From NCBI RefSeq assembly GCF_900230215.1, contig NZ_LT907982.1:496001-560000 (forward strand): a stretch of DNA of 64,000 nucleotides, given 5' to 3'. Below the pieces are notes generated by a model. The model ran no database searches. It saw only the letters and a program-made list of their open reading frames with translations, and was not told the DNA's origin. How positions within the stretch are numbered: the first letter of the stretch is position 1; each line of letters opens with the position of its first letter. This DNA is from Jatrophihabitans sp. GAS493. Its GTDB lineage: Bacteria > Actinomycetota > Actinomycetes > Mycobacteriales > Jatrophihabitantaceae. Below, in pieces: positions 1-64,000 of the stretch. A program made the position numbers and the translations under genes.

Positions 1-1
1 C

Positions 2-583
2 ACGACCGGTGCCGACAACGGCTACGCGATGTATCTGGCCACGCAGTGCACCGACGCGCCGTGGCCGCAGAGCCAGCAGAAGCTGGACCAGGACAGTTAC
101 AAGCTGGTGAGCCAGGGTTACAACTACTTCACCTGGAGCAACGCCTGGTTCAACGGTCCCTGCGCGTACTGGAAGTTCCAGGCGAACCAGCCGGTGGACG
201 TCACCGGCGCGAAGGTCAAGACTCCGATCCTGATGATCGGCGAGACCTACGACGCCGCGACGCCGTTCGCCGGCAGTCTGGTCGTGCGCAAGCTCTTCCC
301 GACCGCCTCCCTGATCGAAGGCCTGGACGGGTCGACGCACGCGGGGTCGTTGTCGGGCGTGGCCTGCACGGACGACACGATTGCCACCTATCTGCTCACC
401 GGCGCGGTGCCACCACGCAAGAGCGGCAACCAGTCGGACAAGATCTGTCCGCCGGTGCCGCAGCCGACCCCGACCCCAGCGACGGCCGCGGCGGCGTCCT
501 CCGCGTCACGGGCCGGGACGGGCCGGGCGCAGGTGCTCGACCAGCTACGGGCGACGGTCGCATTCTCGGCCACCCACGGCTGA
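2..583 (+). CDS. Secreted alpha/beta hydrolase, TAP-like (C-terminal part)
   Basis: The reading frame is open from the window edge, so only the last 193 residues are visible and the nucleophile serine lies outside. The segment VKTPILMIGETYDAATP followed by a leucine-rich stretch and GSTHAGSLSG matches the C-terminal TAP-like domain of actinobacterial tripeptidyl-aminopeptidase/proteinase-type hydrolases: the Asp of ETYDAATP and the His of GSTHAG would be the acid and base of the triad. Two cysteines (ATQC, GPCAYW) suggest an extracytoplasmic protein with disulfides. A Pro/Thr/Ala-rich tail follows. This family is normally exported and cleaves N-terminal tripeptides or esters. Substrate unknown; family call fairly secure. 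Confidence 0.75.
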   Translation, partial: TTGADNGYAMYLATQCTDAPWPQSQQKLDQDSYKLVSQGYNYFTWSNAWFNGPCAYWKFQANQPVDVTGAKVKTPILMIGETYDAATPFAGSLVVRKLFPTASLIEGLDGSTHAGSLSGVACTDDTIATYLLTGAVPPRKSGNQSDKICPPVPQPTPTPATAAAASSASRAGTGRAQVLDQLRATVAFSATHG

Positions 584-680
584 TTCCCGGATTGGGCGGT
601 CGACAGTGGGTGTGGTGGATGCCGACGCCTACCGGTAACTCATTCGCGTGAGCGACCGGTACGGCGATCGGACGCCTGAG

Positions 681-768
681 CGGAGGGCGTGGGATTTGAA
701 CCCACGGTTGGGGATCACCCAACAACGGTTTTCAAGACCGTCGCACTCGGCCACTATGCGAGCCCTCC
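681..768 (-). tRNA. tRNA-Ser (anticodon UGA)
   Basis: On the minus strand the acceptor 5' half GGAGGGC pairs with GCCCTCC at 682-688, followed by a G discriminator. The anticodon arm is CGGTC-TTGAAAA-CCG with TGA in the loop. A long variable arm (TTGGGTGATCCCCAA) follows, as expected for a class II tRNA, then a T arm GTGGG-TTCAAAT-CCCAC. Total 88 nt. The 3' CCA is not encoded, unlike the tRNA-Leu further along. Confidence 0.95.
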
Positions 769-832
769 AAGTTGCCGGTCCAGCCTAGCCGACGGCGATC
801 GGGGCGGATTCCACCAGAAATTCTGCCGCCGC

Positions 833-863
833 TGTCGATCCGCCGCCACCTCACGCGTCGATA
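833..863 (+). promoter_or_regulatory. Candidate ECF42-type promoter of the DGPF/sigma operon
   Basis: TGTCGA at 833-838, a 17-nt spacer, then CGTCGATA at 856-863, about 45 nt upstream of the DGPF gene start. From memory, ECF42 sigma factors recognise a TGTCGA-type -35 and a CG(A/T)C-type -10 in front of their own DGPF operons, so this would be an autoregulated promoter. Seen: the two motifs and the spacing. Inferred: the function. Confidence 0.45.
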
Positions 864-908
864 CTGTGTGAGGCCCCAAAAAAGCGGGCCGCGACGAAAG
901 GACAGCCC

Positions 909-1262
909 ATGTCGCAGTACCTCATCCTGATCTTCGGAGACGAAGCCGAGTACGCCGCCGCCGACGAGCAGACCACCAAGGAGATCCACGCCGGGCACGG
1001 CGAATTCGCCGACATCGCCGGGGCCGCCATGGTCGGCGGCAACGCGCTGTACCCGACCGCCACCGCCACCTCGATCCGTAAGGGAGCCGATGGCGAGTTC
1101 ACCGTCACCGACGGCCCCTTCGCCGAGATCAAGGAGGCGCTCGGCGGCTACTACCTGGTCGAGGCGGAGGACCTCGACGCGGCCATCGCGCTGGCCAAGG
1201 CCGTTCCGGCACCGTGGGGCGGTGTCGAAGTTCGCCCGATTCAGGTAATCGATATGTCGTGA
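909..1262 (+). CDS. YCII/DGPF domain protein
   Basis: A 117-residue protein of the YCII-related (DGPF) family, recognised by VTDGPFAEIKEALGGYYLVEA around residues 65-85. The ATG is preceded by AAAGGA eight bases upstream. These small ferredoxin-fold proteins form the conserved upstream partner of ECF42 sigma factors in actinobacteria; no enzymatic activity is firmly established for them. The stop codon overlaps the GTG start of the sigma-factor gene (GTGA), so the two are translationally coupled. Family call secure; role in controlling the sigma factor is inference. Confidence 0.9.
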   Translation: MSQYLILIFGDEAEYAAADEQTTKEIHAGHGEFADIAGAAMVGGNALYPTATATSIRKGADGEFTVTDGPFAEIKEALGGYYLVEAEDLDAAIALAKAVPAPWGGVEVRPIQVIDMS

Positions 1263-2590
1263 CCGGTTCGGCTACGGTCACGGCCGCAGTCGCGGACGCG
1301 CACCGTCGCGAGTGGGCCTTCGTGCTCGCCGCGACCGTGCGCGTCACCCGCGATCTGGACCTCGCCGAGGAGTGCGTCCAGGACGCCTACGCCAAGGCTC
1401 TGGACACCTGGGGAGCGCGCGGTGTCCCGGCCAACCCCGGCGCCTGGCTGACCACGGTGGCTCGACGCCGGGCCCTGGACGTGCTGCGCCGCGACTCGCT
1501 GTGGCGCCGGGCGGTACCGCTGCTCATCGAGGAGGCGGGGGCAGCCGGCGATCACATCGGCGATGATCGTGACGAGATCCCGGACGACCGGCTGCGCCTC
1601 ATCTGCACCTGCTGCCACCCGGCCCTCTCGCCGGAGGCGCAGGTGGCCCTGACGCTGCGCCTGGTCGGCGGCCTGAGCACGCCGGAGGTGGCCCGCGCCT
1701 TCCTGGTGAGCGAGTCGACGATGGCCGCCCGCATCACCCGGGCCAAGAAGAAGATCAGCGGCGCCGGCATCCCCTACCGCATCCCGGACGTGCATGAACT
1801 GCCGAGCCGGATCAGCGCCGTCCTCGAGGTCATCCACCTCGTCTTCACCGCCGGACACACTGCGGCCGCGGGCGAGCAGCTACAGCGCAGTGACCTCTGC
1901 GAGCGGGCCATCGATCTCGCCCGCATGCTGCACTCGCTGCAGCCGAAGAACGGCGAGGCGACCGGCCTGCTCGCCCTCCTGCTGCTCACCGACTCGCGAC
2001 GGGAGACCCGACTCGACGCCGACGGCCGGCTGGTTCTGCTGGCCGATCAGGACCGCACCCGGTGGGACCGAGCGGAGATCACCGAGGGCCTGGCGCTGGT
2101 GCCCGTCGCCCTGCGAGCCAAGTCCAACACCAAGGCCAAGTCCAAGACCAAGGCCAAGTCCAAGACCAAGACCAAGTCCAAGACCAAGTCCAAGACCAAT
2201 GGCGACGGCTATCTCCCCGGACGCTTCGCCCTGCAGGCGGCGATCGCCGCCGTTCACGCTCAGGCCGCCTCCTCGCCGCAGACCAATTGGGAGGAGATCA
2301 TCGGCCTCTACGACGTGCTCCTGCAGGTCTGGCCGACCCCGGTCGTCGCCCTCAACCGCGCCGCGGCGATCGGCCTGGGGCGTGGACCCGCGGCCGGCCT
2401 GGCCGCCGTCGATGACTTGACGGTGGAGCCGCAGCTGGCCAGCTACCCGTACCTGGCCGCGGCCCGGGCCGACTTCCTGCGCCAACTCGGATGCGCGGAC
2501 GAGGCCCGCACCGCCTACACCGAGGCGGTCATGCTCACCGACAACGATGTGGAACGGGCCTTCCTCGCCGGCCGCCTCGCCGCGCTCTAG
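1259..2590 (+). CDS. ECF42-type RNA polymerase sigma factor with C-terminal extension
   Basis: The GTG at 1259 overlaps the preceding stop and gives a 443-residue protein. An upstream in-frame start at 1214 lies inside the DGPF gene and is less likely. Sigma region 2 is visible in FVLAATVRVTRDLDLAEECV and region 4 in GGLSTPEVARAFLVSESTMA with following ARITRAKKKI. The long C-terminal extension is typical of the ECF42 group (TPR-like), which has no anti-sigma gene and is thought to be regulated through this extension. Oddity: residues 288-314 are an almost pure Lys/Thr/Ser tract made by a DNA tandem repeat, placed between the two halves of the extension. Family call strong. Confidence 0.9.
   Translation: MTGSATVTAAVADAHRREWAFVLAATVRVTRDLDLAEECVQDAYAKALDTWGARGVPANPGAWLTTVARRRALDVLRRDSLWRRAVPLLIEEAGAAGDHIGDDRDEIPDDRLRLICTCCHPALSPEAQVALTLRLVGGLSTPEVARAFLVSESTMAARITRAKKKISGAGIPYRIPDVHELPSRISAVLEVIHLVFTAGHTAAAGEQLQRSDLCERAIDLARMLHSLQPKNGEATGLLALLLLTDSRRETRLDADGRLVLLADQDRTRWDRAEITEGLALVPVALRAKSNTKAKSKTKAKSKTKTKSKTKSKTNGDGYLPGRFALQAAIAAVHAQAASSPQTNWEEIIGLYDVLLQVWPTPVVALNRAAAIGLGRGPAAGLAAVDDLTVEPQLASYPYLAAARADFLRQLGCADEARTAYTEAVMLTDNDVERAFLAGRLAAL
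2120..2200 (+). repeat. Short tandem repeat coding a Lys-rich linker in the sigma factor
   Basis: Repeats of AAGTCCAAGACCAAG-like units produce alternating KSKTKAKSKTK residues 288-314 of the ECF42 protein. The reading frame is kept. Copy number is likely to vary between strains by replication slippage. Confidence 0.85.
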
Positions 2591-2594
2591 CCCG

Positions 2595-3914
2595 CTAGCT
2601 GAAGGCCCGCGGCTGGCCGGTCGCCTCCAGTACCGACAACCAGAGATCACCGTCGGGGTCCACCGTGTTGCGGGTGCTCACCACCAGCTCGATCGGCAGG
2701 TGCACGAAGCGACCGTGCCAGCGCCCCACGACCATGGCCGTGTACCCGGCCATCGCCGCGTGCACCGCGTTGTGGGCCAGCCGCAGGCAGTAGACGCTGT
2801 CGAACGGGTTCGGCGGGATGCTCCGGATCGCGTACGAGGGGTTCACGTAACGCAGATTCATCTCCAGCCCGGCTTTGCGAAAATGCGCCGCGATCCGCTC
2901 CTGCATCAGCAGCCCGATGTCGTGCAGGCGGGCGTTGCCGGAGGCGTCGGTCTCCGAACCGCGACCGGCCAGCAGTTCCTGCCCGGCTCCCTCGGCCAGA
3001 ATCACCACCGCGTGCCCGCGGGCCTCCACCCGTCGCCGCAGCTGGGCCAGGAACCCCTCCTCCCCCTCCAGCCGGAACGGGATCTCCGGGATGAGCACGA
3101 AGTCGGCGTCATTCTTGGCCAGCGCCGCGTAGCAGGCGATGAAGCCGGAGTGGCGACCCATCAGCTTCACCAGCCCGACCCCGTTCGGCGCCGCCCGGGC
3201 CTCGACCGTGGCGGCTCGGATCGACTCGGTGGCCCGTCCGAATGCGGTCTGAAAACCGAAGCTGCGGTCGATGTAGGGGATGTCGTTGTCGATCGTCTTC
3301 GGAACCCCGACGACCGAGATGGTGAGACCCCGGGCGGCGATGACGTCGGCGATGGCCAGCGCCCCGCGCAGCGACCCGTCACCGCCGATGACGAAGAGCA
3401 TCGAGATCCCGTCGGCCACCAGCCGGTCGACCATCGCCCCCGGATCCTGCGCGCCGCGCGACGAGCCGAGGATGGTGCCGCCGATCTCGTTGATGTCGCG
3501 CACCACGTCCGGGGTGAGCCGCATCGGCTCCCGCCCGATCAGCCCGGCGAACCCGTTGCGGTAACCGATGATGTCGCTGACCCCGTAGTGCAGGGACAGC
3601 TGCAGGACGATGCCCCGGATGACGTCGTTGAGGCCCGGGCAGAGACCACCGCAGGTGACGATCGCGGCCCGGGCACCGGCGCCGAAGAAGATCTTGCGGC
3701 GCGGCCCGCCGGGCTCATAGGTCGGGAGCTCGCTGGCGCTCACCCGCCGGGCAGTGGCCGCCACCAGGGTGTCGTCGACCAGCACCCGGTCGGTCTCGTC
3801 GACCCAGTGATAAGAGGCCTTGCGGTCGCTGAGCATCGCCAACAGCGGGGAGTCGATCGTCGCCGGCCCGAGGGTGCGAACGGCCAGATCGATGTTGGGA
3901 ACAGTCATAGCCAT
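2595..3914 (-). CDS. 6-phosphofructokinase (long, plant/PPi-like clade)
   Basis: A 439-residue phosphofructokinase. Visible motifs: GGLCPGLNDVIRGI (nucleotide-binding start), GSSRGAQD, IGGDGSLRGAL, GVPKTIDNDIPYIDRSFGF, LMGRHSGFIACYAALA and NPFDSVYC. It phosphorylates fructose 6-phosphate in glycolysis. The donor is informative: glycine is kept in GGDGS (ATP-type), while lysine occupies the PKTIDND position (usual in PPi-type and plant-like ATP enzymes). From what is known of the superfamily this G/K combination goes with ATP use, but that is inference. Start ATG 3914 has GGGA four bases upstream; ATG 3908 is an alternative. Its stop lies only 4 bp from that of the sigma gene (convergent). Confidence 0.9.
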   Translation of the reverse strand: MAMTVPNIDLAVRTLGPATIDSPLLAMLSDRKASYHWVDETDRVLVDDTLVAATARRVSASELPTYEPGGPRRKIFFGAGARAAIVTCGGLCPGLNDVIRGIVLQLSLHYGVSDIIGYRNGFAGLIGREPMRLTPDVVRDINEIGGTILGSSRGAQDPGAMVDRLVADGISMLFVIGGDGSLRGALAIADVIAARGLTISVVGVPKTIDNDIPYIDRSFGFQTAFGRATESIRAATVEARAAPNGVGLVKLMGRHSGFIACYAALAKNDADFVLIPEIPFRLEGEEGFLAQLRRRVEARGHAVVILAEGAGQELLAGRGSETDASGNARLHDIGLLMQERIAAHFRKAGLEMNLRYVNPSYAIRSIPPNPFDSVYCLRLAHNAVHAAMAGYTAMVVGRWHGRFVHLPIELVVSTRNTVDPDGDLWLSVLEATGQPRAFS

Positions 3915-3969
3915 ATGATCCCGTAGCTATGTTTCCAGACACTGCAGTCTTGGCTACGCGCTAGTAGGA

Positions 3970-5439
3970 ATGCGGGCAGAATTGACGATCGAGCTCAAGA
4001 CCGTAGCCGGCCGCGGCGTCCTCGCGGCCACCATCCTCGGCGCGGGCATGTCGTTTCTGGACAGCACAGTCGTCAACGTCGCGACCCGGCAGATCGGCCT
4101 CGACTTCCACGCCAGCTTCGCCGCGCTGCAGTGGGTGCTGAACAGTTACATGCTCACGCTGGCCAGCCTCATCCTGCTCGGTGGATCCCTCGGCGACCGC
4201 CTGGGCCGGCGGCGCATCTACCTCATCGGCGTCATCTGGTTCGCCTCCGCCTCGATCCTCTGCGCGGTGAGCTGGAACATCGAGTCGCTCATCGCCGCCC
4301 GGGCCCTGCAGGGGGTCGGCGGCGCGCTGCTGACCCCGGGCAGTCTGGCCATCATCTCGGCCGCGTTCGTGCAACGGGACCGGGCCGCTGCGGTCGGCGT
4401 CTGGTCCGGCCTGACCGGAGTCAGCTCGGCCTTCGGACCGATCCTCGGCGGTTGGCTGGTCCAGGACGTCTCCTGGCGCTGGGCCTTCGCCATCAACGCA
4501 CCGCTGGCCGTCGCCGTCGTGATCCTCGGGCTGCGTTACGTTCCGGAGAGCCGAGCCGAACATCTGGCCAAGCACCTGGACATCGTCGGCACCGTCCTGG
4601 TCTGCCTCGGCCTGGGCGGACTCACCTACGGCCTGATCCACGCCGGCGCCGGCTGGGACAGCACCGCGGTCGTCAGCGTGGTTGGCGGCGCCGCCATCTT
4701 CGTCGTCTTCGTCCGGCACGAGGCGCGTACCCCCGGTCCGTTGGTGCCCCTGGATCTGTTCAAGAACCGGACCTTCACCGGCACCAACATCATGACGTTC
4801 TTCACCTACGGCGCGCTGGGTGCCCTCTTCACCGTGCTGGTGCTGCACCTTCAGATCGTCGCCGGCTATGGCGCCTTCGCGGCCGGCATCTCCACCCTGC
4901 CGATCACCCTGGCGCTGCTGATCCTCTCCCGCCGCTCGGGCGCGCTGGCCAGCCGGATCGGTCCCCGCCCGCAGCTGATCGGCGGACCGCTGGTCGCCGC
5001 GGTCGGGATGGCGTTGATGCTTCGCATCGACCAGACCCACAACTCCTACCTGCTGGACGTCCTGCCGGCGGTCACCGTCTTCGGCATCGGAATGGCGATC
5101 CTGGTCGCCCCCCTCACCGCGACTGTGATGGCCGCCGCGCCGTCGGACGAGGTCGGAATCGCCTCCGGGGTGAACAACGCGGTGGCCCGGGCCGCGTCGC
5201 TGCTGGCCGTCGCCATCCTGCCCGGGCTGGGCGGCCTGCACGGCGAGAACTACCGGATCCCCGAGGACATGCTGCACGGCTTCCGAGTGGTCACGGTCTG
5301 CTGCGTGCTGCTGCTGCTCATCTCAGCCGCGGTCGTGGCGCTGACGGTGAGCGGCACCCCGCTGGCGTCGCGGTCGGTGCCGGCGACGGGCGGAACCGAT
5401 GGTGGCGGTGTTGCGGATTTCGGCGACGCCACCGCATGA
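3970..5439 (+). CDS. MFS drug exporter, DHA2 (14-TM) family
   Basis: 489 residues, with the DHA2 signature MSFLDSTVVNVATRQIG in TM1, LGGSLGDRLGRRRIYLIG between TM2 and TM3, and LTGVSSAFGPILGGWL (motif C of antiporters) in TM5. Predicted 14-helix proton-coupled exporter of the EmrB/QacA type in the cytoplasmic membrane; substrate unknown. Divergent from the phosphofructokinase with only 55 bp between them, and AGGA sits directly before the ATG. The TGA stop overlaps a run of possible ATG starts of the next gene (DUF2630), so the two are probably co-transcribed. Confidence 0.88.
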   Translation: MRAELTIELKTVAGRGVLAATILGAGMSFLDSTVVNVATRQIGLDFHASFAALQWVLNSYMLTLASLILLGGSLGDRLGRRRIYLIGVIWFASASILCAVSWNIESLIAARALQGVGGALLTPGSLAIISAAFVQRDRAAAVGVWSGLTGVSSAFGPILGGWLVQDVSWRWAFAINAPLAVAVVILGLRYVPESRAEHLAKHLDIVGTVLVCLGLGGLTYGLIHAGAGWDSTAVVSVVGGAAIFVVFVRHEARTPGPLVPLDLFKNRTFTGTNIMTFFTYGALGALFTVLVLHLQIVAGYGAFAAGISTLPITLALLILSRRSGALASRIGPRPQLIGGPLVAAVGMALMLRIDQTHNSYLLDVLPAVTVFGIGMAILVAPLTATVMAAAPSDEVGIASGVNNAVARAASLLAVAILPGLGGLHGENYRIPEDMLHGFRVVTVCCVLLLLISAAVVALTVSGTPLASRSVPATGGTDGGGVADFGDATA

Positions 5440-5447
5440 TGATGGGC

Positions 5448-5690
5448 ATGGACGACAAGACGATTCTCGATCACATCCACGCACTGGTAGCCGAAGAGAA
5501 GGATCTTCGTTCATCGCACGCCGGTCACGGCCTCGGCGGTGAGGGGCGTCAGCGCCTGCAGCACCTGGAGGAGCAGCTCGACCAGGCCTGGGACCTGCTT
5601 CGGCAGCGCCGGGCCAAGGTGGAGATCAACGAGGACCCGAGCACTGCTCAGCAGCGGGACGTCCACGAGGTCGAGAGCTACCTGAATTAG
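5448..5690 (+). CDS. DUF2630 family protein
   Basis: An 80-residue protein starting MDDKTILDHIHALVAEEKDL and ending in EDPSTAQQRDVHEVESYLN, with HLEEQLDQAWDLLRQRRAK in the middle: the pattern of DUF2630, small, charged, mostly helical actinobacterial proteins of unknown function. Four in-frame ATGs (5436, 5439, 5442, 5448) overlap or follow the MFS stop; 5448 gives the usual family N-terminus MDDK. Function unknown. Confidence 0.85.
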   Translation: MDDKTILDHIHALVAEEKDLRSSHAGHGLGGEGRQRLQHLEEQLDQAWDLLRQRRAKVEINEDPSTAQQRDVHEVESYLN

Positions 5691-5716
5691 CCGGGAATTA
5701 GCCGGGAATTAACCGG
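5684..5716 (+). repeat. Three 11-bp tandem repeats over the DUF2630 stop codon
   Basis: Units GAATTAGCCGG (5684-5694), GAATTAGCCGG (5695-5705) and GAATTAACCGG (5706-5716). The first unit contains the TAG stop, so the duplication copies the gene's 3' end into the spacer. Confidence 0.85.
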
Positions 5717-5741
5717 TAACTAGCTCGGAACGAGCCGCCCG

Positions 5742-7004
5742 CTAACCGATCCGGACTTCGCGGCGCCCGGTCGGGGCGAAGGTGTCGTCGATGATCCGGC
5801 ATGCGTTCTCGACGCCGTCCTCGGCCTGCAGCCAGCTCCCCACCAGCGCCGACTTCTCCCGGATGGAGCGGTCCGAGGTGGCCACCCGCAGCCGACGGGC
5901 GAGGCGATCGGCGTCCAGATCCTTCATCGGCGCCGGCGCCGGCCCGACGCCGAGCTCGGTGACTTTGTTGCCCCAGAACGGCTGATCGCCGAAGAAGGGG
6001 CAGACCACGCTGGGCACACCGGCCCGCAGCGCGGTGGCCGTGGTTCCGGCGCCACCGTGGTGAACGGTGGCGGCCATCTGCGGGAAGAGCATCGCGTGGT
6101 CGACCTCGTCCACGAAATACACGGTGTCGCCGGTGTGGTTCCAGCGGGGCAGCCCCTGCACCACTCCGCGGAGTCCAGTGCGGTGGAGGGCGGCCCGCAC
6201 CACGTCAGCCAGGATCCGCGGCTCGCTCGCCGTCATGCTGCCGAAGCCGACGTAGACCGGCGGCGGACCGGTGTCCAGAAACTCGGCCAGCGACGGCTCC
6301 AACGGCCGGCCGTCCGAGCGCAGCCAGAATCCGGTCATGTGCACATTCGCCGGCCAGTCGAGCGGGCGGGGCACGACCACCGAACTCACTCCGCAGAGCA
6401 TCGGGACCGCCGCCGCCCGGTCGTAGTGGAACGTACTGCGGCGCAGCGGCGCCAGCCCGAGCACCGAGCGGCGCAGCCGGTTGGTCATCCGGGCCAGCGC
6501 GGCCCAGGTGAGTCCCTCGATCAGCGCGAAGGTAGCTCGGTTAGCCGTGCCACCGAGGTTCCTCGCCGTGATCACCGGGTTGGCGAAGGCACCCGTCGGC
6601 TCACTGGGTTGGAACTGCAGGATTCCGTGCGGGATGCCGTAGCGCTCGGCGATGTGCCGGCCGCAGCCGCCCATCGCCGGCGCCAGGATGAGCTCGGCAT
6701 CCTCGCAGGCGGCCTCCATCTCGCTGAGCGTCCGCTCCGCCAGTGGTTCGATCACGTTACGTATGCCGCGCACGAAACCCAGCGCGCCGCCGGCGAGCAT
6801 CGCCTGACCCTCCTCCGACTCCACCATCTCCTGCGGATCGAAGGAGATCGGCACATGAGTCAACCCAACTCCCCGAACAACATGCGCATACCGTTCCGAC
6901 GCCAGCACAGTGACGTCGTGCCCACGCTGCATGAGTCCTTCAGCAAGCGCGACGCATGGTTGGGTATCGCCGCGCGAACCAAGCGCAGCCAGAACTATTC
7001 TCAT
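5742..7004 (-). CDS. Glycosyltransferase family 1 (UGT/MGT-like)
   Basis: 420 residues. N-terminal MRIVLAALGSRGDTQPCVALAEGL is the acceptor-domain start of the sterol/macrolide glucosyltransferase family. The donor domain shows VYVGFGSMTASEP and, near residue 330, the nucleotide-sugar signature [18 protein letters not shown] followed by PFFGDQPFWGNKV. It should transfer a sugar from an NDP- or UDP-sugar to a hydrophobic acceptor such as a sterol, polyketide or lipid. ATG overlaps the TGA of the upstream exporter gene (ATGA), and a GGGGG run lies four bases upstream. Last gene of a three-gene coupled operon with an exporter and a secreted esterase. Acceptor unknown. Confidence 0.9.
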   Translation of the reverse strand: MRIVLAALGSRGDTQPCVALAEGLMQRGHDVTVLASERYAHVVRGVGLTHVPISFDPQEMVESEEGQAMLAGGALGFVRGIRNVIEPLAERTLSEMEAACEDAELILAPAMGGCGRHIAERYGIPHGILQFQPSEPTGAFANPVITARNLGGTANRATFALIEGLTWAALARMTNRLRRSVLGLAPLRRSTFHYDRAAAVPMLCGVSSVVVPRPLDWPANVHMTGFWLRSDGRPLEPSLAEFLDTGPPPVYVGFGSMTASEPRILADVVRAALHRTGLRGVVQGLPRWNHTGDTVYFVDEVDHAMLFPQMAATVHHGGAGTTATALRAGVPSVVCPFFGDQPFWGNKVTELGVGPAPAPMKDLDADRLARRLRVATSDRSIREKSALVGSWLQAEDGVENACRIIDDTFAPTGRREVRIG

Positions 7005-8563
7005 GAATCCCCCTCTTCGCTCTGATAGATCTCACTTGTCGGGCCGGCGGCCGAGACGAGCACCAGCGGATGGGACTGCATCGCCTGACCGGTTCGAAGT
7101 TCGACGTCATCCAGCAACCGGCGATGACGTCCGGACGTATCTGACACTGTGCGCAGGTGCTTCGGAACATGGCGCATCGTCACCAGCGCGACGACGGCTC
7201 CGACGAGCGTGAGCAGGGCCCCCACCTGCAGCCCGCGTTCATACCCCCCGACAAAGGCATCCGAGGCGGAAGACCCTTGCTCCACAAGGGAATTCTGCCG
7301 TCCGAGCAGTACAGCCCCGGTAAGGACGATGCCGAACACGCCGGCGATCTCCTTGGCTGCGGTGAGGACGGCCGAAGCCATCCCCGCACTCACCTCGGGA
7401 ACGACGGTGAGGGCGGCCGAGGTGAGGGGAATGGACAGGGCCGATCCGACCCCGACCAGGATCAGCGCGGGCAGCAGATCGAGGTAGACCCCCGACGAGC
7501 CGACCGTGGAGACCCAGAAGAGACCGATCGCCACCATCAGCAGCCCGGCGGCGACGGTGAGGTCGGTGCCCAGCATCGCGACGATCCGCCCGACGAAGGG
7601 CACCACCAGCACCAGGACCACGGCCAGCGGGATGAAGGCCGCCCCGGCCTGGGTGGGCGAGTAACCCATGATGTTCTGCAGGAAGAGCGAGGTGAAGAAG
7701 AAGACTCCGTTGATCCCCAGACCCCAGAGGAACTGCGCGACGGTGGCCCCGCTGAAGAGGCGGTTACGGAAGAGGGCAACGTCGATGAGCGGGTCGTCGG
7801 TGTGAAACTCGGCGTAGATGAACGCGATGACGCAGAGCACCGCGACCGCGAATGCGAAGAGGATCGGCTGGGAGTTCCAGCCCTGCACCCCGCCTTCGAT
7901 GAGCGCCCAGGTGAGCCCGCTCAGGGCCAGCCCGGAGAGCACCAGGCCAGGCACGTCCATCGGCCCGTCCGGGTTGGCCGGCGGTGCCTTCGGCAGCCCG
8001 ATCGCGGCGATCAGCACAGTGACGGCGACGACCGGAACGTTGAGGAAGAAGATCCAGCTCCAGTGGAAGTACTCGGCGATCGCCCCGCCGACGAGTGGAC
8101 CGAGGGCCAGCGCGCAGGCGGCCGACGCGGTCGCCATGCCGGCCCCGAGGACGCGCTCACGCGACGTCGCATCGGAGGCCAGGATGGCGAGCGTCGCCGG
8201 CAGGGCCAGCGCGCCACCGACGCCCTGCACGGCCCGAGTGGCGATCAGCACGCCGGCGTTGGGGGCCAGTCCCGCCAGGAGCGAGCTGGTACCGAACACC
8301 AGCATGCCGATCATGAAGATGCGCCGCCGGCCGAACCGGTCGGTGAGCTTCCCCCCGGCCAGCATCAAGCTGGCGAAGGAGAGGATGTAACTGGAGGCGA
8401 TCCATTCCAGATCGTTGGTGCTCAGCTGCAGCTCTCGCTGCATCACCGGGAGAGCTACGTTGACGACCGTATTGTCGAGCGCCGTAATGAACGTAGCCAG
8501 GGAGATCGAGACGATGATGGTCGTAGAGGTCCATCGCCCCCGATCAGTGGTGGCCGAACTCAG
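7001..8563 (-). CDS. MFS exporter, DHA2 family, probable CTG start
   Basis: The conserved TM1 signature TALDNTVVNVALPVMQREL is encoded upstream of the first GTG (8446) and ATG (8443) in this frame, so those cannot be the true start. Back to the in-frame stop at 8678-8680 there is no ATG, GTG or TTG. A CTG at 8563-8561 overlaps the TGA of the esterase gene (CTGA) and has GGAG seven bases upstream, an ideal ribosome site; it gives 520 residues and a normal DHA2 N-terminus. Other motifs: GGKLTDRFGRRRIFMIG and LALGPLVGGAI. A 14-TM exporter between an antigen-85-like esterase and a glycosyltransferase, substrate unknown. Family certain; start codon likely but untested. Confidence 0.85.
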   Translation of the reverse strand: MSSATTDRGRWTSTTIIVSISLATFITALDNTVVNVALPVMQRELQLSTNDLEWIASSYILSFASLMLAGGKLTDRFGRRRIFMIGMLVFGTSSLLAGLAPNAGVLIATRAVQGVGGALALPATLAILASDATSRERVLGAGMATASAACALALGPLVGGAIAEYFHWSWIFFLNVPVVAVTVLIAAIGLPKAPPANPDGPMDVPGLVLSGLALSGLTWALIEGGVQGWNSQPILFAFAVAVLCVIAFIYAEFHTDDPLIDVALFRNRLFSGATVAQFLWGLGINGVFFFTSLFLQNIMGYSPTQAGAAFIPLAVVLVLVVPFVGRIVAMLGTDLTVAAGLLMVAIGLFWVSTVGSSGVYLDLLPALILVGVGSALSIPLTSAALTVVPEVSAGMASAVLTAAKEIAGVFGIVLTGAVLLGRQNSLVEQGSSASDAFVGGYERGLQVGALLTLVGAVVALVTMRHVPKHLRTVSDTSGRHRRLLDDVELRTGQAMQSHPLVLVSAAGPTSEIYQSEEGDS

Positions 8564-9804
8564 GGCGACACTCCGGTGAGCGAACCGCTGATGCCGGCAG
8601 CGGCGGCGAACATCGGCCAGGAGCGGACGAACTCGCGGTCCCAGTAGAACCAGCTGTGGGTTCCGTTGCCGTAGAAGTCAGAGGTGACGGGAACTCCGGC
8701 TGACTGCGCCTTCTGAGCGAAGGACTGGCTCGTGCCGAGCACGACCGGCTCGATCGAGTCACTACTGGCCCCGGACGGATCGAGCGGGCCGACCTTGCCG
8801 TTGCCGGCGGAGACGAAGACCGGTGTGTTCCGCAGGTTCGCCAGCAGCGCGGCCGGGTCGTGGGCCCGCCAGATCGAGTTCTGCAGCAGGTAGTCACCCC
8901 ACATGGCGACCGGGCTCTTCAGGTCGATCAGGTTACCGGCCTCGATGATGAGTCCGGTGGTGACCGAGGAGAGATCGTCCAGGCCGCTGTAGGAGGCGGC
9001 GGCGGCGAAGGTGGCCGGGTGCAGGGCGGCGAGGGCGAGCGCGCTGTAGCCGCCGCTGGAGATCCCGGCCACGACGGCCTTGCTGTTGGCCCGGTAACCA
9101 CGCTGCAGCAGCTGCGGCAGCTCGGTGGCAACGAAGGTGTCGTACTGGTTTCCCTGACCGGAGATGCCGTAGTTCCAGTAATTGGTGGCGAAGGCGGAGC
9201 TGCCGATGCTGGGCAGCACGAAGAGGGCGTCGGTGGCCGCCGTCTCCTGCGGAAGCTTGGTGAACAGCGACCAGGACTGGTAGTCGGTCTTGTCATTGCC
9301 ACCGTGCAGCAGGTAGACCGACGGCCAGGTCGAGCTGGGCTGGGTGGACCAGTCGGCCGGGAGCATCAGGCGAACCGGCGCGGGACCGTTGAGGGCCGGT
9401 GAGTAGACCATCAGGTCGACGGTGCGGGCATCGACCCGGCTCTCGTAGGCGACGAAGGCGCCGTCGTCGGCGCGGGCGCTGTTGAGACCGACGATCGGTA
9501 CCACGCCGGCGTTCGGGACACCGATCTTGCTGGTCGAGGGGACGGCACCCAGCTTGGGGTTGGTGCCGCCGTTGCCGCTCTGGTTGACCTGGCTCAGCTG
9601 TGCGACGGAGGTGCCGGGAGCACCGGTCGGTGCCTTCGGCGCACAGTTGGAGAGGCCGAGGAAGCCGCAGCCCAGCGCACCGGCCGCGGTCTGCGGGATG
9701 ACGGCCAACGCCAGGGTCACCGCTACCGCGGCGGGAATGAGAATGCGCCTCCGCCGGGAGCGACCAGCCTTGCGAATTGACTTGCTGTCGGATGAAATCT
9801 CCAC
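8560..9804 (-). CDS. Secreted antigen-85-like esterase
   Basis: GTG at 9804, with GGGGGA nine bases upstream, gives 414 residues. The first codon of an alternative start at 9882 adds 26 residues that are unlike a signal peptide. A basic n-region (RKAGRSRRRR) and hydrophobic core (ILIPAAVAVTLALAVIP) ending near TAAGA form the signal peptide. The mature part has VYLLHGGNDKTDY, the nucleophile elbow AGISSGGYSA and, near the end, GNGTHSWFYWDREF, which closely resembles the catalytic His region of mycolyltransferases (antigen 85) and esterase D-type enzymes (PF00756). It probably transfers or hydrolyses an acyl group outside the membrane. First gene of the operon with a DHA2 exporter and a glycosyltransferase. 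Confidence 0.88.
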   Translation of the reverse strand: MEISSDSKSIRKAGRSRRRRILIPAAVAVTLALAVIPQTAAGALGCGFLGLSNCAPKAPTGAPGTSVAQLSQVNQSGNGGTNPKLGAVPSTSKIGVPNAGVVPIVGLNSARADDGAFVAYESRVDARTVDLMVYSPALNGPAPVRLMLPADWSTQPSSTWPSVYLLHGGNDKTDYQSWSLFTKLPQETAATDALFVLPSIGSSAFATNYWNYGISGQGNQYDTFVATELPQLLQRGYRANSKAVVAGISSGGYSALALAALHPATFAAAASYSGLDDLSSVTTGLIIEAGNLIDLKSPVAMWGDYLLQNSIWRAHDPAALLANLRNTPVFVSAGNGKVGPLDPSGASSDSIEPVVLGTSQSFAQKAQSAGVPVTSDFYGNGTHSWFYWDREFVRSWPMFAAAAGISGSLTGVSP

Positions 9805-9933
9805 TGCGCCACATCCCCCACGGTTGGCTGTTGCGGCGACATTTTTCAACGAACCGACAGTCGGCCCAGCCCCCGCAATCATTACTTGTGAGTAACCGTA
9901 TTGGCCGGGTGAAGGAGCGTCAATAGCTTTGTT

Positions 9934-9951
9934 GGTATTGCAACCAATACC
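9934..9951. repeat. Inverted repeat upstream of the esterase operon
   Basis: GGTATTG-CAAC-CAATACC, a perfect 7-bp dyad with a 4-nt loop, about 130 bp upstream of the esterase start. Could be a repressor operator for the operon or a small hairpin. Confidence 0.5.
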
Positions 9952-10023
9952 GCCGACGGACTCGGCCGAAGCCCCGTAAACACGGCACTTGCGGTGGTTG
10001 CCTACCGTCTGGACGGCATTTCG

Positions 10024-10044
10024 AACCGGTAATTCTCGCCGGTT
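10024..10044 (-). terminator. Hairpin just after the ABC permease stop
   Basis: AACCGG, 9-nt spacer, CCGGTT, directly following the TGA of the permease on the minus strand. No U-tract, so a factor-independent terminator of the actinobacterial type is only possible. Confidence 0.35.
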
Positions 10045-10935
10045 TCAGCTAGTGACGTCCTTGTTACTGAAACGGGCCCAGCTGAGGGTGAGAAAGAGTG
10101 CCACATAAACCAGCGCGACCACGCAGCCATGTTGAACTCGGGCTGTGTCCATAGGGTCACGCAGAAGATCCGCGAACTGCAGCCAGTAGTGACTCGGCAG
10201 CCAGGGATGCAGCGTACGCAGTTGCGGAACCGCGTCCAGCACCTCGCTGGTGATAACCAGGGCCAGCGTGGCGGCCATCGACGCCACCGGCACCTCAGTC
10301 AGGGTCGAGACGAAGAGCCCGATCGCGCCGACCGCGGCCATCATCCAGCTCAGGTAGAGCACCACCAGCAGCAGTCGATAGAGCCCGGCCGCGAACGAGA
10401 CGGAGGTGCCGGATAGCAGCGTCACCGATCCACCGCCGAAGAGCGCGACGCCGATCAGAACGCCGATGAGGGCGACCAGCAGCACGCTCACCAGGCACCA
10501 GACCAGGATCCCGAGGTACTTCACCACCAGAAGTCGAGTGCGTCCGACCGGCACCGTCAGCAGGTAGCGCAGGGTGCCGACATTCGCCTCCCCGGCGATC
10601 GCGTCGCCGGCCACCACCGCGACGGCCAGCGGCAGGAAGAAGGCGAGGACGGCGGCCAGCGCGGCGAAGGCGACGAAGACCCCGTTGTCGGTGATGCTGT
10701 TGAAGAGCGCTCCGCCGTTGTCCTCCCCGCCGCGGCTCGGATGCTGGGAGGTGCTGCGCACCGCGATCGCGATGACGATCGGGAGTGCACCGAGGACGGC
10801 GAGGATGGCCAGGTTGCGGCGGCGCCGGAAGATCATGGCCAGTTCCGAGCGCAGCAGTCGCAACACCGCGAAGGGAGATCGGCGCCCGAGGGGGCGGCCG
10901 GCCAGCGGGTCCACTGGTGCCTCAGCCACTGACAT
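10045..10935 (-). CDS. ABC-2 type transporter permease
   Basis: ATG at 10935 (MSVAEAPVDPL) gives 296 residues; an upstream in-frame extension to 11019 lies inside the ATPase gene and reads as low-complexity. Six hydrophobic segments are visible, the first in RNLAILAVLGALPIVIAIAV, with a large external loop after it and GDAIAGEANVGTLRYLLTVP between TM2 and TM3, the hallmark of ABC-2 permeases. It overlaps the ATPase gene by 14 nt and forms the channel of the exporter with it. Substrate unknown; the LolA-like gene upstream points to an envelope lipid or lipoprotein role. Confidence 0.85.
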   Translation of the reverse strand: MSVAEAPVDPLAGRPLGRRSPFAVLRLLRSELAMIFRRRRNLAILAVLGALPIVIAIAVRSTSQHPSRGGEDNGGALFNSITDNGVFVAFAALAAVLAFFLPLAVAVVAGDAIAGEANVGTLRYLLTVPVGRTRLLVVKYLGILVWCLVSVLLVALIGVLIGVALFGGGSVTLLSGTSVSFAAGLYRLLLVVLYLSWMMAAVGAIGLFVSTLTEVPVASMAATLALVITSEVLDAVPQLRTLHPWLPSHYWLQFADLLRDPMDTARVQHGCVVALVYVALFLTLSWARFSNKDVTS

Positions 10936-11857
10936 CGAAACCCGACCCGGTGAGCTCGACGAAGACGTCCTCCAACTGCGGGCGGGCGACGACGAAGCCG
11001 CGCACCGCCACTCCGGCATTGACCAGGGCGGCGACCACCGACTCCGGGGGCACCGATCCGAGCACGGCCGTGGCGCCGCTGTCGTTGATCGCGACGTTGG
11101 CCAGTCCCAGCGCGGCCAGGGTCGACGCGGCCCGCTCGCCGTCGGCCGTGCTCACCTGGGCCAGCACGTGCTGCTGCTGCGAGAGCTCGGCGAAGGAGCC
11201 CTGCCAGACCATCCTCCCGACACTCATCACGCCGACATGGCTGCAGACCTGCTCGACCTCGCTCAGCAGGTGCGAGGAGACCATCACGGTCACCCCGTCG
11301 GCGGCGAGTTCGGTGATCAGATGCCGGACCTCGCGGGTGCCCTGCGGATCGAGGCCGTTGGTGGGCTCGTCGAGTACGAGCAGGTCGCGCGGCTGCAGCA
11401 GCGCGGCGGCGATGCCGAGCCGCTGTCGCATGCCGAGGGAGTAGTTGCGGTACTTCTTCCCGGCGGCGGCGGCCAGGCCGACCCGGTCGAGGGCCGCCCC
11501 GATCCGGTGCCCGGCGTTGCGCGGATCGGCGAAGGCGTCCGCGGCATCCAGCCGCGCCAGGTTGGAACGTCCTGATAAATACGGGTGAAAGGCCGGCCCC
11601 TCAACCAGCGCGCCGACCTTCGGCAGTACCCGCGCGGCGCCGGCCGGGAAGGCCTCACCGAGCAGCGAATGAGTTCCGGCGGTGGGGAGGATGAGGCCGA
11701 GCAGCATCCGGATGGTGGTGGTCTTACCCGAACCGTTGGGGCCGAGGAAGCCGTAGACCGATCCGGTCGGCACCGCCAGATCGAGGGAGTCGACCGCGAC
11801 CTGGCCGCCGCGGAAGCGTTTCGTCAGGGCAGCGGAGGCCACAGCCAGCTCGGTCAC
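10922..11857 (-). CDS. ABC transporter ATP-binding protein
   Basis: 311 residues, cytoplasmic ATPase of an exporter. Walker A GPNGSGKTTTIRMLLGL near residue 40, signature NYSLGMRQRLGIAAALL, Walker B LLVLDEPTNGLDPQG, and the H-loop in MVSSHLLSEVEQVC. The C-terminal extension (after about residue 220) ending in QLEDVFVELTG is typical of NatA/CcmA-like subunits. Same operon as the ABC-2 permease (14-nt overlap) and the LolA-like gene (14-nt gap upstream). Confidence 0.93.
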   Translation of the reverse strand: MTELAVASAALTKRFRGGQVAVDSLDLAVPTGSVYGFLGPNGSGKTTTIRMLLGLILPTAGTHSLLGEAFPAGAARVLPKVGALVEGPAFHPYLSGRSNLARLDAADAFADPRNAGHRIGAALDRVGLAAAAGKKYRNYSLGMRQRLGIAAALLQPRDLLVLDEPTNGLDPQGTREVRHLITELAADGVTVMVSSHLLSEVEQVCSHVGVMSVGRMVWQGSFAELSQQQHVLAQVSTADGERAASTLAALGLANVAINDSGATAVLGSVPPESVVAALVNAGVAVRGFVVARPQLEDVFVELTGSGFDVSG

Positions 11858-11871
11858 CTGACGATTGTCGC

Positions 11872-12957
11872 TTACTTGTAGGTGGCCGCCGCCGCATATA
11901 GCGCGGACGGCTCCACCGCGCCGGCCAAGACGCGGCCGTCATCGGTGAGCAAGACCGTCAGCAACTTCGAATCGAAGAGCCGGCCGCTGCCCCAGGCGCC
12001 CTTCACCGGGGTGAGCGCGGCCATCAGCTTGGAGTCGCTGCCCGTGTCGGCCGGAAGTTTGGCGTGGGTGGCCAGCACGCTCGTCCACCCGCTGCCGATC
12101 GTCGAGGGCTGGTCGGCCGTCGACGCGGCGGCGATCGCCTTGCCGGCCTGCTTGGAGGTACCGGAGTCCTGGGTGACCGTCGCGCCCGACGGCGGCTTCC
12201 AGTCGAAGTTGGAGTCGTCCGGTACGGCGAAGTTGATCTCGGTGAAGGAGACGTCGAGCGCCGCCTTCGACAGGTCGTTGCGGGCATAGACCTGCACGGC
12301 CAGCGGGACGCGTTTGGCCCCGTCGACGGCGATGCGAACCGACCCGATCCGCGACGCGGTGTCCCGCGGGGTGAGGACGAGCTCGTAGGCCGCCCGTCCG
12401 GCGACCTCACGGGAGGAGTCGGTGGTGACCAGCGTCGAGGGGCTCATCACGGCCAGCGCTCGGGCCGCCAGCTGATCGGGGGTCAGCGTCGTCGCGCTCG
12501 GAGTCTTGGCGTCGGCGGCCGGCAGCGTGGTGTGCGAGGCGACCTTGGAGCTGCTGTTCCAGGACCAGAGGTCGGCGCCGCTGCGGAAGATGTCGGTCTC
12601 GCCAACCGAGTCGAGCAGTGCCACCCGCTGCTTGGTGGCCCCGGAGTACCAGACCCGGGCGGTGTGCGAGCCGCTGAGCAGGCCGAGCAGCGTGCCTCCG
12701 GTCTGACCCGAGCTGTCGACGCTGGGTAGTTCCGGAAGTCCGAGCGCGGCCTTCTGCACGACGGTGCCGCTCAGGCCGCCGACGTGTGAGGACTCGAGGT
12801 CGGCCAGCAACTGGGCCGCACTTCGGTACGGCAGGTCGGTGCTGGCCTGCGCCGAGAGGCCGCCAGCGGCGACGACGGCGACCACCCCAGCGACCGCCGT
12901 CGGCACCAACCACCGCAGATAACGATGTCTGGTGAAGACACCACTGATCCCGCGCAT
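11872..12957 (-). CDS. LolA/DUF2092-like secreted or membrane-anchored protein
   Basis: 361 residues. The N-terminus RHRYLRWLVPTAVAGVV and the following alanine-rich stretch form a signal peptide or anchor. The body has the half-barrel pattern of LolA/RseB-like proteins: SAAQLLADLESSHVGGLSGTVVQ, ARVWYSGATKQRVALLDS, TDIFRSGADLWSWNSSS and a late FAVPDDSNFDWKPPSGA. In actinobacteria such proteins bind lipids or lipid-modified molecules at the cell envelope. First gene of an operon with an ABC exporter, divergent from a two-component system 128 bp away. Ligand unknown. Confidence 0.75.
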   Translation of the reverse strand: MRGISGVFTRHRYLRWLVPTAVAGVVAVVAAGGLSAQASTDLPYRSAAQLLADLESSHVGGLSGTVVQKAALGLPELPSVDSSGQTGGTLLGLLSGSHTARVWYSGATKQRVALLDSVGETDIFRSGADLWSWNSSSKVASHTTLPAADAKTPSATTLTPDQLAARALAVMSPSTLVTTDSSREVAGRAAYELVLTPRDTASRIGSVRIAVDGAKRVPLAVQVYARNDLSKAALDVSFTEINFAVPDDSNFDWKPPSGATVTQDSGTSKQAGKAIAAASTADQPSTIGSGWTSVLATHAKLPADTGSDSKLMAALTPVKGAWGSGRLFDSKLLTVLLTDDGRVLAGAVEPSALYAAAATYK

Positions 12958-13023
12958 GCCGCAAGTCTGGCTCGAAGTGACTGTGATCAGCCTGAGCGAT
13001 TCCCACCCATCCTGAGAAATTCC

Positions 13024-13047
13024 TGGCAGAGTGAGTGGCAGAGTGAG
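13024..13047 (+). promoter_or_regulatory. Tandem 12-bp direct repeat upstream of the response regulator
   Basis: TGGCAGAGTGAG twice in direct succession (13024-13035, 13036-13047), about 40 bp before the regulator's start and between it and the LolA/ABC operon. OmpR-family regulators bind direct repeats of about 11-12 bp spacing, so this may be the autoregulatory site. Function is inference. Confidence 0.4.
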
Positions 13048-13085
13048 TGCCTGACCCGCTCGACTCTGCTGACGGAGGACTCATC

Positions 13086-13796
13086 GTGCGACTGCTCATC
13101 GTGGAAGACGAAGTGCGCTTGGCCTCAGCCCTGCAGCGCGGGCTGATCAGCGAAGGTTTCACCGTCGATGTGCTGCACAACGGCCCGGACGGGCTGCACG
13201 CGGCCCAGGAGACCACCTATGACCTGGTCATCCTCGACATCATGCTGCCCGGACTGTCGGGCTACCGGATCATCGAGGCCCTGCGCAAAGAGGAGAACTG
13301 GGTCCCGATCCTCATGCTGACGGCCAAGGACGGCGAGTACGACGAGGCCGACGCGCTGGATATCGGTGCCGACGACTACCTCACCAAACCCTTCTCCTTC
13401 GTGGTGCTGGTGGCCCGGGTGCGCTCGCTGCTGCGCCGCGGTGTCATCCCCCGGCCGGCGTCGCTGACCGTCGACGATCTGGTGCTGAACCCGTCCGCCC
13501 ATTCGGTGCACCGCGGCGAGACCGAGATCGAGCTGACCCCGCGCGAGTTCTCGCTGCTGGAGTACCTGATGCGCCGCGCCGGCGAGGCGGTCTCGAAGTC
13601 CGACATCCTGCACCATGTCTGGGACGCCCACTACGAGGGCGACGCCAACGTGGTGGAGGTCTACGTCGGGTATCTGCGGCGCAAGATCGACGTCCCGTTC
13701 GGTCGCCAGAGCGTGCAGACAGTTCGTGGTGCCGGCTACCGGCTCGCTGTGACCGGCGTCGGCGGAGCGGATGCCACCAGCGGCGCCGGCGGGTAG
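13086..13796 (+). CDS. OmpR/PhoB-family response regulator
   Basis: GTG at 13086, preceded by GGAGG seven bases upstream, gives 236 residues; the frame is open to 13047 but that extension has no ribosome site. Receiver domain: acidic E7-D8, phosphoacceptor Asp51 in DLVILDIMLPG, LTAKD with the conserved Lys in DDYLTKPFSF. C-terminal winged-helix domain with ELTPREFSLLEYLMRRAG and VEVYVGYLRRKID. Followed after 9 nt by its sensor kinase. Probable targets: its own promoter and the divergent LolA-like/ABC exporter operon (inference from position). Confidence 0.95.
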   Translation: MRLLIVEDEVRLASALQRGLISEGFTVDVLHNGPDGLHAAQETTYDLVILDIMLPGLSGYRIIEALRKEENWVPILMLTAKDGEYDEADALDIGADDYLTKPFSFVVLVARVRSLLRRGVIPRPASLTVDDLVLNPSAHSVHRGETEIELTPREFSLLEYLMRRAGEAVSKSDILHHVWDAHYEGDANVVEVYVGYLRRKIDVPFGRQSVQTVRGAGYRLAVTGVGGADATSGAGG

Positions 13797-13805
13797 CTGC
13801 CGGCC

Positions 13806-15275
13806 GTGATTGGCGCTCTCAAGGGGTTCTGGCGCAAGCGGTCGCTGCGAGAACGGATCACCGCCGCGACCACGCTGCTCTTCGCCTTCGCTGTGGTGAC
13901 CGGTGCCGTGCTGCTCATCGGGCTGCAGCGCTGGTCACTCACCCGCTCCATCGACTCGTCGGCCTACAAGACCGGAAACGAGATCGCCGCCCTGGTGCGC
14001 AGCGGCAAGCAGCCGTCCCCGCTGGTCGGCGGGGCCGGTGACTACATCCAGATCGTCGACGCGCAGAACCGGGTCGAGGCCTTCCAACTCGGCACGGACG
14101 CTGCGGTCTCGCTGCTCTCGGACGGGCAGGTGGCCGCGGTGCGGGCCGGCGGTCGGCTGACCATCAACGCCGAGAGCCGCGGCGTGAACGACACCCTGCG
14201 CGTCGTCGGAGTGCCGGCCGACGACGAGACGGTGATCGTCGCGACGAGCATGGCCCAGGTGACCCGCAGCGTGCATCTGCTGCGAAACGCGGCCCTGCTG
14301 GGCATCCCCATCGCGGTGCTGGCGATGGCCCTGGTGACGTACTGGATCGTCGGGCAGACGATCCGCCCGGTACGCGGGCTGCGGGCCAAGGCGGAGGCGA
14401 TAACCGCGGCCGGGTTGGCCGACCAGCGGCTGCCGGTCCCCGCCGCCGAGGATGAGATCCAGCGCCTGGCGGTGACGCTCAATGCGATGCTCGACCGGCT
14501 GGACTCGGCGACCTCACGGCAGCGCACCTTCGTCGGCGACGCCGCCCACGAGCTCCGGTCGCCCATTGCCTCGGCCCGGCTGCAGTTGGAGATCGCGCAA
14601 CGGCTCGGCCCGGAGACCGACTGGAACGAGGTGGCGGCCGATGTCATGGTGGATATCGACCGTCTGCAGCGGCTGGTCGATGATCTGCTGGCGCTGGCGC
14701 GTTCAGATGAGGCGGGCGGCGGTCTGGCCCGGCGTGAGCCGGTGGACGTCGGTGAGCTCGTGGAGTCGCTGCTGCCGCAGTACAGCCAGGCGCGGGTTCC
14801 GGTCGAGGTGGTGATCGCGCCGGAGGATCGGGGGCCAACGGTCTCGGACGCGGGCTCCGGTGGCGCGCGGGCATTCGGGCCACTGACCGTCTCCGGCGAC
14901 CCCGATGGGTTGCGCCGGATCGTGGTGAATCTGGTCGACAATGCGCTGCGCTATGCGGCGGCCTCGGTCTGCGTGACGATCTCGTCGGAGGGCGGCGGGC
15001 GGCGCAACGTCGTCATCGCGGTCAGCGACGACGGGCCCGGAATCGAGCCGAACGAGCGGGGCCGGGTCTTCGATCGCTTCTACCGGATCGCGGCGTCGCG
15101 GTCGCGTGGCACCGGCGGCACCGGGCTCGGCCTGCCGATCGTCCGCGACCTGGTGCGCGCGCACGGCGGCAGCATCGTGCTGTCAGACACCCCGCGTTCG
15201 GCGGGGAAACCCTCGGAGAAGGGTGGTCGCGGCGGACTCACCGCGACCGTCACCCTCCCCGCCCGCAGCGTCTAG
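13806..15275 (+). CDS. Membrane sensor histidine kinase
   Basis: 489 residues from a GTG start. First membrane helix about residues 20-40, an external sensor region, second helix ALLGIPIAVLAMALVTYWIV near residues 160-180, a HAMP linker, then a HisKA domain with the phosphorylated His248 in DAAHELRSP. The ATPase domain carries NLVDNALRYA (N box), SDDGPGIEPNERG (G1), FDRFYR (F box) and GTGLGLPIVRDLVRAHGG (G2). Intact and complete; signal unknown. The last codon and the pknB stop share the palindrome CTAG, so the two convergent genes overlap by 4 bp. Confidence 0.95.
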   Translation: MIGALKGFWRKRSLRERITAATTLLFAFAVVTGAVLLIGLQRWSLTRSIDSSAYKTGNEIAALVRSGKQPSPLVGGAGDYIQIVDAQNRVEAFQLGTDAAVSLLSDGQVAAVRAGGRLTINAESRGVNDTLRVVGVPADDETVIVATSMAQVTRSVHLLRNAALLGIPIAVLAMALVTYWIVGQTIRPVRGLRAKAEAITAAGLADQRLPVPAAEDEIQRLAVTLNAMLDRLDSATSRQRTFVGDAAHELRSPIASARLQLEIAQRLGPETDWNEVAADVMVDIDRLQRLVDDLLALARSDEAGGGLARREPVDVGELVESLLPQYSQARVPVEVVIAPEDRGPTVSDAGSGGARAFGPLTVSGDPDGLRRIVVNLVDNALRYAAASVCVTISSEGGGRRNVVIAVSDDGPGIEPNERGRVFDRFYRIAASRSRGTGGTGLGLPIVRDLVRAHGGSIVLSDTPRSAGKPSEKGGRGGLTATVTLPARSV

Positions 15276-17107
15276 CAGCCCGGAGCCGGCGGAACCACCG
15301 TCGGAGTCGGGGTCGCCGCCGGATCCGGCGTCACCCCCGGCAGCGGCGTGGCGGCCGGGCTCGGCGATGGCGCACAGGTCGGCGTCGGCGCGATGAACTG
15401 GTAGACGGTGAGCGTGATCGGCGTCGCCTGCGTGTAGGAGATGCCCGGCTGCGGGTTCATCGCCGAGACCAGACCGTCCTTGGACTTGTCGCTCGTCTTG
15501 ACGATCGTCGGCGTGCTGTTGACCGCGAGCCACCCCTGCTGGGTCAGCTGCTGGCGCGCGTCGGCGAACTTCATCCCGACCACGTTCGGCAGCGGCACCT
15601 TTCCGGAGGAGACCGACAGCTGAACCGTTGACCCGGTCGGTACCGAGGTGTTCGCCTTCGGATTCTGATCGACGACCTGCCCGGCCGGCGCCGCGTTGTC
15701 GACACTCGTGGAGGTCACCGTCAGGCCCTGTGCGGCCAGCACATTGCTGGCATCGGAGAGCTGCTTGCCGACGACCGACAACACGGCCACGGTCGGCACC
15801 GCGTAGACCGTGTACGTCACCACAGTCCCTTCGCGCTCCTGCGAGTTGGGCAGCGGCGTCTGCGTGCAGACGTTGCCCACCGCCACCGTCTGCGGGGCGT
15901 TGTCCGGGTCGATGCCGCACTTGCTGGCGGTGGCGTGGGTGCCGGAGGCGAGCTTGAAGCCCTGCTGCAGCAGGGAGTTGTCCGCCGCCGCCGGAGCGGC
16001 CGCGATGATGTTCGGCACCGCCACCAGCTTCGGTTTGTCGCTGCCGGCGAAGACGATCAGGTACGCGGTGAGTCCGATGACGATGAGCAGCGCGGCCACC
16101 ACGGCCAACCAGACGAAGGCGGCCCGTCTGTTCTTCGGCTCCTCCTCGGCCAATGGGTCGCCGTCACCGCCGGCCGCGACCGCGGCCGCACCGGCCACCG
16201 GAACCGGTGTCTTGGCGATGAGCTGGGTCCGCTCGTCGTCGGTGAGAACCGCCTCGGCCTCGACCGGCAGATCCGCCAGCGCCCGCTGCAGGTCCGAACG
16301 CATCTCCGCCGCCGACTGGTAGCGGTTCAGCGGGTTCTTGGCCAACGCCTTCATCACGATGGAGTCCAGCGCCCGCGGGATCGTCGGGTCCACCGAGGAC
16401 GGCGACGGCGCCGTCTCCCGGACGTGCTGGTAGGCCACCGCGACCGGCGAATCACCCGTGAAAGGTGGATGTCCGGTTATCAGTTCGTAGAGCAGGCAGC
16501 CGGTGGAGTACACATCCGAACGGGCGTCGACCGACTCCCCCCGTGCCTGCTCCGGGGACAGGTACTGCGCGGTGCCGATCACGGCCGCGGTCTGGGTCAC
16601 CGTCGCCGAGTTGTCGCTCAGGGCGCGGGCGATGCCGAAGTCCATCACCTTCACCGCACCGGCTTCGGTGATCATCACGTTCGCCGGCTTGATGTCGCGG
16701 TGCACGATTCCGTTGCGGTGGCTGAAATCCAGGGCGGCACAGATCTCGGCCGAGACCTGCATGGCCCGCTCGGCCGGCAGTCGTCCCTCGGCCTTGAGGA
16801 CGTCGCGCAGGGTCCGTCCCGAGACGTACTCCATGACGATGTAGGGGATCGGGCCGTCGGTGCCGACGTCCTCTCCGGTGTCGTAAACGGCAACGATTGC
16901 CGGGTGATTGAGTCCAGCGGCGGCCTGCGCCTCGCGACGGAACCGGTTGAGGAAGGTCTGGTCCCGAGCCAGGTCGGCGCGCAGCACCTTGATCGCCACC
17001 TCGCGGCCGAGACGCACGTCCCGCCCACGGTGCACTTCGGCCATGCCGCCATAGCCGATGAGCTCACCGAGCTCGTACCGGTTCGCGATTAGACGGGGCT
17101 GTGTCAT
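15272..17107 (-). CDS. pknB: Serine/threonine protein kinase PknB with PASTA domains
   Basis: 611 residues. Kinase domain about 1-275: glycine loop LIGYGGMAEVHRG, Lys40 in VAIKVLR, catalytic IVHRDIKPANVM, DFGIARAL, and an activation loop SATVTQTAAVIGTAQY with the threonines normally autophosphorylated. A single membrane helix (FVWLAVVAALLIVIGLTAYL) follows, then three extracellular PASTA repeats (the first one divergent, with two cysteines) and a Pro/Thr tail. It senses muropeptides/lipid II and controls growth and division by phosphorylation. Last gene of the cluster here. The usual paralogue pknA, normally between pbpA and pknB, is absent. Confidence 0.95.
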   Translation of the reverse strand: MTQPRLIANRYELGELIGYGGMAEVHRGRDVRLGREVAIKVLRADLARDQTFLNRFRREAQAAAGLNHPAIVAVYDTGEDVGTDGPIPYIVMEYVSGRTLRDVLKAEGRLPAERAMQVSAEICAALDFSHRNGIVHRDIKPANVMITEAGAVKVMDFGIARALSDNSATVTQTAAVIGTAQYLSPEQARGESVDARSDVYSTGCLLYELITGHPPFTGDSPVAVAYQHVRETAPSPSSVDPTIPRALDSIVMKALAKNPLNRYQSAAEMRSDLQRALADLPVEAEAVLTDDERTQLIAKTPVPVAGAAAVAAGGDGDPLAEEEPKNRRAAFVWLAVVAALLIVIGLTAYLIVFAGSDKPKLVAVPNIIAAAPAAADNSLLQQGFKLASGTHATASKCGIDPDNAPQTVAVGNVCTQTPLPNSQEREGTVVTYTVYAVPTVAVLSVVGKQLSDASNVLAAQGLTVTSTSVDNAAPAGQVVDQNPKANTSVPTGSTVQLSVSSGKVPLPNVVGMKFADARQQLTQQGWLAVNSTPTIVKTSDKSKDGLVSAMNPQPGISYTQATPITLTVYQFIAPTPTCAPSPSPAATPLPGVTPDPAATPTPTVVPPAPGC

Positions 17108-17155
17108 CGAACATCCTCACTCATTGCCGTACGCATTTCGCTTGAAATCTTCATA

Positions 17156-18643
17156 TCAACTGCTCGCCGGATCATTGAGATACGCCGACATGACGGCCCT
17201 GGCCACCGGCGCTGCCGCCAGACCACCGGCGCTCTCGCTTCCGTTGACGCCGGCGTTCTCCAGCACCACCGAGATGGCGATCTTCGGGGTGCCGTTGCGG
17301 ATCGCGTAGCCGGTGAAGGTGGCATGTGGGGCCAGCGGGTGGCCCTGCGAATCCTGGTTGTCAGCCGTTCCGGTCTTGCCCCCGACGACCACGCCCGGCA
17401 GCTTGATCTGGGCCTTCGTCCCGGTGCCGTTCTGCACGACGCTCACCATCATCTGCTGGAGCATGGTGGCCTGGGCGGAGTCGAGCACGGTGTTGAAGAG
17501 CTTCGGTTCGGTCACCGAGAGGGACGAGAGGTTCGGCGCCTGCTCGCGGGCCACCAGATACGGGGTCATCAGCTTGCCGTCGTTGGCCACCGCGGCCGAG
17601 AGCATCGCGATCTGCAGCGAGGTCAGCTGCACATCCCGCTGACCGATGCTGGTCTGGGCCAGCGCCGCCTGGTCGGGCACCGGCCCGATCGTCGACCGGA
17701 CCACCGGCAGCGGCACCGTGCGCGACTGATCGTCGATTCCGAAGAGCGCCGCCTCACTGCGGACGGCGTCGGTACCCAGATCCATGCCGAGCTGCCCGAA
17801 CGCGGTGTTGCAGGAGATGGTGAACGCGTTGAGGAGCGTGTCGGTCACTCCGTTGCCGCACTTCTCGCCGCCGAAGTTGGTCATCGTCGCCGACTCGGTA
17901 CCGGGGAGCTTCAAGACGGTCGGCGCCGGGATCCGATCGCTCGGCACCTTCCCGGCCTTCAGCGCAGCGGCCGAGACGACGACCTTGAAGACCGAACCGG
18001 GCGGGTAGCTCACGGCGAGGCCGCGATCGAGCATCGGCTGGTTGGGGTCGTTGACGTTGCGGTCCCAGGCCGCCTGGATCTCGGCCGAGTTGTGCGAGCT
18101 GAGCAGGTTCGGGTCGTAGGAGGGCGAGCTGACGTCGGCCAGGATCGCCCCGGTAACCGGATCCATCGCCACCACCGATCCGCGCCGCCCGGCCAGCGCG
18201 GCGTAGGCGGTGGCCTGAGCTGCCTTGTTGAGGGTGAGGATCACGCTGCCGCCCTGCGGCTCCCGACCGGTGATGATGTCGGCGATGCGCCGTCCGAGCA
18301 GCCGCGGGTCGCTGCCGGAGAGCACCTCGTCCTCGGACTGCTCCAGACCGCCCTTGCCGTAGAAGAGTGAGTAATATCCCGTCACCGACGCGTACTGCTT
18401 GGCCAGCGGGTATCGACGGAGGAACTCCAGCTCGTCGGTGGTGCGCACCGACTCGGCGACCGGGGTGCCCTGCACCACGATCTGCCCGCGCGGCGTCGAG
18501 TACTCGGTGAGCAGCACCCGGCGATTGCGAGAGTCGTCGCGATAGGCATCGCTCTTGATCACCTGGACGTAGTTGAGGTTCAGCAGCAGCGCGGCCATCA
18601 GCACACCGACGGCGATCGCGACTCGGCGGATCTGGCGGTTCAT
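17156..18643 (-). CDS. pbpA: Class B penicillin-binding protein PbpA
   Basis: 495 residues with an N-terminal membrane anchor (IAVGVLMAALLLNLNYVQV) and a periplasmic transpeptidase. Active-site motifs: SxxK in YPPGSVFKVV near residue 220, SxN in TISCNTAFG, and KTGT in GGKTGTADNQDS. It cross-links peptidoglycan stem peptides, presumably with the neighbouring SEDS glycosyltransferase, whose gene overlaps it by 4 nt. The gap to pknB is 48 bp, where pknA is found in mycobacteria. Confidence 0.95.
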   Translation of the reverse strand: MNRQIRRVAIAVGVLMAALLLNLNYVQVIKSDAYRDDSRNRRVLLTEYSTPRGQIVVQGTPVAESVRTTDELEFLRRYPLAKQYASVTGYYSLFYGKGGLEQSEDEVLSGSDPRLLGRRIADIITGREPQGGSVILTLNKAAQATAYAALAGRRGSVVAMDPVTGAILADVSSPSYDPNLLSSHNSAEIQAAWDRNVNDPNQPMLDRGLAVSYPPGSVFKVVVSAAALKAGKVPSDRIPAPTVLKLPGTESATMTNFGGEKCGNGVTDTLLNAFTISCNTAFGQLGMDLGTDAVRSEAALFGIDDQSRTVPLPVVRSTIGPVPDQAALAQTSIGQRDVQLTSLQIAMLSAAVANDGKLMTPYLVAREQAPNLSSLSVTEPKLFNTVLDSAQATMLQQMMVSVVQNGTGTKAQIKLPGVVVGGKTGTADNQDSQGHPLAPHATFTGYAIRNGTPKIAISVVLENAGVNGSESAGGLAAAPVARAVMSAYLNDPASS

Positions 18644-20088
18644 GCGTCCACCACCACCGGGATGCTCGTCGTCGGCGGCCCGGCCGGGCTGCTCGGCGGA
18701 GGTGGCAGCGGCAGCGAGCCGGCCGGTCGCCGCGCGGAGTCCGAGATTCGCAGCAACAGGGCCAGCAGCACCCAGTTGGTGACCAGCGACGATCCGCCGT
18801 AGGAGAGGAACGGGGTGGTGAGACCGGTCTCGGGCAGCAGCCGGCTGACCCCGGCGACAACCACGAACAGCTGCAGCGCGACGGAGAAGGCGAGACCGGT
18901 GGCGAGCAGTTTCCCGAATGAATCACGCACGGCCAGGGCCGCCGCGAAGCCACGGGCGATGAAGAGCATGTACACCAGCAGCAGCGCGACCAGGCCGAAG
19001 AGGCCGAGTTCCTCGCCGAAGGAGGAGATGATGAAGTCGGTCGCCGGCAGCGGGACGATCTCCGGATGGCCGCCACCCAGACCGGCTCCGAAGAGCCCAC
19101 CGGTCCCCAGACCGAAGAGCGACTGCGACACCTGATACCCGGCATCCTCGGCGTCGGCGAAGACATGTAGCCAGACCTCGACCCGCAGCTGGACGTTGGC
19201 GAAGAGGTGGTAGGAGACGTAGGCCCCGGCGGCGAAGAGCAGCACACCGATGATGACCCAGCTGACCCGCTCGGTGGCGACGTAGAGCAGCACCACGAAG
19301 AGTCCGAAGAACATGAGGGATGTGCCCAGGTCGTGCCCGCGGACGAGCACGGCGATACAGATCAGCCAGGCCAGCAGCAGCGGGCCGAAGTCGCGCCCCC
19401 GCGGCAGTTCGAGGCCGAGGAAGCGCCGCCCGGCCAGAGAGAGGACATCCCGTTTGGCGACGAGATAGGCGGCGGCGAAGATCGTCAGCAGGATCTTCGA
19501 CAACTCACCCGGTTGAATCGAGAATCCGGCCAGCCGGATCCAGATGCGAGCCCCGTTGACCTCGCTGAATCGCGCCGGCAGGACCGCCGGGAGGGCGAGG
19601 AAGAAGAGCCCGATGAGGGCCAAGGTGTAGGCGTAACGCTGCAGGATGCGGTGATCACGAACGATGATCAGGATCGCCGTGAAGCAGATCAACGCGATCA
19701 CCGTCCAGAGCACCTGACTCGGAGCGGCGGCGCCGTCGAAGCTGCGCCCGAGCTCGCGGGCCTGCTGCTCCAGTCCCAGATCGAGGCGGCGGATCATCAC
19801 CAGCCCGAGGCCGTTGAGCAACACCGCACAGGGAAGTAGCAGTGGGTCGGCGTAGAGCGCGTAGCGGCGCACCACCAGATGGGCCAGCAGAGCCAGACCC
19901 AGCGGCACGAGCCCGTAGCTGAGCAGGTGCGAATTGACGTGGCCCTCGTTGGTCGCCTCGACGACGGCCTCGGCGGCGAGCACGACGCCGACGGCGAAGA
20001 TGAGCATGACCAGCTCGACGTTGCGCCGGTTCGGCGGCTTCGGCGGCTTCTCGGCCGGGCGGGCCGGCGCGACGGCTACGGACGACAT
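18640..20088 (-). CDS. rodA: SEDS peptidoglycan glycosyltransferase (RodA/FtsW family)
   Basis: 482 residues and about ten or more membrane helices. Diagnostic segments: NGARIWIRLAGFSIQPGELSKI, the extracellular loop GLGTGGLFGAGLGGGHPE, and PETGLTTPFLSYGGSSLV near the C-terminus. It polymerises lipid II into glycan strands. It overlaps both pstP (13 nt) and pbpA (4 nt), so synthesis of the polymerase and its partner transpeptidase is coupled. By position in the cluster it is the rodA orthologue rather than the division-specific ftsW. Confidence 0.93.
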   Translation of the reverse strand: MSSVAVAPARPAEKPPKPPNRRNVELVMLIFAVGVVLAAEAVVEATNEGHVNSHLLSYGLVPLGLALLAHLVVRRYALYADPLLLPCAVLLNGLGLVMIRRLDLGLEQQARELGRSFDGAAAPSQVLWTVIALICFTAILIIVRDHRILQRYAYTLALIGLFFLALPAVLPARFSEVNGARIWIRLAGFSIQPGELSKILLTIFAAAYLVAKRDVLSLAGRRFLGLELPRGRDFGPLLLAWLICIAVLVRGHDLGTSLMFFGLFVVLLYVATERVSWVIIGVLLFAAGAYVSYHLFANVQLRVEVWLHVFADAEDAGYQVSQSLFGLGTGGLFGAGLGGGHPEIVPLPATDFIISSFGEELGLFGLVALLLVYMLFIARGFAAALAVRDSFGKLLATGLAFSVALQLFVVVAGVSRLLPETGLTTPFLSYGGSSLVTNWVLLALLLRISDSARRPAGSLPLPPPPSSPAGPPTTSIPVVVDA

Positions 20089-21467
20089 GGCGTCTTGCCC
20101 GGCTCGGAGGTGGACCCGGAATCGGTCGCGCCGGCGTCGGTGGGCGCTGAGGTGGCGACCGAGGTGGCGACCGGGGTAGGCAGTGGCGTCACCACCGGGG
20201 TGGGCACGACTGGACGCGTGCCAGCGCCGGAGGGGATCGGTGAGGGCGTCGGAAGCGGTGAGGGCGTCGGCGCTATCGACGAGCAGAGCGGCAGCAGGTT
20301 GTCCAGCAGATTCGCCTTGATCTGCTCAGCCTCCGACAGCGAGTGGGCCGTGATTCCGGAGGCCACCTGGTTGCGGCTGGCCAGATTCAGGTCGGACATC
20401 TTGATGTCGGTGTTCTGCGCGACGTTGTAGAACTTGACCGGGCCGAACGCGGTGTTCACCCCGCGAAAGATGGCCACTTCGCTGCCGTCCTGGCCGACGA
20501 AGTACTGCGACTGGGTCCAGCCGTAGAAGGCGAAGAGCGCCCCGAAGAGGACGACCAGTGTGGCGATCGGCACTGCGGCCCGGCGCAGCATCCGCCAGTG
20601 CTTGGGCTTGCTCGCGGGGGCTGGGGCGGCCGGCCCCTGGGTCATCTGGGCCGCCCGTTCAGCCGGGCTGGAGGCGCTCTGGTCGCGGGCCGGCTTATTC
20701 GGGAAGTCGATGAATGCCCCGGCAATCACTGGCATATCGTCGCCGGAGTAGTCGGAGTCGATGACGTCGGCCACGATGCAGGTGATGTTGTCCGGCCCAC
20801 CGCCGCGCAGCGCGAGATCCACCAGATGATCAGCACATTCCTGGGGATCACCTTCGCGCAGCGCCTCCAGGATGGTGGCGGAGGTGACCACGTCACTGAG
20901 CCCGTCGGTGCAGAGCAGGTAACGATCGCCGGCCCGGGCCTCGCGGATTGAGACGTCGGGGTCGACCTCGGTGCCCATCAGCGCCCGCAGAATCACTGAT
21001 TTTCTCGGATGATGCTGGGCCTCCTCGGCAGTGAGGCGGCCGGAGTCGACCAGCGACTGGACGTAGGTGTCATCGTGGGTGATCTGCGACAGCTGCCCGC
21101 CGCGCAGCAGGTAGGCCCGCGAATCACCCACGTGCACCAGGCCGACCTGCGCGCCGGTGAAACGCAGCGCGGTCAGCGTGGTGCCCATACCGTCGAGCTC
21201 GGAGTCGTTGGTGACCGCGTCGGCGATGCGGTTGTTGGCGTCGTTGACGGAGCGTCGCAGTGCGGCCAGCATGTCGCCGAGCGGGCGGTCTTCGTCGAGG
21301 CGCTCCAAGGCACCGATGACGATCTTGCTCGCCACCTCACCCGCCGCGTGTCCCCCCATGCCGTCGGCGATGGCCAGCAACCGAGGGCCGGCGTAGACGG
21401 AATCCTCATTGTTTCCGCGGACCAACCCCGGATCGGAGCGCACCGCAAAGCGCAGGGCCAGACTCAT
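20076..21467 (-). CDS. pstP: PP2C-type Ser/Thr phosphatase PstP
   Basis: Start ATG 21467 gives MSLALRFAVRSDPGLVRGNNEDS, the standard PstP beginning, and 463 residues; a TTG at 21494 would add nine. Metal-binding motifs: NNEDS, AIADGMGGHAAGEVAS, HVGDSRAYLLR, LLCTDGLSD and GGPDNITCIVAD. After about residue 310 come a membrane helix (AAVPIATLVVLFGALFAFYG) and an extracellular domain with a Pro/Thr-rich tail. It dephosphorylates PknB and its targets. No convincing ribosome site precedes the ATG; the spacer to fhaB contains a duplicated 26-bp element. Confidence 0.93.
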   Translation of the reverse strand: MSLALRFAVRSDPGLVRGNNEDSVYAGPRLLAIADGMGGHAAGEVASKIVIGALERLDEDRPLGDMLAALRRSVNDANNRIADAVTNDSELDGMGTTLTALRFTGAQVGLVHVGDSRAYLLRGGQLSQITHDDTYVQSLVDSGRLTAEEAQHHPRKSVILRALMGTEVDPDVSIREARAGDRYLLCTDGLSDVVTSATILEALREGDPQECADHLVDLALRGGGPDNITCIVADVIDSDYSGDDMPVIAGAFIDFPNKPARDQSASSPAERAAQMTQGPAAPAPASKPKHWRMLRRAAVPIATLVVLFGALFAFYGWTQSQYFVGQDGSEVAIFRGVNTAFGPVKFYNVAQNTDIKMSDLNLASRNQVASGITAHSLSEAEQIKANLLDNLLPLCSSIAPTPSPLPTPSPIPSGAGTRPVVPTPVVTPLPTPVATSVATSAPTDAGATDSGSTSEPGKTPCRP

Positions 21468-21477
21468 GAGAGGACGC

Positions 21478-21596
21478 CACTGCTCTTCGCGCAAGCGCTC
21501 ATCGGGTACTCAGATACCACTCGCTGCGCTCGGGCACCTTCGCGACCCGATCCGGCTCCGCCGACGGTGACACTGCTCTTCGCGCAAGCGCTCATC
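21478..21596. repeat. 26-bp direct repeat in the fhaB-pstP spacer
   Basis: CACTGCTCTTCGCGCAAGCG followed by CTCATC occurs at 21478-21503 and again at 21571-21596, 93 bp apart. The second copy touches the fhaB stop; the first lies just before the pstP start. The spacer between them (GAGCGCAGCGAGTGG-type sequence on the minus strand) resembles small intergenic repeats common in actinobacteria. Confidence 0.85.
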
Positions 21597-22074
21597 ATCG
21601 CAGCTCGAGAACTGTCTTGCCGATGCGCACCGGCACCCCGACCTCGATCGGGCTGGGCGCCTCGATCCGGCGGGCACCGAGGTAGGTGCCGTTGGTGGAG
21701 CCCAGATCCTCAACGAACCAGACGCCGTCCTGCTGGGAGATGCGGGCGTGCCGGGTGCTGGCGTAGTCGTCGGTGAGGACCAGCGTGGAATCGTTGGCCC
21801 TCCCAATGAGCACCGGGGCACCGGTGAGCCCGATGCGGGTGCCGGCCAGGCCGCCGGCAGTGACCACCAGCTGGGTCGCACCGCGGCGAGCCGGAGCCGC
21901 CGGCACCGGCTCCTTGGTGCGGTTACGCCGACGGGCGGGCGGTGGAACACCGACGCGTTGCTGGCCGCTGGCACTGAGGTCGGTGCGGATAACTCGGACT
22001 GCCGCCAGCACGAAGAGCCAGAGAAGCGCCAGGAAACCGAAGCGCATCAGCTGGATGGCCAGCGGAGAGTTCAC
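21595..22074 (-). CDS. fhaB: FHA domain protein FhaB (FipA)
   Basis: 159 residues. N-terminal membrane helix LMRFGFLALLWLFVLAAVRVI, a basic linker RRRNRTKE, then a forkhead-associated domain: LIGRANDSTLVLTDDYASTRHARI with the phosphothreonine-binding Arg and Ser/Arg, and VEDLGSTNGTYLGARRIE. It binds phosphorylated partners of the PknB pathway at the membrane. Start overlaps the fhaA stop by 4 nt. Confidence 0.93.
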   Translation of the reverse strand: MNSPLAIQLMRFGFLALLWLFVLAAVRVIRTDLSASGQQRVGVPPPARRRNRTKEPVPAAPARRGATQLVVTAGGLAGTRIGLTGAPVLIGRANDSTLVLTDDYASTRHARISQQDGVWFVEDLGSTNGTYLGARRIEAPSPIEVGVPVRIGKTVLELR

Positions 22075-22988
22075 TCCTGCTCCTGCTGAAAGACCAAGCG
22101 CGTGTGGCCCACCCGGATGACGTCGCCGTGGCGCAGCTGGTGACTGGTCACCGCGTGGCCGTTCACTGTGGTGCCGTTGGTCGAGCCGAGATCCGACAGC
22201 GTGGCCACGTGGCCGTCGAAGGCGATCTCAATGTGCCGTCGCGAAACACCCTGGTCGAGCAGCTGCAGATCGGTGTTGTTGCCCCGCCCGACGACGTTGG
22301 AGCCACCCTGCAGGTCGAAGCGGCGGGCGGTGCCGTCGATGAGTACCGAGACCCGGCTGCGCGGTGGGGCGGCGGCCGCCGCCGGCGCGACCGGCGGTGA
22401 CTGGGCGAACGACGGGGCCAATGGCGGGGCGGGGGGCACGGGTACCGGCGGGACGGCGACCGGCGGGACAGCGACGGGTGGGACACCGACTGGCGGGACA
22501 GCGACTGGCGGGACTCCGACCGGCGGGATGTTCGCGGGGGCGATCGGCTCGGCGGCCGGATCCACGGTCGAGGCCGGCAGCGAGAGCGAGTCGACCGGGC
22601 GGCGCCGCGGTGGGGCGCTGGACTCCATTCGAGACGCGACACCGAAGACTCCGGTGTGGAGCGATTCGTCCAGAGCCAGCAGCACCACAATGTCACCGAT
22701 GGTGCGCCACTTGTTCTCGTCGAGGTGCTCCTGGACGAGCTCGGCGAGCGAGTTGCACAGCTGCACCTGCCAGGGCACCAGGCGTTCGTAGTCACTCGGC
22801 GAGAGGGTGACCCGGTAGCGGTTCGGTGCGAGCACCTCGCCATTGCCCATCACGTTTCGCTTGTCGGTGGCTTCGCGCTGTAGCGCCGTGCCGATCTCCA
22901 CCGGCTCGACCTGGCCCTTGAAGACGCGAGCAAATGCGGTTCCGACGAGACTCTCCAGGCGTCGCTCGAATCGTTGCGCCAGGCTCAT
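22071..22988 (-). CDS. fhaA: FHA domain protein FhaA (DUF3662-FHA)
   Basis: ATG 22988 has AAGGAG six bases upstream; the ATG at 23003 lies before that site and is rejected. 305 residues: an N-terminal DUF3662 domain (MSLAQRFERRLESLVG, LAPNRYRVTLSPSDYERL), a proline/valine-rich linker coded by 15-bp tandem repeats at about 22443-22530, and a C-terminal FHA domain with NVVGRGNNTDLQLLDQGVSR and SDLGSTNGTTVNG. It recruits phosphorylated proteins such as MviN-type flippase partners in mycobacteria. First gene of the cluster; its promoter should lie in 22989-23280. Confidence 0.93.
   Translation of the reverse strand: MSLAQRFERRLESLVGTAFARVFKGQVEPVEIGTALQREATDKRNVMGNGEVLAPNRYRVTLSPSDYERLVPWQVQLCNSLAELVQEHLDENKWRTIGDIVVLLALDESLHTGVFGVASRMESSAPPRRRPVDSLSLPASTVDPAAEPIAPANIPPVGVPPVAVPPVGVPPVAVPPVAVPPVPVPPAPPLAPSFAQSPPVAPAAAAAPPRSRVSVLIDGTARRFDLQGGSNVVGRGNNTDLQLLDQGVSRRHIEIAFDGHVATLSDLGSTNGTTVNGHAVTSHQLRHGDVIRVGHTRLVFQQEQE
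22443..22530 (-). repeat. 15-bp tandem repeats coding the FhaA PPVAV linker
   Basis: About six imperfect copies of a GGCGGGACAGCGACT-type unit, giving PPVGVPPVAV repeats. Similar low-complexity linkers separate DUF3662 and FHA domains in other FhaA proteins; copy number is expected to vary. Confidence 0.75.
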
Positions 22989-23280
22989 CTCATGCTCCTT
23001 CATCTGTCTCGACTGCGTCTGCGAGTTGTCGCAGCTGCAGTTGCGCAGCTAACCCGTTGCGGCAAGCTCGGCGTCTGACCGGCGTCGTCACGCCATGCCC
23101 AGCCCACAGAATCGGGCAAAACGCATACGAGAAGACGCGTTGATCAAGACGCGCTTGGGCAATCCTACTGGGGAGCCGTTGAGCGAGACACCAACCTGGC
23201 GCAAGGTGTGTCCGGATAGTGATAACCTTCTTCACTGCACTACGGTTTGCCGCAACGGTCGGCCGCAGTGTGCTCGTCAC
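22989..23280. other. Upstream region of the fhaA-pknB cluster
   Basis: About 290 bp between fhaA (minus) and tRNA-Leu (plus). It should carry the promoters of both. I find no gene. GATAGTGATAACCTT around 23215-23229 is AT-rich and may contain the -10 of the tRNA promoter. Nothing else is recognisable. Confidence 0.4.
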
Positions 23281-23366
23281 GGGCAAGTGGCGGAATGGCA
23301 GACGCGCACGGTTCAGGTCCGTGTGTCCGAAAGGACGTGGGGGTTCAACTCCCCCCTTGCCCACCA
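23281..23366 (+). tRNA. tRNA-Leu (anticodon CAG), CCA encoded
   Basis: Acceptor GGGCAAG (23281-23287) pairs with CTTGCCC (23356-23362), then discriminator A and an encoded CCA (23364-23366). Anticodon arm CACGG-TTCAGGT-CCGTG with CAG. A long variable arm (TGTCCGAAAGGACG) and T arm GGGGG-TTCAACT-CCCCC fit a class II tRNA. The position beside fhaA matches the conserved tRNA-Leu of the mycobacterial pknB region. Confidence 0.96.
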
Positions 23367-23370
23367 ATTT

Positions 23371-23402
23371 GGGTGGTTCATCTCGCACGAGGTGGGCCAC
23401 CC
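23371..23402 (+). terminator. Probable terminator of tRNA-Leu
   Basis: GGGTGG (23371-23376) pairs with CCACCC (23397-23402), followed by ATTTTCATTT. The stem plus T-rich tail fits an intrinsic terminator a few bases after the CCA. Confidence 0.6.
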
Positions 23403-23524
23403 ATTTTCATTTCCCGTCGGTGGTTCCGCCGGCACTGCTCCTGCCCGCGCTTTGTCCGTTGAACGCCCGCAAATCGGCCCGCAGGCGGAACTTCGGCAGA
23501 CAAGGCGGGGGCGCGAGCGGGGGT

Positions 23525-24154
23525 CTAGACGTGTAGCGGGCAGGCGGTCGCGGCCACCACCTCGGCGACGCTCACCCCCGGTGCCGTCTCGCGCAGCACC
23601 AGCCCGTCGGGGGTCACGTCGATGACGGCCAGGTCGGTGATGATGCGCTGCACGCACGCCTTACCGGTGAGCGGCAGCGTGCACTCCGGCACGATCTTGG
23701 ACGTCCCGTCCTTGGCCACGTGCTCGGTCATCGCGATCACCCGCTTCGCCCCGTGCACCAGGTCCATCGCGCCGCCCATCCCCTTGATCATCTTGCCGGG
23801 GATGGTCCAGTTGGCCAGATCTCCACGCTGCGACACCTGCATCGCGCCCAGCACCGCGATGTCGATGTGCCCGCCGCGGATCATCCCGAATGACAGCGCC
23901 GAGTCGAAGTAGGCCGCCCCGGCCAGCACGGTGACGGTCTCCTTCCCCGCGTTGATCAAGTCCGCGTCGACGTGCGCCTCATCCGGATACGGCCCCACCC
24001 CGAGCACGCCATTCTCCGAGTGCAGCACGACCTCAACACCGGCCGGAACGAAGTTGGGGATCAGCGTCGGCAGGCCGATCCCGAGGTTCACATAGCTGCC
24101 GTCCTCGAGTTCGGCCGCCACCCGGGCCGCCAGCTCGTCACGCGTCAGAGCCAT
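23525..24154 (-). CDS. scoB: 3-oxoacid CoA-transferase subunit B
   Basis: ATG 24154 ([16 protein letters not shown]) gives 209 residues, one nucleotide after the scoA stop. Motifs: [15 protein letters not shown] and the catalytic glutamate in [11 protein letters not shown], plus [17 protein letters not shown]. Together with ScoA it moves CoA between acetoacetate and succinyl-CoA, so it would activate acetoacetate released by the HMG-CoA lyase step of this operon. Last gene of the seven-gene operon. The frame stays open upstream through scoA but that part is out of frame with the real gene. Confidence 0.92.
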
Positions 24155-24155
24155 C

Positions 24156-24914
24156 TCAGACTCCCCCGACCCGGCTGACCGTTCGCTTCTCGATGGCCTT
24201 CCCCTCGACCCCCACCTCGACGACGCGCTGTACGAAGACGCCCGGGGTGTCGACATCGTTGGGGTCGATCTCCCCCGGTTCGACCAGCTCCTCCACCTCG
24301 GCGATGGTGATGCGGCCGGCCATCGCGCAGAGCGGGTTGAAGTTGCGCGCGGACGCCGCGTAGACGAGGTTGCCGTGCCGGTCGCCCCGCGCGGCCCGGA
24401 CCAACGCGAAGTCGGTGACGATCCCCTCCTCCAGGACGTAGTCACGCCCGGCGAAGGAACGAACCTCCTTCGCCGGTGAGGCCACCGCCACCGAACCGTC
24501 GGCCGCGTAACGCCACGGCATACCCCCATCGGCGACCAGGGTTCCCACCCCGGCCGGCGTGTAGAAGGCCGGGATCCCGGCGCCGCCGGCCCGCAGCCGC
24601 TCGGCCAGCGTCCCCTGCGGGCAGAGCTCCACCTCGATCTCGCCGCCCAAGTACTGCCGGGCGAACTCGCGGTTCTCTCCCACATAGGAGCCGATGGTGC
24701 GGCTGATCCGTCCCAGGCCGAGGAGGATCCCCAGGCCGGCGCCGTCGACCCCACAGTTGTTGGAGACGGTCCGCAGGCCGGTGCTGTCGCCGGCGACGAT
24801 CGCGTCGATGAGCCGGATCGGGACGCCACAGAGGCCGAAGCCACCGACGGCCAGCGAGGCACCGTCGCCGATATCGGCCACCGCCTCCCGAGCCGAGCTA
24901 AAGGTCTTATCCAT
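24156..24914 (-). CDS. scoA: 3-oxoacid CoA-transferase subunit A
   Basis: 252 residues, preceded by GAGGAG six bases before the ATG. N-terminal [20 protein letters not shown] is the CoA-binding glycine-rich segment; [14 protein letters not shown] and [18 protein letters not shown] are typical of SCOT alpha subunits. Forms a heteromer with ScoB. Sits 15 nt downstream of the citE-like gene. Confidence 0.92.
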
Positions 24915-24929
24915 GCCCGCTCCTCACAA

Positions 24930-25727
24930 CTAGGACTGGTCGAGCAGCCGGCGCGCGTGCCGCAGCACCGGCTCGTCCACCATCTTCCCCTCGAACGCGA
25001 AGACCCCGCGCTCCTGCTCAGCCGCGGCCACCACCCGCACCGCCCAGCTCAACTCCTCGGGCGTGGCCGCGTAGCTGCGGCGGATCACCTCGACCTGGGA
25101 CGGGTGGATCGCCGCCTTCGAGGCGAAGCCAGAGGCGCGGGCATCGTCGGCTTCAGCACTTAGCCCGTCCAGGTCGGGGATATCCAGGTAGACCGAATCG
25201 ATCGCTCGCTTACCGGCGGCCGCCGCTGCGATGAGGACGCGCGAACGGGCATAGCGGGCCACTTCCCGATAACGCCCGTCGGCGAAGCGACTGGAGGTGC
25301 CACCGAGACCGGCCAGCAGATCCTCCGCGCCCCACATCAGCGCCTCGACGGACGGGTGCCCGGCGAGCGCCGGTGCCTGCTGCACCCCGGCTGGTGTCTC
25401 GCAGAGCGCGGTGATCCGATACCCGGAGAGCGGCTGCAACTGCCCCGGCGACTCCGCCTTGGCCAGCATGATGCGCCGAAACTGCGTCGCCGCCAGCGCC
25501 TCCAGATCCGCCGCGTGCTCCGGCGTGTCGACCGGGTTCACCCGCACCACCACCCGCTGCGGGTCGAGGCCGACCGAACCCTCCAAGGCGGCGCGCGCCG
25601 CGATCTTGTCGGCCGCAGCGACGCCATCCTCCAGATCCAGGATGACGATGTCCGCGATCGCGGCCGCTTTGGCGAATCGCTCCGGCCGGTCGGCCGGGCA
25701 GAAGAGCCAGACGATCTCGCCGCTCAT
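24930..25727 (-). CDS. HpcH/HpaI aldolase family (CitE-like) CoA lyase
   Basis: 265 residues. [28 protein letters not shown] (acidic metal ligand), [23 protein letters not shown] and [13 protein letters not shown] are the order of motifs seen in citrate-lyase-beta-like enzymes. From established work, the mycobacterial relative in the equivalent operon (Rv2498c) is a beta-hydroxyacyl-CoA lyase acting on HMG-CoA and citramalyl-CoA; the same role is likely here from context. It would deliver acetoacetate and acetyl-CoA. Starts 2 nt after the maoC stop. Confidence 0.85.
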
Positions 25728-25729
25728 CG

Positions 25730-26233
25730 TCAGGTCGTCTCCGGAGCGGGGCGGCAGCGAACCAGGGTCGCACGGGTGGCTGTGGCGACGACGACGTCGT
25801 CCTGATTGAGCGCCACGTGCTCCAGGGTGACGACGCCCTCGCCGGGGCGGGTGGTGGACAGCCGGCTCGACAAGACTCTCGTCTCGGCGTAGAGGGTGTC
25901 GCCGACGAAAACGGGGTGGCCGAACGACACCTCGCTGAAGCCGAGGTTGGCGACGATGGTGCCCTGGGTGAGCTGCGCGACCGAGAGGCCGACCATCGTG
26001 GAGAGGGTGAACATGCTGTTCACCAATCGCTGGCCGAACTGCTGCTGCCGGCTCCAGGCCTCATCCAGGTGCAGCGCCTGAGTGTTCATCGTCAGCGTGG
26101 TGAAGAGGACGTTGTCGGCTTCGGTCACGGTGCGTCCCGGACGGTGTAGATACACGACACCGGTCTCGAACTCCTCGAACCAGAGGCCACGCTGCTCGAT
26201 GCGCCGCTCGTTCGGGTTCGGCTCTGCGCTCAC
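25730..26233 (-). CDS. MaoC-type hot-dog enoyl-CoA hydratase
   Basis: GTG 26233 overlaps the stop of the accE-like gene (GTGA) and gives 167 residues; an upstream in-frame start lies inside that gene. The hot-dog fold is indicated by FTTLTMNTQALHLDEAW (helix with the catalytic His) and VSFGHPVFVGDTLYAETRV. It resembles the mesaconyl/methylglutaconyl-CoA hydratase branch of MaoC proteins. In the equivalent mycobacterial operon the homologue is thought to hydrate 3-methylglutaconyl-CoA to HMG-CoA. Confidence 0.85.
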   Translation of the reverse strand: MSAEPNPNERRIEQRGLWFEEFETGVVYLHRPGRTVTEADNVLFTTLTMNTQALHLDEAWSRQQQFGQRLVNSMFTLSTMVGLSVAQLTQGTIVANLGFSEVSFGHPVFVGDTLYAETRVLSSRLSTTRPGEGVVTLEHVALNQDDVVVATATRATLVRCRPAPETT

Positions 26234-26415
26234 CACGGCGCGCCGTCCTGGATCGCTTCGGTTCGGATGGCTTCGATCCGCTGCGATCGCCAAGCTTCGT
26301 AACGTGATTCGTTCAATGGCGCATTGAGCCGGGTCCGCAACTGAGCCAGGGCCGCGATCACTGCTGCCATCTCCTCAACCGTCGCGAAACGACTGGTTAC
26401 CCGCACATCCGTCAC
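26230..26415 (-). CDS. Acyl-CoA carboxylase epsilon-subunit-like small protein
   Basis: A 61-residue protein from GTG 26415: VRVTSRFATVEEMAAVIAAL in the middle and a WRSQRIEAIR C-terminal part. The pattern (short beta strand, TxEE(M/L)AA helix, Trp near the end) matches the AccE/epsilon subunits that accompany actinobacterial carboxyltransferases and stimulate the complex. Lies 32 nt downstream of accD and overlaps maoC by 4 nt. The small size makes the call less certain than that of its neighbours. Confidence 0.6.
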   Translation of the reverse strand: MTDVRVTSRFATVEEMAAVIAALAQLRTRLNAPLNESRYEAWRSQRIEAIRTEAIQDGAPW

Positions 26416-26447
26416 TCACAGACCCCCGTCAACAAGCTCTCCCGACG

Positions 26448-27965
26448 TCATACTGGTGGCACACCATGTCGTTTGGCGGGAACGGCACGCGATTTTCCGA
26501 CAAGCACGGCAAATCTTGCCTGCACTTGTGAACGTAACTCCGCGGGCGTGATGACCGCGTCAATGACCAGATCAGACGCCAGCCGCATCAGGTCGACGTC
26601 CTGCTCGTACTCGGCCCGCATTCGAGTGACGAAATCCTCTCGCTCCGTCTCGTCGGAGATTTCGGCTATCTTTCCGGCATAAACCGCGTTGACCGCTGCC
26701 TGCGGACCCATCACCGCGATCTTCGCGGTGGCCAGCGCGATGCAGGCGTCGGGCATGAAACCCGGCCCGTCCATGGCGTAGAGACCGGCGCCGTAAGCCT
26801 TCCGCACGATCACCGAGAGTTGCGGCACAGTGGCCTCGGCAACGGCGGTGATCATCTTCGCCCCGTGCCGGATGATCCCCTGCCGTTCGACCGCGCTGCC
26901 GATCATGAATCCGGGGACGTCGGCCAGGTAGAGCAGCGGCACGTTGAAGGCGTCACAGAGTGAGATGAAGCGGGCCGCCTTGTCAGCGGAGTCTACGAAG
27001 AGCACGCCGCCACGCACCGCGCTGTTGTTCGCCACCACGCCGATGGGATGCCCGTCAACGCGGGCGAAGCCGATCACCAACTCGGCGGCGAATAGTGGCT
27101 TGATCTCGAAGAAGGAGTCCTCGTCAACGACCCCGTCGATGATCTGGTGCATGTCGAAGGGAACCGACTCCTGCTCCGGCACCGACTCGTCATCCAACTC
27201 GACGGACGGCTCCAGCGCGGCCATCGCCGGCGGCTGCTCGCGCCAGCAGGTCGGCAGGTAGGAGAAGTAGAGCTTGGCCTGCTCGATGGCGTCGGCGTCG
27301 TCGACCGCCAGGTTGTCACCGCAACCGGAGACGGTGCAGTGCATGCGGGCGCCGCCCATCTCCTCCAGCGACACCTCCTCACCGACCACCATCTGGGCCA
27401 TCCGCGGCGACCCGAGGTACATCGAGGCGTTCCCCTCGACCATGATCACGATGTCGCAGAAGGACGGGATGTAGGCCCCACCGGCGGCCGACGGCCCGAA
27501 GAGGCAGCAGATCTGCGGCACCTTCCCCGAGAGCGCCACCTGGTTGTGGAAGATGCGCCCGGCGCCACGCCGCCCCGGAAAGAGTGCCACCTGGTCGGTG
27601 ATCCGCGCCCCGGCCGAGTCGATGAGCCAGAAGATGGGTAGCTCGGCGGCCAGCGCCCGTTCGGTCACCCGGACGATCTTCTCGACGGTCAGCGCGCCCC
27701 AGGACCCCGCCTTTACCGAGGGATCGTTGGCCACCACCAGCACCGGACGCCCGTCGACCAGGCCCTGGCCGGTGACGACACCATCGGCCGGCAGTCCCCT
27801 GCCGAGCGCGTTGGCCAGCTGCCCGTCCTCGATGAAGCTCCCCTCGTCCAGCAGGAGCGAGACCCGGTCCCGGACGTAGAGCTTCTGCTGCGCTTCGAGC
27901 TTGGCCGCCGCCGCCGCTGAGGGTTGCAGCGTCACTGCCCGCGCGAGCTCGTACTTGTCGCTCAC
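26448..27965 (-). CDS. Acyl-CoA carboxylase beta subunit (methylcrotonyl-CoA carboxylase-like)
   Basis: 505 residues, carboxyltransferase. GAGRIFHNQVALSG and PSAAGGAYIPSFCDIVIMVE show the AGGAY(I/V)P signature of methylcrotonyl/geranyl-CoA carboxylases, rather than AGGAVYSP of propionyl-CoA enzymes. VADVPGFMIGSAVERQG and KAYGAGLYAMDGPGF form the second crotonase half. It transfers CO2 from carboxybiotin to an unsaturated acyl-CoA. Needs a biotin carboxylase/carrier alpha subunit, which is not encoded in this window. Start overlaps the acyl-CoA dehydrogenase stop (ATGA). Confidence 0.9.
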   Translation of the reverse strand: MSDKYELARAVTLQPSAAAAAKLEAQQKLYVRDRVSLLLDEGSFIEDGQLANALGRGLPADGVVTGQGLVDGRPVLVVANDPSVKAGSWGALTVEKIVRVTERALAAELPIFWLIDSAGARITDQVALFPGRRGAGRIFHNQVALSGKVPQICCLFGPSAAGGAYIPSFCDIVIMVEGNASMYLGSPRMAQMVVGEEVSLEEMGGARMHCTVSGCGDNLAVDDADAIEQAKLYFSYLPTCWREQPPAMAALEPSVELDDESVPEQESVPFDMHQIIDGVVDEDSFFEIKPLFAAELVIGFARVDGHPIGVVANNSAVRGGVLFVDSADKAARFISLCDAFNVPLLYLADVPGFMIGSAVERQGIIRHGAKMITAVAEATVPQLSVIVRKAYGAGLYAMDGPGFMPDACIALATAKIAVMGPQAAVNAVYAGKIAEISDETEREDFVTRMRAEYEQDVDLMRLASDLVIDAVITPAELRSQVQARFAVLVGKSRAVPAKRHGVPPV

Positions 27966-29137
27966 GTCGTGACCGGGAGACCGAGGCCGCGGGCGATGAC
28001 CAGGCGCTGGATCTCCGACGTCCCCTCACCCAGTTCGAGGATCTTGGCGTCGCGGTAGAAGCGGGCCACCGGGTACTCCTCCATGAAGCCGTTGCCGCCG
28101 AAGACCTGAGTGGCTACCCGGGTCGCGGCGATCGCCGCCTCGCTGCTGTAGAGCTTGGCCATCGCCGCAGCCTGGCTCACCTCCTTGGCCGGACGGCCGG
28201 CGTCCTTCAATCCCGCCGCCTGGTAGGTGAGCAGACGCGCCGCTTCGACGGAGACCGCGAGGTCGCTGAGCTGGAAGGCGATCGCCTGCCGCGAGCCGAT
28301 CGGGCTGCCGAAGGTGCTGCGCTGGTTGGCGTAGGCGAGACTCTGCTCCAGGCAGGCCCGGGCCAGCCCCAGGGCCAGGGCCGAGATGGCGATCCGCCCG
28401 TCGTCGAGGATGGCCAGGAACTGCCGCAGTCCGCTGCCCCGGGTGCCGAGCAGGTTCGACTCGGGGACGTGCAGGTCATCGAAGGTGAGTCCGTGGGTGT
28501 CGGAGATCCGCCACCCCAACTTCTCGTAGGGCGGGTCGACGGTGAGCCCCGGTGTGCCGGCCGGAATCATGATCGCCGAGATCTCGTTGGCCCCGGTGCG
28601 GGCCGTCACGGTGATCACCGACGTCACGTCAGTTCCGGAGTTGGTGATGAAGGCCTTACTTCCATTGACGATCCACTCACCACCGACGAGTTCGGCCCGG
28701 GTCTTGCTGGCCCCGGCATCGGAGCCGGCGCCGGATTCGGTGAGCCCGAACGCGGCGATGCTCCGCCCGGCCACCAGGTCGGGCAGCCATTGATCCCGCT
28801 GGTCGTCGTTGCCGAAGGTGAGGATCGGGTTGATGCCGAGGCCGACTCCGGCCGAGAGCGTAATCCCGACTGATTGGTCGACCCGCCCCAGCTCCTCGAT
28901 GGCGACGCAGAGGCTGGTGAAGGCGCCGTCACCCTTAGAACCGCCAGCCTTTGAACCGCCGTACTCCTCGTCGACGACCAGGCCGAAGAGGCCGAGGTCG
29001 CCCATCGCCTTCACCAGGTGGGTTGGGAAGTGATGCTCGCGGTCCCAGGCCGCTACGTGCGGCGCCACCTCGCGCTCGGCGAAGTCCCGCACCACCCGGC
29101 GGAACGCCTCGTGTTCGTCGGAAAGTTCGAACGGCAT
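27962..29137 (-). CDS. Acyl-CoA dehydrogenase (isovaleryl/branched-chain type)
   Basis: 391 residues, FAD-dependent alpha,beta-desaturation of an acyl-CoA. FGLTESGAGSDAGASKT and the FITNSG segment bind the flavin; the C-terminal GGNGFMEEYPVARFYRDAK leads to ELGEGTSEIQR. The classical catalytic Glu is present in GEGT, whereas isovaleryl-CoA dehydrogenases often have it elsewhere, so substrate could be isovaleryl-, isobutyryl- or 2-methylbutyryl-CoA. First gene of the operon, divergent from a MerR regulator with a double palindrome between them. Confidence 0.88.
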   Translation of the reverse strand: MPFELSDEHEAFRRVVRDFAEREVAPHVAAWDREHHFPTHLVKAMGDLGLFGLVVDEEYGGSKAGGSKGDGAFTSLCVAIEELGRVDQSVGITLSAGVGLGINPILTFGNDDQRDQWLPDLVAGRSIAAFGLTESGAGSDAGASKTRAELVGGEWIVNGSKAFITNSGTDVTSVITVTARTGANEISAIMIPAGTPGLTVDPPYEKLGWRISDTHGLTFDDLHVPESNLLGTRGSGLRQFLAILDDGRIAISALALGLARACLEQSLAYANQRSTFGSPIGSRQAIAFQLSDLAVSVEAARLLTYQAAGLKDAGRPAKEVSQAAAMAKLYSSEAAIAATRVATQVFGGNGFMEEYPVARFYRDAKILELGEGTSEIQRLVIARGLGLPVTT

Positions 29138-29155
29138 CGGTCGACTCCAGTCTGC

Positions 29156-29177
29156 TTGACGTTTACGTCAACGTAAA
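29156..29177. promoter_or_regulatory. Two interlocking palindromes, candidate MerR/LiuR-type operator
   Basis: TTGACGT-TT-ACGTCAA (29156-29171) and TTTACGT-CA-ACGTAAA (29162-29177) are both perfect 7-bp dyads with 2-nt spacers, overlapping with a 6-bp shift. They lie between the divergent acyl-CoA dehydrogenase and merR genes. The ACGT-core pattern resembles sites of LiuR, the MerR-family regulator of leucine and isovalerate catabolism (from memory). Confidence 0.6.
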
Positions 29178-29191
29178 GCGATGATAGCCCG

Positions 29192-29656
29192 ATGCCGGCC
29201 CGGACGAAAGCGTCACCGAGAACGAAGCCGTCGCCGCCTGTCAGGCTGTCCGCGAGGCTCTCTGCGGGCCCGCCTGCTGAACGCACCTGGAGCGTGCGCG
29301 AGCTGGCCGACGAGCTCGGCGTCAGCACTCGCACCCTGCGCTTCTACGAAGCCGAAGGGCTGATCGCCCCGGAGCGGCAGGGGACGGCCCGGATCTACCG
29401 GGCCCGCGAGCATGCCCGGCTCAAGTTGATCCTGCGCGGGAAGCGCTTCGGGATGTCGCTGGTCGAGATCGCCGACATCGTCAATATGTACGACGGGGCG
29501 AAGGCCAGCGAGAAGCGCCAGCTCACCAAACTGCTGGCCCGCCTGGACGAGCTCGGCGAGGACCTGCGGGCCCGCCAGCGCGACCTACGCCGGACACTGC
29601 GCGAGGTCGACGACGTCGCCGCCGAGTGCCGCAAGCGTCTCGTCGAACTGAGCTAG
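29192..29656 (+). CDS. MerR-family regulator (LiuR-like by context)
   Basis: 154 residues. An arginine/proline-rich N-terminus precedes the winged helix SVRELADELGVSTRTLRFYE and the wing EGLIAPERQGTARIYRAREHA, then a long dimerisation coiled coil. No cysteine pair or other metal-site pattern in the C-terminus, which fits a metabolite-sensing rather than metal-sensing MerR. TGATAG lies at 29182-29187, only 4 nt before the ATG, and there is no ribosome site, so the mRNA may be leaderless. Likely controls the adjacent acyl-CoA operon and itself. Confidence 0.88.
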   Translation: MPARTKASPRTKPSPPVRLSARLSAGPPAERTWSVRELADELGVSTRTLRFYEAEGLIAPERQGTARIYRAREHARLKLILRGKRFGMSLVEIADIVNMYDGAKASEKRQLTKLLARLDELGEDLRARQRDLRRTLREVDDVAAECRKRLVELS

Positions 29657-29702
29657 CCGGCTGATAGCGTCGGGCCCGCGCGGCCATCGGAGGGGGAGCA
29701 AC

Positions 29703-30491
29703 GTGCTGAGGCTCATCGATCGCGACCAGTTTCCGACTTCAATGCTCGGCGTGCCAATCACGGCCGGGCCGCCGGTGGAGGATCTGAAGAAGCCGAACAG
29801 CGGCGTCTGGAGTTTGGACATCGCGACGGCCGGGGTGCCGCTGCGGATCGAGGCTCGCCAGCATGACGGGCGGACCCGAGCACGGGACCAGGCCGACCGA
29901 GCCGAGCTGACGGCCTACTTTCCGGTGCCGGCCGCCCTTCCTCAGCTCACGGTCGAGCGGCGCAGCACAATGGACCGTCGGGTGAAGGCCCGCAGCGTCG
30001 AGTCGAGCGTGCAACTCGAGACCGGTGACGCCGACTTCGACGGTGCCCTGCGCATCACCACGCACGCCGAGGTCAGCGAACATCAACGGATCCTCGCTGT
30101 GCTTGAGCCAGCGCTACGGGCGGCCCTAGTCCAGGCTCCGGTCGAGCGACTGCGCACTGGCGATGGCTGCGTCGAGATCGAACTGGTCGCCGACACCACC
30201 ATGACCGAGCCGAACGCAAGCCTGCTCCTGGGGCTGGCCACCGGGATCGCCGCGCGCTGGCCCGCGCTCCTCGCCCCGCTGCCGCCTGATGCCGAGGAGT
30301 GGGCTCACCACCTGGCTCGGCAGCAGTCCGGCTGGCTCCCGGACCTGCGCTCCTTCTGCTGCGACCTCGGCGAAGACATGTGGGAGGGTCCGATCTTCGC
30401 GCCACACCAGGTAGTTGCCGGCGGCGTTCCCGAGACGGCCGGCGGCCCGTTCCCGGAATTCGAATACGACTGGGAGAACGCCCCCGACTGA
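29703..30491 (+). CDS. Hypothetical protein
   Basis: 262 residues from a GTG preceded by GGAGGGGGAGC. I do not recognise the family. No signal peptide or membrane helix; composition is that of a soluble cytoplasmic protein. The middle (ADFDGALRITTHAEVSEHQRIL) has alternating hydrophobic residues suggesting beta strands; the second half is helical with a Trp/Pro-rich end (SGWLPDLRSFC, EDMWEGPIFAPH) and an acidic C-terminus. Same strand and 46 bp after merR, so possibly co-transcribed. Its 3' end faces the HNH gene across a palindromic repeat. Confidence 0.75.
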   Translation: MLRLIDRDQFPTSMLGVPITAGPPVEDLKKPNSGVWSLDIATAGVPLRIEARQHDGRTRARDQADRAELTAYFPVPAALPQLTVERRSTMDRRVKARSVESSVQLETGDADFDGALRITTHAEVSEHQRILAVLEPALRAALVQAPVERLRTGDGCVEIELVADTTMTEPNASLLLGLATGIAARWPALLAPLPPDAEEWAHHLARQQSGWLPDLRSFCCDLGEDMWEGPIFAPHQVVAGGVPETAGGPFPEFEYDWENAPD

Positions 30492-30497
30492 GAGCAT

Positions 30498-30520
30498 TCG
30501 GTTCAGCTGAACCGATCAGC
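30498..30520. repeat. 23-bp palindromic repeat, copy 1
   Basis: TCGGTTCAGCTGAACCGATC followed by AGC. The core CGGTTCAGCTGAACCG (30499-30514) is a perfect 16-bp palindrome able to form a 6-bp stem with a 4-nt loop. It lies between the stops of two convergent genes. An identical 23-bp copy is at 32028-32050, on the other side of the HNH gene. Confidence 0.9.
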
Positions 30521-30549
30521 TGACGGCCGCAGCAGCCGACACGAGACCG

Positions 30550-31947
30550 TTAGTTCCGTCGGTTCCACGCCCGGCGCTCGGCCAGCACGGCGATCGCCCA
30601 GTGATGGTCCATTCGCTGGCCGTCCCATCTCGTACGCGCCGCGTCGAGCGCGACGTTTGGGTGTTCATCGTCGATGGGAGACGCCGGGCTGACGGGAGGA
30701 ACAGTCGTTCCTGCCCTGAGCGAGGTGCCGTCGGCGCGAAGGAATTCGAAGTACCCGTCGACGCCGTCGATCGGAACGATGACAAATTCACCTTCGTGAT
30801 GCGCCAGGTGGTGGGCCTGGCAGAGCAGCGTCAAGTTGCCCAGATCGGTACACCCGCCGTCGAGCCAGTGCCGTACGTGATGGGCCTGCAGGTTACGACG
30901 GCTCTCGCAGCCGGGAAAGGTGCAGCAACCGTCACGAAGCAGCAGCGCCTGGAACTGTCGGTCGGATACCACTCGATGAGATCGGCCGAGATCGAGCACG
31001 TTGCCGGCGCCGTCCCGAATTGCGGTGCGAATCCTGCCGTCACAGAGCAGTCGTGTGACCACTTGCTTCGATAGCCCCGGCCCACCCTCGATACGCCCGT
31101 ACGCGCGCCCGTCTGTACTCGCAGGCGCCTCGGCTGAGCTGGTCGTCGGTGTATCGGCCTCGACTGCCGGCACCGCGGCGACGTCGAGGTGAATGACGAC
31201 GGCGGCCCGCTCGTGCCCACGCAGTTCACGCACCGGCGGGGTGGAGTCGTTCATCGCGATCGTCGCCAACTCAGCCATTCGCAGCAAGGCCTGCGGCGCG
31301 GAAATGCCTTCCGCCGCGCTGATGCGTTCGATGGCGCTCTGCACGAGTGCGCCGTCCTCCGGATTCATACGACTGCTCAGTTGCCACTGGGATTCGTCCG
31401 TCCAACGGTAGGTCAGCGACGCTTCGCGGCGTCGGCCGGCGTCGATTCGGTCAACGGTTCGCAGCCCTCGGACCGCTGCCTCCAGATGACCGACGGTGCC
31501 GTGTTCGGCGACCGTGATCAGCTCGGCGACGAGTGCATCCTCACCGGGCGACGCAACGCGCGAGATCGCACGAACATGAGAGTAGGAGAGGCGACCGGCG
31601 CTCATTTCAGTGGCGAGCGGAGGAAACATGGCCAGTGCGCGGGCGACCCGTACGTGATCGACCGACGTGCGCCTGGAGAGCCCGCAGGAATGCGATAGCC
31701 ATTTGGCAGTCGACCAGAGGCCGAAATGAGCAGCGCCTTCGCGGGCGTCGAAATCGGCGACGAGCAGCAGCCAGCGACAGGTGGCGGCGGCCAATCGCCC
31801 GGCCATGCCGACGATCTCCGCACCGAGGACGTCGAGCGACGCCGGCACCGGTAGGCAGGTCAGCGTCGCGCGGGGCGCGGCCGGATCCGAGTTGGTTGCC
31901 GTGTTTGCGCGCGGAGTTGAATTATTGAGAAGGGGTGTCGCGTCCAT
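30550..31947 (-). CDS. DUF222/HNH endonuclease domain protein (13E12 type)
   Basis: ATG 31947 (MDATPLLNNSTPRAN) gives 465 residues; an upstream in-frame start at 31989 is less likely. The long helical DUF222 region (about 50-330) contains AAATCRWLLLVADFDAREG and RTSVDHVRVARAL. The C-terminal HNH nuclease has CCTFPGCESR (zinc-type cysteines), LQAHHVRHWLDGG, LGNLTLLCQAHHLAHH. These are the multicopy 13E12/REP-associated proteins of actinobacteria; their role is not settled, but nuclease residues are intact here. The gene is bracketed by two identical 23-bp palindromic repeats. Confidence 0.9.
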   Translation of the reverse strand: MDATPLLNNSTPRANTATNSDPAAPRATLTCLPVPASLDVLGAEIVGMAGRLAAATCRWLLLVADFDAREGAAHFGLWSTAKWLSHSCGLSRRTSVDHVRVARALAMFPPLATEMSAGRLSYSHVRAISRVASPGEDALVAELITVAEHGTVGHLEAAVRGLRTVDRIDAGRRREASLTYRWTDESQWQLSSRMNPEDGALVQSAIERISAAEGISAPQALLRMAELATIAMNDSTPPVRELRGHERAAVVIHLDVAAVPAVEADTPTTSSAEAPASTDGRAYGRIEGGPGLSKQVVTRLLCDGRIRTAIRDGAGNVLDLGRSHRVVSDRQFQALLLRDGCCTFPGCESRRNLQAHHVRHWLDGGCTDLGNLTLLCQAHHLAHHEGEFVIVPIDGVDGYFEFLRADGTSLRAGTTVPPVSPASPIDDEHPNVALDAARTRWDGQRMDHHWAIAVLAERRAWNRRN

Positions 31948-32027
31948 GCGGCGACCGTAGCGAGAGGGTCTGACAGTTTCCGGCCGCAAGGGACGGAACG
32001 CCCATCTCGGCCCTGCAACCAGCGCAA

Positions 32028-32050
32028 TCGGTTCAGCTGAACCGATCAGC
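32028..32050. repeat. 23-bp palindromic repeat, copy 2
   Basis: Same 23 bases as 30498-30520, same orientation, 1530 bp away. It overlaps the last codon and stop of the S9 peptidase gene and precedes the HNH gene. Could act as a transcription terminator or as the border of a mobile unit. Confidence 0.9.
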
Positions 32051-33932
32051 GACCAGCCGCGGGTGGCGGCACGGCCAACCGCAGGGTCAGGAAGCGGGTC
32101 ATCGTCTCGATGAGCTGCAGCCGCGAGGCGGGCAGCCGGTACTCATGCCCCTCGCCGGCCAGCTCCAGGTATTCGACATCCCGCCCCAGCGCCCGCAGCG
32201 ACGCGACGATCTGAGTCGCCTCATTGAGCGGCACGTTGGTGTCGAACTCGCCGTGCACCACCAGCACCGGCGCCATGATCCGCCGCACATGATTGATCGG
32301 CGAGATCTGGCGCAGCAGCGCCGCGTCCGTCTTGGGATCGCCGTACTTCGTGACCGCGGCCGCCGCGATCCACGGCTCGGTGTCACGGTAGAAGGTCATC
32401 AGATCCGACATCCCGCAGATGTCCACCCCAGCCGCGAAGAGCCGGGAGAATCTAGCCAGCGCGGCCAGCGTCAGGTACCCACCGTAGGAGCGGCCGGTGA
32501 CCGCGATCCGGCGGCCGTCGGCCACCCCGATCCCGGCCAGGTAGAGCGCGCTCGTCTCCACGTCGGAGATCGCATCGTGTCGCCCGTGCCGATCATCGGC
32601 GTGCACGAAGGCCCGTCCATAGCCGGACGACCCTCGAATGTTAGGGGCGAAGACGCTGATACCGGCCGCGGCCAGCGTCTGGTGCTGCGCGCTGAAGGTC
32701 GGCCGCTCCTGCGACTCCGGCCCGCCGTGCAGGCTCAGCATCGCCGGGCCGGCCTGATGGTGACCGACCGCCCGATAGAGCCAGCCGCTCAACGGCAGCC
32801 CATCATGAGCCAGGAAATGCTGCAGAGTTGGCGTCACCAGCTCAGCCTCGGGTAGGGGCGGCCGCTCGCTGACCAGGCTCCAGGTCTGCGACCCGAGGTC
32901 GAAGCGCCAGATCTCCTGCGGCCGGGTCGGAGACTGCACGCAGAAGACGACGCAGGATCCGTCCCGCGAGAGCACGCAGCCGTCGACCACCGCACCGGGA
33001 AGGTCAGGCACCGGAGTCCGCCGGCCGGACTCAACGTCCAGCAGTTCGACCTCACTACGTCCCTGGACGTTCCAGACCAGCACCATCTCCCGACCGGCGT
33101 CGTCGGCGTCGACGAAGTCGAGCTCGCCGTCCTCGCGGGCGGCCAGCAGCCCGACCTCACCGCGCTCGCCGTCGGCGTGAATCGGTATCGCCAGCAGCGC
33201 CTTCCGCGGCTGACCGGCGTCGGAGACCAGATAGGCGACCATCGCCGTCTCGTCACCGTACGGAGCCGGGCGGAGCATCCCGGCGCTCGTCGAGCCGGTC
33301 TGCGGGTAGGGCAGCAATGGATGGTCGGAATCGAGCTGCCGATCCAGCACGACACAGAACTGCGCGCCCCGCTTTCCGTCGCGCAGCAGGGCGAAACGCT
33401 CCCCGGCCGAGAGATCCAGCACGTCGACCAGCCCACCGACGGCCAGCGGCTCATGCTCGCCGGTGGTCGGATCGACGAGATCAGCCCGGCTGGAATCCCC
33501 AGTGTTTCGCGGGGCATTCGTGACGACGACCTGACGGCCATGACGCGTCCAGGGGCCGAGGGTGGCGTGATGCTCATCCGACCCCGCGACCCGCTGGGCG
33601 CCGGTTCCGTCCGGGCGAACAATCCATACCTCGGTGCGCACGCCACCGTGGGCGGCCACCGCGCAGGCCAACCATTCACCGTCGGAGGACCAGTGCACCG
33701 AGACGATCGGGTCCTCGCTCACCGGCACCCGTACGGCGCACGCAAGATCCGGCGCCGGCCCCGATGCCATCGGCTGCAGCCACACCTCGGGGCGGCCGCT
33801 GCGATCGCTGATGAAGGCGACGTGGTCGGAGTCGGGTGAGACGGTCGGCCCCCAACTTCCCCAGGCGTCGACCAACTGCTGCATCAGCCGGGCGAGGTCT
33901 GATTGCAGGTCAAGAGTGGGACGAAGAACCAT
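32046..33932 (-). CDS. S9 family peptidase (acylaminoacyl/prolyl oligopeptidase type)
   Basis: 628 residues. The N-terminal half is a seven-bladed propeller with repeats such as SPDSDHVAFISDRSGRPEVW and WSSDGEWLACAV. The catalytic domain (about 390-620) has the nucleophile in VTGRSYGGYLTLAAL, Asp in HGEFDTNVPL and His in AGEGHEYRLP. It should cleave small peptides in the cytoplasm, and has no signal peptide. Third gene of the operon with the amidotransferase and ligase, 30 nt downstream; a peptidase in this position parallels the M42 peptidase of NAGGN operons. AGGG directly abuts the ATG, an unusual ribosome site. Confidence 0.92.
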   Translation of the reverse strand: MVLRPTLDLQSDLARLMQQLVDAWGSWGPTVSPDSDHVAFISDRSGRPEVWLQPMASGPAPDLACAVRVPVSEDPIVSVHWSSDGEWLACAVAAHGGVRTEVWIVRPDGTGAQRVAGSDEHHATLGPWTRHGRQVVVTNAPRNTGDSSRADLVDPTTGEHEPLAVGGLVDVLDLSAGERFALLRDGKRGAQFCVVLDRQLDSDHPLLPYPQTGSTSAGMLRPAPYGDETAMVAYLVSDAGQPRKALLAIPIHADGERGEVGLLAAREDGELDFVDADDAGREMVLVWNVQGRSEVELLDVESGRRTPVPDLPGAVVDGCVLSRDGSCVVFCVQSPTRPQEIWRFDLGSQTWSLVSERPPLPEAELVTPTLQHFLAHDGLPLSGWLYRAVGHHQAGPAMLSLHGGPESQERPTFSAQHQTLAAAGISVFAPNIRGSSGYGRAFVHADDRHGRHDAISDVETSALYLAGIGVADGRRIAVTGRSYGGYLTLAALARFSRLFAAGVDICGMSDLMTFYRDTEPWIAAAAVTKYGDPKTDAALLRQISPINHVRRIMAPVLVVHGEFDTNVPLNEATQIVASLRALGRDVEYLELAGEGHEYRLPASRLQLIETMTRFLTLRLAVPPPAAGR

Positions 33933-33940
33933 CCCTAGTA

Positions 33941-33978
33941 GATATCCATCAGTAGATATCCATCAGTTGATATCCATC
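33941..33978 (-). repeat. 14-bp tandem repeat over the amidotransferase stop
   Basis: GATATCCATCAGT(A/T) at 33941-33954 and 33955-33968, then a partial unit GATATCCATC at 33969-33978, which is part of the coding sequence for the last residues (MDIN). The 3' end of the gene has been duplicated into the spacer before the peptidase start. Confidence 0.9.
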
Positions 33979-35747
33979 TTCTGCAGCCACATCTCCAGTA
34001 ACGCCAGCTGCCACAGCGCGTTCGAGCCGAGCGTCGTGCGGGTCCGGTTAGGGTCGGCCAGCATCCGTTCGACCGGCTCCCGCTGGAAGAGCCCGCGGGC
34101 CTGCGCCGCCGGATCGGTGAGCGCCTCACGCACTCGATCCAGGTAGGGACCCTCCAACTGACGGATCGCCGGCACCGGGAAACTCCCCTTCGTCCGGTCG
34201 ATCACCTCATCGGGCACCACGCCTCGGCTGGCCTGCTTCAGCACGCCCTTGCCACCGAGTTCCAGCTTCAATTCCGGGGGGATTCGCCCGGCCAGCTCGA
34301 CGAATTCATGGTCCAGGAACGGCACCCGAGCCTCCAGGCCCCAGGACATCGTCATGTTGTCGACGCGCTTCACCGGATCGTCGACCAGCATGATCGTTGT
34401 GTCGTTGCGCAGCGCCGCGTCGACGGTCGTCTCGGCTCCGGGCCGGGCGAATTGAGCGGTGATGTACTCCGTCGGGGCATCGGTGTCGATCATCCACTCC
34501 GGCGAGAGCAGCTGCCCGAGCGCGGCGAAGCGGCGGTCGAAGAAGACGTTCGCGTAGGCCTCTACGGCCTCGCCCCGCGGGACTCCGAGTAGCGGTGGGT
34601 ACCAGTCGTAGCCGCCGAGCACCTCATCGGCACCCTGCCCGGACTGCACCACCTTCACCTCCTGGGCCACATCCTGGCTGAGCAGGTAGAAGGCGACGCA
34701 GTCGTGGCTGACCATCGGTTCGCTCATGGCGGCGATGGCCGAGTCGATGCCCGGCAGTAGCCGCGAGGAGTCGATCGGGATGCGGTGATGCTTCGTCCCG
34801 AAGTGCCGGGCCACCAGGTCGGAGTACTCGAACTCGTCGCCGGTCTCGCCGCCGGCCGCGTCGAAGCCGATGCTGAAGGTCATCAGGTCGGTCTGCCCGG
34901 CCTCGGCCAGCAGCGCCACCACCAGGCTCGAGTCGATTCCGCCCGACAGCAGCACCCCGACCGGCACGTCAGCCACCATGCGCCGCTCGACTGCGGTACG
35001 CAGGCTCCCCAGCAGGGCCTCCTGCCAATCCCGCGAGGTGGCCCCGGCCATCGAATCGTCCCGGGCGAAGGTGGCGTCCCAGTAGACCCAGTCACTGAAC
35101 GAGCCGTCCGGCGCGACCGTGCGCACCGTCGCCGGCGGGAGTTTCCGCACCCCGTTGAGGATCGTGTGCGGCGCCGGCACCACCGAGTGGAAGCTCATGT
35201 AGTACGCCAGTGCGGTCCGGTCGATTGACGTGTCGGTGCCACCGGCGGCCAGCAGCGCGGGCAGCGTCGAGGCGAACCGCAGCCGCGACGGAGTCTGGTC
35301 CAGGTAGAGCGGCTTGATGCCGAGCCGGTCACGGGCCATCACCACGACGCCGGTGCGCCGCTCCAGGATGACGAAGGCGAACATCCCCAGGAACCGCTCG
35401 ACGCAGGACGGACCCCAGTGGTCGTAGGCCTTGGTGATCACTTCGGTGTCGGAGGTGGAGAAGAAACGGTAGCCGGCCGCCTCCAGCTCACCGCGCAGTT
35501 GCTTGTAGTTGTAGATGCAGCCGTTGAAGACGACGGTCAGCCCGAGGTCGGAGTCGACCAGGGGCTGGGCGCCGGCGTCGGAGAGGTCGATGATCGACAA
35601 CCGCCGGTGGCCGAAGGCGACCCGGCCGTTGGCCCAGATGCCGTTGCCGTCCGGGCCCCGGGGCGCCATCTTCACGCAGATCCGCTCGACGGCGGCGGCG
35701 TCCGCGCTCTGCCCGTCGAAACGGATCTCGCCCGCTAGTCCGCACAT
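33963..35747 (-). CDS. N-acetylglutaminylglutamine-type amidotransferase (asparagine synthase family)
   Basis: 594 residues. Cys2 (MCGLAGEIRFDG) is the glutaminase nucleophile; RGPDGNG and VFNGCIYNYKQLRGELE complete the N-terminal domain. The synthetase half has the PP-loop LLSGGIDSSLVVAL and VQSGQGADEVLGGYDWYP. Segments such as NGCIYNY and MSFHSVVPAPHTILNGV match, from memory, the amidotransferase (AsnO) of N-acetylglutaminylglutamine amide (NAGGN) biosynthesis rather than AsnB. It would amidate the C-terminus of a glutamine-containing peptide. GGAG is five bases upstream of the ATG. Neighbouring genes are not the usual NAGGN partners. Confidence 0.85.
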   Translation of the reverse strand: MCGLAGEIRFDGQSADAAAVERICVKMAPRGPDGNGIWANGRVAFGHRRLSIIDLSDAGAQPLVDSDLGLTVVFNGCIYNYKQLRGELEAAGYRFFSTSDTEVITKAYDHWGPSCVERFLGMFAFVILERRTGVVVMARDRLGIKPLYLDQTPSRLRFASTLPALLAAGGTDTSIDRTALAYYMSFHSVVPAPHTILNGVRKLPPATVRTVAPDGSFSDWVYWDATFARDDSMAGATSRDWQEALLGSLRTAVERRMVADVPVGVLLSGGIDSSLVVALLAEAGQTDLMTFSIGFDAAGGETGDEFEYSDLVARHFGTKHHRIPIDSSRLLPGIDSAIAAMSEPMVSHDCVAFYLLSQDVAQEVKVVQSGQGADEVLGGYDWYPPLLGVPRGEAVEAYANVFFDRRFAALGQLLSPEWMIDTDAPTEYITAQFARPGAETTVDAALRNDTTIMLVDDPVKRVDNMTMSWGLEARVPFLDHEFVELAGRIPPELKLELGGKGVLKQASRGVVPDEVIDRTKGSFPVPAIRQLEGPYLDRVREALTDPAAQARGLFQREPVERMLADPNRTRTTLGSNALWQLALLEMWLQKMDIN

Positions 35748-35789
35748 GTCTGCTCCGCCTTGTTCGTTGCCCAGTCTGCAGTTACCCGT

Positions 35790-38327
35790 TCACCGATGAT
35801 CGTCTTCTCCAATGATCCATGTGTCCTTCGCGCCACCACCGCGCGATGAGTTCACGACCATGCTGCCCGCCGGGGCCACCCGGGTTAACGCGAGATCGGC
35901 CACATGCGCATCCTCCGGTTCGGTTCCGGTCAGGTAGACGAAGGCCCGCAGGTCGACGTGGCGGGGCTCCAGGTTGGCACCGTTGAAGGTCGGGTGTGAT
36001 GAGAGGGCCACCACCTCCTGCGCCACCCAGCGCGGCGGGTCGGCCGCCACCTCGGCCCGGCGGGCGGAGACGGCCGCCGCTGAGGCCAGCGGTCCGACCA
36101 TCACGCCGCCGCCGCCGTAACCGTCAACCGGCTTGGTGACCAGCTCGCCGACCCGCTCCAGCACCGACCGGCACTCCTCCGGATCGCTGCAGCGGTAGGT
36201 CGGTACCGAGTCGAGGAGGGGCTTCTCGCCCAGGTAGTAGGCGATCAGATCGCTGACGTAGCAGTACATCGCCTTGTCGTCGGCGACGCCGTTCCCGGGC
36301 GCATTGGCCAGCCGTACCGTGTCGGCCACCGCGGCCTCCAGCAGGTCGCTGCCGATGGCCCGGCCGTCCGAGTCGACGAGGTCGAGCAGTTCGACGTCCA
36401 GCCGCAGGTAGAGCACCGCGATCTCGGCTCCGGTCGGGACGTAGACGACCCGCCCGTCGACGACCTCCAGCTGCTCCGGGGTGGCCAGCAGTAGTTCGGC
36501 CCGCTCGGCCAGCAGCCGATGTTCGAAGAAAGCCGAGTTCCCGGCACCGTCGGAGAGCAGGGCCAGCGTCCCGGTGGCACCGGGGGCGGCACAGGCCTGC
36601 AGGCAACTGCGGAGCAGAGCGGGCAGGCTGGCCGGTGCGAGCAGGTGCTCCGGACGGGGTAGCCCCGGCACGACGACGTCCATCAGCTCACGGATCGCCA
36701 ACGCAAAGCCGGCCCCGGACGGGACCCGTACGTTGTCCTCCAGCACCCGCCAGGCCCCGAGCTCGTTGCGCACCAGATCGAAACCCTGCACCGGTGCCCG
36801 GAGCACCCCTCGGGGCAGCCGCCGGGCCTCCTCGCGCCAGCCGATCGCGCCGCGCACCACGTCGCTGGGCAGCACCGCCTCGTCCAGCACCTTCTCATCG
36901 CTGTAGATGTCCTGCAGGAACGCCTCGATGGCCCGGGCCCGCTGAGCCAGGCCGGCCCGCAGCGCCGTCCATTCGTGAGCCGGGATCACCCGGGGCAGCA
37001 GGTCGACCGGGAAGGGACGATGGCCGCCGTCGACGCCGAAGGTCATCCCCTGCGCGACTGACCACTCGTCCCGCTGGGCCGCCTGCTCGGCCGCCTCGGA
37101 GAGCGTCGTCTGCTCCAGCTCCTTCAGCACCTCGCGGTAGGGCGGGCGCGGCTCGCCCGAGGCCATGAAGACCTCGTCACCGGCGCGGGCCGGGTAGCGC
37201 CGGATCCCCTTGCGGGCCCGGGCCGAGTCCTCGATGGTGCCGTGCGTCTCGCCGACCACCTGGTCGACCACGTCCGACATCCGGCCGTGCTCGGCAAAGG
37301 CCGCGCGCTGCCGGTCGGCGGAGTTACCGCGAATCAGCGTCGCCTCGGCGAGCTCCACGACGGTGCTCCAATCCCCGAGCTCCTCGAGGTGTGGGCGGAG
37401 CCGGTTCACCAGCGCCCGCACCACCTGCGCCGCCGGGACCGGCTGCGGACGTGGGCTGTTGTCGAGCAGATCGCCAGCCAGCCCGCTGCGGGCGGCGCGC
37501 CACATCGCGGCCCGGTGCAGCGGTGCCGGAAGCGGGACGATCGGCTCGCCGGCGATCGCCGCCGCTTGGGCCTCGGCGACCAGACCGCGGAAGAGCCCGG
37601 CGATGAGCACTGCGTCGTCGACGATCGGGCAGCCGTCGCAGACCCGCAGCTCGATCGTCGGCACGTGCGAGGACGGCCGGACGTCGAAGTAGGCCATCTT
37701 GGCGTCGGCGATGACGCCGGAGCTGATCAGGTCGGAGACCAGATCGTCGTACTGGCTGGCCGAGGTGAGCTCACCGAAGGTCCCGGCGGTGGGCCAGCGC
37801 TGCCAGATGATGGTGCGGATGCTCGCGTAGCCGGTGTCGGTACCGTGCCAGAACGGCGAGCTGGCCGAGAGCGAGAGCAGGGTGGGGAGGTCGCGGCTGA
37901 CGCGCTGGGCCACGCTCACGGCGACGTCCCGGTCGGCCAGCCCGACGTGCACCTGGGTGCCGCAGATGAGCTGCTCGTCGACCAGTAGCCGGTACTCCTC
38001 CTGCATCCGTCCGAAACGCCCGGTGGCGGTGAGCTCGAAGTCGTCGGCCGAGGAGAGCGGCGCTGTGCCGACCGCGGCGACCCCTAGACCCTCCGACCCG
38101 ACGACGCTGATCAGCTCCCGGCGCAACCGCACGATCTCGGAGTGCAGCTCGTCCAGGGTGGTGCAGACCTCGGTGTTCGTCTCGATGGTGCTGCGCTGCA
38201 GTTCAGCCGAGAAGCTCTCCGCGGGCAGGCGCGCCAGCAGTTGCGGCGCGCGGGGCACGAGGAGTGAGGTTTCCAGGTCGACGACGTGAAGCTCTTCCTC
38301 GACACCCAGGGTCAGAGATGAAGTCAC
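35790..38327 (-). CDS. Carboxylate-amine ligase (GCS2) fused to circularly permuted ATP-grasp
   Basis: GTG 38327 begins TSSLTLGVEEELHVVDLETS, the usual start of GCS2/YbdK-type glutamate-cysteine-ligase-like domains, giving 845 residues; an upstream GTG at 38390 adds an atypical tail. Domain 1 (about 1-375): LGVEEELHVVD, GTQVHVGLADRDVA, PTIELRVCDGCPIVDDAV. Domain 2 (about 390-845): a type 2 circularly permuted ATP-grasp, with VDLLPRVIPAHEW, FDLVRNELGAWRVLEDNVRV, and DGYGGGGVMVGPLAS. Both halves form amide bonds using ATP. First gene of the operon; 42 nt before the amidotransferase. A peptide-like product amidated by the next enzyme is a reasonable inference. Confidence 0.9.
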   Translation of the reverse strand: MTSSLTLGVEEELHVVDLETSLLVPRAPQLLARLPAESFSAELQRSTIETNTEVCTTLDELHSEIVRLRRELISVVGSEGLGVAAVGTAPLSSADDFELTATGRFGRMQEEYRLLVDEQLICGTQVHVGLADRDVAVSVAQRVSRDLPTLLSLSASSPFWHGTDTGYASIRTIIWQRWPTAGTFGELTSASQYDDLVSDLISSGVIADAKMAYFDVRPSSHVPTIELRVCDGCPIVDDAVLIAGLFRGLVAEAQAAAIAGEPIVPLPAPLHRAAMWRAARSGLAGDLLDNSPRPQPVPAAQVVRALVNRLRPHLEELGDWSTVVELAEATLIRGNSADRQRAAFAEHGRMSDVVDQVVGETHGTIEDSARARKGIRRYPARAGDEVFMASGEPRPPYREVLKELEQTTLSEAAEQAAQRDEWSVAQGMTFGVDGGHRPFPVDLLPRVIPAHEWTALRAGLAQRARAIEAFLQDIYSDEKVLDEAVLPSDVVRGAIGWREEARRLPRGVLRAPVQGFDLVRNELGAWRVLEDNVRVPSGAGFALAIRELMDVVVPGLPRPEHLLAPASLPALLRSCLQACAAPGATGTLALLSDGAGNSAFFEHRLLAERAELLLATPEQLEVVDGRVVYVPTGAEIAVLYLRLDVELLDLVDSDGRAIGSDLLEAAVADTVRLANAPGNGVADDKAMYCYVSDLIAYYLGEKPLLDSVPTYRCSDPEECRSVLERVGELVTKPVDGYGGGGVMVGPLASAAAVSARRAEVAADPPRWVAQEVVALSSHPTFNGANLEPRHVDLRAFVYLTGTEPEDAHVADLALTRVAPAGSMVVNSSRGGGAKDTWIIGEDDHR

Positions 38328-38501
38328 ACCTTCAGTATGTCGAGGTTTGTTGCACCCAGGTGTCTGCGGCGGGTAAACCCGAGGCTGCACCGGCCGTACT
38401 TAGATAGGTAACCTGTCAATCACTGTGACTTGCGACCTAATTCATCAAGACTTCGGGTCAGGTTTCTGTTAAACATTGACACCGACGTTGGAGGTCGTGG
38501 C

Positions 38502-39977
38502 GTGACGCGCTTGAGCAGTGCACAGCTGGATCGCGCCGTCGGCGTGCTGCTGGGCAGCGCTGCCGGCGACGCCCTCGGCGCACCCTATGAGTTCCATCCG
38601 CCCCGCGCGGCGGCCGAGTCGATCGCCATGATCGGCGGTGGCACCTTCGGCTGGGAGCGCGGCGAGTGGACCGACGACACCTCGATGGGACTGGTGCTGG
38701 CCCAGGTCGCCGCCTCCGGGGCCGATCTGGCCGGCGACGACGCCCAGGACCGGATCGCCAACGCCTGGTACCGGTGGGCTCAGAAGGCGCCGGACGTGGG
38801 CGCGCAGACCCGCAGCGTGCTCAACTCGGCCTATCACGCAGCCCGCGAGGCGCTCACTCCACTGCGGGCCTCGCACCTGCGGATTGCCGCCGACGAGCAC
38901 CACAAGCAGTCCGGGCGCTCCGGCGGAAATGGCTCGCTGATGCGCACCGCCGTCGTTGCACTGGCCTACCTGCACGACGAGGACAAGCTCTTCGAGGTGG
39001 CCCAGTCACTGAGCCACCTGACCCATCACGACGACGAGGCGGCGGAGGCTTGCGCGCTCTGGTGCCTGGCCGTCCGTCACGCCGTGCTCTGCGGCTCGCT
39101 GAACATCCGCCGTGGCCTCTCCCGCCTCTCCACCACCCGCCGCGAGGTCTGGCTGGCCCGGATCGAGGCCGCCGAGATCACCCTTCCGGCCGACTTCGAA
39201 GAGAACGGCTGGGTCGTCGAGGCCTTCCAGGCCGCCTGGTCGGCGATCTCGCACACTGGTGTCCCGATGGAGAACCCGTCCGAGCGCACCTTCCGCGTTC
39301 AGCACCTGGCCCGGGCGATCGAGCTCGCGGCGCGTAGCGGCAATGACACCGACACGATTGCCGCGATCGCCGGTGGCCTGGTCGGAGCGGCCTATGGCGG
39401 CTCGGCCGTCCCCGCCGAGTGGCGGCGGCTGCTGCACGGCTGGCCGGGGCTACGCGAGCGGGACCTGACCCGGCTGGCCGTCCTCATCACCCGCGACGGC
39501 GACGACTCGCCGGAGCACTGGCCGAACCGGCCGCACCTGCAGTACCCGGGGCCGGCGGCGGCCGAGGCGATCAGCGCCCACCCCTACGACGACGATCTGC
39601 TCATCGGCGGCTTCGACGCGCTGCACCATCTCCCCTTCGGCGTGGAGGCGATCGTCTCGCTCTGCCGGGTCGGTCGCGAGGACATCCCCGAGCTGATCGC
39701 ACCCGAGGACCACGTCGAGATGTGGATCGTGGAGAGCGACGCCCGGGTAGAGAACCCGAACCTGGCCTTCGTCCTCGACGACGCGGCCCGGGTGATCACC
39801 CAACTTCGCAGCGAGGGCAAGCGCGTCTACCTGCACGGAATCGGCGCGGGCGGGGTTGCCTGCGAGGTCGCGGCCCGCTACGGCGCCGACCGGCGGGACG
39901 TGACCCCGGCCGAGGCGCTGACGGCCGTGCTGGAGTCGGTCAGCCACTCAGCCGCTGGGTCAATCGCGCTGCGGTGA
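38502..39977 (+). CDS. ADP-ribosylglycohydrolase fused to an inactive phosphatase-like domain
   Basis: GTG 38502 with GGAGG seven bases upstream gives 491 residues. The first about 330 residues are a dinuclear-Mg ADP-ribosylglycohydrolase: GSAAGDALGAPYEF, GEWTDDTSMGLVLA, SGGNGSLMRTAVVAL and SGNDTDTIAAIAGGLVGAAYG. The last about 150 residues look like the dual-specificity-phosphatase domain often fused here, but the HCxxxxxR loop reads YLHGIGAGGVACEV: Cys and Arg are both missing. So de-ADP-ribosylation should work and phosphatase activity should not. Divergent from the ligase operon; its last 38 nt overlap the convergent IclR gene. Confidence 0.88.
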   Translation: MTRLSSAQLDRAVGVLLGSAAGDALGAPYEFHPPRAAAESIAMIGGGTFGWERGEWTDDTSMGLVLAQVAASGADLAGDDAQDRIANAWYRWAQKAPDVGAQTRSVLNSAYHAAREALTPLRASHLRIAADEHHKQSGRSGGNGSLMRTAVVALAYLHDEDKLFEVAQSLSHLTHHDDEAAEACALWCLAVRHAVLCGSLNIRRGLSRLSTTRREVWLARIEAAEITLPADFEENGWVVEAFQAAWSAISHTGVPMENPSERTFRVQHLARAIELAARSGNDTDTIAAIAGGLVGAAYGGSAVPAEWRRLLHGWPGLRERDLTRLAVLITRDGDDSPEHWPNRPHLQYPGPAAAEAISAHPYDDDLLIGGFDALHHLPFGVEAIVSLCRVGREDIPELIAPEDHVEMWIVESDARVENPNLAFVLDDAARVITQLRSEGKRVYLHGIGAGGVACEVAARYGADRRDVTPAEALTAVLESVSHSAAGSIALR

Positions 39978-40707
39978 GCTGAGTCTGACGGATCAGCGCC
40001 GCCCGTCGCTGCTGGTTCACCTCCACCTGGGGATAGGTCACCGCGACCGCGGCCAGCGGATGACGATTGTGGTCCAGCACCGCTGCGGCCACGGAGGCGA
40101 AACCCTCGGTTATCTCCCCTGATTCGCTGGCGACTCCGTCTCGGCGCACGCCGACCAGCAGCTGTTTGAGGGCCGAGATGGTCTGCGGCTGGGTAGCCGC
40201 CGGCGTCTCCCGCCAGCTCACGAAGGCGGCCGCGTCCGGGAAGAGCGCCCGCACCTGGGTGGCCGGCAGCGCGGCCAGCACCGCGCGCCCGCTGGCGGTC
40301 AGGTGAGCCGGCAGGCGCACCCCGACGTCGGTGATGAGGGGTGCTCGCCCGGGTGCCCGCTCCTCCAGTACGTAGACGACATCGCGTCCGTGCAGCACGG
40401 CCAGATGGGCGCTGTGACCGGTGCGGTCGACGAGTCGAGCCAGCGGCACCCGGGCCAACCGCTGCAGCGGGGCCTGCCGGCTGTAGCCACTGGCCAGTTC
40501 GTAGGCGCGAACCCCGAGGGCGTAGCGCCGCTCCTCGCTCAGGTGCAGCACGAAGCCGGATTCGCAGAGGGTGTTCAGCAGGTGGTAGGTACTCGATCGC
40601 GGCAGTTTCAGCTCCCGGGCGAGCACCGCGGCCGGCACCGGGCCGGCCTGCTCGGAGAGCAGTTGCAGTATCTGCAGCACATGCGTCGCCGCCGGAACCT
40701 GCTTCAC
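39940..40707 (-). CDS. IclR-family transcriptional regulator
   Basis: 255 residues. N-terminal winged helix [18 protein letters not shown] followed by [20 protein letters not shown], then the effector domain with [21 protein letters not shown] and [19 protein letters not shown]. Divergent from hutU, it is the likely regulator of the hut operon, with a dyad GTGTCT-N8-AGACAC in the shared promoter region. Its C-terminal codons overlap the ADP-ribosylglycohydrolase gene by 38 nt. Confidence 0.92.
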
Positions 40708-40712
40708 CGCTC

Positions 40713-40738
40713 GGAGCCTAGTCGTTGGAGCCTAGTCG
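40713..40738. repeat. 12-bp direct repeat before the IclR gene
   Basis: GGAGCCTAGTCG at 40713-40724 and 40727-40738, just upstream of the iclR start on the minus strand. It could be part of a regulatory site or a slippage product. Confidence 0.6.
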
Positions 40739-40742
40739 CGCA

Positions 40743-40762
40743 GTGTCTCGGATACCAGACAC
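40743..40762. promoter_or_regulatory. Dyad in the iclR-hutU spacer, candidate operator
   Basis: GTGTCT-CGGATACC-AGACAC: perfect 6-bp arms with an 8-nt spacer, in the 129-bp region between the divergent iclR and hutU genes. Size and place fit an IclR-family operator. Confidence 0.5.
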
Positions 40763-40836
40763 CGGGCGCGCCGCGGCCCTGGCGTTTCCGGCCGGGAGCG
40801 AGTGTGATGGATAGACCGGACCGAAGGAGAAGCAGC

Positions 40837-42492
<1,656 letters not shown>

Positions 42493-42497
42493 CGCGC

Positions 42498-43694
42498 TTG
42501 CCCGTCTTCGACAATCTCTGGAGTGAACTCGCACCGATCGGCCGTCACGCCGCCACCGGGGGGTACCGGCGCTTCGCCTGGACGAGCGAAGATGCCGTAT
42601 TACGCGAGTGGTTCGCCTCGCACGCGGCGGCCCGCGGCTTGGACCTGACCCTGGATCGGGCCGGGAACCAGTGGGCCTGGTGGGGCGATCCGGATGCCGC
42701 GGTGGCCGCCGGTGATCCCGGCGTGGTGATCGGATCGCACCTGGACTCGGTCCCCGACGGTGGTGCCTTCGACGGACCCCTGGGCGTGGTCTCCGCCTTC
42801 GCCGCCGTCGACGCGCTGCGCGCGGATGGCTTCACCCCCGCCCGCCCGGTCGGGGTGGTGAACTTCGGCGACGAGGAGGGGGCGCGCTTCGGGGTGGCCT
42901 GCGCCGGTTCCCGGATCATCTGTGGCGCATTGGCCGGCGAGCGGGCCCGCGGCCTGCGTGACGGCGCGGGCGTCACGATGGCCGAGGCCATGCAGCATTC
43001 CGGTTTCGCACCGTCATCGATCGGCCCGGACGCGGAGACCCTCGCTCGGATAGGGACATTCGTCGAACTGCACGTCGAGCAGGGACGCGCCCTGGTCGAC
43101 CTCGACGCACCGGTCGGGCTGGCCTCCTCCATCTGGCCGCATGGGCGGTGGCGGCTGGACTTGCTGGGTGAGGCGAACCATGCCGGCACCACCCGCCTCG
43201 TCGATCGCCGGGACCCGATGCTGAACCTGGCCGCGGTGATCCAAGCGGCCCGCAGTGCCGCGGAGCGCTACGGGGCGGTCGCGACCGTCGGCAAGGTTCG
43301 GGTCGAGCCGAACGGGGTGAACGCCATCGCCTCTGCGGTGACGGCCTGGCTGGATGCCCGCGGCCCGCACGAAGACGACGTCCGGCGCATCGCCGAAGTG
43401 GTGGCGGCGGCCGGCGGGGTGGCGGCGATCGAGGAGTCTTTTACCGGCGATACGGGCTTCGACGCCCCGCTGCGTGACCGGTTGAGCGGCGCGCTGGGCT
43501 CGCAACTGCCGGTGCTGGCGACCGGGGCCGGTCACGACGCCGGCATCCTGGCTAGCGCCGGGATCCCCACCGCGATGCTCTTCGTCCGCAACCCGACCGG
43601 GGTCTCGCACTCACCGGCCGAGTACGCCGAACTCGACGACTGCCACGCCGGGGTCGCGGCGCTGACGGGCGCGGTCCGGGAGCTGGCCTCATGA
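42498..43694 (+). CDS. M20-family amidohydrolase (allantoate amidohydrolase/carbamoylase-like)
   Basis: 398 residues from a TTG start; GGAG lies about 11 bases upstream in the end of hutU. M20 metallo-hydrolase motifs: GSHLDSVPDGGAFDGPLGV, FGDEEGARFGVACAGSR, ELHVEQGRAL and GAGHDAGILA. Similar genes sit between hutU and hutF in Streptomyces and are annotated allantoate amidohydrolase. In the HutF route the product N-formylglutamate must be deformylated, so this enzyme may serve as that deformylase (inference). Overlaps hutF by 4 nt. Confidence 0.88.
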   Translation: MPVFDNLWSELAPIGRHAATGGYRRFAWTSEDAVLREWFASHAAARGLDLTLDRAGNQWAWWGDPDAAVAAGDPGVVIGSHLDSVPDGGAFDGPLGVVSAFAAVDALRADGFTPARPVGVVNFGDEEGARFGVACAGSRIICGALAGERARGLRDGAGVTMAEAMQHSGFAPSSIGPDAETLARIGTFVELHVEQGRALVDLDAPVGLASSIWPHGRWRLDLLGEANHAGTTRLVDRRDPMLNLAAVIQAARSAAERYGAVATVGKVRVEPNGVNAIASAVTAWLDARGPHEDDVRRIAEVVAAAGGVAAIEESFTGDTGFDAPLRDRLSGALGSQLPVLATGAGHDAGILASAGIPTAMLFVRNPTGVSHSPAEYAELDDCHAGVAALTGAVRELAS

Positions 43695-45001
43695 CGAACT
43701 GGTGGTGCGAATACGCCTATCTACCAACGGGTCTGGCCCGCGACGTCCGCCTCGAGGTCCGCGACGGTCGGTATGCGGCGATCACCCCGAACTCCTCACC
43801 CGACGCCGCCTCCATCTTCGCCGGACTGGCACTGCCCGGCTTCGCCAACGCCCACAGCCATGCCTTCCACCGCGCGCTACGCGGACGCACGCACGACGGT
43901 GGCGGCACGTTCTGGACCTGGCGGGAACGGATGTACCAGGTGGCCCAGCGTCTGAACCCGGACACATACCTGGCGCTGGCCCGGGCCACCTACGCCGAGA
44001 TGGCGCTGGCCGGCATCACCGGTGTCGGCGAGTTTCACTACCTGCATCACGGCCCGGGTGGCTCCCGCTACGACGACCCCAACGCGATGGGTCACGCGCT
44101 CATCCAGGCCGCCCGCGACGCCGGCATTCGCCTGACGCTGTTGGACACCTGCTACCTCGCCGGCGGCCTCGACGGCGGCGGCCACACTGGGTTGAACGAG
44201 GTGCAGCAGCGCTTCTCCGACGGGACGGTGGAGAGGTGGGAGGCCCGAGTCAGCCAGCTGGAGGCGACCGAGCAGCTCCGAATCGGCGTGGGGATCCACT
44301 CCGTCCGGGCCGTCCCGCAGCAGGACCTGGCGGCCATCGCCCGGGCGGCGGGCGGCCGGCCGTTACATTTTCACCTCTCCGAACAGCCGGCCGAGAATGA
44401 GGCGACCCTGGCGTTCTACGGTCAGACCCCGACCGAGCTCCTGGACGGGGAGTCGGCGCTCGGTCCGAACAGCACCGCCGTGCACGCGACCCACCTCACC
44501 GCAGCGGATATCAAGCGGCTCGGCGCCACGCACACCACCGCCTGCTTCTGCCCCACCACCGAGCGGGACCTGGCCGACGGCATCGGGCCGGCCCGCGCAC
44601 TGGCCGACGCCGGCTCACCGCTGAGCCTGGGCAGCGATCAGCACGCGGTGATCGACCTGTTGGAGGAGGCCCGGACGCTGGAACTCCATGAGCGGCTGGC
44701 CAGCAATGAACGTGGACGCTTCACCCTGCCCCAGCTGCAGGCCGCCCTCACCGCACACGCCGGCATCGGTTTCGACGACGCCGGGGCGCTAGCCGTCGGG
44801 CAGCGGGCCGACCTGGTCACCGTCGATCTCAACTCGACCCGCACCGCCGGCGTCGACCCGGCTCAGCTGATCTTCGCCGCCACCGCGGCCGACATCCGCG
44901 ACGTCTGCGTGGACGGCCGGCGCATCGTCACCGGCGGCCAGCACATCCTCGGCGACGTCGGGGCCCTACTGCGCCGCGCCATCGATCCCCTTTACGAATA
45001 G
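43691..45001 (+). CDS. hutF: Formimidoylglutamate deiminase
   Basis: 436 residues, amidohydrolase superfamily. GLALPGFANAHSHAFHRALRG gives the HxH metal motif; HLSEQPAENEATL has the third His; AVHATHLTAADI and SLGSDQHAVIDLLEEAR (metal-binding Asp) follow. It converts N-formimidoylglutamate to N-formylglutamate plus ammonia, marking the five-step histidine route. ATGA overlap with the M20 gene; hutH starts 11 nt after its stop. Confidence 0.94.
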   Translation: MTNWWCEYAYLPTGLARDVRLEVRDGRYAAITPNSSPDAASIFAGLALPGFANAHSHAFHRALRGRTHDGGGTFWTWRERMYQVAQRLNPDTYLALARATYAEMALAGITGVGEFHYLHHGPGGSRYDDPNAMGHALIQAARDAGIRLTLLDTCYLAGGLDGGGHTGLNEVQQRFSDGTVERWEARVSQLEATEQLRIGVGIHSVRAVPQQDLAAIARAAGGRPLHFHLSEQPAENEATLAFYGQTPTELLDGESALGPNSTAVHATHLTAADIKRLGATHTTACFCPTTERDLADGIGPARALADAGSPLSLGSDQHAVIDLLEEARTLELHERLASNERGRFTLPQLQAALTAHAGIGFDDAGALAVGQRADLVTVDLNSTRTAGVDPAQLIFAATAADIRDVCVDGRRIVTGGQHILGDVGALLRRAIDPLYE

Positions 45002-45012
45002 GACATCCAGCC

Positions 45013-46566
45013 ATGACCCCCGGTAAGACAGCCAGCGTCGTCCTGACCCAGCAGGCCCTCACCCTCGACGAGGTGGTGGACGTGGCCCGGCACGGCGCGC
45101 CGGTGCAGATCGAGCACGGTGCCCGCGTCGGGATCCGGGCCGCCCGGCACGCGGTCGAGACTCTCGGCGCCGGTGACACGCCGATCTACGGTGTCTCCAC
45201 CGGTTTCGGGGCGCTCGCCTCGACCCGGATCTCAGCTGATCAGCGGGAGGACCTGCAGAAAGCGCTCGTCCGCTCGCATGCCGCCGGCTCTGGCCCCGAG
45301 GTCGAGCGGGAGGTCGTTCGCGCCCTCATGCTGCTGCGGCTGCACACCTTCGTCACCGGCCACACCGGCGTGACCGAGACCACCGTCGACGCCTACGCCG
45401 CCCTCCTCAACGCCGGAATCACTCCGGTGGTGCGCGAGTACGGCTCGCTGGGCTGCTCCGGTGACCTCGCCCCGCTGGCCACCTGCGCGCTGGCCGCCAC
45501 CGGCGAGGGCGAGGTGCGCGACGCGACGGGCGCGCTGATGCCGGCCGCCCAGGCGCTGGCCGCCGCCGGGATCACCCCGGTGACGCTGGTGGCCAAGGAG
45601 GGTCTGGCCCTGATCAACGGTACCGACGGGATGCTCGGCATGCTCTGCCTGGCCCTTATCGACCTGGCCCGGCTGGCCAAGATCGCCGACATCTCGGCCG
45701 CCATGAGTGTCGAGGCGCTGCTCGGCACGGATCGGGTCTTCGCGGCCGACATCCAAGCGCTGCGACCACACCCCGGGCAGGCCGATTCGGCGGCCAACCT
45801 CCGCGCCCTGCTCGCGGGTTCGCAGATCATGCAGAGCCACCGCGGCGAGGACTGCAGCGTGGTGCAGGATGCCTACTCGCTGCGCTGCGCCCCCCAGGTG
45901 GCCGGCGCCTTCCGCGACACCGCGAGCTACGCCCGGCAGGTGGCCGAGCGGGAACTGGCCAGCGCGATCGACAACCCGGCGGTCCTCTCCGATCAGCGCA
46001 TCGAGAGCAACGGCAACTTCCACGGCGCGCCGGTCGGATACGTCCTCGACTTCCTGGCCATCGCGGTGGCCGACCTCGCCTCCATCTCCGAACGACGCAC
46101 CGACCGGATGCTCGACCCGGCGCGCTCCCACGGCCTCCCCGCGTTCCTGGCCGGCAACCCCGGCGTCGACTCCGGGCTGATGATCGCGCAGTACACCCAG
46201 GCTGCCCTGGTCAGCGAGCTAAAGCGTTTAGCTGCTCCGGCGAGCGTCGACTCGATCCCCTCCTCGGCGATGCAGGAGGACCACGTCTCGATGGGCTGGT
46301 CGGCCGCCCGCAAACTGCGCAAGGGCATCGACGCGCTGCAGCGCGTGCTGGCCATCGAGGTCCTCACCTCGACCCGGGCCCTGGAACTGCGGCAGCCGCT
46401 GCTGCCCTCACCCGCTTCGACCGCGGTGCTGAGCGCGCTGCGCGAGACCGTCGCCGGCATCGGCCCGGACCGCTGGCTCACCCCCGAGATCGAGGCCGCG
46501 GTGGCCGCCGTGGAGTCCGGCCAGATCCTCGACGCCGCACAGGGAGCCGTCGGGCCACTGCACTAG
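45013..46566 (+). CDS. hutH: Histidine ammonia-lyase
   Basis: 517 residues. Deaminates L-histidine to urocanate, the first step. The MIO-forming tripeptide lies in REYGSLGCSGDLAPLATCAL: here it is Cys-Ser-Gly instead of Ala-Ser-Gly, a variant known from several actinobacterial HutH proteins (from memory). Other motifs: YGVSTGFGALA, EGLALINGTDGMLG, VQDAYSLRCAPQV and QEDHVSMGW. Unusually it closes the operon where hutI is expected. A short dyad CTAGCT-AAGCC-AGCTAG overlaps the stop codon. Confidence 0.96.
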   Translation: MTPGKTASVVLTQQALTLDEVVDVARHGAPVQIEHGARVGIRAARHAVETLGAGDTPIYGVSTGFGALASTRISADQREDLQKALVRSHAAGSGPEVEREVVRALMLLRLHTFVTGHTGVTETTVDAYAALLNAGITPVVREYGSLGCSGDLAPLATCALAATGEGEVRDATGALMPAAQALAAAGITPVTLVAKEGLALINGTDGMLGMLCLALIDLARLAKIADISAAMSVEALLGTDRVFAADIQALRPHPGQADSAANLRALLAGSQIMQSHRGEDCSVVQDAYSLRCAPQVAGAFRDTASYARQVAERELASAIDNPAVLSDQRIESNGNFHGAPVGYVLDFLAIAVADLASISERRTDRMLDPARSHGLPAFLAGNPGVDSGLMIAQYTQAALVSELKRLAAPASVDSIPSSAMQEDHVSMGWSAARKLRKGIDALQRVLAIEVLTSTRALELRQPLLPSPASTAVLSALRETVAGIGPDRWLTPEIEAAVAAVESGQILDAAQGAVGPLH

Positions 46567-46597
46567 CTAAGCCAGCTAGCCATCGCGAATGCGCCGC

Positions 46598-47275
46598 CTA
46601 GCCGAGCGAGAAGGAGCGTGGCAGTACCCGCTCGGTCCCACCCGCTCCGGCGATGGCCGCCGAGGCCCAATACCCCTCCGGAACTTCGACGTTGACGAAG
46701 CTCCACCCCGACGGGAGGGCCTCCTCCGGCGCCCCGGCCATCCCGGTGTAGTGACTGGCCAGCCCACCGGCCATCCCGATTCCGGTGGCCTTCAGGTAGG
46801 CCTCCTTGCGAGTCCAGCAGTCCAGGAACAGCTCCTCGGTCGGGGCGGAGCGGAGCATCTCACGCTCCATCGGATGCAACCGGCTGATGACTCCGCTGCG
46901 ATCGCGCCCCGGCCGGGCGCGTTCCACGTCGACCCCGACCGGCCGGTCGGCCACGGCGATCAGCACCGCGTCGCCGGAGTGGGTGAGCGAGAACTGCGGC
47001 CCGGCGCCAGCCAGGATGGGCCGGCCGTGGTCACCCCCACACCCCGGGCACTTGTCCCGCGCGAAGACCAGCCGCTGCGGCTCGACGCCCACGTATCCGG
47101 CCAGCACCGAGCGCAGGGCCACGTGGGCGGTGAGATAGCGGTCAGCCATCTCAGCCGTCGAAATCGCAGCGAGGCGGCGCTGCTCAGCCTCGTCGAGTAC
47201 GCCGGCCAGCGTGGTTGCGGCCTCGGTCGAGGTGGCTACATCGAGAAGCCAGAGATGAAGTGGGGCGTGACTCAT
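46598..47275 (-). CDS. 4'-phosphopantetheinyl transferase (Sfp type)
   Basis: 225 residues. Activates carrier proteins by moving phosphopantetheine from CoA to a serine. Magnesium-site motifs: VGVDVERARPGRD and FLDCWTRKEAYLKATGIG; QFSLTHSGDAVLIAV precedes them. Sfp-type enzymes usually act on polyketide or nonribosomal peptide carriers. No such synthase is in the window, so it probably works on clusters elsewhere. Convergent with hutH, 31 nt between stops. Confidence 0.93.
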   Translation of the reverse strand: MSHAPLHLWLLDVATSTEAATTLAGVLDEAEQRRLAAISTAEMADRYLTAHVALRSVLAGYVGVEPQRLVFARDKCPGCGGDHGRPILAGAGPQFSLTHSGDAVLIAVADRPVGVDVERARPGRDRSGVISRLHPMEREMLRSAPTEELFLDCWTRKEAYLKATGIGMAGGLASHYTGMAGAPEEALPSGWSFVNVEVPEGYWASAAIAGAGGTERVLPRSFSLG

Positions 47276-47404
47276 CGCGCCTGCTCACCGGCGACGAACT
47301 CGCGATGTGCGCAGAACGTAGCCTGCTCGTCACTGCGGCTCTTCGAAATCGAAACATGCCGTTCGTAACGTCCGCCGTCTACATCAACTGAAGGGGCTTG
47401 GACG

Positions 47405-47815
47405 TTGAGCGGGAATTTGAGCGGGCACGTGAGCATCTACGACTCCATCGGTGGCGCCCCCGCGGTGCAGGCCACGGTCGACGAGTTCTACCGGCGGGTG
47501 CTGGCAGATCCTACGCTCGCCCCGATCTTCGCGGACTCGGATATACAGCGTTTGAAGGCTCATCAACGCTCCTTCATCGCCGCCGCGGTGGGCGGTCCGG
47601 AGATCTTCGCCGGCCGCGACCTCGGCGCCGCCCACGCCGGGCTGGAGATCTCCGACGCCGACTTCGACGCGGTGGTGGCTCATCTGGTCGATACGCTCAC
47701 CAGCCTCGGCGTCTCGGACTCCGCCATCGGCGAGATCGGCGCCAAGCTACTCCCGCTGCGTTCGACGATCGTCAACGCGCCGACGGTCACTCACCTGCGG
47801 CACGTCCGGACCTGA
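47405..47815 (+). CDS. glbN: Group 1 truncated hemoglobin
   Basis: TTG 47405 (AAGGGG ten bases upstream) gives 136 residues. A GTG at 47429 gives VSIYDSIGGAPAV, closer to the usual GlbN start, and is an equal alternative. IYDSIGG, VDEFYRRVLADPTLAPIFA and LKAHQRSFIAAAVGGPEIFAG show the 2-on-2 globin fold: Tyr in helix B and the proximal His in DLGAAHAGLEISDADFDAV. It binds O2 and NO, often giving NO dioxygenase activity. Confidence 0.88.
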   Translation: MSGNLSGHVSIYDSIGGAPAVQATVDEFYRRVLADPTLAPIFADSDIQRLKAHQRSFIAAAVGGPEIFAGRDLGAAHAGLEISDADFDAVVAHLVDTLTSLGVSDSAIGEIGAKLLPLRSTIVNAPTVTHLRHVRT

Positions 47816-47887
47816 GCCGGGTCGCTCCGCCGGCCGGCGCCAAGCTCCGCCGCCTGCCACGATTCCGCGGCCTGCCACGATGGAGGG

Positions 47888-49864
47888 ATGACGACGACAT
47901 CCCCCTATGGCAGCTGGCACTCTCCGATCTCCGCCGCCGACCTGGCCGCCGGTGAACATCCGGTCGACGGCAGCGCCTTCGCGGGCGGGGCGGGCGGCGC
48001 CGACGTCTGGTGGTCCGAACTGCGCAGCGACGAGGGCGGTCGCTACGCGGTGCGCCGCAGCGGCCCCGACGGCCAGCCGATCGACGTCCTGCCGCCACCC
48101 TGGAACGCCCGCACCCGGGTTCACGAATACGGCGGCGCAGCCTGGGCCGTTACGGCCGACGGCGTGCTCGTCTTCGCCGAGTTCAGCGATCAGCGCCTCT
48201 ACCGCCTCGATCCGGGCAGCAACCAACCGCGTCCGCTGACCCCGTCCTCGGAGCAGGCGGCACTGCGCTACGCCGAAGTGCAGTTCGACCCGGCCGGTCG
48301 GGAGGTGCGCTGCATTCGCGAGACCCACCGCGATGGACAGGTGCGCCGCGACCTCGTCGCCGTGCCCCTCGACGGCAGCGCCGCCACCGATCCGGACCAG
48401 ATCCGCTCCATCGTCGCCGGCTCGCATTTTCTGGCCGCCGCCCGCTTCTCACCAGATGACAGCCAGCTGGCCTGGCTGGCCTGGGACCACCCGCAGATGC
48501 CGTGGGACGGCTGCGAACTCCGCGTCGGGCGAATCGACGGCGACGGCCGCTGCACCGAGTGGACGACGATGCTGGGGTCGCGCACTGAGGCGGTGCTGCA
48601 GCCGGAGTGGATCGACGAGCAGCGCCTCTACGTGATCAGCGATCAGACCGGTTGGTGGAATCTCTACCGCCTCACCCAGCCGGCGGCCGGCGCCGGGGAG
48701 GCCCCGCGACTCGAGGCGCTCTGCGAGATGGCGGCCGACTTCGGCGCCCCACTCTGGCAGTTCGGTGCCCGCTGGTACCAGGCGCTGCCGGACGGCCGTC
48801 TCCTCACCGTCCGCACCTTCGGCCTGGACACACTGGGCATTCTGGACCCGCAGACGGGCGAGCTGACCGATCTCGACACCGGCGATCTCACCACCCTGCG
48901 GTTCGGACAGTTGAAGGGTGACGAGGTGCTGCTGCGCGGCGGTGGAGCCCGCACTCCGCACGGCCTGCGTCGGTACAACCTCAGCACCCGGCAGTTGACG
49001 GATGTGCGGCTCAGCGTTGACGGGCTGCCGCCCGCCGAATACCTTCCGCCCTCCTCTGCGATGACCTTTCACGCAGCCGACGGCCGTGAGGTGCACGCCT
49101 TCGTCTACCCACCGAGCAACCCTGACTTCGCCGCGCCCGAGGGTGAGCTGCCGCCCTTCGTCGCACTCGTGCACGGTGGTCCGACGGCTCATGTGGCCGG
49201 CATGTTGAATCTGGGCGCCGCCTACTTCACCAGTCGCGGAATCGGCGTCGTCGACGTCAACTACGGCGGCTCCAGTGGCTACGGGCGGGCCTACCGCGAG
49301 CGCCTGCGCGGTCAGTGGGGCATCGTCGACGTCCAGGACGTGGTTGCCGCCGCGCAGGGGCTGGCCGACGCGGGTCTGGCCGATGGCCGTCGGCTGGCCA
49401 TTCAGGGCGGCTCGGCCGGCGGGTGGACGGTGCTCTCAGCCCTCACCCAGACCGACGCCTTCGCCTGTGGGGCCTCCTACTTCGGCGTCGCCGAGCTACT
49501 GCAGTTCGCCGAGGAGACCCATGATTTCGAGTCCCGTTACCTGGACGGGCTCATCGGCCCGCTGCCCGAGGCTCGGGCGCTCTATGAGAGCCGGGCGCCG
49601 CTGAACAACGTGGACGGCCTCTCCTGCCCGGTGCTGCTCCTGCAGGGATTGGACGATCCGGTCGTGCCGCCCTCGCAGGCCGAGCGGTTCCGCGATGCGT
49701 TGGTGGCCAAGGGCCTGCCGCACGCGTACCTGGCCTACGAGGGCGAGTCGCACGGGTTCCGGAAGAAGGAGACGATCGTTCACTCCCACGAGGCGGAGCT
49801 CTCCTTCTACGGGCAGGTGATGGGCTTCGTCCCGGCGGATGTGCCGGTGCTACCCCTCAGCTGA
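47888..49864 (+). CDS. S9 family peptidase (dipeptidyl aminopeptidase/acylaminoacyl-peptidase)
   Basis: 658 residues, a second prolyl-oligopeptidase-like enzyme unrelated in context to the one at 32046. Propeller with FAEFSDQRLYRLDPGS and RFSPDDSQLAWLAWDHPQMPWD. Catalytic domain: ALVHGGPTAHVAGML, VDVNYGGSSGYGRAYRERL, nucleophile in AIQGGSAGGWTVLSAL, Asp in LQGLDDPVVP and His in EGESHGFRKKE. No signal peptide. Starts 72 nt after glbN. A strong hairpin follows its stop. Confidence 0.93.
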   Translation: MTTTSPYGSWHSPISAADLAAGEHPVDGSAFAGGAGGADVWWSELRSDEGGRYAVRRSGPDGQPIDVLPPPWNARTRVHEYGGAAWAVTADGVLVFAEFSDQRLYRLDPGSNQPRPLTPSSEQAALRYAEVQFDPAGREVRCIRETHRDGQVRRDLVAVPLDGSAATDPDQIRSIVAGSHFLAAARFSPDDSQLAWLAWDHPQMPWDGCELRVGRIDGDGRCTEWTTMLGSRTEAVLQPEWIDEQRLYVISDQTGWWNLYRLTQPAAGAGEAPRLEALCEMAADFGAPLWQFGARWYQALPDGRLLTVRTFGLDTLGILDPQTGELTDLDTGDLTTLRFGQLKGDEVLLRGGGARTPHGLRRYNLSTRQLTDVRLSVDGLPPAEYLPPSSAMTFHAADGREVHAFVYPPSNPDFAAPEGELPPFVALVHGGPTAHVAGMLNLGAAYFTSRGIGVVDVNYGGSSGYGRAYRERLRGQWGIVDVQDVVAAAQGLADAGLADGRRLAIQGGSAGGWTVLSALTQTDAFACGASYFGVAELLQFAEETHDFESRYLDGLIGPLPEARALYESRAPLNNVDGLSCPVLLLQGLDDPVVPPSQAERFRDALVAKGLPHAYLAYEGESHGFRKKETIVHSHEAELSFYGQVMGFVPADVPVLPLS

Positions 49865-49871
49865 CCGAGAC

Positions 49872-49919
49872 TGTCCGGCCGATTCTGACCCCACGAGGTG
49901 ACCAGAACCGGCCGGGACA
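49872..49919. terminator. Bidirectional terminator hairpin
   Basis: TGTCCGGCCGATTCTG (49872-49887) pairs with CAGAACCGGCCGGGACA (49903-49919) with one bulge and one mismatch, between the convergent S9 peptidase and lipase genes. Stable stem, no clear U-tract. Confidence 0.65.
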
Positions 49920-49934
49920 ATCAGGTGGTGCCGT

Positions 49935-51216
49935 TTAGCAGCCGCTGCTGCTGGCGGACACGCCGTTGAAGCGATCAGTGAGGAACTTGACCACGTCGCC
50001 AATGGCGCCGTTGTCGGTGGTGAGGTGCTCACTGAAATAGTTGTTCCGGTACTGCGTGGTGATACCCGAGGCACAGTAGGCCTTGGCCGTGGCGTCCTCG
50101 GTCTGGGTGTTGATGACCTCTTCGAGCGCACCGCGGTACTGGTACACCGGGAAGCTGACCGTGTACTTGGCGCCCGATCCCGGCTTGCCGATGCTGACGC
50201 CCAGCTTCGATGAGTCCAGGAACTGGCCGACGGTGTAGCCCGACGGGTCGGCGACCGCGTTAGAGCTGGGTCAGGCTGAGCCCGGCCGTGGTGTAGCTCT
50301 CGATCTTCTGGCCGGCGACGGCGGCGAGCGTACCGAGCAGGCAGGTGGTCTTCAGCTGCGCGATGGCACTTGCCCCGGTCGCGTTGATGAGACTGTTCAC
50401 CGGGAAGCTCGGGTGCGCGGTGATGGTGCCGATGACGGCGTCACCCAGGAACCCGAAGAACGCACCGCCGTTGAGCTGCGAGGCGGTGAGCTTGAGATCT
50501 CCCGGCACGCCACCGGCGGCGTCGCCGGCGACCTGCAGCTCAGGTGCGTAGCTCGCGGCCAGCTGTGCGGCCCAGAGGGAGGCCTGGCCGCCCTCGGAGT
50601 AACCCCAGATGCCGACCTTGGTGCTCGAGACGAGACCGGCCGAGGGAACCTGGAACGCGGTGCGGGCGACGTCGAGAAGCGCGTGTCCGGCGTCGGTTCC
50701 GTTGACGTAGGGGTGCACCTGGCCATTGAGGTAGCCGATGCCGTCGGTGGCGGCGACCGCGATGCCGGCCTTGAGCAGGGCGCTGATGTTGTCACCCTCG
50801 TACTCGTCCTGGAAGGCGCCGGCGAGCTGCTTGGAGAAGGCGCACTGTGGGCCGATGCCGAGCGTGCCCGGGTTGAAGGCGACGACCGGGCGGGTGCCCT
50901 TTCCGGTCCAGGCTGCCGTCGGAACGGCGATGGTGCCGGAGACCGCGACCCGGGCTCCGTTGACGTCGGTGGAGGCGTACTGAACCTGCCAGGCCTTCAT
51001 CGGGACGCTGTTCGGAACCTGGCTCAGGGTGACTGAGCGGCAGGCCAACAGCGTTCCGTTGGCCGCGGTGATGCTCGACGGCGCTGTGTAGATGTCGTTC
51101 GCGGACGCCGAGCATCCGGTCAGCGCCGAAGCGGCCGAACCGGTGGTAGCGATCGCGGTGGTGACGCCGATACCACAGGCGATCACCGCAATCGACGCAA
51201 CTAACTTCTTTCTCAT
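49935..51216 (-). pseudogene. Secreted lipase (LIP family) with a frameshift
   Basis: Read in one piece this is a secretory lipase: signal peptide from MRKKLVASIAVIACGIGV, AFNPGTLGIGPQCAFSK, the nucleophile elbow IWGYSEGGQASLWAAQLA. The frame stops at TAA 50260-50262 after LSLTQL. Deleting one T there (CTC-T-AAC) continues as NAVADPSGYTVGQFLDSSKL and later FPVYQYRGALEE, NYFSEHLTTDNGAIGDVV, ending at 49935. The second part holds the expected catalytic His. So the gene is split by a +1 change close to position 50262, either a true mutation, a sequence error, or, less likely, a recoding site. Confidence 0.8.
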
Positions 51217-51245
51217 AGACCATCCCAGTTGGTTTAGAGAGTGGG

Positions 51246-51268
51246 CCGCGAACACATTTTGTTCGCGG
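51246..51268. promoter_or_regulatory. Perfect 9-bp dyad in the lipase leader
   Basis: CCGCGAACA-CATTT-TGTTCGCGG, thirty bases upstream of the lipase start. It could fold in the mRNA leader or serve as a repressor site. Confidence 0.5.
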
Positions 51269-51615
51269 ATGGAATTGCGACAGCAGACGAATACATGCCG
51301 TACTGCATGCCACGCTGGGGAGTATTTACGCAAAGTTACCGGCGAGTCAACAAGTTCCACAAAATCCGCGCACTTTGGGGTGATTTCCACGGTTAGCGGC
51401 TTATTGTGTCCGTATTTTGGGGGCCTTGCAGGGGCTCACGACGCCCCTCGGAAGCACCCCGGCCAGTCGCGAACCCAGAATTCGACGCTATTAACACTTC
51501 GTCTGATAAGCCGCCGTTTCAGACTGTTGACAGTCTGTCTCATAAATTTTCGGCAGCCACTACCCGCGACGATTCCTCCTGGACAAGCGGGATGATTTTG
51601 ACCGGTCGGAGTTGG
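51269..51615. other. Intergenic region with no gene found
   Basis: About 350 bp between the lipase leader and the HxlR gene. It is less GC-rich than its surroundings in parts (TTTTGGGG, AACACTTCGTCTGATAAG, GTTGACAGTCTGTCTCATAAATTTTCGG). No plausible coding frame with a ribosome site, no tRNA and no riboswitch that I can recognise. GTTGACAG near 51529 could be a -35 element. Confidence 0.5.
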
Positions 51616-52137
51616 CTAATCGCTTGAGCCGACGCCCGGCCGACGGGCGGCGGCGGAGACCTCGCTGATCCCCACCTGATGTCCGGCGGCGCAGCGGACC
51701 TCGACGGCGATCGGTTGGCCGCACCCGGCGTGGGTGAGCTCAATCGGACCGCCATCCTCGGCGACGTACTTGTCCCCCCACTGCATCATCGCGAGAGCGA
51801 CCGGGAAGAGGTCGCGCCCGGCGTCAGTGAGGACGTACTCGAACCGGGTCCGCTGGCCGGGCTCGCGGTACGGGACGCGCGTCAGCAGGCCGGCCGCGAC
51901 CAACTCCTTGAGGCGGGCGGAGGCGACCGCTTCGGTGATCCCGACGCGGCGGGCGAAGTCGTCGAAGCGGGTAGTGCCGTAGAACGCCTCGCGCATCAGC
52001 AGCAGCGCCGAGCGGGTGCCGACGACACCGATGGCCCGATCCAGCGAGCAGCGACCGGGAGCCGGCCAGCGATCCCGACGGGCCAGCCCACCCTGCAACT
52101 GCACGACCGGATTCGATTGGTCGGCGGTCCTCTCCAT
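51616..52137 (-). CDS. HxlR-family transcriptional regulator
   Basis: 173 residues. CSLDRAIGVVGTRSALLLMREAFYG and TRFDDFARRVGITEAVASAR followed by LKELVAAGLLTRVPYREPGQRTRFEYVLT are the HxlR winged helix with its initial Cys. The C-terminal tail has two further cysteines (HAGCGQP, VRCAAGHQ), unusual for the basic fold and possibly redox- or metal-sensing. Divergent from a DHA2 exporter with a perfect dyad between them, so it probably represses that exporter. Confidence 0.9.
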   Translation of the reverse strand: MERTADQSNPVVQLQGGLARRDRWPAPGRCSLDRAIGVVGTRSALLLMREAFYGTTRFDDFARRVGITEAVASARLKELVAAGLLTRVPYREPGQRTRFEYVLTDAGRDLFPVALAMMQWGDKYVAEDGGPIELTHAGCGQPIAVEVRCAAGHQVGISEVSAAARRPGVGSSD

Positions 52138-52154
52138 GCGGTCACTTTACCTCG

Positions 52155-52178
52155 CTGACTTGCATCTACCCAAGTCAG
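52155..52178. promoter_or_regulatory. 8-bp dyad between hxlR and exporter, likely operator
   Basis: CTGACTTG-CATCTACC-CAAGTCAG: perfect 8-bp arms, 8-nt spacer, in the 59-bp spacer of the divergent pair. Fits binding of a dimeric HxlR/MarR-like repressor. Confidence 0.6.
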
Positions 52179-52196
52179 CCTCTTAGAGTGCTGACT

Positions 52197-53699
52197 ATGG
52201 TCAATTCCAGTCAGCCTCAGCCGTCGGGCACCGCGCCCGGCTCCACGCCAGCCACCAGCCGCCCCGGTCTGGTGCTGGCCATCCTGTCGGTGGCCGCGTT
52301 CATGGCCAGTCTCGACCTCTTCATCGTCAACGTGGCCTTCGACGACATAGGCCACGACTTCAGCAGCGCCTCGCTCTCGGATCTCAGCTGGATCCTCAAC
52401 GGCTACGCGATCACCTACGCGGCACTGCTGGTCCCGCTCGGACGGCTGGCCGACCGCTACGGGCGCAAGGCTGGATTCCTGCTCGGCGTCGGGCTCTTCA
52501 CGGTAGCCAGCGCAGCCTGTGCGGCCAGCACCGGCCTCTGGCTCCTCGTCTTCTTCCGAGTTCTGCAGGCGGTCGGCGCGGCGCTGCTGACACCGACGAG
52601 CCTCGGACTGCTACTGAGCGCCACCCCGGCGCAGCGCCGGGCCCGGGCCGTTCGGATCTGGGCCGCGTCCGGCGCGTTGGCCGCCGCCGCCGGCCCGGTC
52701 GTCGGCGGGCTGCTGGTCAGCGCATCCTGGCGCTGGGTCTTCCTGGTGAACATCCCGATCGGCATCGTCGCGCTGATCGCCACCGTCCGCTACGTACCCG
52801 ATTCCCGTGACGCCAATCGCGGCCCGATCCCCGATCTGGCCGGCGCGTTGTTGCTGGTCATCGCCATCGGGTCACTCGCCCTCGGGCTGGTGAAGGCACC
52901 GAGTTGGGGTTGGCTCAGCGCCGACTTCATCACCACGATGGTCGTCGCCGCACTCGGCCTCGCCTTGTTCTGGTACCGCTCGCTGCACCACCGCGCTCCG
53001 GTGGTCGAGCCCGCCCTCCTGAAGGTCCGCGCCTTCGCCTGGTCGAACGTGACGGCACTGCTGTTCAGCATCGGGTTCGCGGCCAGCCTGCTCAGCAACA
53101 TCCTGTGGATGCAGCAGATCTGGCACTACTCAGCGCTGCGCACCGGTCTGGCGGTCGCCCCCGGGCCACTGATGGTGCCGATCTTCGCCGCCGTCGGGCA
53201 GCGACTGGCCTCCCGGGTCTCGGTTGGCCGGCTGGCCGCCGCCGGCTGCCTGCTCTTCGGCGTGGGCGCGGTGCTGGTGTTGACCCGCGTCGGCCCAACC
53301 CCGAACTACGCGGAGGAGATCCTCCCCGGTTGGCTCGTCGGCGGTATCGGGGTCGGGCTGGCCCTTCCCACGATCCTCTCGGCCGCCACCATCGACCTGC
53401 CCGCGGCGCGCGCCGCGACCGGCAGCGCGGTCGTCAACATGAGCCGCCAGGTCGGCACTGTGCTCGGCGTGAGCATCCTGGTCGCATTGCTGGGGGTACC
53501 GCACGGCTACCTCGAGGCGCACACGGCCTTCCAGCGGGTCTGGTGGGCGATCGCCATCTCGGCCTGGGTCGCCGCCGTCACCGCCTTCGGCATGACGCCG
53601 CGCGGGCAGCGGGTCGACGTCGAGACATCAGCGCCGCTGGAGTCCGAGCCTCAGCACGGGACGAGCGCTTCGGGCGTCAGGTCGGCGATGCTGCGGTAA
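52197..53699 (+). CDS. MFS exporter, DHA2 family
   Basis: ATG 52197 gives 500 residues; GTG 52188 adds three. TM1 has AAFMASLDLFIVNVAFDDIG, then PLGRLADRYGRKAGFLLG and LAAAAGPVVGGLLV. Predicted 14 helices. No ribosome site, so the transcript may be leaderless. It is probably a drug or metabolite exporter under the divergent HxlR regulator. The 3' end overlaps the convergent lactate-monooxygenase-like gene by 49 bp. Confidence 0.88.
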   Translation: MVNSSQPQPSGTAPGSTPATSRPGLVLAILSVAAFMASLDLFIVNVAFDDIGHDFSSASLSDLSWILNGYAITYAALLVPLGRLADRYGRKAGFLLGVGLFTVASAACAASTGLWLLVFFRVLQAVGAALLTPTSLGLLLSATPAQRRARAVRIWAASGALAAAAGPVVGGLLVSASWRWVFLVNIPIGIVALIATVRYVPDSRDANRGPIPDLAGALLLVIAIGSLALGLVKAPSWGWLSADFITTMVVAALGLALFWYRSLHHRAPVVEPALLKVRAFAWSNVTALLFSIGFAASLLSNILWMQQIWHYSALRTGLAVAPGPLMVPIFAAVGQRLASRVSVGRLAAAGCLLFGVGAVLVLTRVGPTPNYAEEILPGWLVGGIGVGLALPTILSAATIDLPAARAATGSAVVNMSRQVGTVLGVSILVALLGVPHGYLEAHTAFQRVWWAIAISAWVAAVTAFGMTPRGQRVDVETSAPLESEPQHGTSASGVRSAMLR

Positions 53700-54808
53700 C
53701 CGTCGATGGCCATCGTCAGATCGGCCTCGGCCAGCAGGCTGCGCAGGACGTGCTCGACCCCGCGCGCTCCGGCTAGGGATAGCCCGTAAACATAAGGGCG
53801 TCCGACCCCGACGGCGGTGGCGCCGAGGGCCAGGGCCTTCACGATGTCCGGGCCGCCGCGCACACCGGAGTCGAAGAGCACCGGCATCCCGTCGGCCGCG
53901 GCGACCACCCCGGCCAGGCAGTTCAGCGCCGGCAGTCCGCCGTTGGCCTGACGCCCGCCGTGGTTGGAGCAGACGATGCCGTCGACGCCGCCGTCCTTGG
54001 CCCGGGTGACATCCAGCGGTGAGCAGATTCCCTTGAGAAGTAAAGGGAGATTGGTGAGCGAGCGAAACCACGGGAGATCGTCCCAGCTCAGCGTCGGTTT
54101 CCCGAAGATGGAGGCCCAGGCGAGTTCTTCCCGGTGCGGCTGGCTCTCGGGGATCTGCCCGACAATCTGCGCGAAGCGTGGGTCACTGCGGTAGTTGGCC
54201 AGGCAGTGCCCGCGCAGCATCGGCAGGTAGGCGTTGCCCAGATCCCGCGGGCGCCACCCGTTGACCCAGGTGTCCACCGTGATGACGATGCCGGCATACC
54301 CTGCAACCTCGGCCCGATGCACCAGATTCTCGGTCAATTCACGGTCATTCGGCGGGTAGAGCTGGAAGAAGGCGGGAGTCGCTCCGGTCGCCTTGGCGAC
54401 CTCCTCCAGCGGGCTGGCCGAGAGGGTGGAGGCGAGCATGGGCACCCCGGTGGCGGCGCTGGCCCGGGCGGTCTCCAGGTCACCCTCGGGATGACAGACG
54501 CCGAGGACGCCGACCGGGCAGAGATAGAGCGGACTGGGCAACTGCAGGTCGAAGAGCTCGACCGAGAGATCCCGCTCAGCCGCACCCACCATCATTCGGG
54601 GCATCAGCCCCCAACGCTGGAACGCCTCGACATTGCGGCGCTGGGTGTTCTCATCCCCGGCCCCACCGGCCACATAGCCGAGAACCGCCGCCGGGAGAGC
54701 GGCGTGAGCTCGCCGCTCCAGTTCGGCGTAGCTGACCGGAAGGTCAGGCTGCACGCCCTGCACGCCGTTGTAGTAGATCCCCAGCTGGTAGTCGCTCCAG
54801 TTCGCCAT
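53651..54808 (-). CDS. FMN-dependent alpha-hydroxy-acid oxidase (lactate 2-monooxygenase-like)
   Basis: 385 residues, TIM barrel of the glycolate oxidase/lactate dehydrogenase family. GYVAGGAGDENTQRRNVEAF, RMMVGAAERDLSVELF, LPSPLYLCPVGVLGV, ITVDTWVNGWRPRDL and the active-site IVCSNHGGRQANGGLPAL. The inserted NAYLPMLRGHCLANYRSDP segment is like lactate 2-monooxygenase, which turns lactate and O2 into acetate and CO2. Lies 9 nt after the metallopeptidase gene on the same strand. Confidence 0.88.
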   Translation of the reverse strand: MANWSDYQLGIYYNGVQGVQPDLPVSYAELERRAHAALPAAVLGYVAGGAGDENTQRRNVEAFQRWGLMPRMMVGAAERDLSVELFDLQLPSPLYLCPVGVLGVCHPEGDLETARASAATGVPMLASTLSASPLEEVAKATGATPAFFQLYPPNDRELTENLVHRAEVAGYAGIVITVDTWVNGWRPRDLGNAYLPMLRGHCLANYRSDPRFAQIVGQIPESQPHREELAWASIFGKPTLSWDDLPWFRSLTNLPLLLKGICSPLDVTRAKDGGVDGIVCSNHGGRQANGGLPALNCLAGVVAAADGMPVLFDSGVRGGPDIVKALALGATAVGVGRPYVYGLSLAGARGVEHVLRSLLAEADLTMAIDGYRSIADLTPEALVPC

Positions 54809-54817
54809 GGTTACGCA

Positions 54818-55816
54818 TTATGCGCTGATGAGCTCGTGAATGAGGCGCATCTTCTCCAGCACGGCGGGGGGCAGGACGAACGGGTACAGGTCCTGATGAC
54901 CCATGGATCGATTGATCATGTTGAGCGCCCAGGACAGCGGGAGCCAGAGCTCGATGATCCGGTCGAAACCGCTGCTGCCGGCTAGCGGCTTGTCCACGGT
55001 CGCGCCGGCCGGGGCGAAGCCGAAGGCGGCCGCGGTGTCGATGGTGTCGCGGATGTGCAGGTAGTGGGCGAACGTCTCGGCCCAGTCCTCGGCCGGGTGC
55101 ATGGTGGCGTAGGAGGAGATGTAGTTCTCCGTCCAGCCCTCGGGTGCGCCCTCGGAGTAGTGCCGATCCAACGCGGCCTGGTAGTCGAGGTCGTAGTCAC
55201 CGAAGAGCGCCTCGTACTGCTTGCGCGGCTCACCCTCCAGAGCCAGGACGTCGTTGTAGTAGTGGCCGATCTCGTGGCGGAAGTGCCCGAGCAGCGTCCG
55301 GTACGGCTCATCCATCGAGATGCGCAGCTGCTCGCGGTGGACGTCGTCACTCTCGGCCAGATCGAGGGTGATGACGCCGTTGTCGTGCCCGGTGATCACC
55401 TGCTCGTGAACGCTGGAGAGGAGGTCGAAGCAGAGACCGTGTTCCGGGTCGGTGTCACGGTCGACGATCGGCAGCCCGAGTTCGGTGAGCTCGAGTACCA
55501 GTCGGCGCTTCGCCGCCTCGGCCTCGGCGAACTCGGGCAGGCCGGTGAGGTCGCTGTCCGACGGTCGGGTCCGGGTCAGCGAGCAGGAGCGGCAGAGACC
55601 GGTCGGCGAGTCGGCGGCGACGAGCCAGTTGCAGACGGCGAGATTGAGGTTGGAGCAGATCCGCCGGGGCGGCTCGACGGTGGTGAGCCCGTCGGCACCG
55701 ACGATCGCGAAATCACGGGTGTCGAGGTCGAACCCGACGTTGTTGCCGCAGCTGAGGCAGACGGAGTTCTCGAAGGCGAGGCGATTGCCGCAGTTCGGGC
55801 AGAGGAAGTCACGCAT
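54818..55816 (-). CDS. Putative zinc-binding metallopeptidase with N-terminal zinc ribbon
   Basis: ATG 55816 gives 332 residues beginning MRDFLCPNCGNRLAFENSVC with the second pair CLSCGNN: a four-cysteine zinc ribbon. A third Cys pair (ICSNLNLAVCNW, LCRSC) follows. The catalytic HEIGHYY (HExxH) sits in LLGHFRHEIGHYYNDVL with a nearby EDWAETFAHYLHIRDT that supplies further ligands. This is the family named putative zinc-binding metallopeptidase (Peptidase_Mx), of unknown substrate. The frame is open upstream to 56050 but the extension has no recognisable homology and begins before the zinc ribbon. Confidence 0.85.
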   Translation of the reverse strand: MRDFLCPNCGNRLAFENSVCLSCGNNVGFDLDTRDFAIVGADGLTTVEPPRRICSNLNLAVCNWLVAADSPTGLCRSCSLTRTRPSDSDLTGLPEFAEAEAAKRRLVLELTELGLPIVDRDTDPEHGLCFDLLSSVHEQVITGHDNGVITLDLAESDDVHREQLRISMDEPYRTLLGHFRHEIGHYYNDVLALEGEPRKQYEALFGDYDLDYQAALDRHYSEGAPEGWTENYISSYATMHPAEDWAETFAHYLHIRDTIDTAAAFGFAPAGATVDKPLAGSSGFDRIIELWLPLSWALNMINRSMGHQDLYPFVLPPAVLEKMRLIHELISA

Positions 55817-55944
55817 GATGATCCAGTTCAGGAAGCTTGCGCCGGAGGAGTCCGGCTTGGTAGTCAGGGGCCACCGCCTGACTACCCAACCACGGACCGT
55901 CCCTAACGCCGGCCTCCCAACGTCGGCTTCCCAAATGCGTGCGG

Positions 55945-56922
55945 CTAGCCGACCGTTCCGAAGATGTCGACGACCACATCGGTGGCGGTCGAGGCCAGGA
56001 TGGCGATCTGGCGACTCGGCGGAACGTTCATCATCACCGTATTGCCACACTGCTGACCGGCCTGGTAGTTCAGCACCGTCATCTGCGGAAGCGACCCGCC
56101 GGCCGGATAGGCCTTGAGGTTTCCGCTGATGGTCGAGTTGGCCGAGGTGAACTTCAGCTGCACCGATGTCGTGCCCACCGGCACGGCCGAGGCCGGCAGC
56201 GTGATCGCGCGCAGCTCGCCGCCGGCGAACCGCCCCCCGCTGCTGCGGGTGTCGTAGGCACGCACCGGCACCGGGAGCACTCCGACGGCCCCCGCGCCCT
56301 CACTGAAGCCGACCCGCACCCCGTTGACCTGCTGCTTACCCGTGGTGTCGTTGTTGTAGAACACGAGGGCTAGTTTCGTCCCCGGCGGGAAGGGGCCGTA
56401 GTTCGCCGAGGTGACGACACCCCGGGTGGCGACGACGGCGGAGCTGACCGGGATGGTCACGTCGACCACTGGTGTGTAGAAACCACCGGTACCCGCTTCC
56501 CAGATCCGGCCGAGACCGCTCGTGGGGCTGGAGGCGCTGTTGTAGGTGTACCACTCGATGTCGCGAATCTTTGCCCCAGCCGGAATCTCCATGCTCGCCC
56601 AGAGGGCACTGGTCGTGCCGGTGGTGTAGACCCCGGATCCGCCCCAAGCGCGGAGCGCACTCGGCGACTCGGGCGTGAAGTCGAACATCTCGGCGTGGCG
56701 ATAGGTGTAGCCGGCCAGCGGGGCCGAGGCGATCGTGGTGCCGGCGGTCGTAGCGTTCGGATGAGCACCGGACCCGCCGGCGGCGCCCCCGCCGGGGAGG
56801 ACGGCCACGGCTTCGGCGGGCGCGGCGGCCGTGACACCCACGGCGGTAGCGCCGAGAGCGGCGGCGCCGGCCCCGGCGAAGAATCGGCGGCGTGGGATGT
56901 AGCGATCCATGTATTGGGCCAT
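55945..56922 (-). CDS. Tat-exported protein with actinobacterial DTR-type module
   Basis: ATG 56922 (AGAGG seven bases upstream) gives 325 residues. IPRRRFFAGAGAAALGATAV is a twin-arginine signal peptide with cleavage near APAEAVA. The middle (MFDFTPESPSALRAWGGSG, IPAGAKIRDIEWYTYN) has no clear family. The end matches a widespread actinobacterial surface module: VRAYDTRSSGGRFAGGE, LKAYPAGGSLPQMTVLNY, DVVVDIFGTVG. Export folded is implied; role unknown. Confidence 0.8.
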   Translation of the reverse strand: MAQYMDRYIPRRRFFAGAGAAALGATAVGVTAAAPAEAVAVLPGGGAAGGSGAHPNATTAGTTIASAPLAGYTYRHAEMFDFTPESPSALRAWGGSGVYTTGTTSALWASMEIPAGAKIRDIEWYTYNSASSPTSGLGRIWEAGTGGFYTPVVDVTIPVSSAVVATRGVVTSANYGPFPPGTKLALVFYNNDTTGKQQVNGVRVGFSEGAGAVGVLPVPVRAYDTRSSGGRFAGGELRAITLPASAVPVGTTSVQLKFTSANSTISGNLKAYPAGGSLPQMTVLNYQAGQQCGNTVMMNVPPSRQIAILASTATDVVVDIFGTVG

Positions 56923-57168
56923 GACATGCCTCTCGATTGGGCGACGACTCGCGACCGGCGGCGTCGCAGCGAAGGAGCGTCCGTCAGCACTGTCGGACAG
57001 GAGCAATCACGCAGCCGTCATTGGCCGCTACCTCATCGAGAGGCTGCACCCGATCCGGTGATACGTCGCAAGCGTCCTGCGTTCTGGGTGCTATCACGCC
57101 ACATGTGCAGGACCTTCGGCCAGATGTGCAGGCACGTGCGCACGCGCGCCGGCGAATGCCGACGAGAA

Positions 57169-59709
57169 CTACCAGCGATCTACGGCCGTTACGTGCAGCA
57201 CGGCTTCGCCGGCCTCATCGCTGGCGGCCAGATCCACCACCGCACTGATGCCCCAGTCGTGGTCCTCCTCCGGGTCGTCGAACACCTGGCGCACCACCCA
57301 CTGGGTCGGCTCGACGGTCACCTGGAACAGGGCCGGCCCGCGGGCCACCGAACCCCAGCCCATCGAGGGATACTCCTCGAAATACTGGTCAAGCGCCTCC
57401 TGCCAGGCCTCGAAGTCCCACCCGTCGGCTCCGTCCAGCAGGCCGAGTTCGTAGTAATTGCGCCGGGCCGCGAGCGCCACCCGGCGGAAGAGCGCGTTGC
57501 GGACGAGCACGGTGAAGGCGCGCACATTCGAGGTGAGGCTGCGGGTCGGTGGGGCCACATCGCGCACTGACGGGTCGAGGTCGCCGCTGGTCATGTGCTC
57601 CCACTCGTCCAGCAGGCTGGAGTCGACCTGATGCACCAGCTCGCCCAGCCACTCGGTGAGCTCCTCCACACCCTCCGTCCGGGCCACCGCCGAGACACCG
57701 GCCCGAAGCGCCCGATAGGCGTCGGAGAGGTAGCGCAGCACCAGCCCTTCGGAGCGGGTAAGGCCGTAAAAGGAAACGTATTCACCGAAAGTCATCGCCC
57801 GTTCCCACATGTCCCGCACGACCGACTTCGGCGATAGTTCCAGCTCGCGCAGCCACGGGTGCCCCTGGGCGTAGATCTCGAAGGCGGCGTTCAGCAGCTC
57901 GGCCAACGGCTGTGGATAGGTGACCTCCTCCAGCAGCTCCATCCGCTCGTCGTATTCGATCCCCTCCGACTTCATCCGCCCGATCGCCTCACCCCGGGCC
58001 TTGTGTTCCTGGGCCGAGAGGATCTGACGTGGGTTCTCCAGCGTGGACTCGATCACCGAGAGCACGTCGAGGGCGAAGGTCTCCGATTCGAGGTCGAGAA
58101 TCTCCACAGCGGCCAGGGCGAAAGTCGACAGCGGTTGGTTCAGCGCGAAGTTCATCGGCAGGTCCACCGTCGGCCGGACGGTCCGGCCGACGGCGTCCGG
58201 AACCTCCAACCGCTCGATGACCCCAGCCGTCAGCAGTGAGCGATAGGCCTGGATCGCCGTCCGCACATGGCGGCGCTGGGCAGCGGCCGGCTCATGGTTG
58301 TCGGTCAGCAGCTTGCGCATCGCGACAAAGGCATCACCGGGACGGGCGATCACGTTCAGCAGCATCGAGTGGGAGACCTGGAAATGTGACTTCAGCGGCT
58401 CCGGCTCGGCCGCGATCAGACGATCATGCGTCCCCTTCGACCACGAGACGAACCCCTCCGGCGCCTTCTTGCGCTGCACCCGCTTCAGCTTCTTCGGGTC
58501 GTCTCCGGCCTTGGCGACGAGCCGGATGTTCTCCACCTCGTGCTCGGGGGCCTGCACGACCACGGTGCCCGCGGTGTCGAAGCCGGCCCGGCCGGCCCGC
58601 CCGGCGATCTGGTGGAACTCCCGCGCCTGCAGGTGACGGGTGCGCTGACCGTCGTACTTCGACAGCGAGGTGAGCACCACCGTCCGGATCGGGACGTTGA
58701 TGCCGACCCCGAGTGTGTCGGTGCCACAGATGATCTTGAGCAGGCCGGTCTGGGCCAGCTGCTCGACCAGCCGCCGGTACTTCGGCAGCATCCCGGCGTG
58801 GTGCACCCCGATCCCATGGCGAACCAGCCGGGAGAGCACCTTCCCGAAGCCGGAGCTGAAGCGGAAGTCGCCGATGGCCAGCGCGATCCGATCCTTCTCC
58901 TCCCGGGTGCAGACGTTCACGCTCATCAGGGCCTGCGCCTGCTCCAGCGCCGACGCCTGCGTGAAGTGAACGATGTAGATCGGCGCCTGATGCGTCTGCA
59001 GCAGGTCGGTGATCGTCTCGTGCAGCGGCGTGGTGGCGTAGTAATGGTGCAGCGGGACTGGGCGATTCACCGACGTGACCACGGCGGTGTTCCGCCCGTT
59101 GCGCCGGGTGAGGTCATCGGCGAAGAACTTCACGTCACCGAGGGTGGCCGACATGAGCAGGAACTGGGCCCGGGGGAGTTCCAGCAGCGGAACCTGCCAG
59201 GCCCAGCCCCGATCGCCGTCGCCGTAGTAGTGGAACTCGTCCATGATCACCAGGTGGATATCGGCCGCCGCCCCCTGCCGAAGCGCCAGGTTGGCCAGCA
59301 CCTCGGCCGTGCAGCAGATGATCGGCGCGTCGGCGTTGACGCTCGCGTCGCCGGTCATCATGCCGACCCGCGACGGCCCGAAGATCGCGCAGAGGTCGAA
59401 GAACTTCTCACTCACCAACGCCTTGATCGGCGCGGTGTAGAAGCTGCGCTTCCCCTCGACCAGAGCGGCGAAGTGCGCCCCGGTGGCGACCAGAGACTTT
59501 CCCGAGCCGGTCGGGGTCGAGAGGATGACGTTGGAACCGGTGACGATCTCGATGAGGGCTTCGGACTGTGCGGGGTACAGCTCGATCCCCCGTGACTCGA
59601 CCCAGCTGGAGAACGCGTCGAAGACCGCATCCGGGTCGGCCGCCCCAGTCTCGGCCTGGCTCACGGCAGCGTCCAGAATTGCGGCGAGCGCGCTCGGCTG
59701 GCTGGTCAT
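57169..59709 (-). CDS. DEAD/DEAH-box helicase with DUF3516 domain
   Basis: 846 residues. ELYPAQSEALIEIVTGSNVI, Walker A STPTGSGKSLVATGA, FYTAPIKALVSEKFFD, DEFHYYGDGDRGWAW (Walker B), LLMSATLGDVKFF, then the second RecA domain with GIGVHHAGMLPKYRRLVE, CGTDTLGVGINVPI and QIAGRAGRAGFD. A DUF3516 C-terminal half follows. It resembles Ski2-like/HelY-type helicases of actinobacteria, probably acting on RNA or structured nucleic acid. A GTG at 59712 directly before the ATG is an alternative start. Confidence 0.92.
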   Translation of the reverse strand: MTSQPSALAAILDAAVSQAETGAADPDAVFDAFSSWVESRGIELYPAQSEALIEIVTGSNVILSTPTGSGKSLVATGAHFAALVEGKRSFYTAPIKALVSEKFFDLCAIFGPSRVGMMTGDASVNADAPIICCTAEVLANLALRQGAAADIHLVIMDEFHYYGDGDRGWAWQVPLLELPRAQFLLMSATLGDVKFFADDLTRRNGRNTAVVTSVNRPVPLHHYYATTPLHETITDLLQTHQAPIYIVHFTQASALEQAQALMSVNVCTREEKDRIALAIGDFRFSSGFGKVLSRLVRHGIGVHHAGMLPKYRRLVEQLAQTGLLKIICGTDTLGVGINVPIRTVVLTSLSKYDGQRTRHLQAREFHQIAGRAGRAGFDTAGTVVVQAPEHEVENIRLVAKAGDDPKKLKRVQRKKAPEGFVSWSKGTHDRLIAAEPEPLKSHFQVSHSMLLNVIARPGDAFVAMRKLLTDNHEPAAAQRRHVRTAIQAYRSLLTAGVIERLEVPDAVGRTVRPTVDLPMNFALNQPLSTFALAAVEILDLESETFALDVLSVIESTLENPRQILSAQEHKARGEAIGRMKSEGIEYDERMELLEEVTYPQPLAELLNAAFEIYAQGHPWLRELELSPKSVVRDMWERAMTFGEYVSFYGLTRSEGLVLRYLSDAYRALRAGVSAVARTEGVEELTEWLGELVHQVDSSLLDEWEHMTSGDLDPSVRDVAPPTRSLTSNVRAFTVLVRNALFRRVALAARRNYYELGLLDGADGWDFEAWQEALDQYFEEYPSMGWGSVARGPALFQVTVEPTQWVVRQVFDDPEEDHDWGISAVVDLAASDEAGEAVLHVTAVDRW

Positions 59710-59750
59710 CACCGCCTAGCCTGCCTGATGGGTTCGGCGAGGCTTCGGGC

Positions 59751-59790
59751 AGGACCGGGCGGGACCGGACAGGGCCGGGCAGGACTGGGC
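59751..59790. repeat. Four 10-bp tandem repeats
   Basis: AGGACCGGGC, GGGACCGGAC, AGGGCCGGGC, AGGACTGGGC in exact 10-bp register, between the helicase start and the TetR stop. No folding potential of note. Confidence 0.75.
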
Positions 59791-59801
59791 GCGGCGCCGG
59801 C

Positions 59802-60398
59802 CTAGGTCTGCCGCGGGGTGAGTGCGCCGGCCAGCAGGCTGCGCACGACCTCGATACCCACCTCTATATCCGGGTCGCGCACCGCGAGCACGTCGGAGTA
59901 CATGAAGCTCTCGATGAGACGGACGATCGCATAGGCCAGGGTGGCCGGCGGGATGCTGAAGTGCAGGTCGTCCTTCTCGATCTCCAACTCGAGGAGGTTG
60001 CGAGTCACCGTGATGAAGCCGCGCTGGATCTGACCGGTCGGGCCGGTGAGGATGCGCATCGCCGCCTGCGGCTCCTCGTCGATGAAGCGCCGGATCTGCG
60101 GGGTGCCCTGGTAGCGGCGCACAACAGTGCCGATGGCGGCGTTGAGGCGCTCCAGGCCGGTCAGCTCGGCGGTCTCCTCCAGCACCAGCGCGTAGCTCAT
60201 CCGGGAGCGCCACCAGATCGCCTGGCCGAGGAGATTGTCCCGGTCGCCGGCCTGGCGGTAGAGCGTAGAGCGTGAGACACCGAGGGTCTGGGCCAGCGAA
60301 CCCATGTCGAGGCGGCGCAGTTCGTCGAAGTCTCGAAGCGCGGCCGAGAGGGCGGCCTCGCGGATGTTGGACGGCGCAGAGACCCCGCCGGGGAGCAC
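59802..60398 (-). CDS. TetR-family regulator (QsdR-like)
   Basis: GTG 60398 gives 198 residues, normal for TetR; the frame is open to 60641 but the extra N-terminus is unlike the family and the start is uncertain. Helix-turn-helix MGSLAQTLGVSRSTLYRQAGDRDNLLGQAIWW is spread over residues 30-62 (quoted here in short form: LAQTLGVSRSTLYRQ). The ligand domain with FIDEEPQAAMRIL and QRGFITVTRNLL resembles QsdR, a repressor near quorum-quenching genes in Rhodococcus. Divergent from the repeat-bearing MFS at 60688, which it may control. Confidence 0.75.
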   Translation of the reverse strand: MLPGGVSAPSNIREAALSAALRDFDELRRLDMGSLAQTLGVSRSTLYRQAGDRDNLLGQAIWWRSRMSYALVLEETAELTGLERLNAAIGTVVRRYQGTPQIRRFIDEEPQAAMRILTGPTGQIQRGFITVTRNLLELEIEKDDLHFSIPPATLAYAIVRLIESFMYSDVLAVRDPDIEVGIEVVRSLLAGALTPRQT

Positions 60399-60687
60399 AC
60401 GGGCGACATCTGGGCAGCGTTCAGCGGCTCGAACCGAATCGGCCTGCAACTTCGCGGCCCATCTCGTCGAATGACCGAATGTGGGTGTTGCGCTTGCCAA
60501 GCCAGAGGGATGGGCAGATATTGAAGCGGACGAGGTCGCGCCTGCCCGGTCTTTCGGGTCCGGCGGACCTATCGGAGCCTCGGCCGACACCCCCACTGGC
60601 GAAATCCTTTCCTTCGTGCAACATTTCCCATATCGTCTCATTTCTGAGACCTAGAGCACAACATGCCCCCAAGCTGGAGGAATACGA

Positions 60688-62925
60688 ATGACCGCGCTCG
60701 CGCATTCATCAGATGAGGCGCCGGAAACGGCCGTCACCGAATCCCTATGGAACCGACAACTCGGTCGTTACCCGACTAACACCCGTCGCTATACATACCT
60801 CGCAATCACCGTCCTCGCCACCGTAGTGCTCTATTACGAGCTATACATCCAAGGCGCGGTCGCCACGCAGATCATCACGTACTTCCACATGACCTTCGGG
60901 TTCTACGTGGCGGTCTCGATCGTCGGCAACGCGGTGGGGGCACTCGGCTCACTGGCCGCCGGTCTGGCCGATCGCTGGGGACGGGCCAACATGGTCGTGT
61001 ACGGCCTGGCCATCACCGGCCTGATCATTCTCTTCGGGCTGCCGCACGCCGGCAGCAAGGGCGTCTACATGTTCCTCTTCGCGATCCTGAGCGTGGTCGA
61101 GGGCATCGTGCTGGTGGCCACTCCGGCGCTGGTGCGCGACTTCAGCCCGCAGATCGGACGGGCGAGCGCGATGGGTTTCTGGACCCTCGGCCCGGTCCTC
61201 GGTAGCCTCGCGGTCACCGCGGTCAGCAGCAACACCCTCGACTCGCACCCCGATTGGCAGTTCCAGTTCTACGTCTGCGGCACCGTCGGCCTGATCGTCT
61301 TCGTGCTTGCCTTCATCCTGCTGCGCGAGCTGAGCCCGAAGCTGCGCGACCAGCTGATGGTCACCCACCGCGAGCGGGTGCTCGTCGAGGCCCGCGCCGC
61401 CGGACTCGACCCGGAGACCGCCCTGCACGGCCACTGGAAGCAGATGATGAAGGCCGACATCATCGGCCCGGCCTTCGCCATCAGCATCTTCCTGATCTTC
61501 TACTACGTCGCCGTCGGCTTCTTCGTCGTCTACTTGGCCACCGTCTTCGGGTACTCGGAGTCGCAGGCCAACGCGCTCGGCAACTGGTACTGGGTCACCA
61601 ACGCGATCGCCCTGGTGGTCGCCGGTGTGCTCTCCGACCGCTTCCGGGTCCGCAAGCCGTTCATGATCATCGGCGCCCTGGTCAGCGCCGCCGGAGTAGC
61701 CGTCTGGGCCACCAAGGCGACGACCGGCGTGCACGGCACCAACCCGCCGACCACCAGCTACTACGAGCTGGCGGCGATCATCGTCGTCATCGCCGCCGGT
61801 GGCGGCGTCGCGTACACCGCCTGGATGGCCGCCTTCACCGAGACGGTCGAGAAGCACAACCCGGCGGCCACGGCCACCGGTCTCGCCGTCTGGGGTGCGC
61901 TGCTGCGCACCGTGGTCACCGTCGTCCTCATCGCCCTCACCTTCGTCGTCAGCGGCACGAACGCCCTGGTCGACAAGGGTCCGAAGGTGCAGGAGTTGGC
62001 GGCCAAGTACCACGCCGAGCTGGCTACCGCCGCCCTCATCACACCGGCTCATCTAGCGGCGCTCACCGCCAACCCAACGAGCCCGCTGGCCCAGGTTGCC
62101 GCACTCGCCGACATCACCGCCAGTAAGGGCGTCACCGCCACCCAGATCGTCCAGGTGAAGACGGATTCGGCGAAATACAAGGACGAGCTGGCCACTGCGG
62201 CGGCGATTCAGCCGGCCAACCTGGCTGCACTGACGGTCGCTCCGACCGACCCGGCGGCCCAGGTGGCGGCCCTGGCCGACCTGACCGGCCCCAAGGGGGT
62301 CAATGCGGCGCAGATCGTGCAGCTGAAGACCGACTCGGTGAAGTACGCCCAGGAGATCGAGACGCTCAGCGCGATCAGTCCGGCCACCCTGGCCGCGTTG
62401 CAGGCCAACCCGACCGGCCCGGCGGCCGTCGCCGCGGTCGGTCAGATCGCGGTCAGACTGCGCGTCCCCGCAGCGACGGCGGCGGCCCGGTTGGCGGCGG
62501 CCAGTGCCGTACCGAAGGCCGACCTGGCCCTGCTCACCACGGCCGGTCCGGTGGTGAAGGATGCCTCGGCGCAGTTGGCCGCACTCGGTGCCGTGCCGGT
62601 CTCCTCGCTGGCCCTGCTCAAGACGGCGGGACCGGTCGTGCAGGATGCCGCCGCCCAGCTGACCGCGCTCGGCAAGGTACCGCCGGCGGACTTGGCCTAC
62701 CTCAAGGCCAATGCGGCCGACGTGGTCAAGGCCCAGAACGACATCGGCAAGCAGTGGCGCACCTGGTGGTGGATCTGCTTCGCGGCCCAGATTCTCTTCA
62801 TCCCGTTTGTTTTCCTGATGATCGGACGCTGGAGCCCGAAGGCCGCCAAGCAGGATGCGGCTGAGTACGACGCCAAGATCGAGGTGGAGCTGCAGGCGCT
62901 TCAGGCGGCGGAGGCGTCCAGTTAG
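60688..62925 (+). CDS. MFS transporter with a large repeat domain before the last helix
   Basis: 745 residues; ATG preceded by GGAGG. Residues 1-430 are a sugar/metabolite-type MFS: YELYIQGAVATQIITYFHMTF, GSLAAGLADRWGRANMVVYG, VVAGVLSDRFRVRKPFMIIG. After the helix TVVLIALTFVVSG comes a 258-residue soluble segment (431-688), then a last helix WWWICFAAQILFIPFVFLMIG. The segment contains three repeats of exactly 56 residues (anchors at 62005, 62173, 62341: AKY, AKY, VKY) followed by three 28-residue half-units beginning AVPKADLALL, AVPVSSLALL, KVPPADLAYL. Substrate unknown; probably an outside-facing helical domain. Confidence 0.85.
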   Translation: MTALAHSSDEAPETAVTESLWNRQLGRYPTNTRRYTYLAITVLATVVLYYELYIQGAVATQIITYFHMTFGFYVAVSIVGNAVGALGSLAAGLADRWGRANMVVYGLAITGLIILFGLPHAGSKGVYMFLFAILSVVEGIVLVATPALVRDFSPQIGRASAMGFWTLGPVLGSLAVTAVSSNTLDSHPDWQFQFYVCGTVGLIVFVLAFILLRELSPKLRDQLMVTHRERVLVEARAAGLDPETALHGHWKQMMKADIIGPAFAISIFLIFYYVAVGFFVVYLATVFGYSESQANALGNWYWVTNAIALVVAGVLSDRFRVRKPFMIIGALVSAAGVAVWATKATTGVHGTNPPTTSYYELAAIIVVIAAGGGVAYTAWMAAFTETVEKHNPAATATGLAVWGALLRTVVTVVLIALTFVVSGTNALVDKGPKVQELAAKYHAELATAALITPAHLAALTANPTSPLAQVAALADITASKGVTATQIVQVKTDSAKYKDELATAAAIQPANLAALTVAPTDPAAQVAALADLTGPKGVNAAQIVQLKTDSVKYAQEIETLSAISPATLAALQANPTGPAAVAAVGQIAVRLRVPAATAAARLAAASAVPKADLALLTTAGPVVKDASAQLAALGAVPVSSLALLKTAGPVVQDAAAQLTALGKVPPADLAYLKANAADVVKAQNDIGKQWRTWWWICFAAQILFIPFVFLMIGRWSPKAAKQDAAEYDAKIEVELQALQAAEASS

Positions 62926-62953
62926 CCAGACGGCGCAGGCGTCCAGCTAGCCA
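62913..62953 (+). repeat. 16-bp direct repeat over the MFS stop codon
   Basis: GGCGTCCAGTTAGCCA (62913-62928, containing the TAG stop) and GGCGTCCAGCTAGCCA (62938-62953), 25 bp apart. A third case of a gene 3' end copied into the following spacer. Confidence 0.85.
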
Positions 62954-62975
62954 CAGCTCAGCTCGCTCGACGAGT

Positions 62976-63020
62976 ACGACAATGGGAGCCCCCGCACGCT
63001 GCAGGGGCTCCCATTGTCGT
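62976..63020. terminator. Strong bidirectional terminator
   Basis: ACGACAATGGGAGCCCC (62976-62992) pairs perfectly over 17 bp with GGGGCTCCCATTGTCGT (63004-63020), 11-nt loop. It separates the convergent MFS and TIGR03086 genes and abuts the stop of the latter. Confidence 0.85.
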
Positions 63021-63610
63021 TACTGCTTGCGCCCCAGCCACCCGGCCAGCCGGGCGTAGGCACCGGCCTCGTCCGGCACCTCGATGACCGTGTCGAACGG
63101 CATCTCAGGATCCTGCCGCGCCTCGGCCGGAACGGCCATCCGACCGATTCCCAACGCCAGTTCGGCCAGCTCCGGCGCCCCTTCACTGGGCTGGCCGGTG
63201 GCCACCGCCAGGTCCCAGCCGTGCGTCAGGATCTCCATGACGTAGCCCCCGAGCGCGATCCGGCCGGGCACCACGCCCCACGGCACCTTGGCCATCGCAT
63301 CGAGCGTCGACTCCGGCGACCACACCGCCACCGTGCGCAGCCGCGCCTGCCGGAACTCGGCCAGCAGCTGCTCGTCGGGGACACCGTAGATCTGCGGCTC
63401 GACATCGTCACAGTCGCCGCCCCGGCCGACGTGCGCGATGCGGTTCATCCCGCCGATCATGTGCCCGACCAGGGTGCGGACGTCGTACTCGTCGCACGGG
63501 GTGGGGAGGCCGAACTGCTCCGGACGGATACCGGCCACCGTCAGCTCCGTCTGGGCGGTCGCCTGGGCGTAGGGAAGTCGGGGATCGAAGGTGGTCAGCT
63601 GTGCGGTCAT
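63020..63610 (-). CDS. TIGR03086 family metal-binding protein (DinB/mycothiol isomerase fold)
   Basis: 196 residues. FGLPTPCDEYDVRTLVGHMIGG and GYVMEILTHGWDLAVATGQP contain the His residues of a four-helix bundle metal site, as in TIGR03086 and mycothiol-dependent maleylpyruvate isomerases. Function of this branch is not established; many are thought to use mycothiol. Divergent from a WYL-type regulator, with a 27-bp palindrome in the shared promoter. Confidence 0.88.
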   Translation of the reverse strand: MTAQLTTFDPRLPYAQATAQTELTVAGIRPEQFGLPTPCDEYDVRTLVGHMIGGMNRIAHVGRGGDCDDVEPQIYGVPDEQLLAEFRQARLRTVAVWSPESTLDAMAKVPWGVVPGRIALGGYVMEILTHGWDLAVATGQPSEGAPELAELALGIGRMAVPAEARQDPEMPFDTVIEVPDEAGAYARLAGWLGRKQ

Positions 63611-63690
63611 GGGATTCTCCTGAGATCTCTGAGTGATTGGCTGCTGCGCTCTACATCGCTGTCGGTTCGACGAGATCCATATTGGTTGCC

Positions 63691-63717
63691 AATACTTGAC
63701 ACGTGATGTCAGGTATT
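63691..63717. promoter_or_regulatory. 27-bp near-perfect palindrome, candidate operator
   Basis: AATAC-T-TGACA-CGTGA-TGTCA-G-GTATT is symmetric at all arm positions except one, centred on 63704. TTGACA (63696-63701) inside it would be a -35 element for the regulator, so binding would block transcription. Just outside is a second small dyad ATTGG-TTG-CCAAT (63681-63693). Confidence 0.7.
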
Positions 63718-63734
63718 GATGCCACTATTGAGGC

Positions 63735-64000
63735 ATGAGAGCTGACCGGTTGCTGGCGATCCTGCTCACCCTGCAGGGGCGCGGAATGGTCTCCGCGCGC
63801 GAGCTAGCGCAGCGGCTGGAGGTCTCCACGCGCACCATCTACCGCGACGTCGACGCGCTGAGCGCCGCCGGGGTGCCGGTCTACTGCGAGCAGGGTCGCT
63901 CCGGCGGGGTGCGCCTGCTCGACGGCTACCAGGCGAAGGTTCCGGCGCTCACCCCGGAGGAGTCGATGTCTCTCTTCGTCCTCACCTCGCAGCGCACGCA
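63735..64000 (+). CDS. HTH/WYL-type (YafY-like) transcriptional regulator, N-terminal part
   Basis: ATG 63735; only the first 88 residues are in the window. MRADRLLAILLTLQGRG, ELAQRLEVSTRTIYRDVDAL and GVPVYCEQGRSGGVRLLDGY are the DeoR-like winged helix that precedes a WYL domain. Likely autorepressed through the adjacent palindrome and controlling the divergent TIGR03086 gene. The cut is at the window edge. Confidence 0.88.
   Translation, partial: MRADRLLAILLTLQGRGMVSARELAQRLEVSTRTIYRDVDALSAAGVPVYCEQGRSGGVRLLDGYQAKVPALTPEESMSLFVLTSQRT

Follow-up and report, generated by a model that had tools for sequence, protein, structure and literature searches.

Which molecule is made by an operon that databases label as N-acetyl-Gln-Gln-amide (NAGGN) synthesis, though the backbone enzyme Ngg is missing from it? 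The question is raised by three genes in a 64,000-nucleotide stretch of the Jatrophihabitans sp. GAS493 genome (NZ_LT907982.1, positions 496,001 to 560,000; hereafter, the window). NAGGN is built by Ngg, which acetylates a glutamine and couples another to it, and by AsnO, which converts the end to an amide (PMC8070244). The NAGGN operons of P. aeruginosa (PA3459-PA3461) and S. meliloti (asnO-ngg) resemble the operon in the window in their curated AsnO model, two-domain ATP-dependent ligase, peptidase and compact layout (PMC8070244). However, these operons combine AsnO with Ngg and a glutamyl aminopeptidase, whereas here Ngg is replaced by a GCS2 domain fused to a circularly permuted (CP) ATP-grasp, and the M42 peptidase by an S9 hydrolase (Table 1).

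Table 1. Operon features and neighboring genes, in window coordinates
Feature	Position	Strand	Description
GCS2 - CP-ATP-grasp fusion gene	35790..38327	-	845 aa; GTG start; two-domain peptide ligase
GCS2 (YbdK-type gamma-carboxylate-amine ligase) domain	37479..38309	-	aa 7-283; PF04107, 180 bits
CP_ATPgrasp_2 domain	35874..36995	-	aa 445-818; PF14403, 355 bits
AsnO-type glutamine-dependent amidotransferase gene	33963..35747	-	594 aa; Cys2 glutaminase domain aa 1-167, synthetase domain aa 247-589
AsnO codons 570-574	34026..34040	-	R570/G574 here; of all positions these two follow the partner most closely (Ngg-type: L570, mostly with R574)
S9 (acylaminoacyl-/dipeptidyl-peptidase-like) hydrolase gene	32046..33932	-	628 aa
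DUF222-HNH endonuclease-type gene	30550..31989	-	directly downstream of the operon S9 gene
ADP-ribosylglycohydrolase-domain gene	38430..39977	+	divergent from the operon; synteny within the genus only
Histidine utilisation cluster	39940..46566		near the operon, not on its strand; IclR-type regulator, hutU (909 bits), allantoate amidohydrolase-like gene, hutF, hutH
Second S9/Dpp5-like hydrolase gene	47888..49864	+	distinct from the operon S9

The fusion, AsnO and S9 genes follow one another on the minus strand from 38327 to 32046 with intergenic gaps of 42 and 30 nt, and the ORF coordinates thus bear out the original prediction of three closely spaced, co-directional genes. The fusion start at 38327 is the same as that in the same-genus locus L092, and the alternative GTG at 38390 in the ORF list is not needed. 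Comparison with L092 gave dN/dS values of 0.074, 0.077 and 0.081 for the three genes, indicating that all three are under purifying selection. An identical gene order was found in more than 12 genera by neighborhood comparison. Spacing, shared strand and conservation together point to an operon. The ADP-ribosylglycohydrolase gene was considered as an additional pathway gene and rejected, since an upstream copy is shared within the genus only.

By profile search, the amidotransferase scored 946.9 bits against the AsnO equivalog model TIGR03104, well above the cut-off of 570.1, and 420.7 bits against TIGR01536, as expected of an AsnO-like rather than an AsnB enzyme. The other NAGGN components were absent from the genome: the best match to Ngg (TIGR03103, GNAT plus ATP-grasp) reached 20 bits against a cut-off of 569, with none at 1e-60, and the NAGGN M42 peptidase model TIGR03106 had zero matches. 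A hidden Ngg or M42 peptidase was therefore rejected genome-wide, and with it the possibility, raised alongside the original prediction, of an ngg with its own asnO elsewhere. Together with the domain matches, these absences uphold the proposed replacement of the NAGGN ligase by the fusion and of the peptidase by the S9 enzyme. The M42 peptidase is an optional part of the NAGGN pathway, with 17 mainly mycobacterial genomes carrying none (PMC8070244).

The partners of AsnO were compared in a phylum sample of 396 genomes, 46 of which had AsnO above the cut-off. Ngg was present in 32 of these 46 and adjoined AsnO in the loci read; a broken assembly (G344) carried its Ngg-AsnO pair on another contig. 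None of the remaining 14 genomes had Ngg, and in 13 of them GCS2, CP-ATP-grasp or both adjoined AsnO. These non-Ngg arrangements took several forms: the fusion with S9 (the window and f40); GCS2 alone with S9 (four f5 genomes, Streptomyces-like by inference); CP-ATP-grasp with a DUF1028 Ntn-hydrolase and, in most cases, a divergent GCS2 (f19), of which locus L073 lacked an adjacent GCS2; and a GCS2-AsnO pair (f43). An apparent GCS2-AsnO fusion in locus L047 was rejected, as the single open frame there differs from the GCS2 frame. The fourteenth genome (G298) had only AsnO and S9; the flanks of this locus (L052) match those of the fusion-bearing Williamsia locus L142, which points to a probable loss of the fusion gene. 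DUF1028 occupied the place of S9, where the contig reached, in AsnO sets with CP-ATP-grasp and usually a divergent GCS2 (loci L048, L075, L079 and L073), and these sets provide a context for this domain. Operon-type S9 genes were absent from Ngg-linked AsnO loci within the stretches read.

Sampling at the level of the order identified the fusion in 16 genomes, nearly always with AsnO and S9 following it. By kinship, the order of the window also includes genomes that are syntenic or identical with loci of Mycobacterium, Pseudonocardia and Micromonospora. A wider scan of 84,980 species genomes yielded 22 fusion loci and, as controls, 55 loci with stand-alone paralogous CP-ATP-grasp genes. AsnO was found at 22/22 fusion loci and S9 at 21/22, the one exception lying at a contig edge, while no stand-alone locus (0/55) carried AsnO. 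Fusion loci were found in Subtercola, Glaciihabitans, Microbacterium, Curtobacterium, Actinoplanes, Winogradskya, Micromonospora, Pseudonocardia, Actinomycetospora, Actinoallomurus, Sphaerisporangium, Williamsia, Mycobacterium and other genera, and the gene set is present in many soil and leaf actinobacteria. Conservation of the three genes together in related genomes was thus established; the original prediction was broadly right about the replaced partners and too narrow about distribution, the set being common in Actinomycetota.

Clustering of all neighboring ORFs identified only the operon's own families as common widely across genera; no GNAT, transporter or regulator, including any osmotic regulator, was widely common in these neighborhoods. 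Inserts at individual loci (a glutamine synthetase-like gene in L136 and others in L144) were not conserved and were rejected as pathway genes. The L136 insert, named by eye as type III glutamine synthetase-like, lies antisense between fusion and AsnO at 10653..13070 of a Pseudonocardia metagenome-assembled genome (MAG). Partial forms were also seen: fusion and S9 without AsnO (L116), fusion without AsnO nearby (L122) and AsnO split over two frames (L145). Another locus (L141), on a contig labeled Nevskia (Pseudomonadota), bears the operon with mycobacterial synteny and is probably a mis-binned MAG contig.

Both domains of the fusion could be placed in known families. The GCS2 domain retains residues E10, E12, H127, R217, E226 and R228, which lie in invariant columns and, by alignment to 1r8g and 1tt4, also occur in YbdK; it shares this active site with the YbdK family (TIGR02050, 1r8g) but differs in being fused to a CP-ATP-grasp and linked to AsnO. 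The second domain covers PF14403 positions 1-374 of 374 with its ATP-grasp motifs intact (K732, the glycine-rich loop, D792/R794 and N826), and aligns over the whole domain with 3n6x, a CP_ATPgrasp_2 protein annotated as a putative glutathionylspermidine synthase (472 bits, 34% identity). Linkage to AsnO distinguishes the fusion from its stand-alone CP_ATPgrasp_2 paralogues. A predicted model of the fusion (mean pLDDT 79) matched the folds of 3n6x and YbdK 1r8g, followed by eukaryotic-type glutathione synthetases and GshF (3ln7). Like GshF, the fusion joins an N-terminal glutamate gamma-ligase to a C-terminal ATP-grasp in a single chain; however, both of its domains belong to other families and an amidotransferase gene follows it, and the likeness to GshF is one of presumed working only. 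The genome contains three CP-ATP-grasp and three GCS2 genes, and the fusion is thus one of several paralogues.

The S9 protein belongs to the prolyl oligopeptidase family. Its catalytic domain (Peptidase_S9, PF00326, 150.8 bits, aa 411-616) contains a Ser482-Asp564-His596 triad that is conserved in 28 relatives, and the closest solved structure is the amino acyl peptidase 5l8s. No signal peptide was evident by eye, and the hydrolase is probably cytoplasmic.

The residues of AsnO were compared among 81 AsnO sequences with any partner (41 S9-type and 27 Ngg-type; 54 non-Ngg in total). Cys2, the PP-loop, Asp349, Gln371, Glu375, Tyr380, Arg461, Arg474 and Lys520 were invariant in all 81, bar one truncated start. 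The substrate site of the homologous PesC pairs Glu with Tyr and Asp with Arg, a similar Asp-Arg arrangement occurs in AsnO, and the AsnO substrate ends in a residue with an amide side chain (PMC13060819). Using our own mapping of these PesC and AsnO site residues onto the numbering of the present protein, D349, E375, Y380, R461 and R474 likely bind the terminal residue of the substrate. Since these residues are invariant across Ngg-linked and other AsnO proteins, the terminal residue would be glutamine or similar. By contrast, position 570 is Arg in 41/41 S9-type and Leu in 27/27 Ngg-type proteins, and position 574 is Gly in 54/54 non-Ngg forms and Arg, His or Asn in 25/27 Ngg-type proteins. 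These two positions may contact the variable part of the substrate, although close relatives would have such states in common through descent. The comparison suggests a substrate that, like NAGGN, ends in glutamine but differs in the rest of the molecule. C-terminal carboxylates are also amidated by asparagine synthetase-like enzymes in RiPP pathways (TsrC, ScdTA and PesC; PMC13060819), but those pathways act on ribosomal precursor peptides, none of which was seen at the operon.

Phylogenetic analysis placed the S9-linked AsnO forms, with fusion or with GCS2 only, apart from most Ngg-linked forms and from the DUF1028-linked and third Micromonospora forms; two Ngg-linked proteins lay beside the S9 clade in a first tree and on the opposite side in a second. 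In the GCS2 tree, the partners from f19, f43 and Micromonospora did not group with the fusion GCS2, with details unsure on account of long branches. Other Asn_synthase proteins were rejected as a root for the AsnO tree, as the outgroup branch was too long to order Ngg and GCS2 pairing. AsnO and GCS2 were apparently joined more than once, or are an old pair with greatly diverged parts. In either case, the link between them looks functional.

We infer the substrates, the order of steps, the product, the S9 role and any osmolyte use as follows. The GCS2 domain would use ATP to activate the gamma-carboxylate of glutamate and couple this group to the amine of another amino acid. The fused CP-ATP-grasp would then extend gamma-Glu-X at its carboxyl end, in a GshF-like bifunctional order, and AsnO would, as in the NAGGN pathway, use glutamine-derived ammonia to turn the terminal carboxylate into an amide. 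The S9 hydrolase would remove or recycle the amidated product. The gamma-linkage is presumed from the GCS2 family, and the biochemistry of GCS2 (YbdK) enzymes, like that of the CP-ATP-grasp family, is poorly defined. ATP-grasp is missing in the f5 genomes and Microbispora; the extension step is therefore not universal and product length may differ between lineages, with gamma-Glu-X-Gln-NH2 and, where ATP-grasp is missing, gamma-Glu-Gln-NH2 as candidate products.

We consider it an even call that the three genes form a self-contained route to a small gamma-glutamyl peptide with an amidated C terminus, and the probability that the product is an amidated small peptide of this gamma-glutamyl type is likewise about one half. 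A different C-terminally amidated peptide, as originally predicted, remains the best reading of an AsnO-like enzyme in a conserved set with replaced partners and neither Ngg nor TIGR03106; its glutamate/glutamine identity is a presumption. Two other parts of that prediction were unsupported. No separate N-capping enzyme (no GNAT) accompanies the set for a capping step, and the osmolyte role was proposed by analogy, with no conserved osmotic regulator nearby; we put osmolyte use at about one third.

Among the other readings, the one that survives best is that the fusion is a non-orthologous replacement of Ngg and the product is still NAGGN. Consistent with this, AsnO passes the NAGGN equivalog model, its probable substrate site shows no change, and Ngg and GCS2-type partners are mutually alternative in the phylum sample. 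However, the set includes neither a GNAT nor any other enzyme to donate an acetyl group, and AsnO positions 570 and 574 vary by partner. Micromonospora also bears on this reading. Among 101 genomes of this genus (the genus of genome G555, read as Micromonospora from synteny with M. noduli and M. parva loci), AsnO passed TIGR03104 in 101/101, Ngg was present in 74/101 and the fusion in 13/101. A TIGR03104 match by itself is thus not sufficient to identify a NAGGN pathway. Most of these genomes have a further AsnO copy as well; of nine such loci read, seven had a GCS2 of another subfamily, either convergent or nearby, whereas the stretch read contained none in the other two. Genome G657, Micromonospora by synteny, has all three (L215, L216 and L217): an Ngg-type locus, a fusion-S9-type locus and a third AsnO beside a convergent GCS2 of a different subfamily. 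Retention of all three would be odd for one product; separate products are suggested as the simpler reading, with redundant routes possible. On this balance, NAGGN as the product of the fusion operon is unlikely. NAGGN has been reported from genome mining as a core compatible solute of Micromonospora, and these genus-wide calls may mix the three kinds of locus (PMC12915310, PMC11537254).

Sets of GCS2 and CP-ATP-grasp genes occurring with alpha-E proteins have been proposed to modify macromolecules. The present system could by extension modify a stem peptide of the cell wall, a polyglutamate or a protein tag, with S9 or DUF1028 reversing the modification; GCS2 and CP-ATP-grasp paralogues do occur in other contexts, and a hydrolase is nearly always present. 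Against this, ORF clustering revealed no alpha-E, transglutaminase, proteasome-like or wall gene conserved at the loci, and the near relatives of this AsnO clade include enzymes whose substrate is a free dipeptide. We regard a macromolecular target as quite unlikely.

An amidated thiol is distinctly unlikely. By this account GCS2 would make gamma-Glu-Cys, the ATP-grasp would add Gly and AsnO would amidate the product to a compound like glutathione amide, which is known in purple sulfur bacteria. The NCBIfam glutamate-cysteine ligase model matches the GCS2 domain at 361 bits (cut-off 332), and the architecture resembles that of GshF and of glutathione synthetase. This name is, however, a propagated one for YbdK-type proteins, cysteine specificity would be presumed, and the host lineages are generally mycothiol users. 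Finally, an ordinary asparagine synthetase with unrelated neighbors is highly improbable: AsnO shares a fold family with AsnB, but it scores 947 versus 421 bits in favor of the AsnO model, has Gln371 within SGxGxDE at the motif position that is Glu in E. coli AsnB (SGEGxDE), and sits in a conserved neighborhood, and the AsnB reading was rejected.

Collectively, the amidated gamma-glutamyl peptide reading can be extended, with slightly less than even confidence, to a separate and widespread actinobacterial pathway for an undescribed amidated gamma-glutamyl di- or tripeptide, in which the AsnO scaffold was paired with GCS2-type ligases several times and which coexists with NAGGN synthesis in some Micromonospora. 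The literature searched contained no publication describing the gene set as a separate pathway, though an earlier mention may exist. The novelty originally claimed therefore holds in part: the separate nature of the pathway is apparently unrecorded, but the set is a common one among Actinomycetota, and the amidotransferase in it is already filed under the NAGGN model. If this reading is true, many genomic NAGGN calls in Actinomycetota would name the wrong molecule, bacterial metabolism would include a second class of small peptides with amidated C termini, and YbdK-type GCS2 and CP-ATP-grasp enzymes, ligases of almost unknown chemistry, would gain a testable substrate context.
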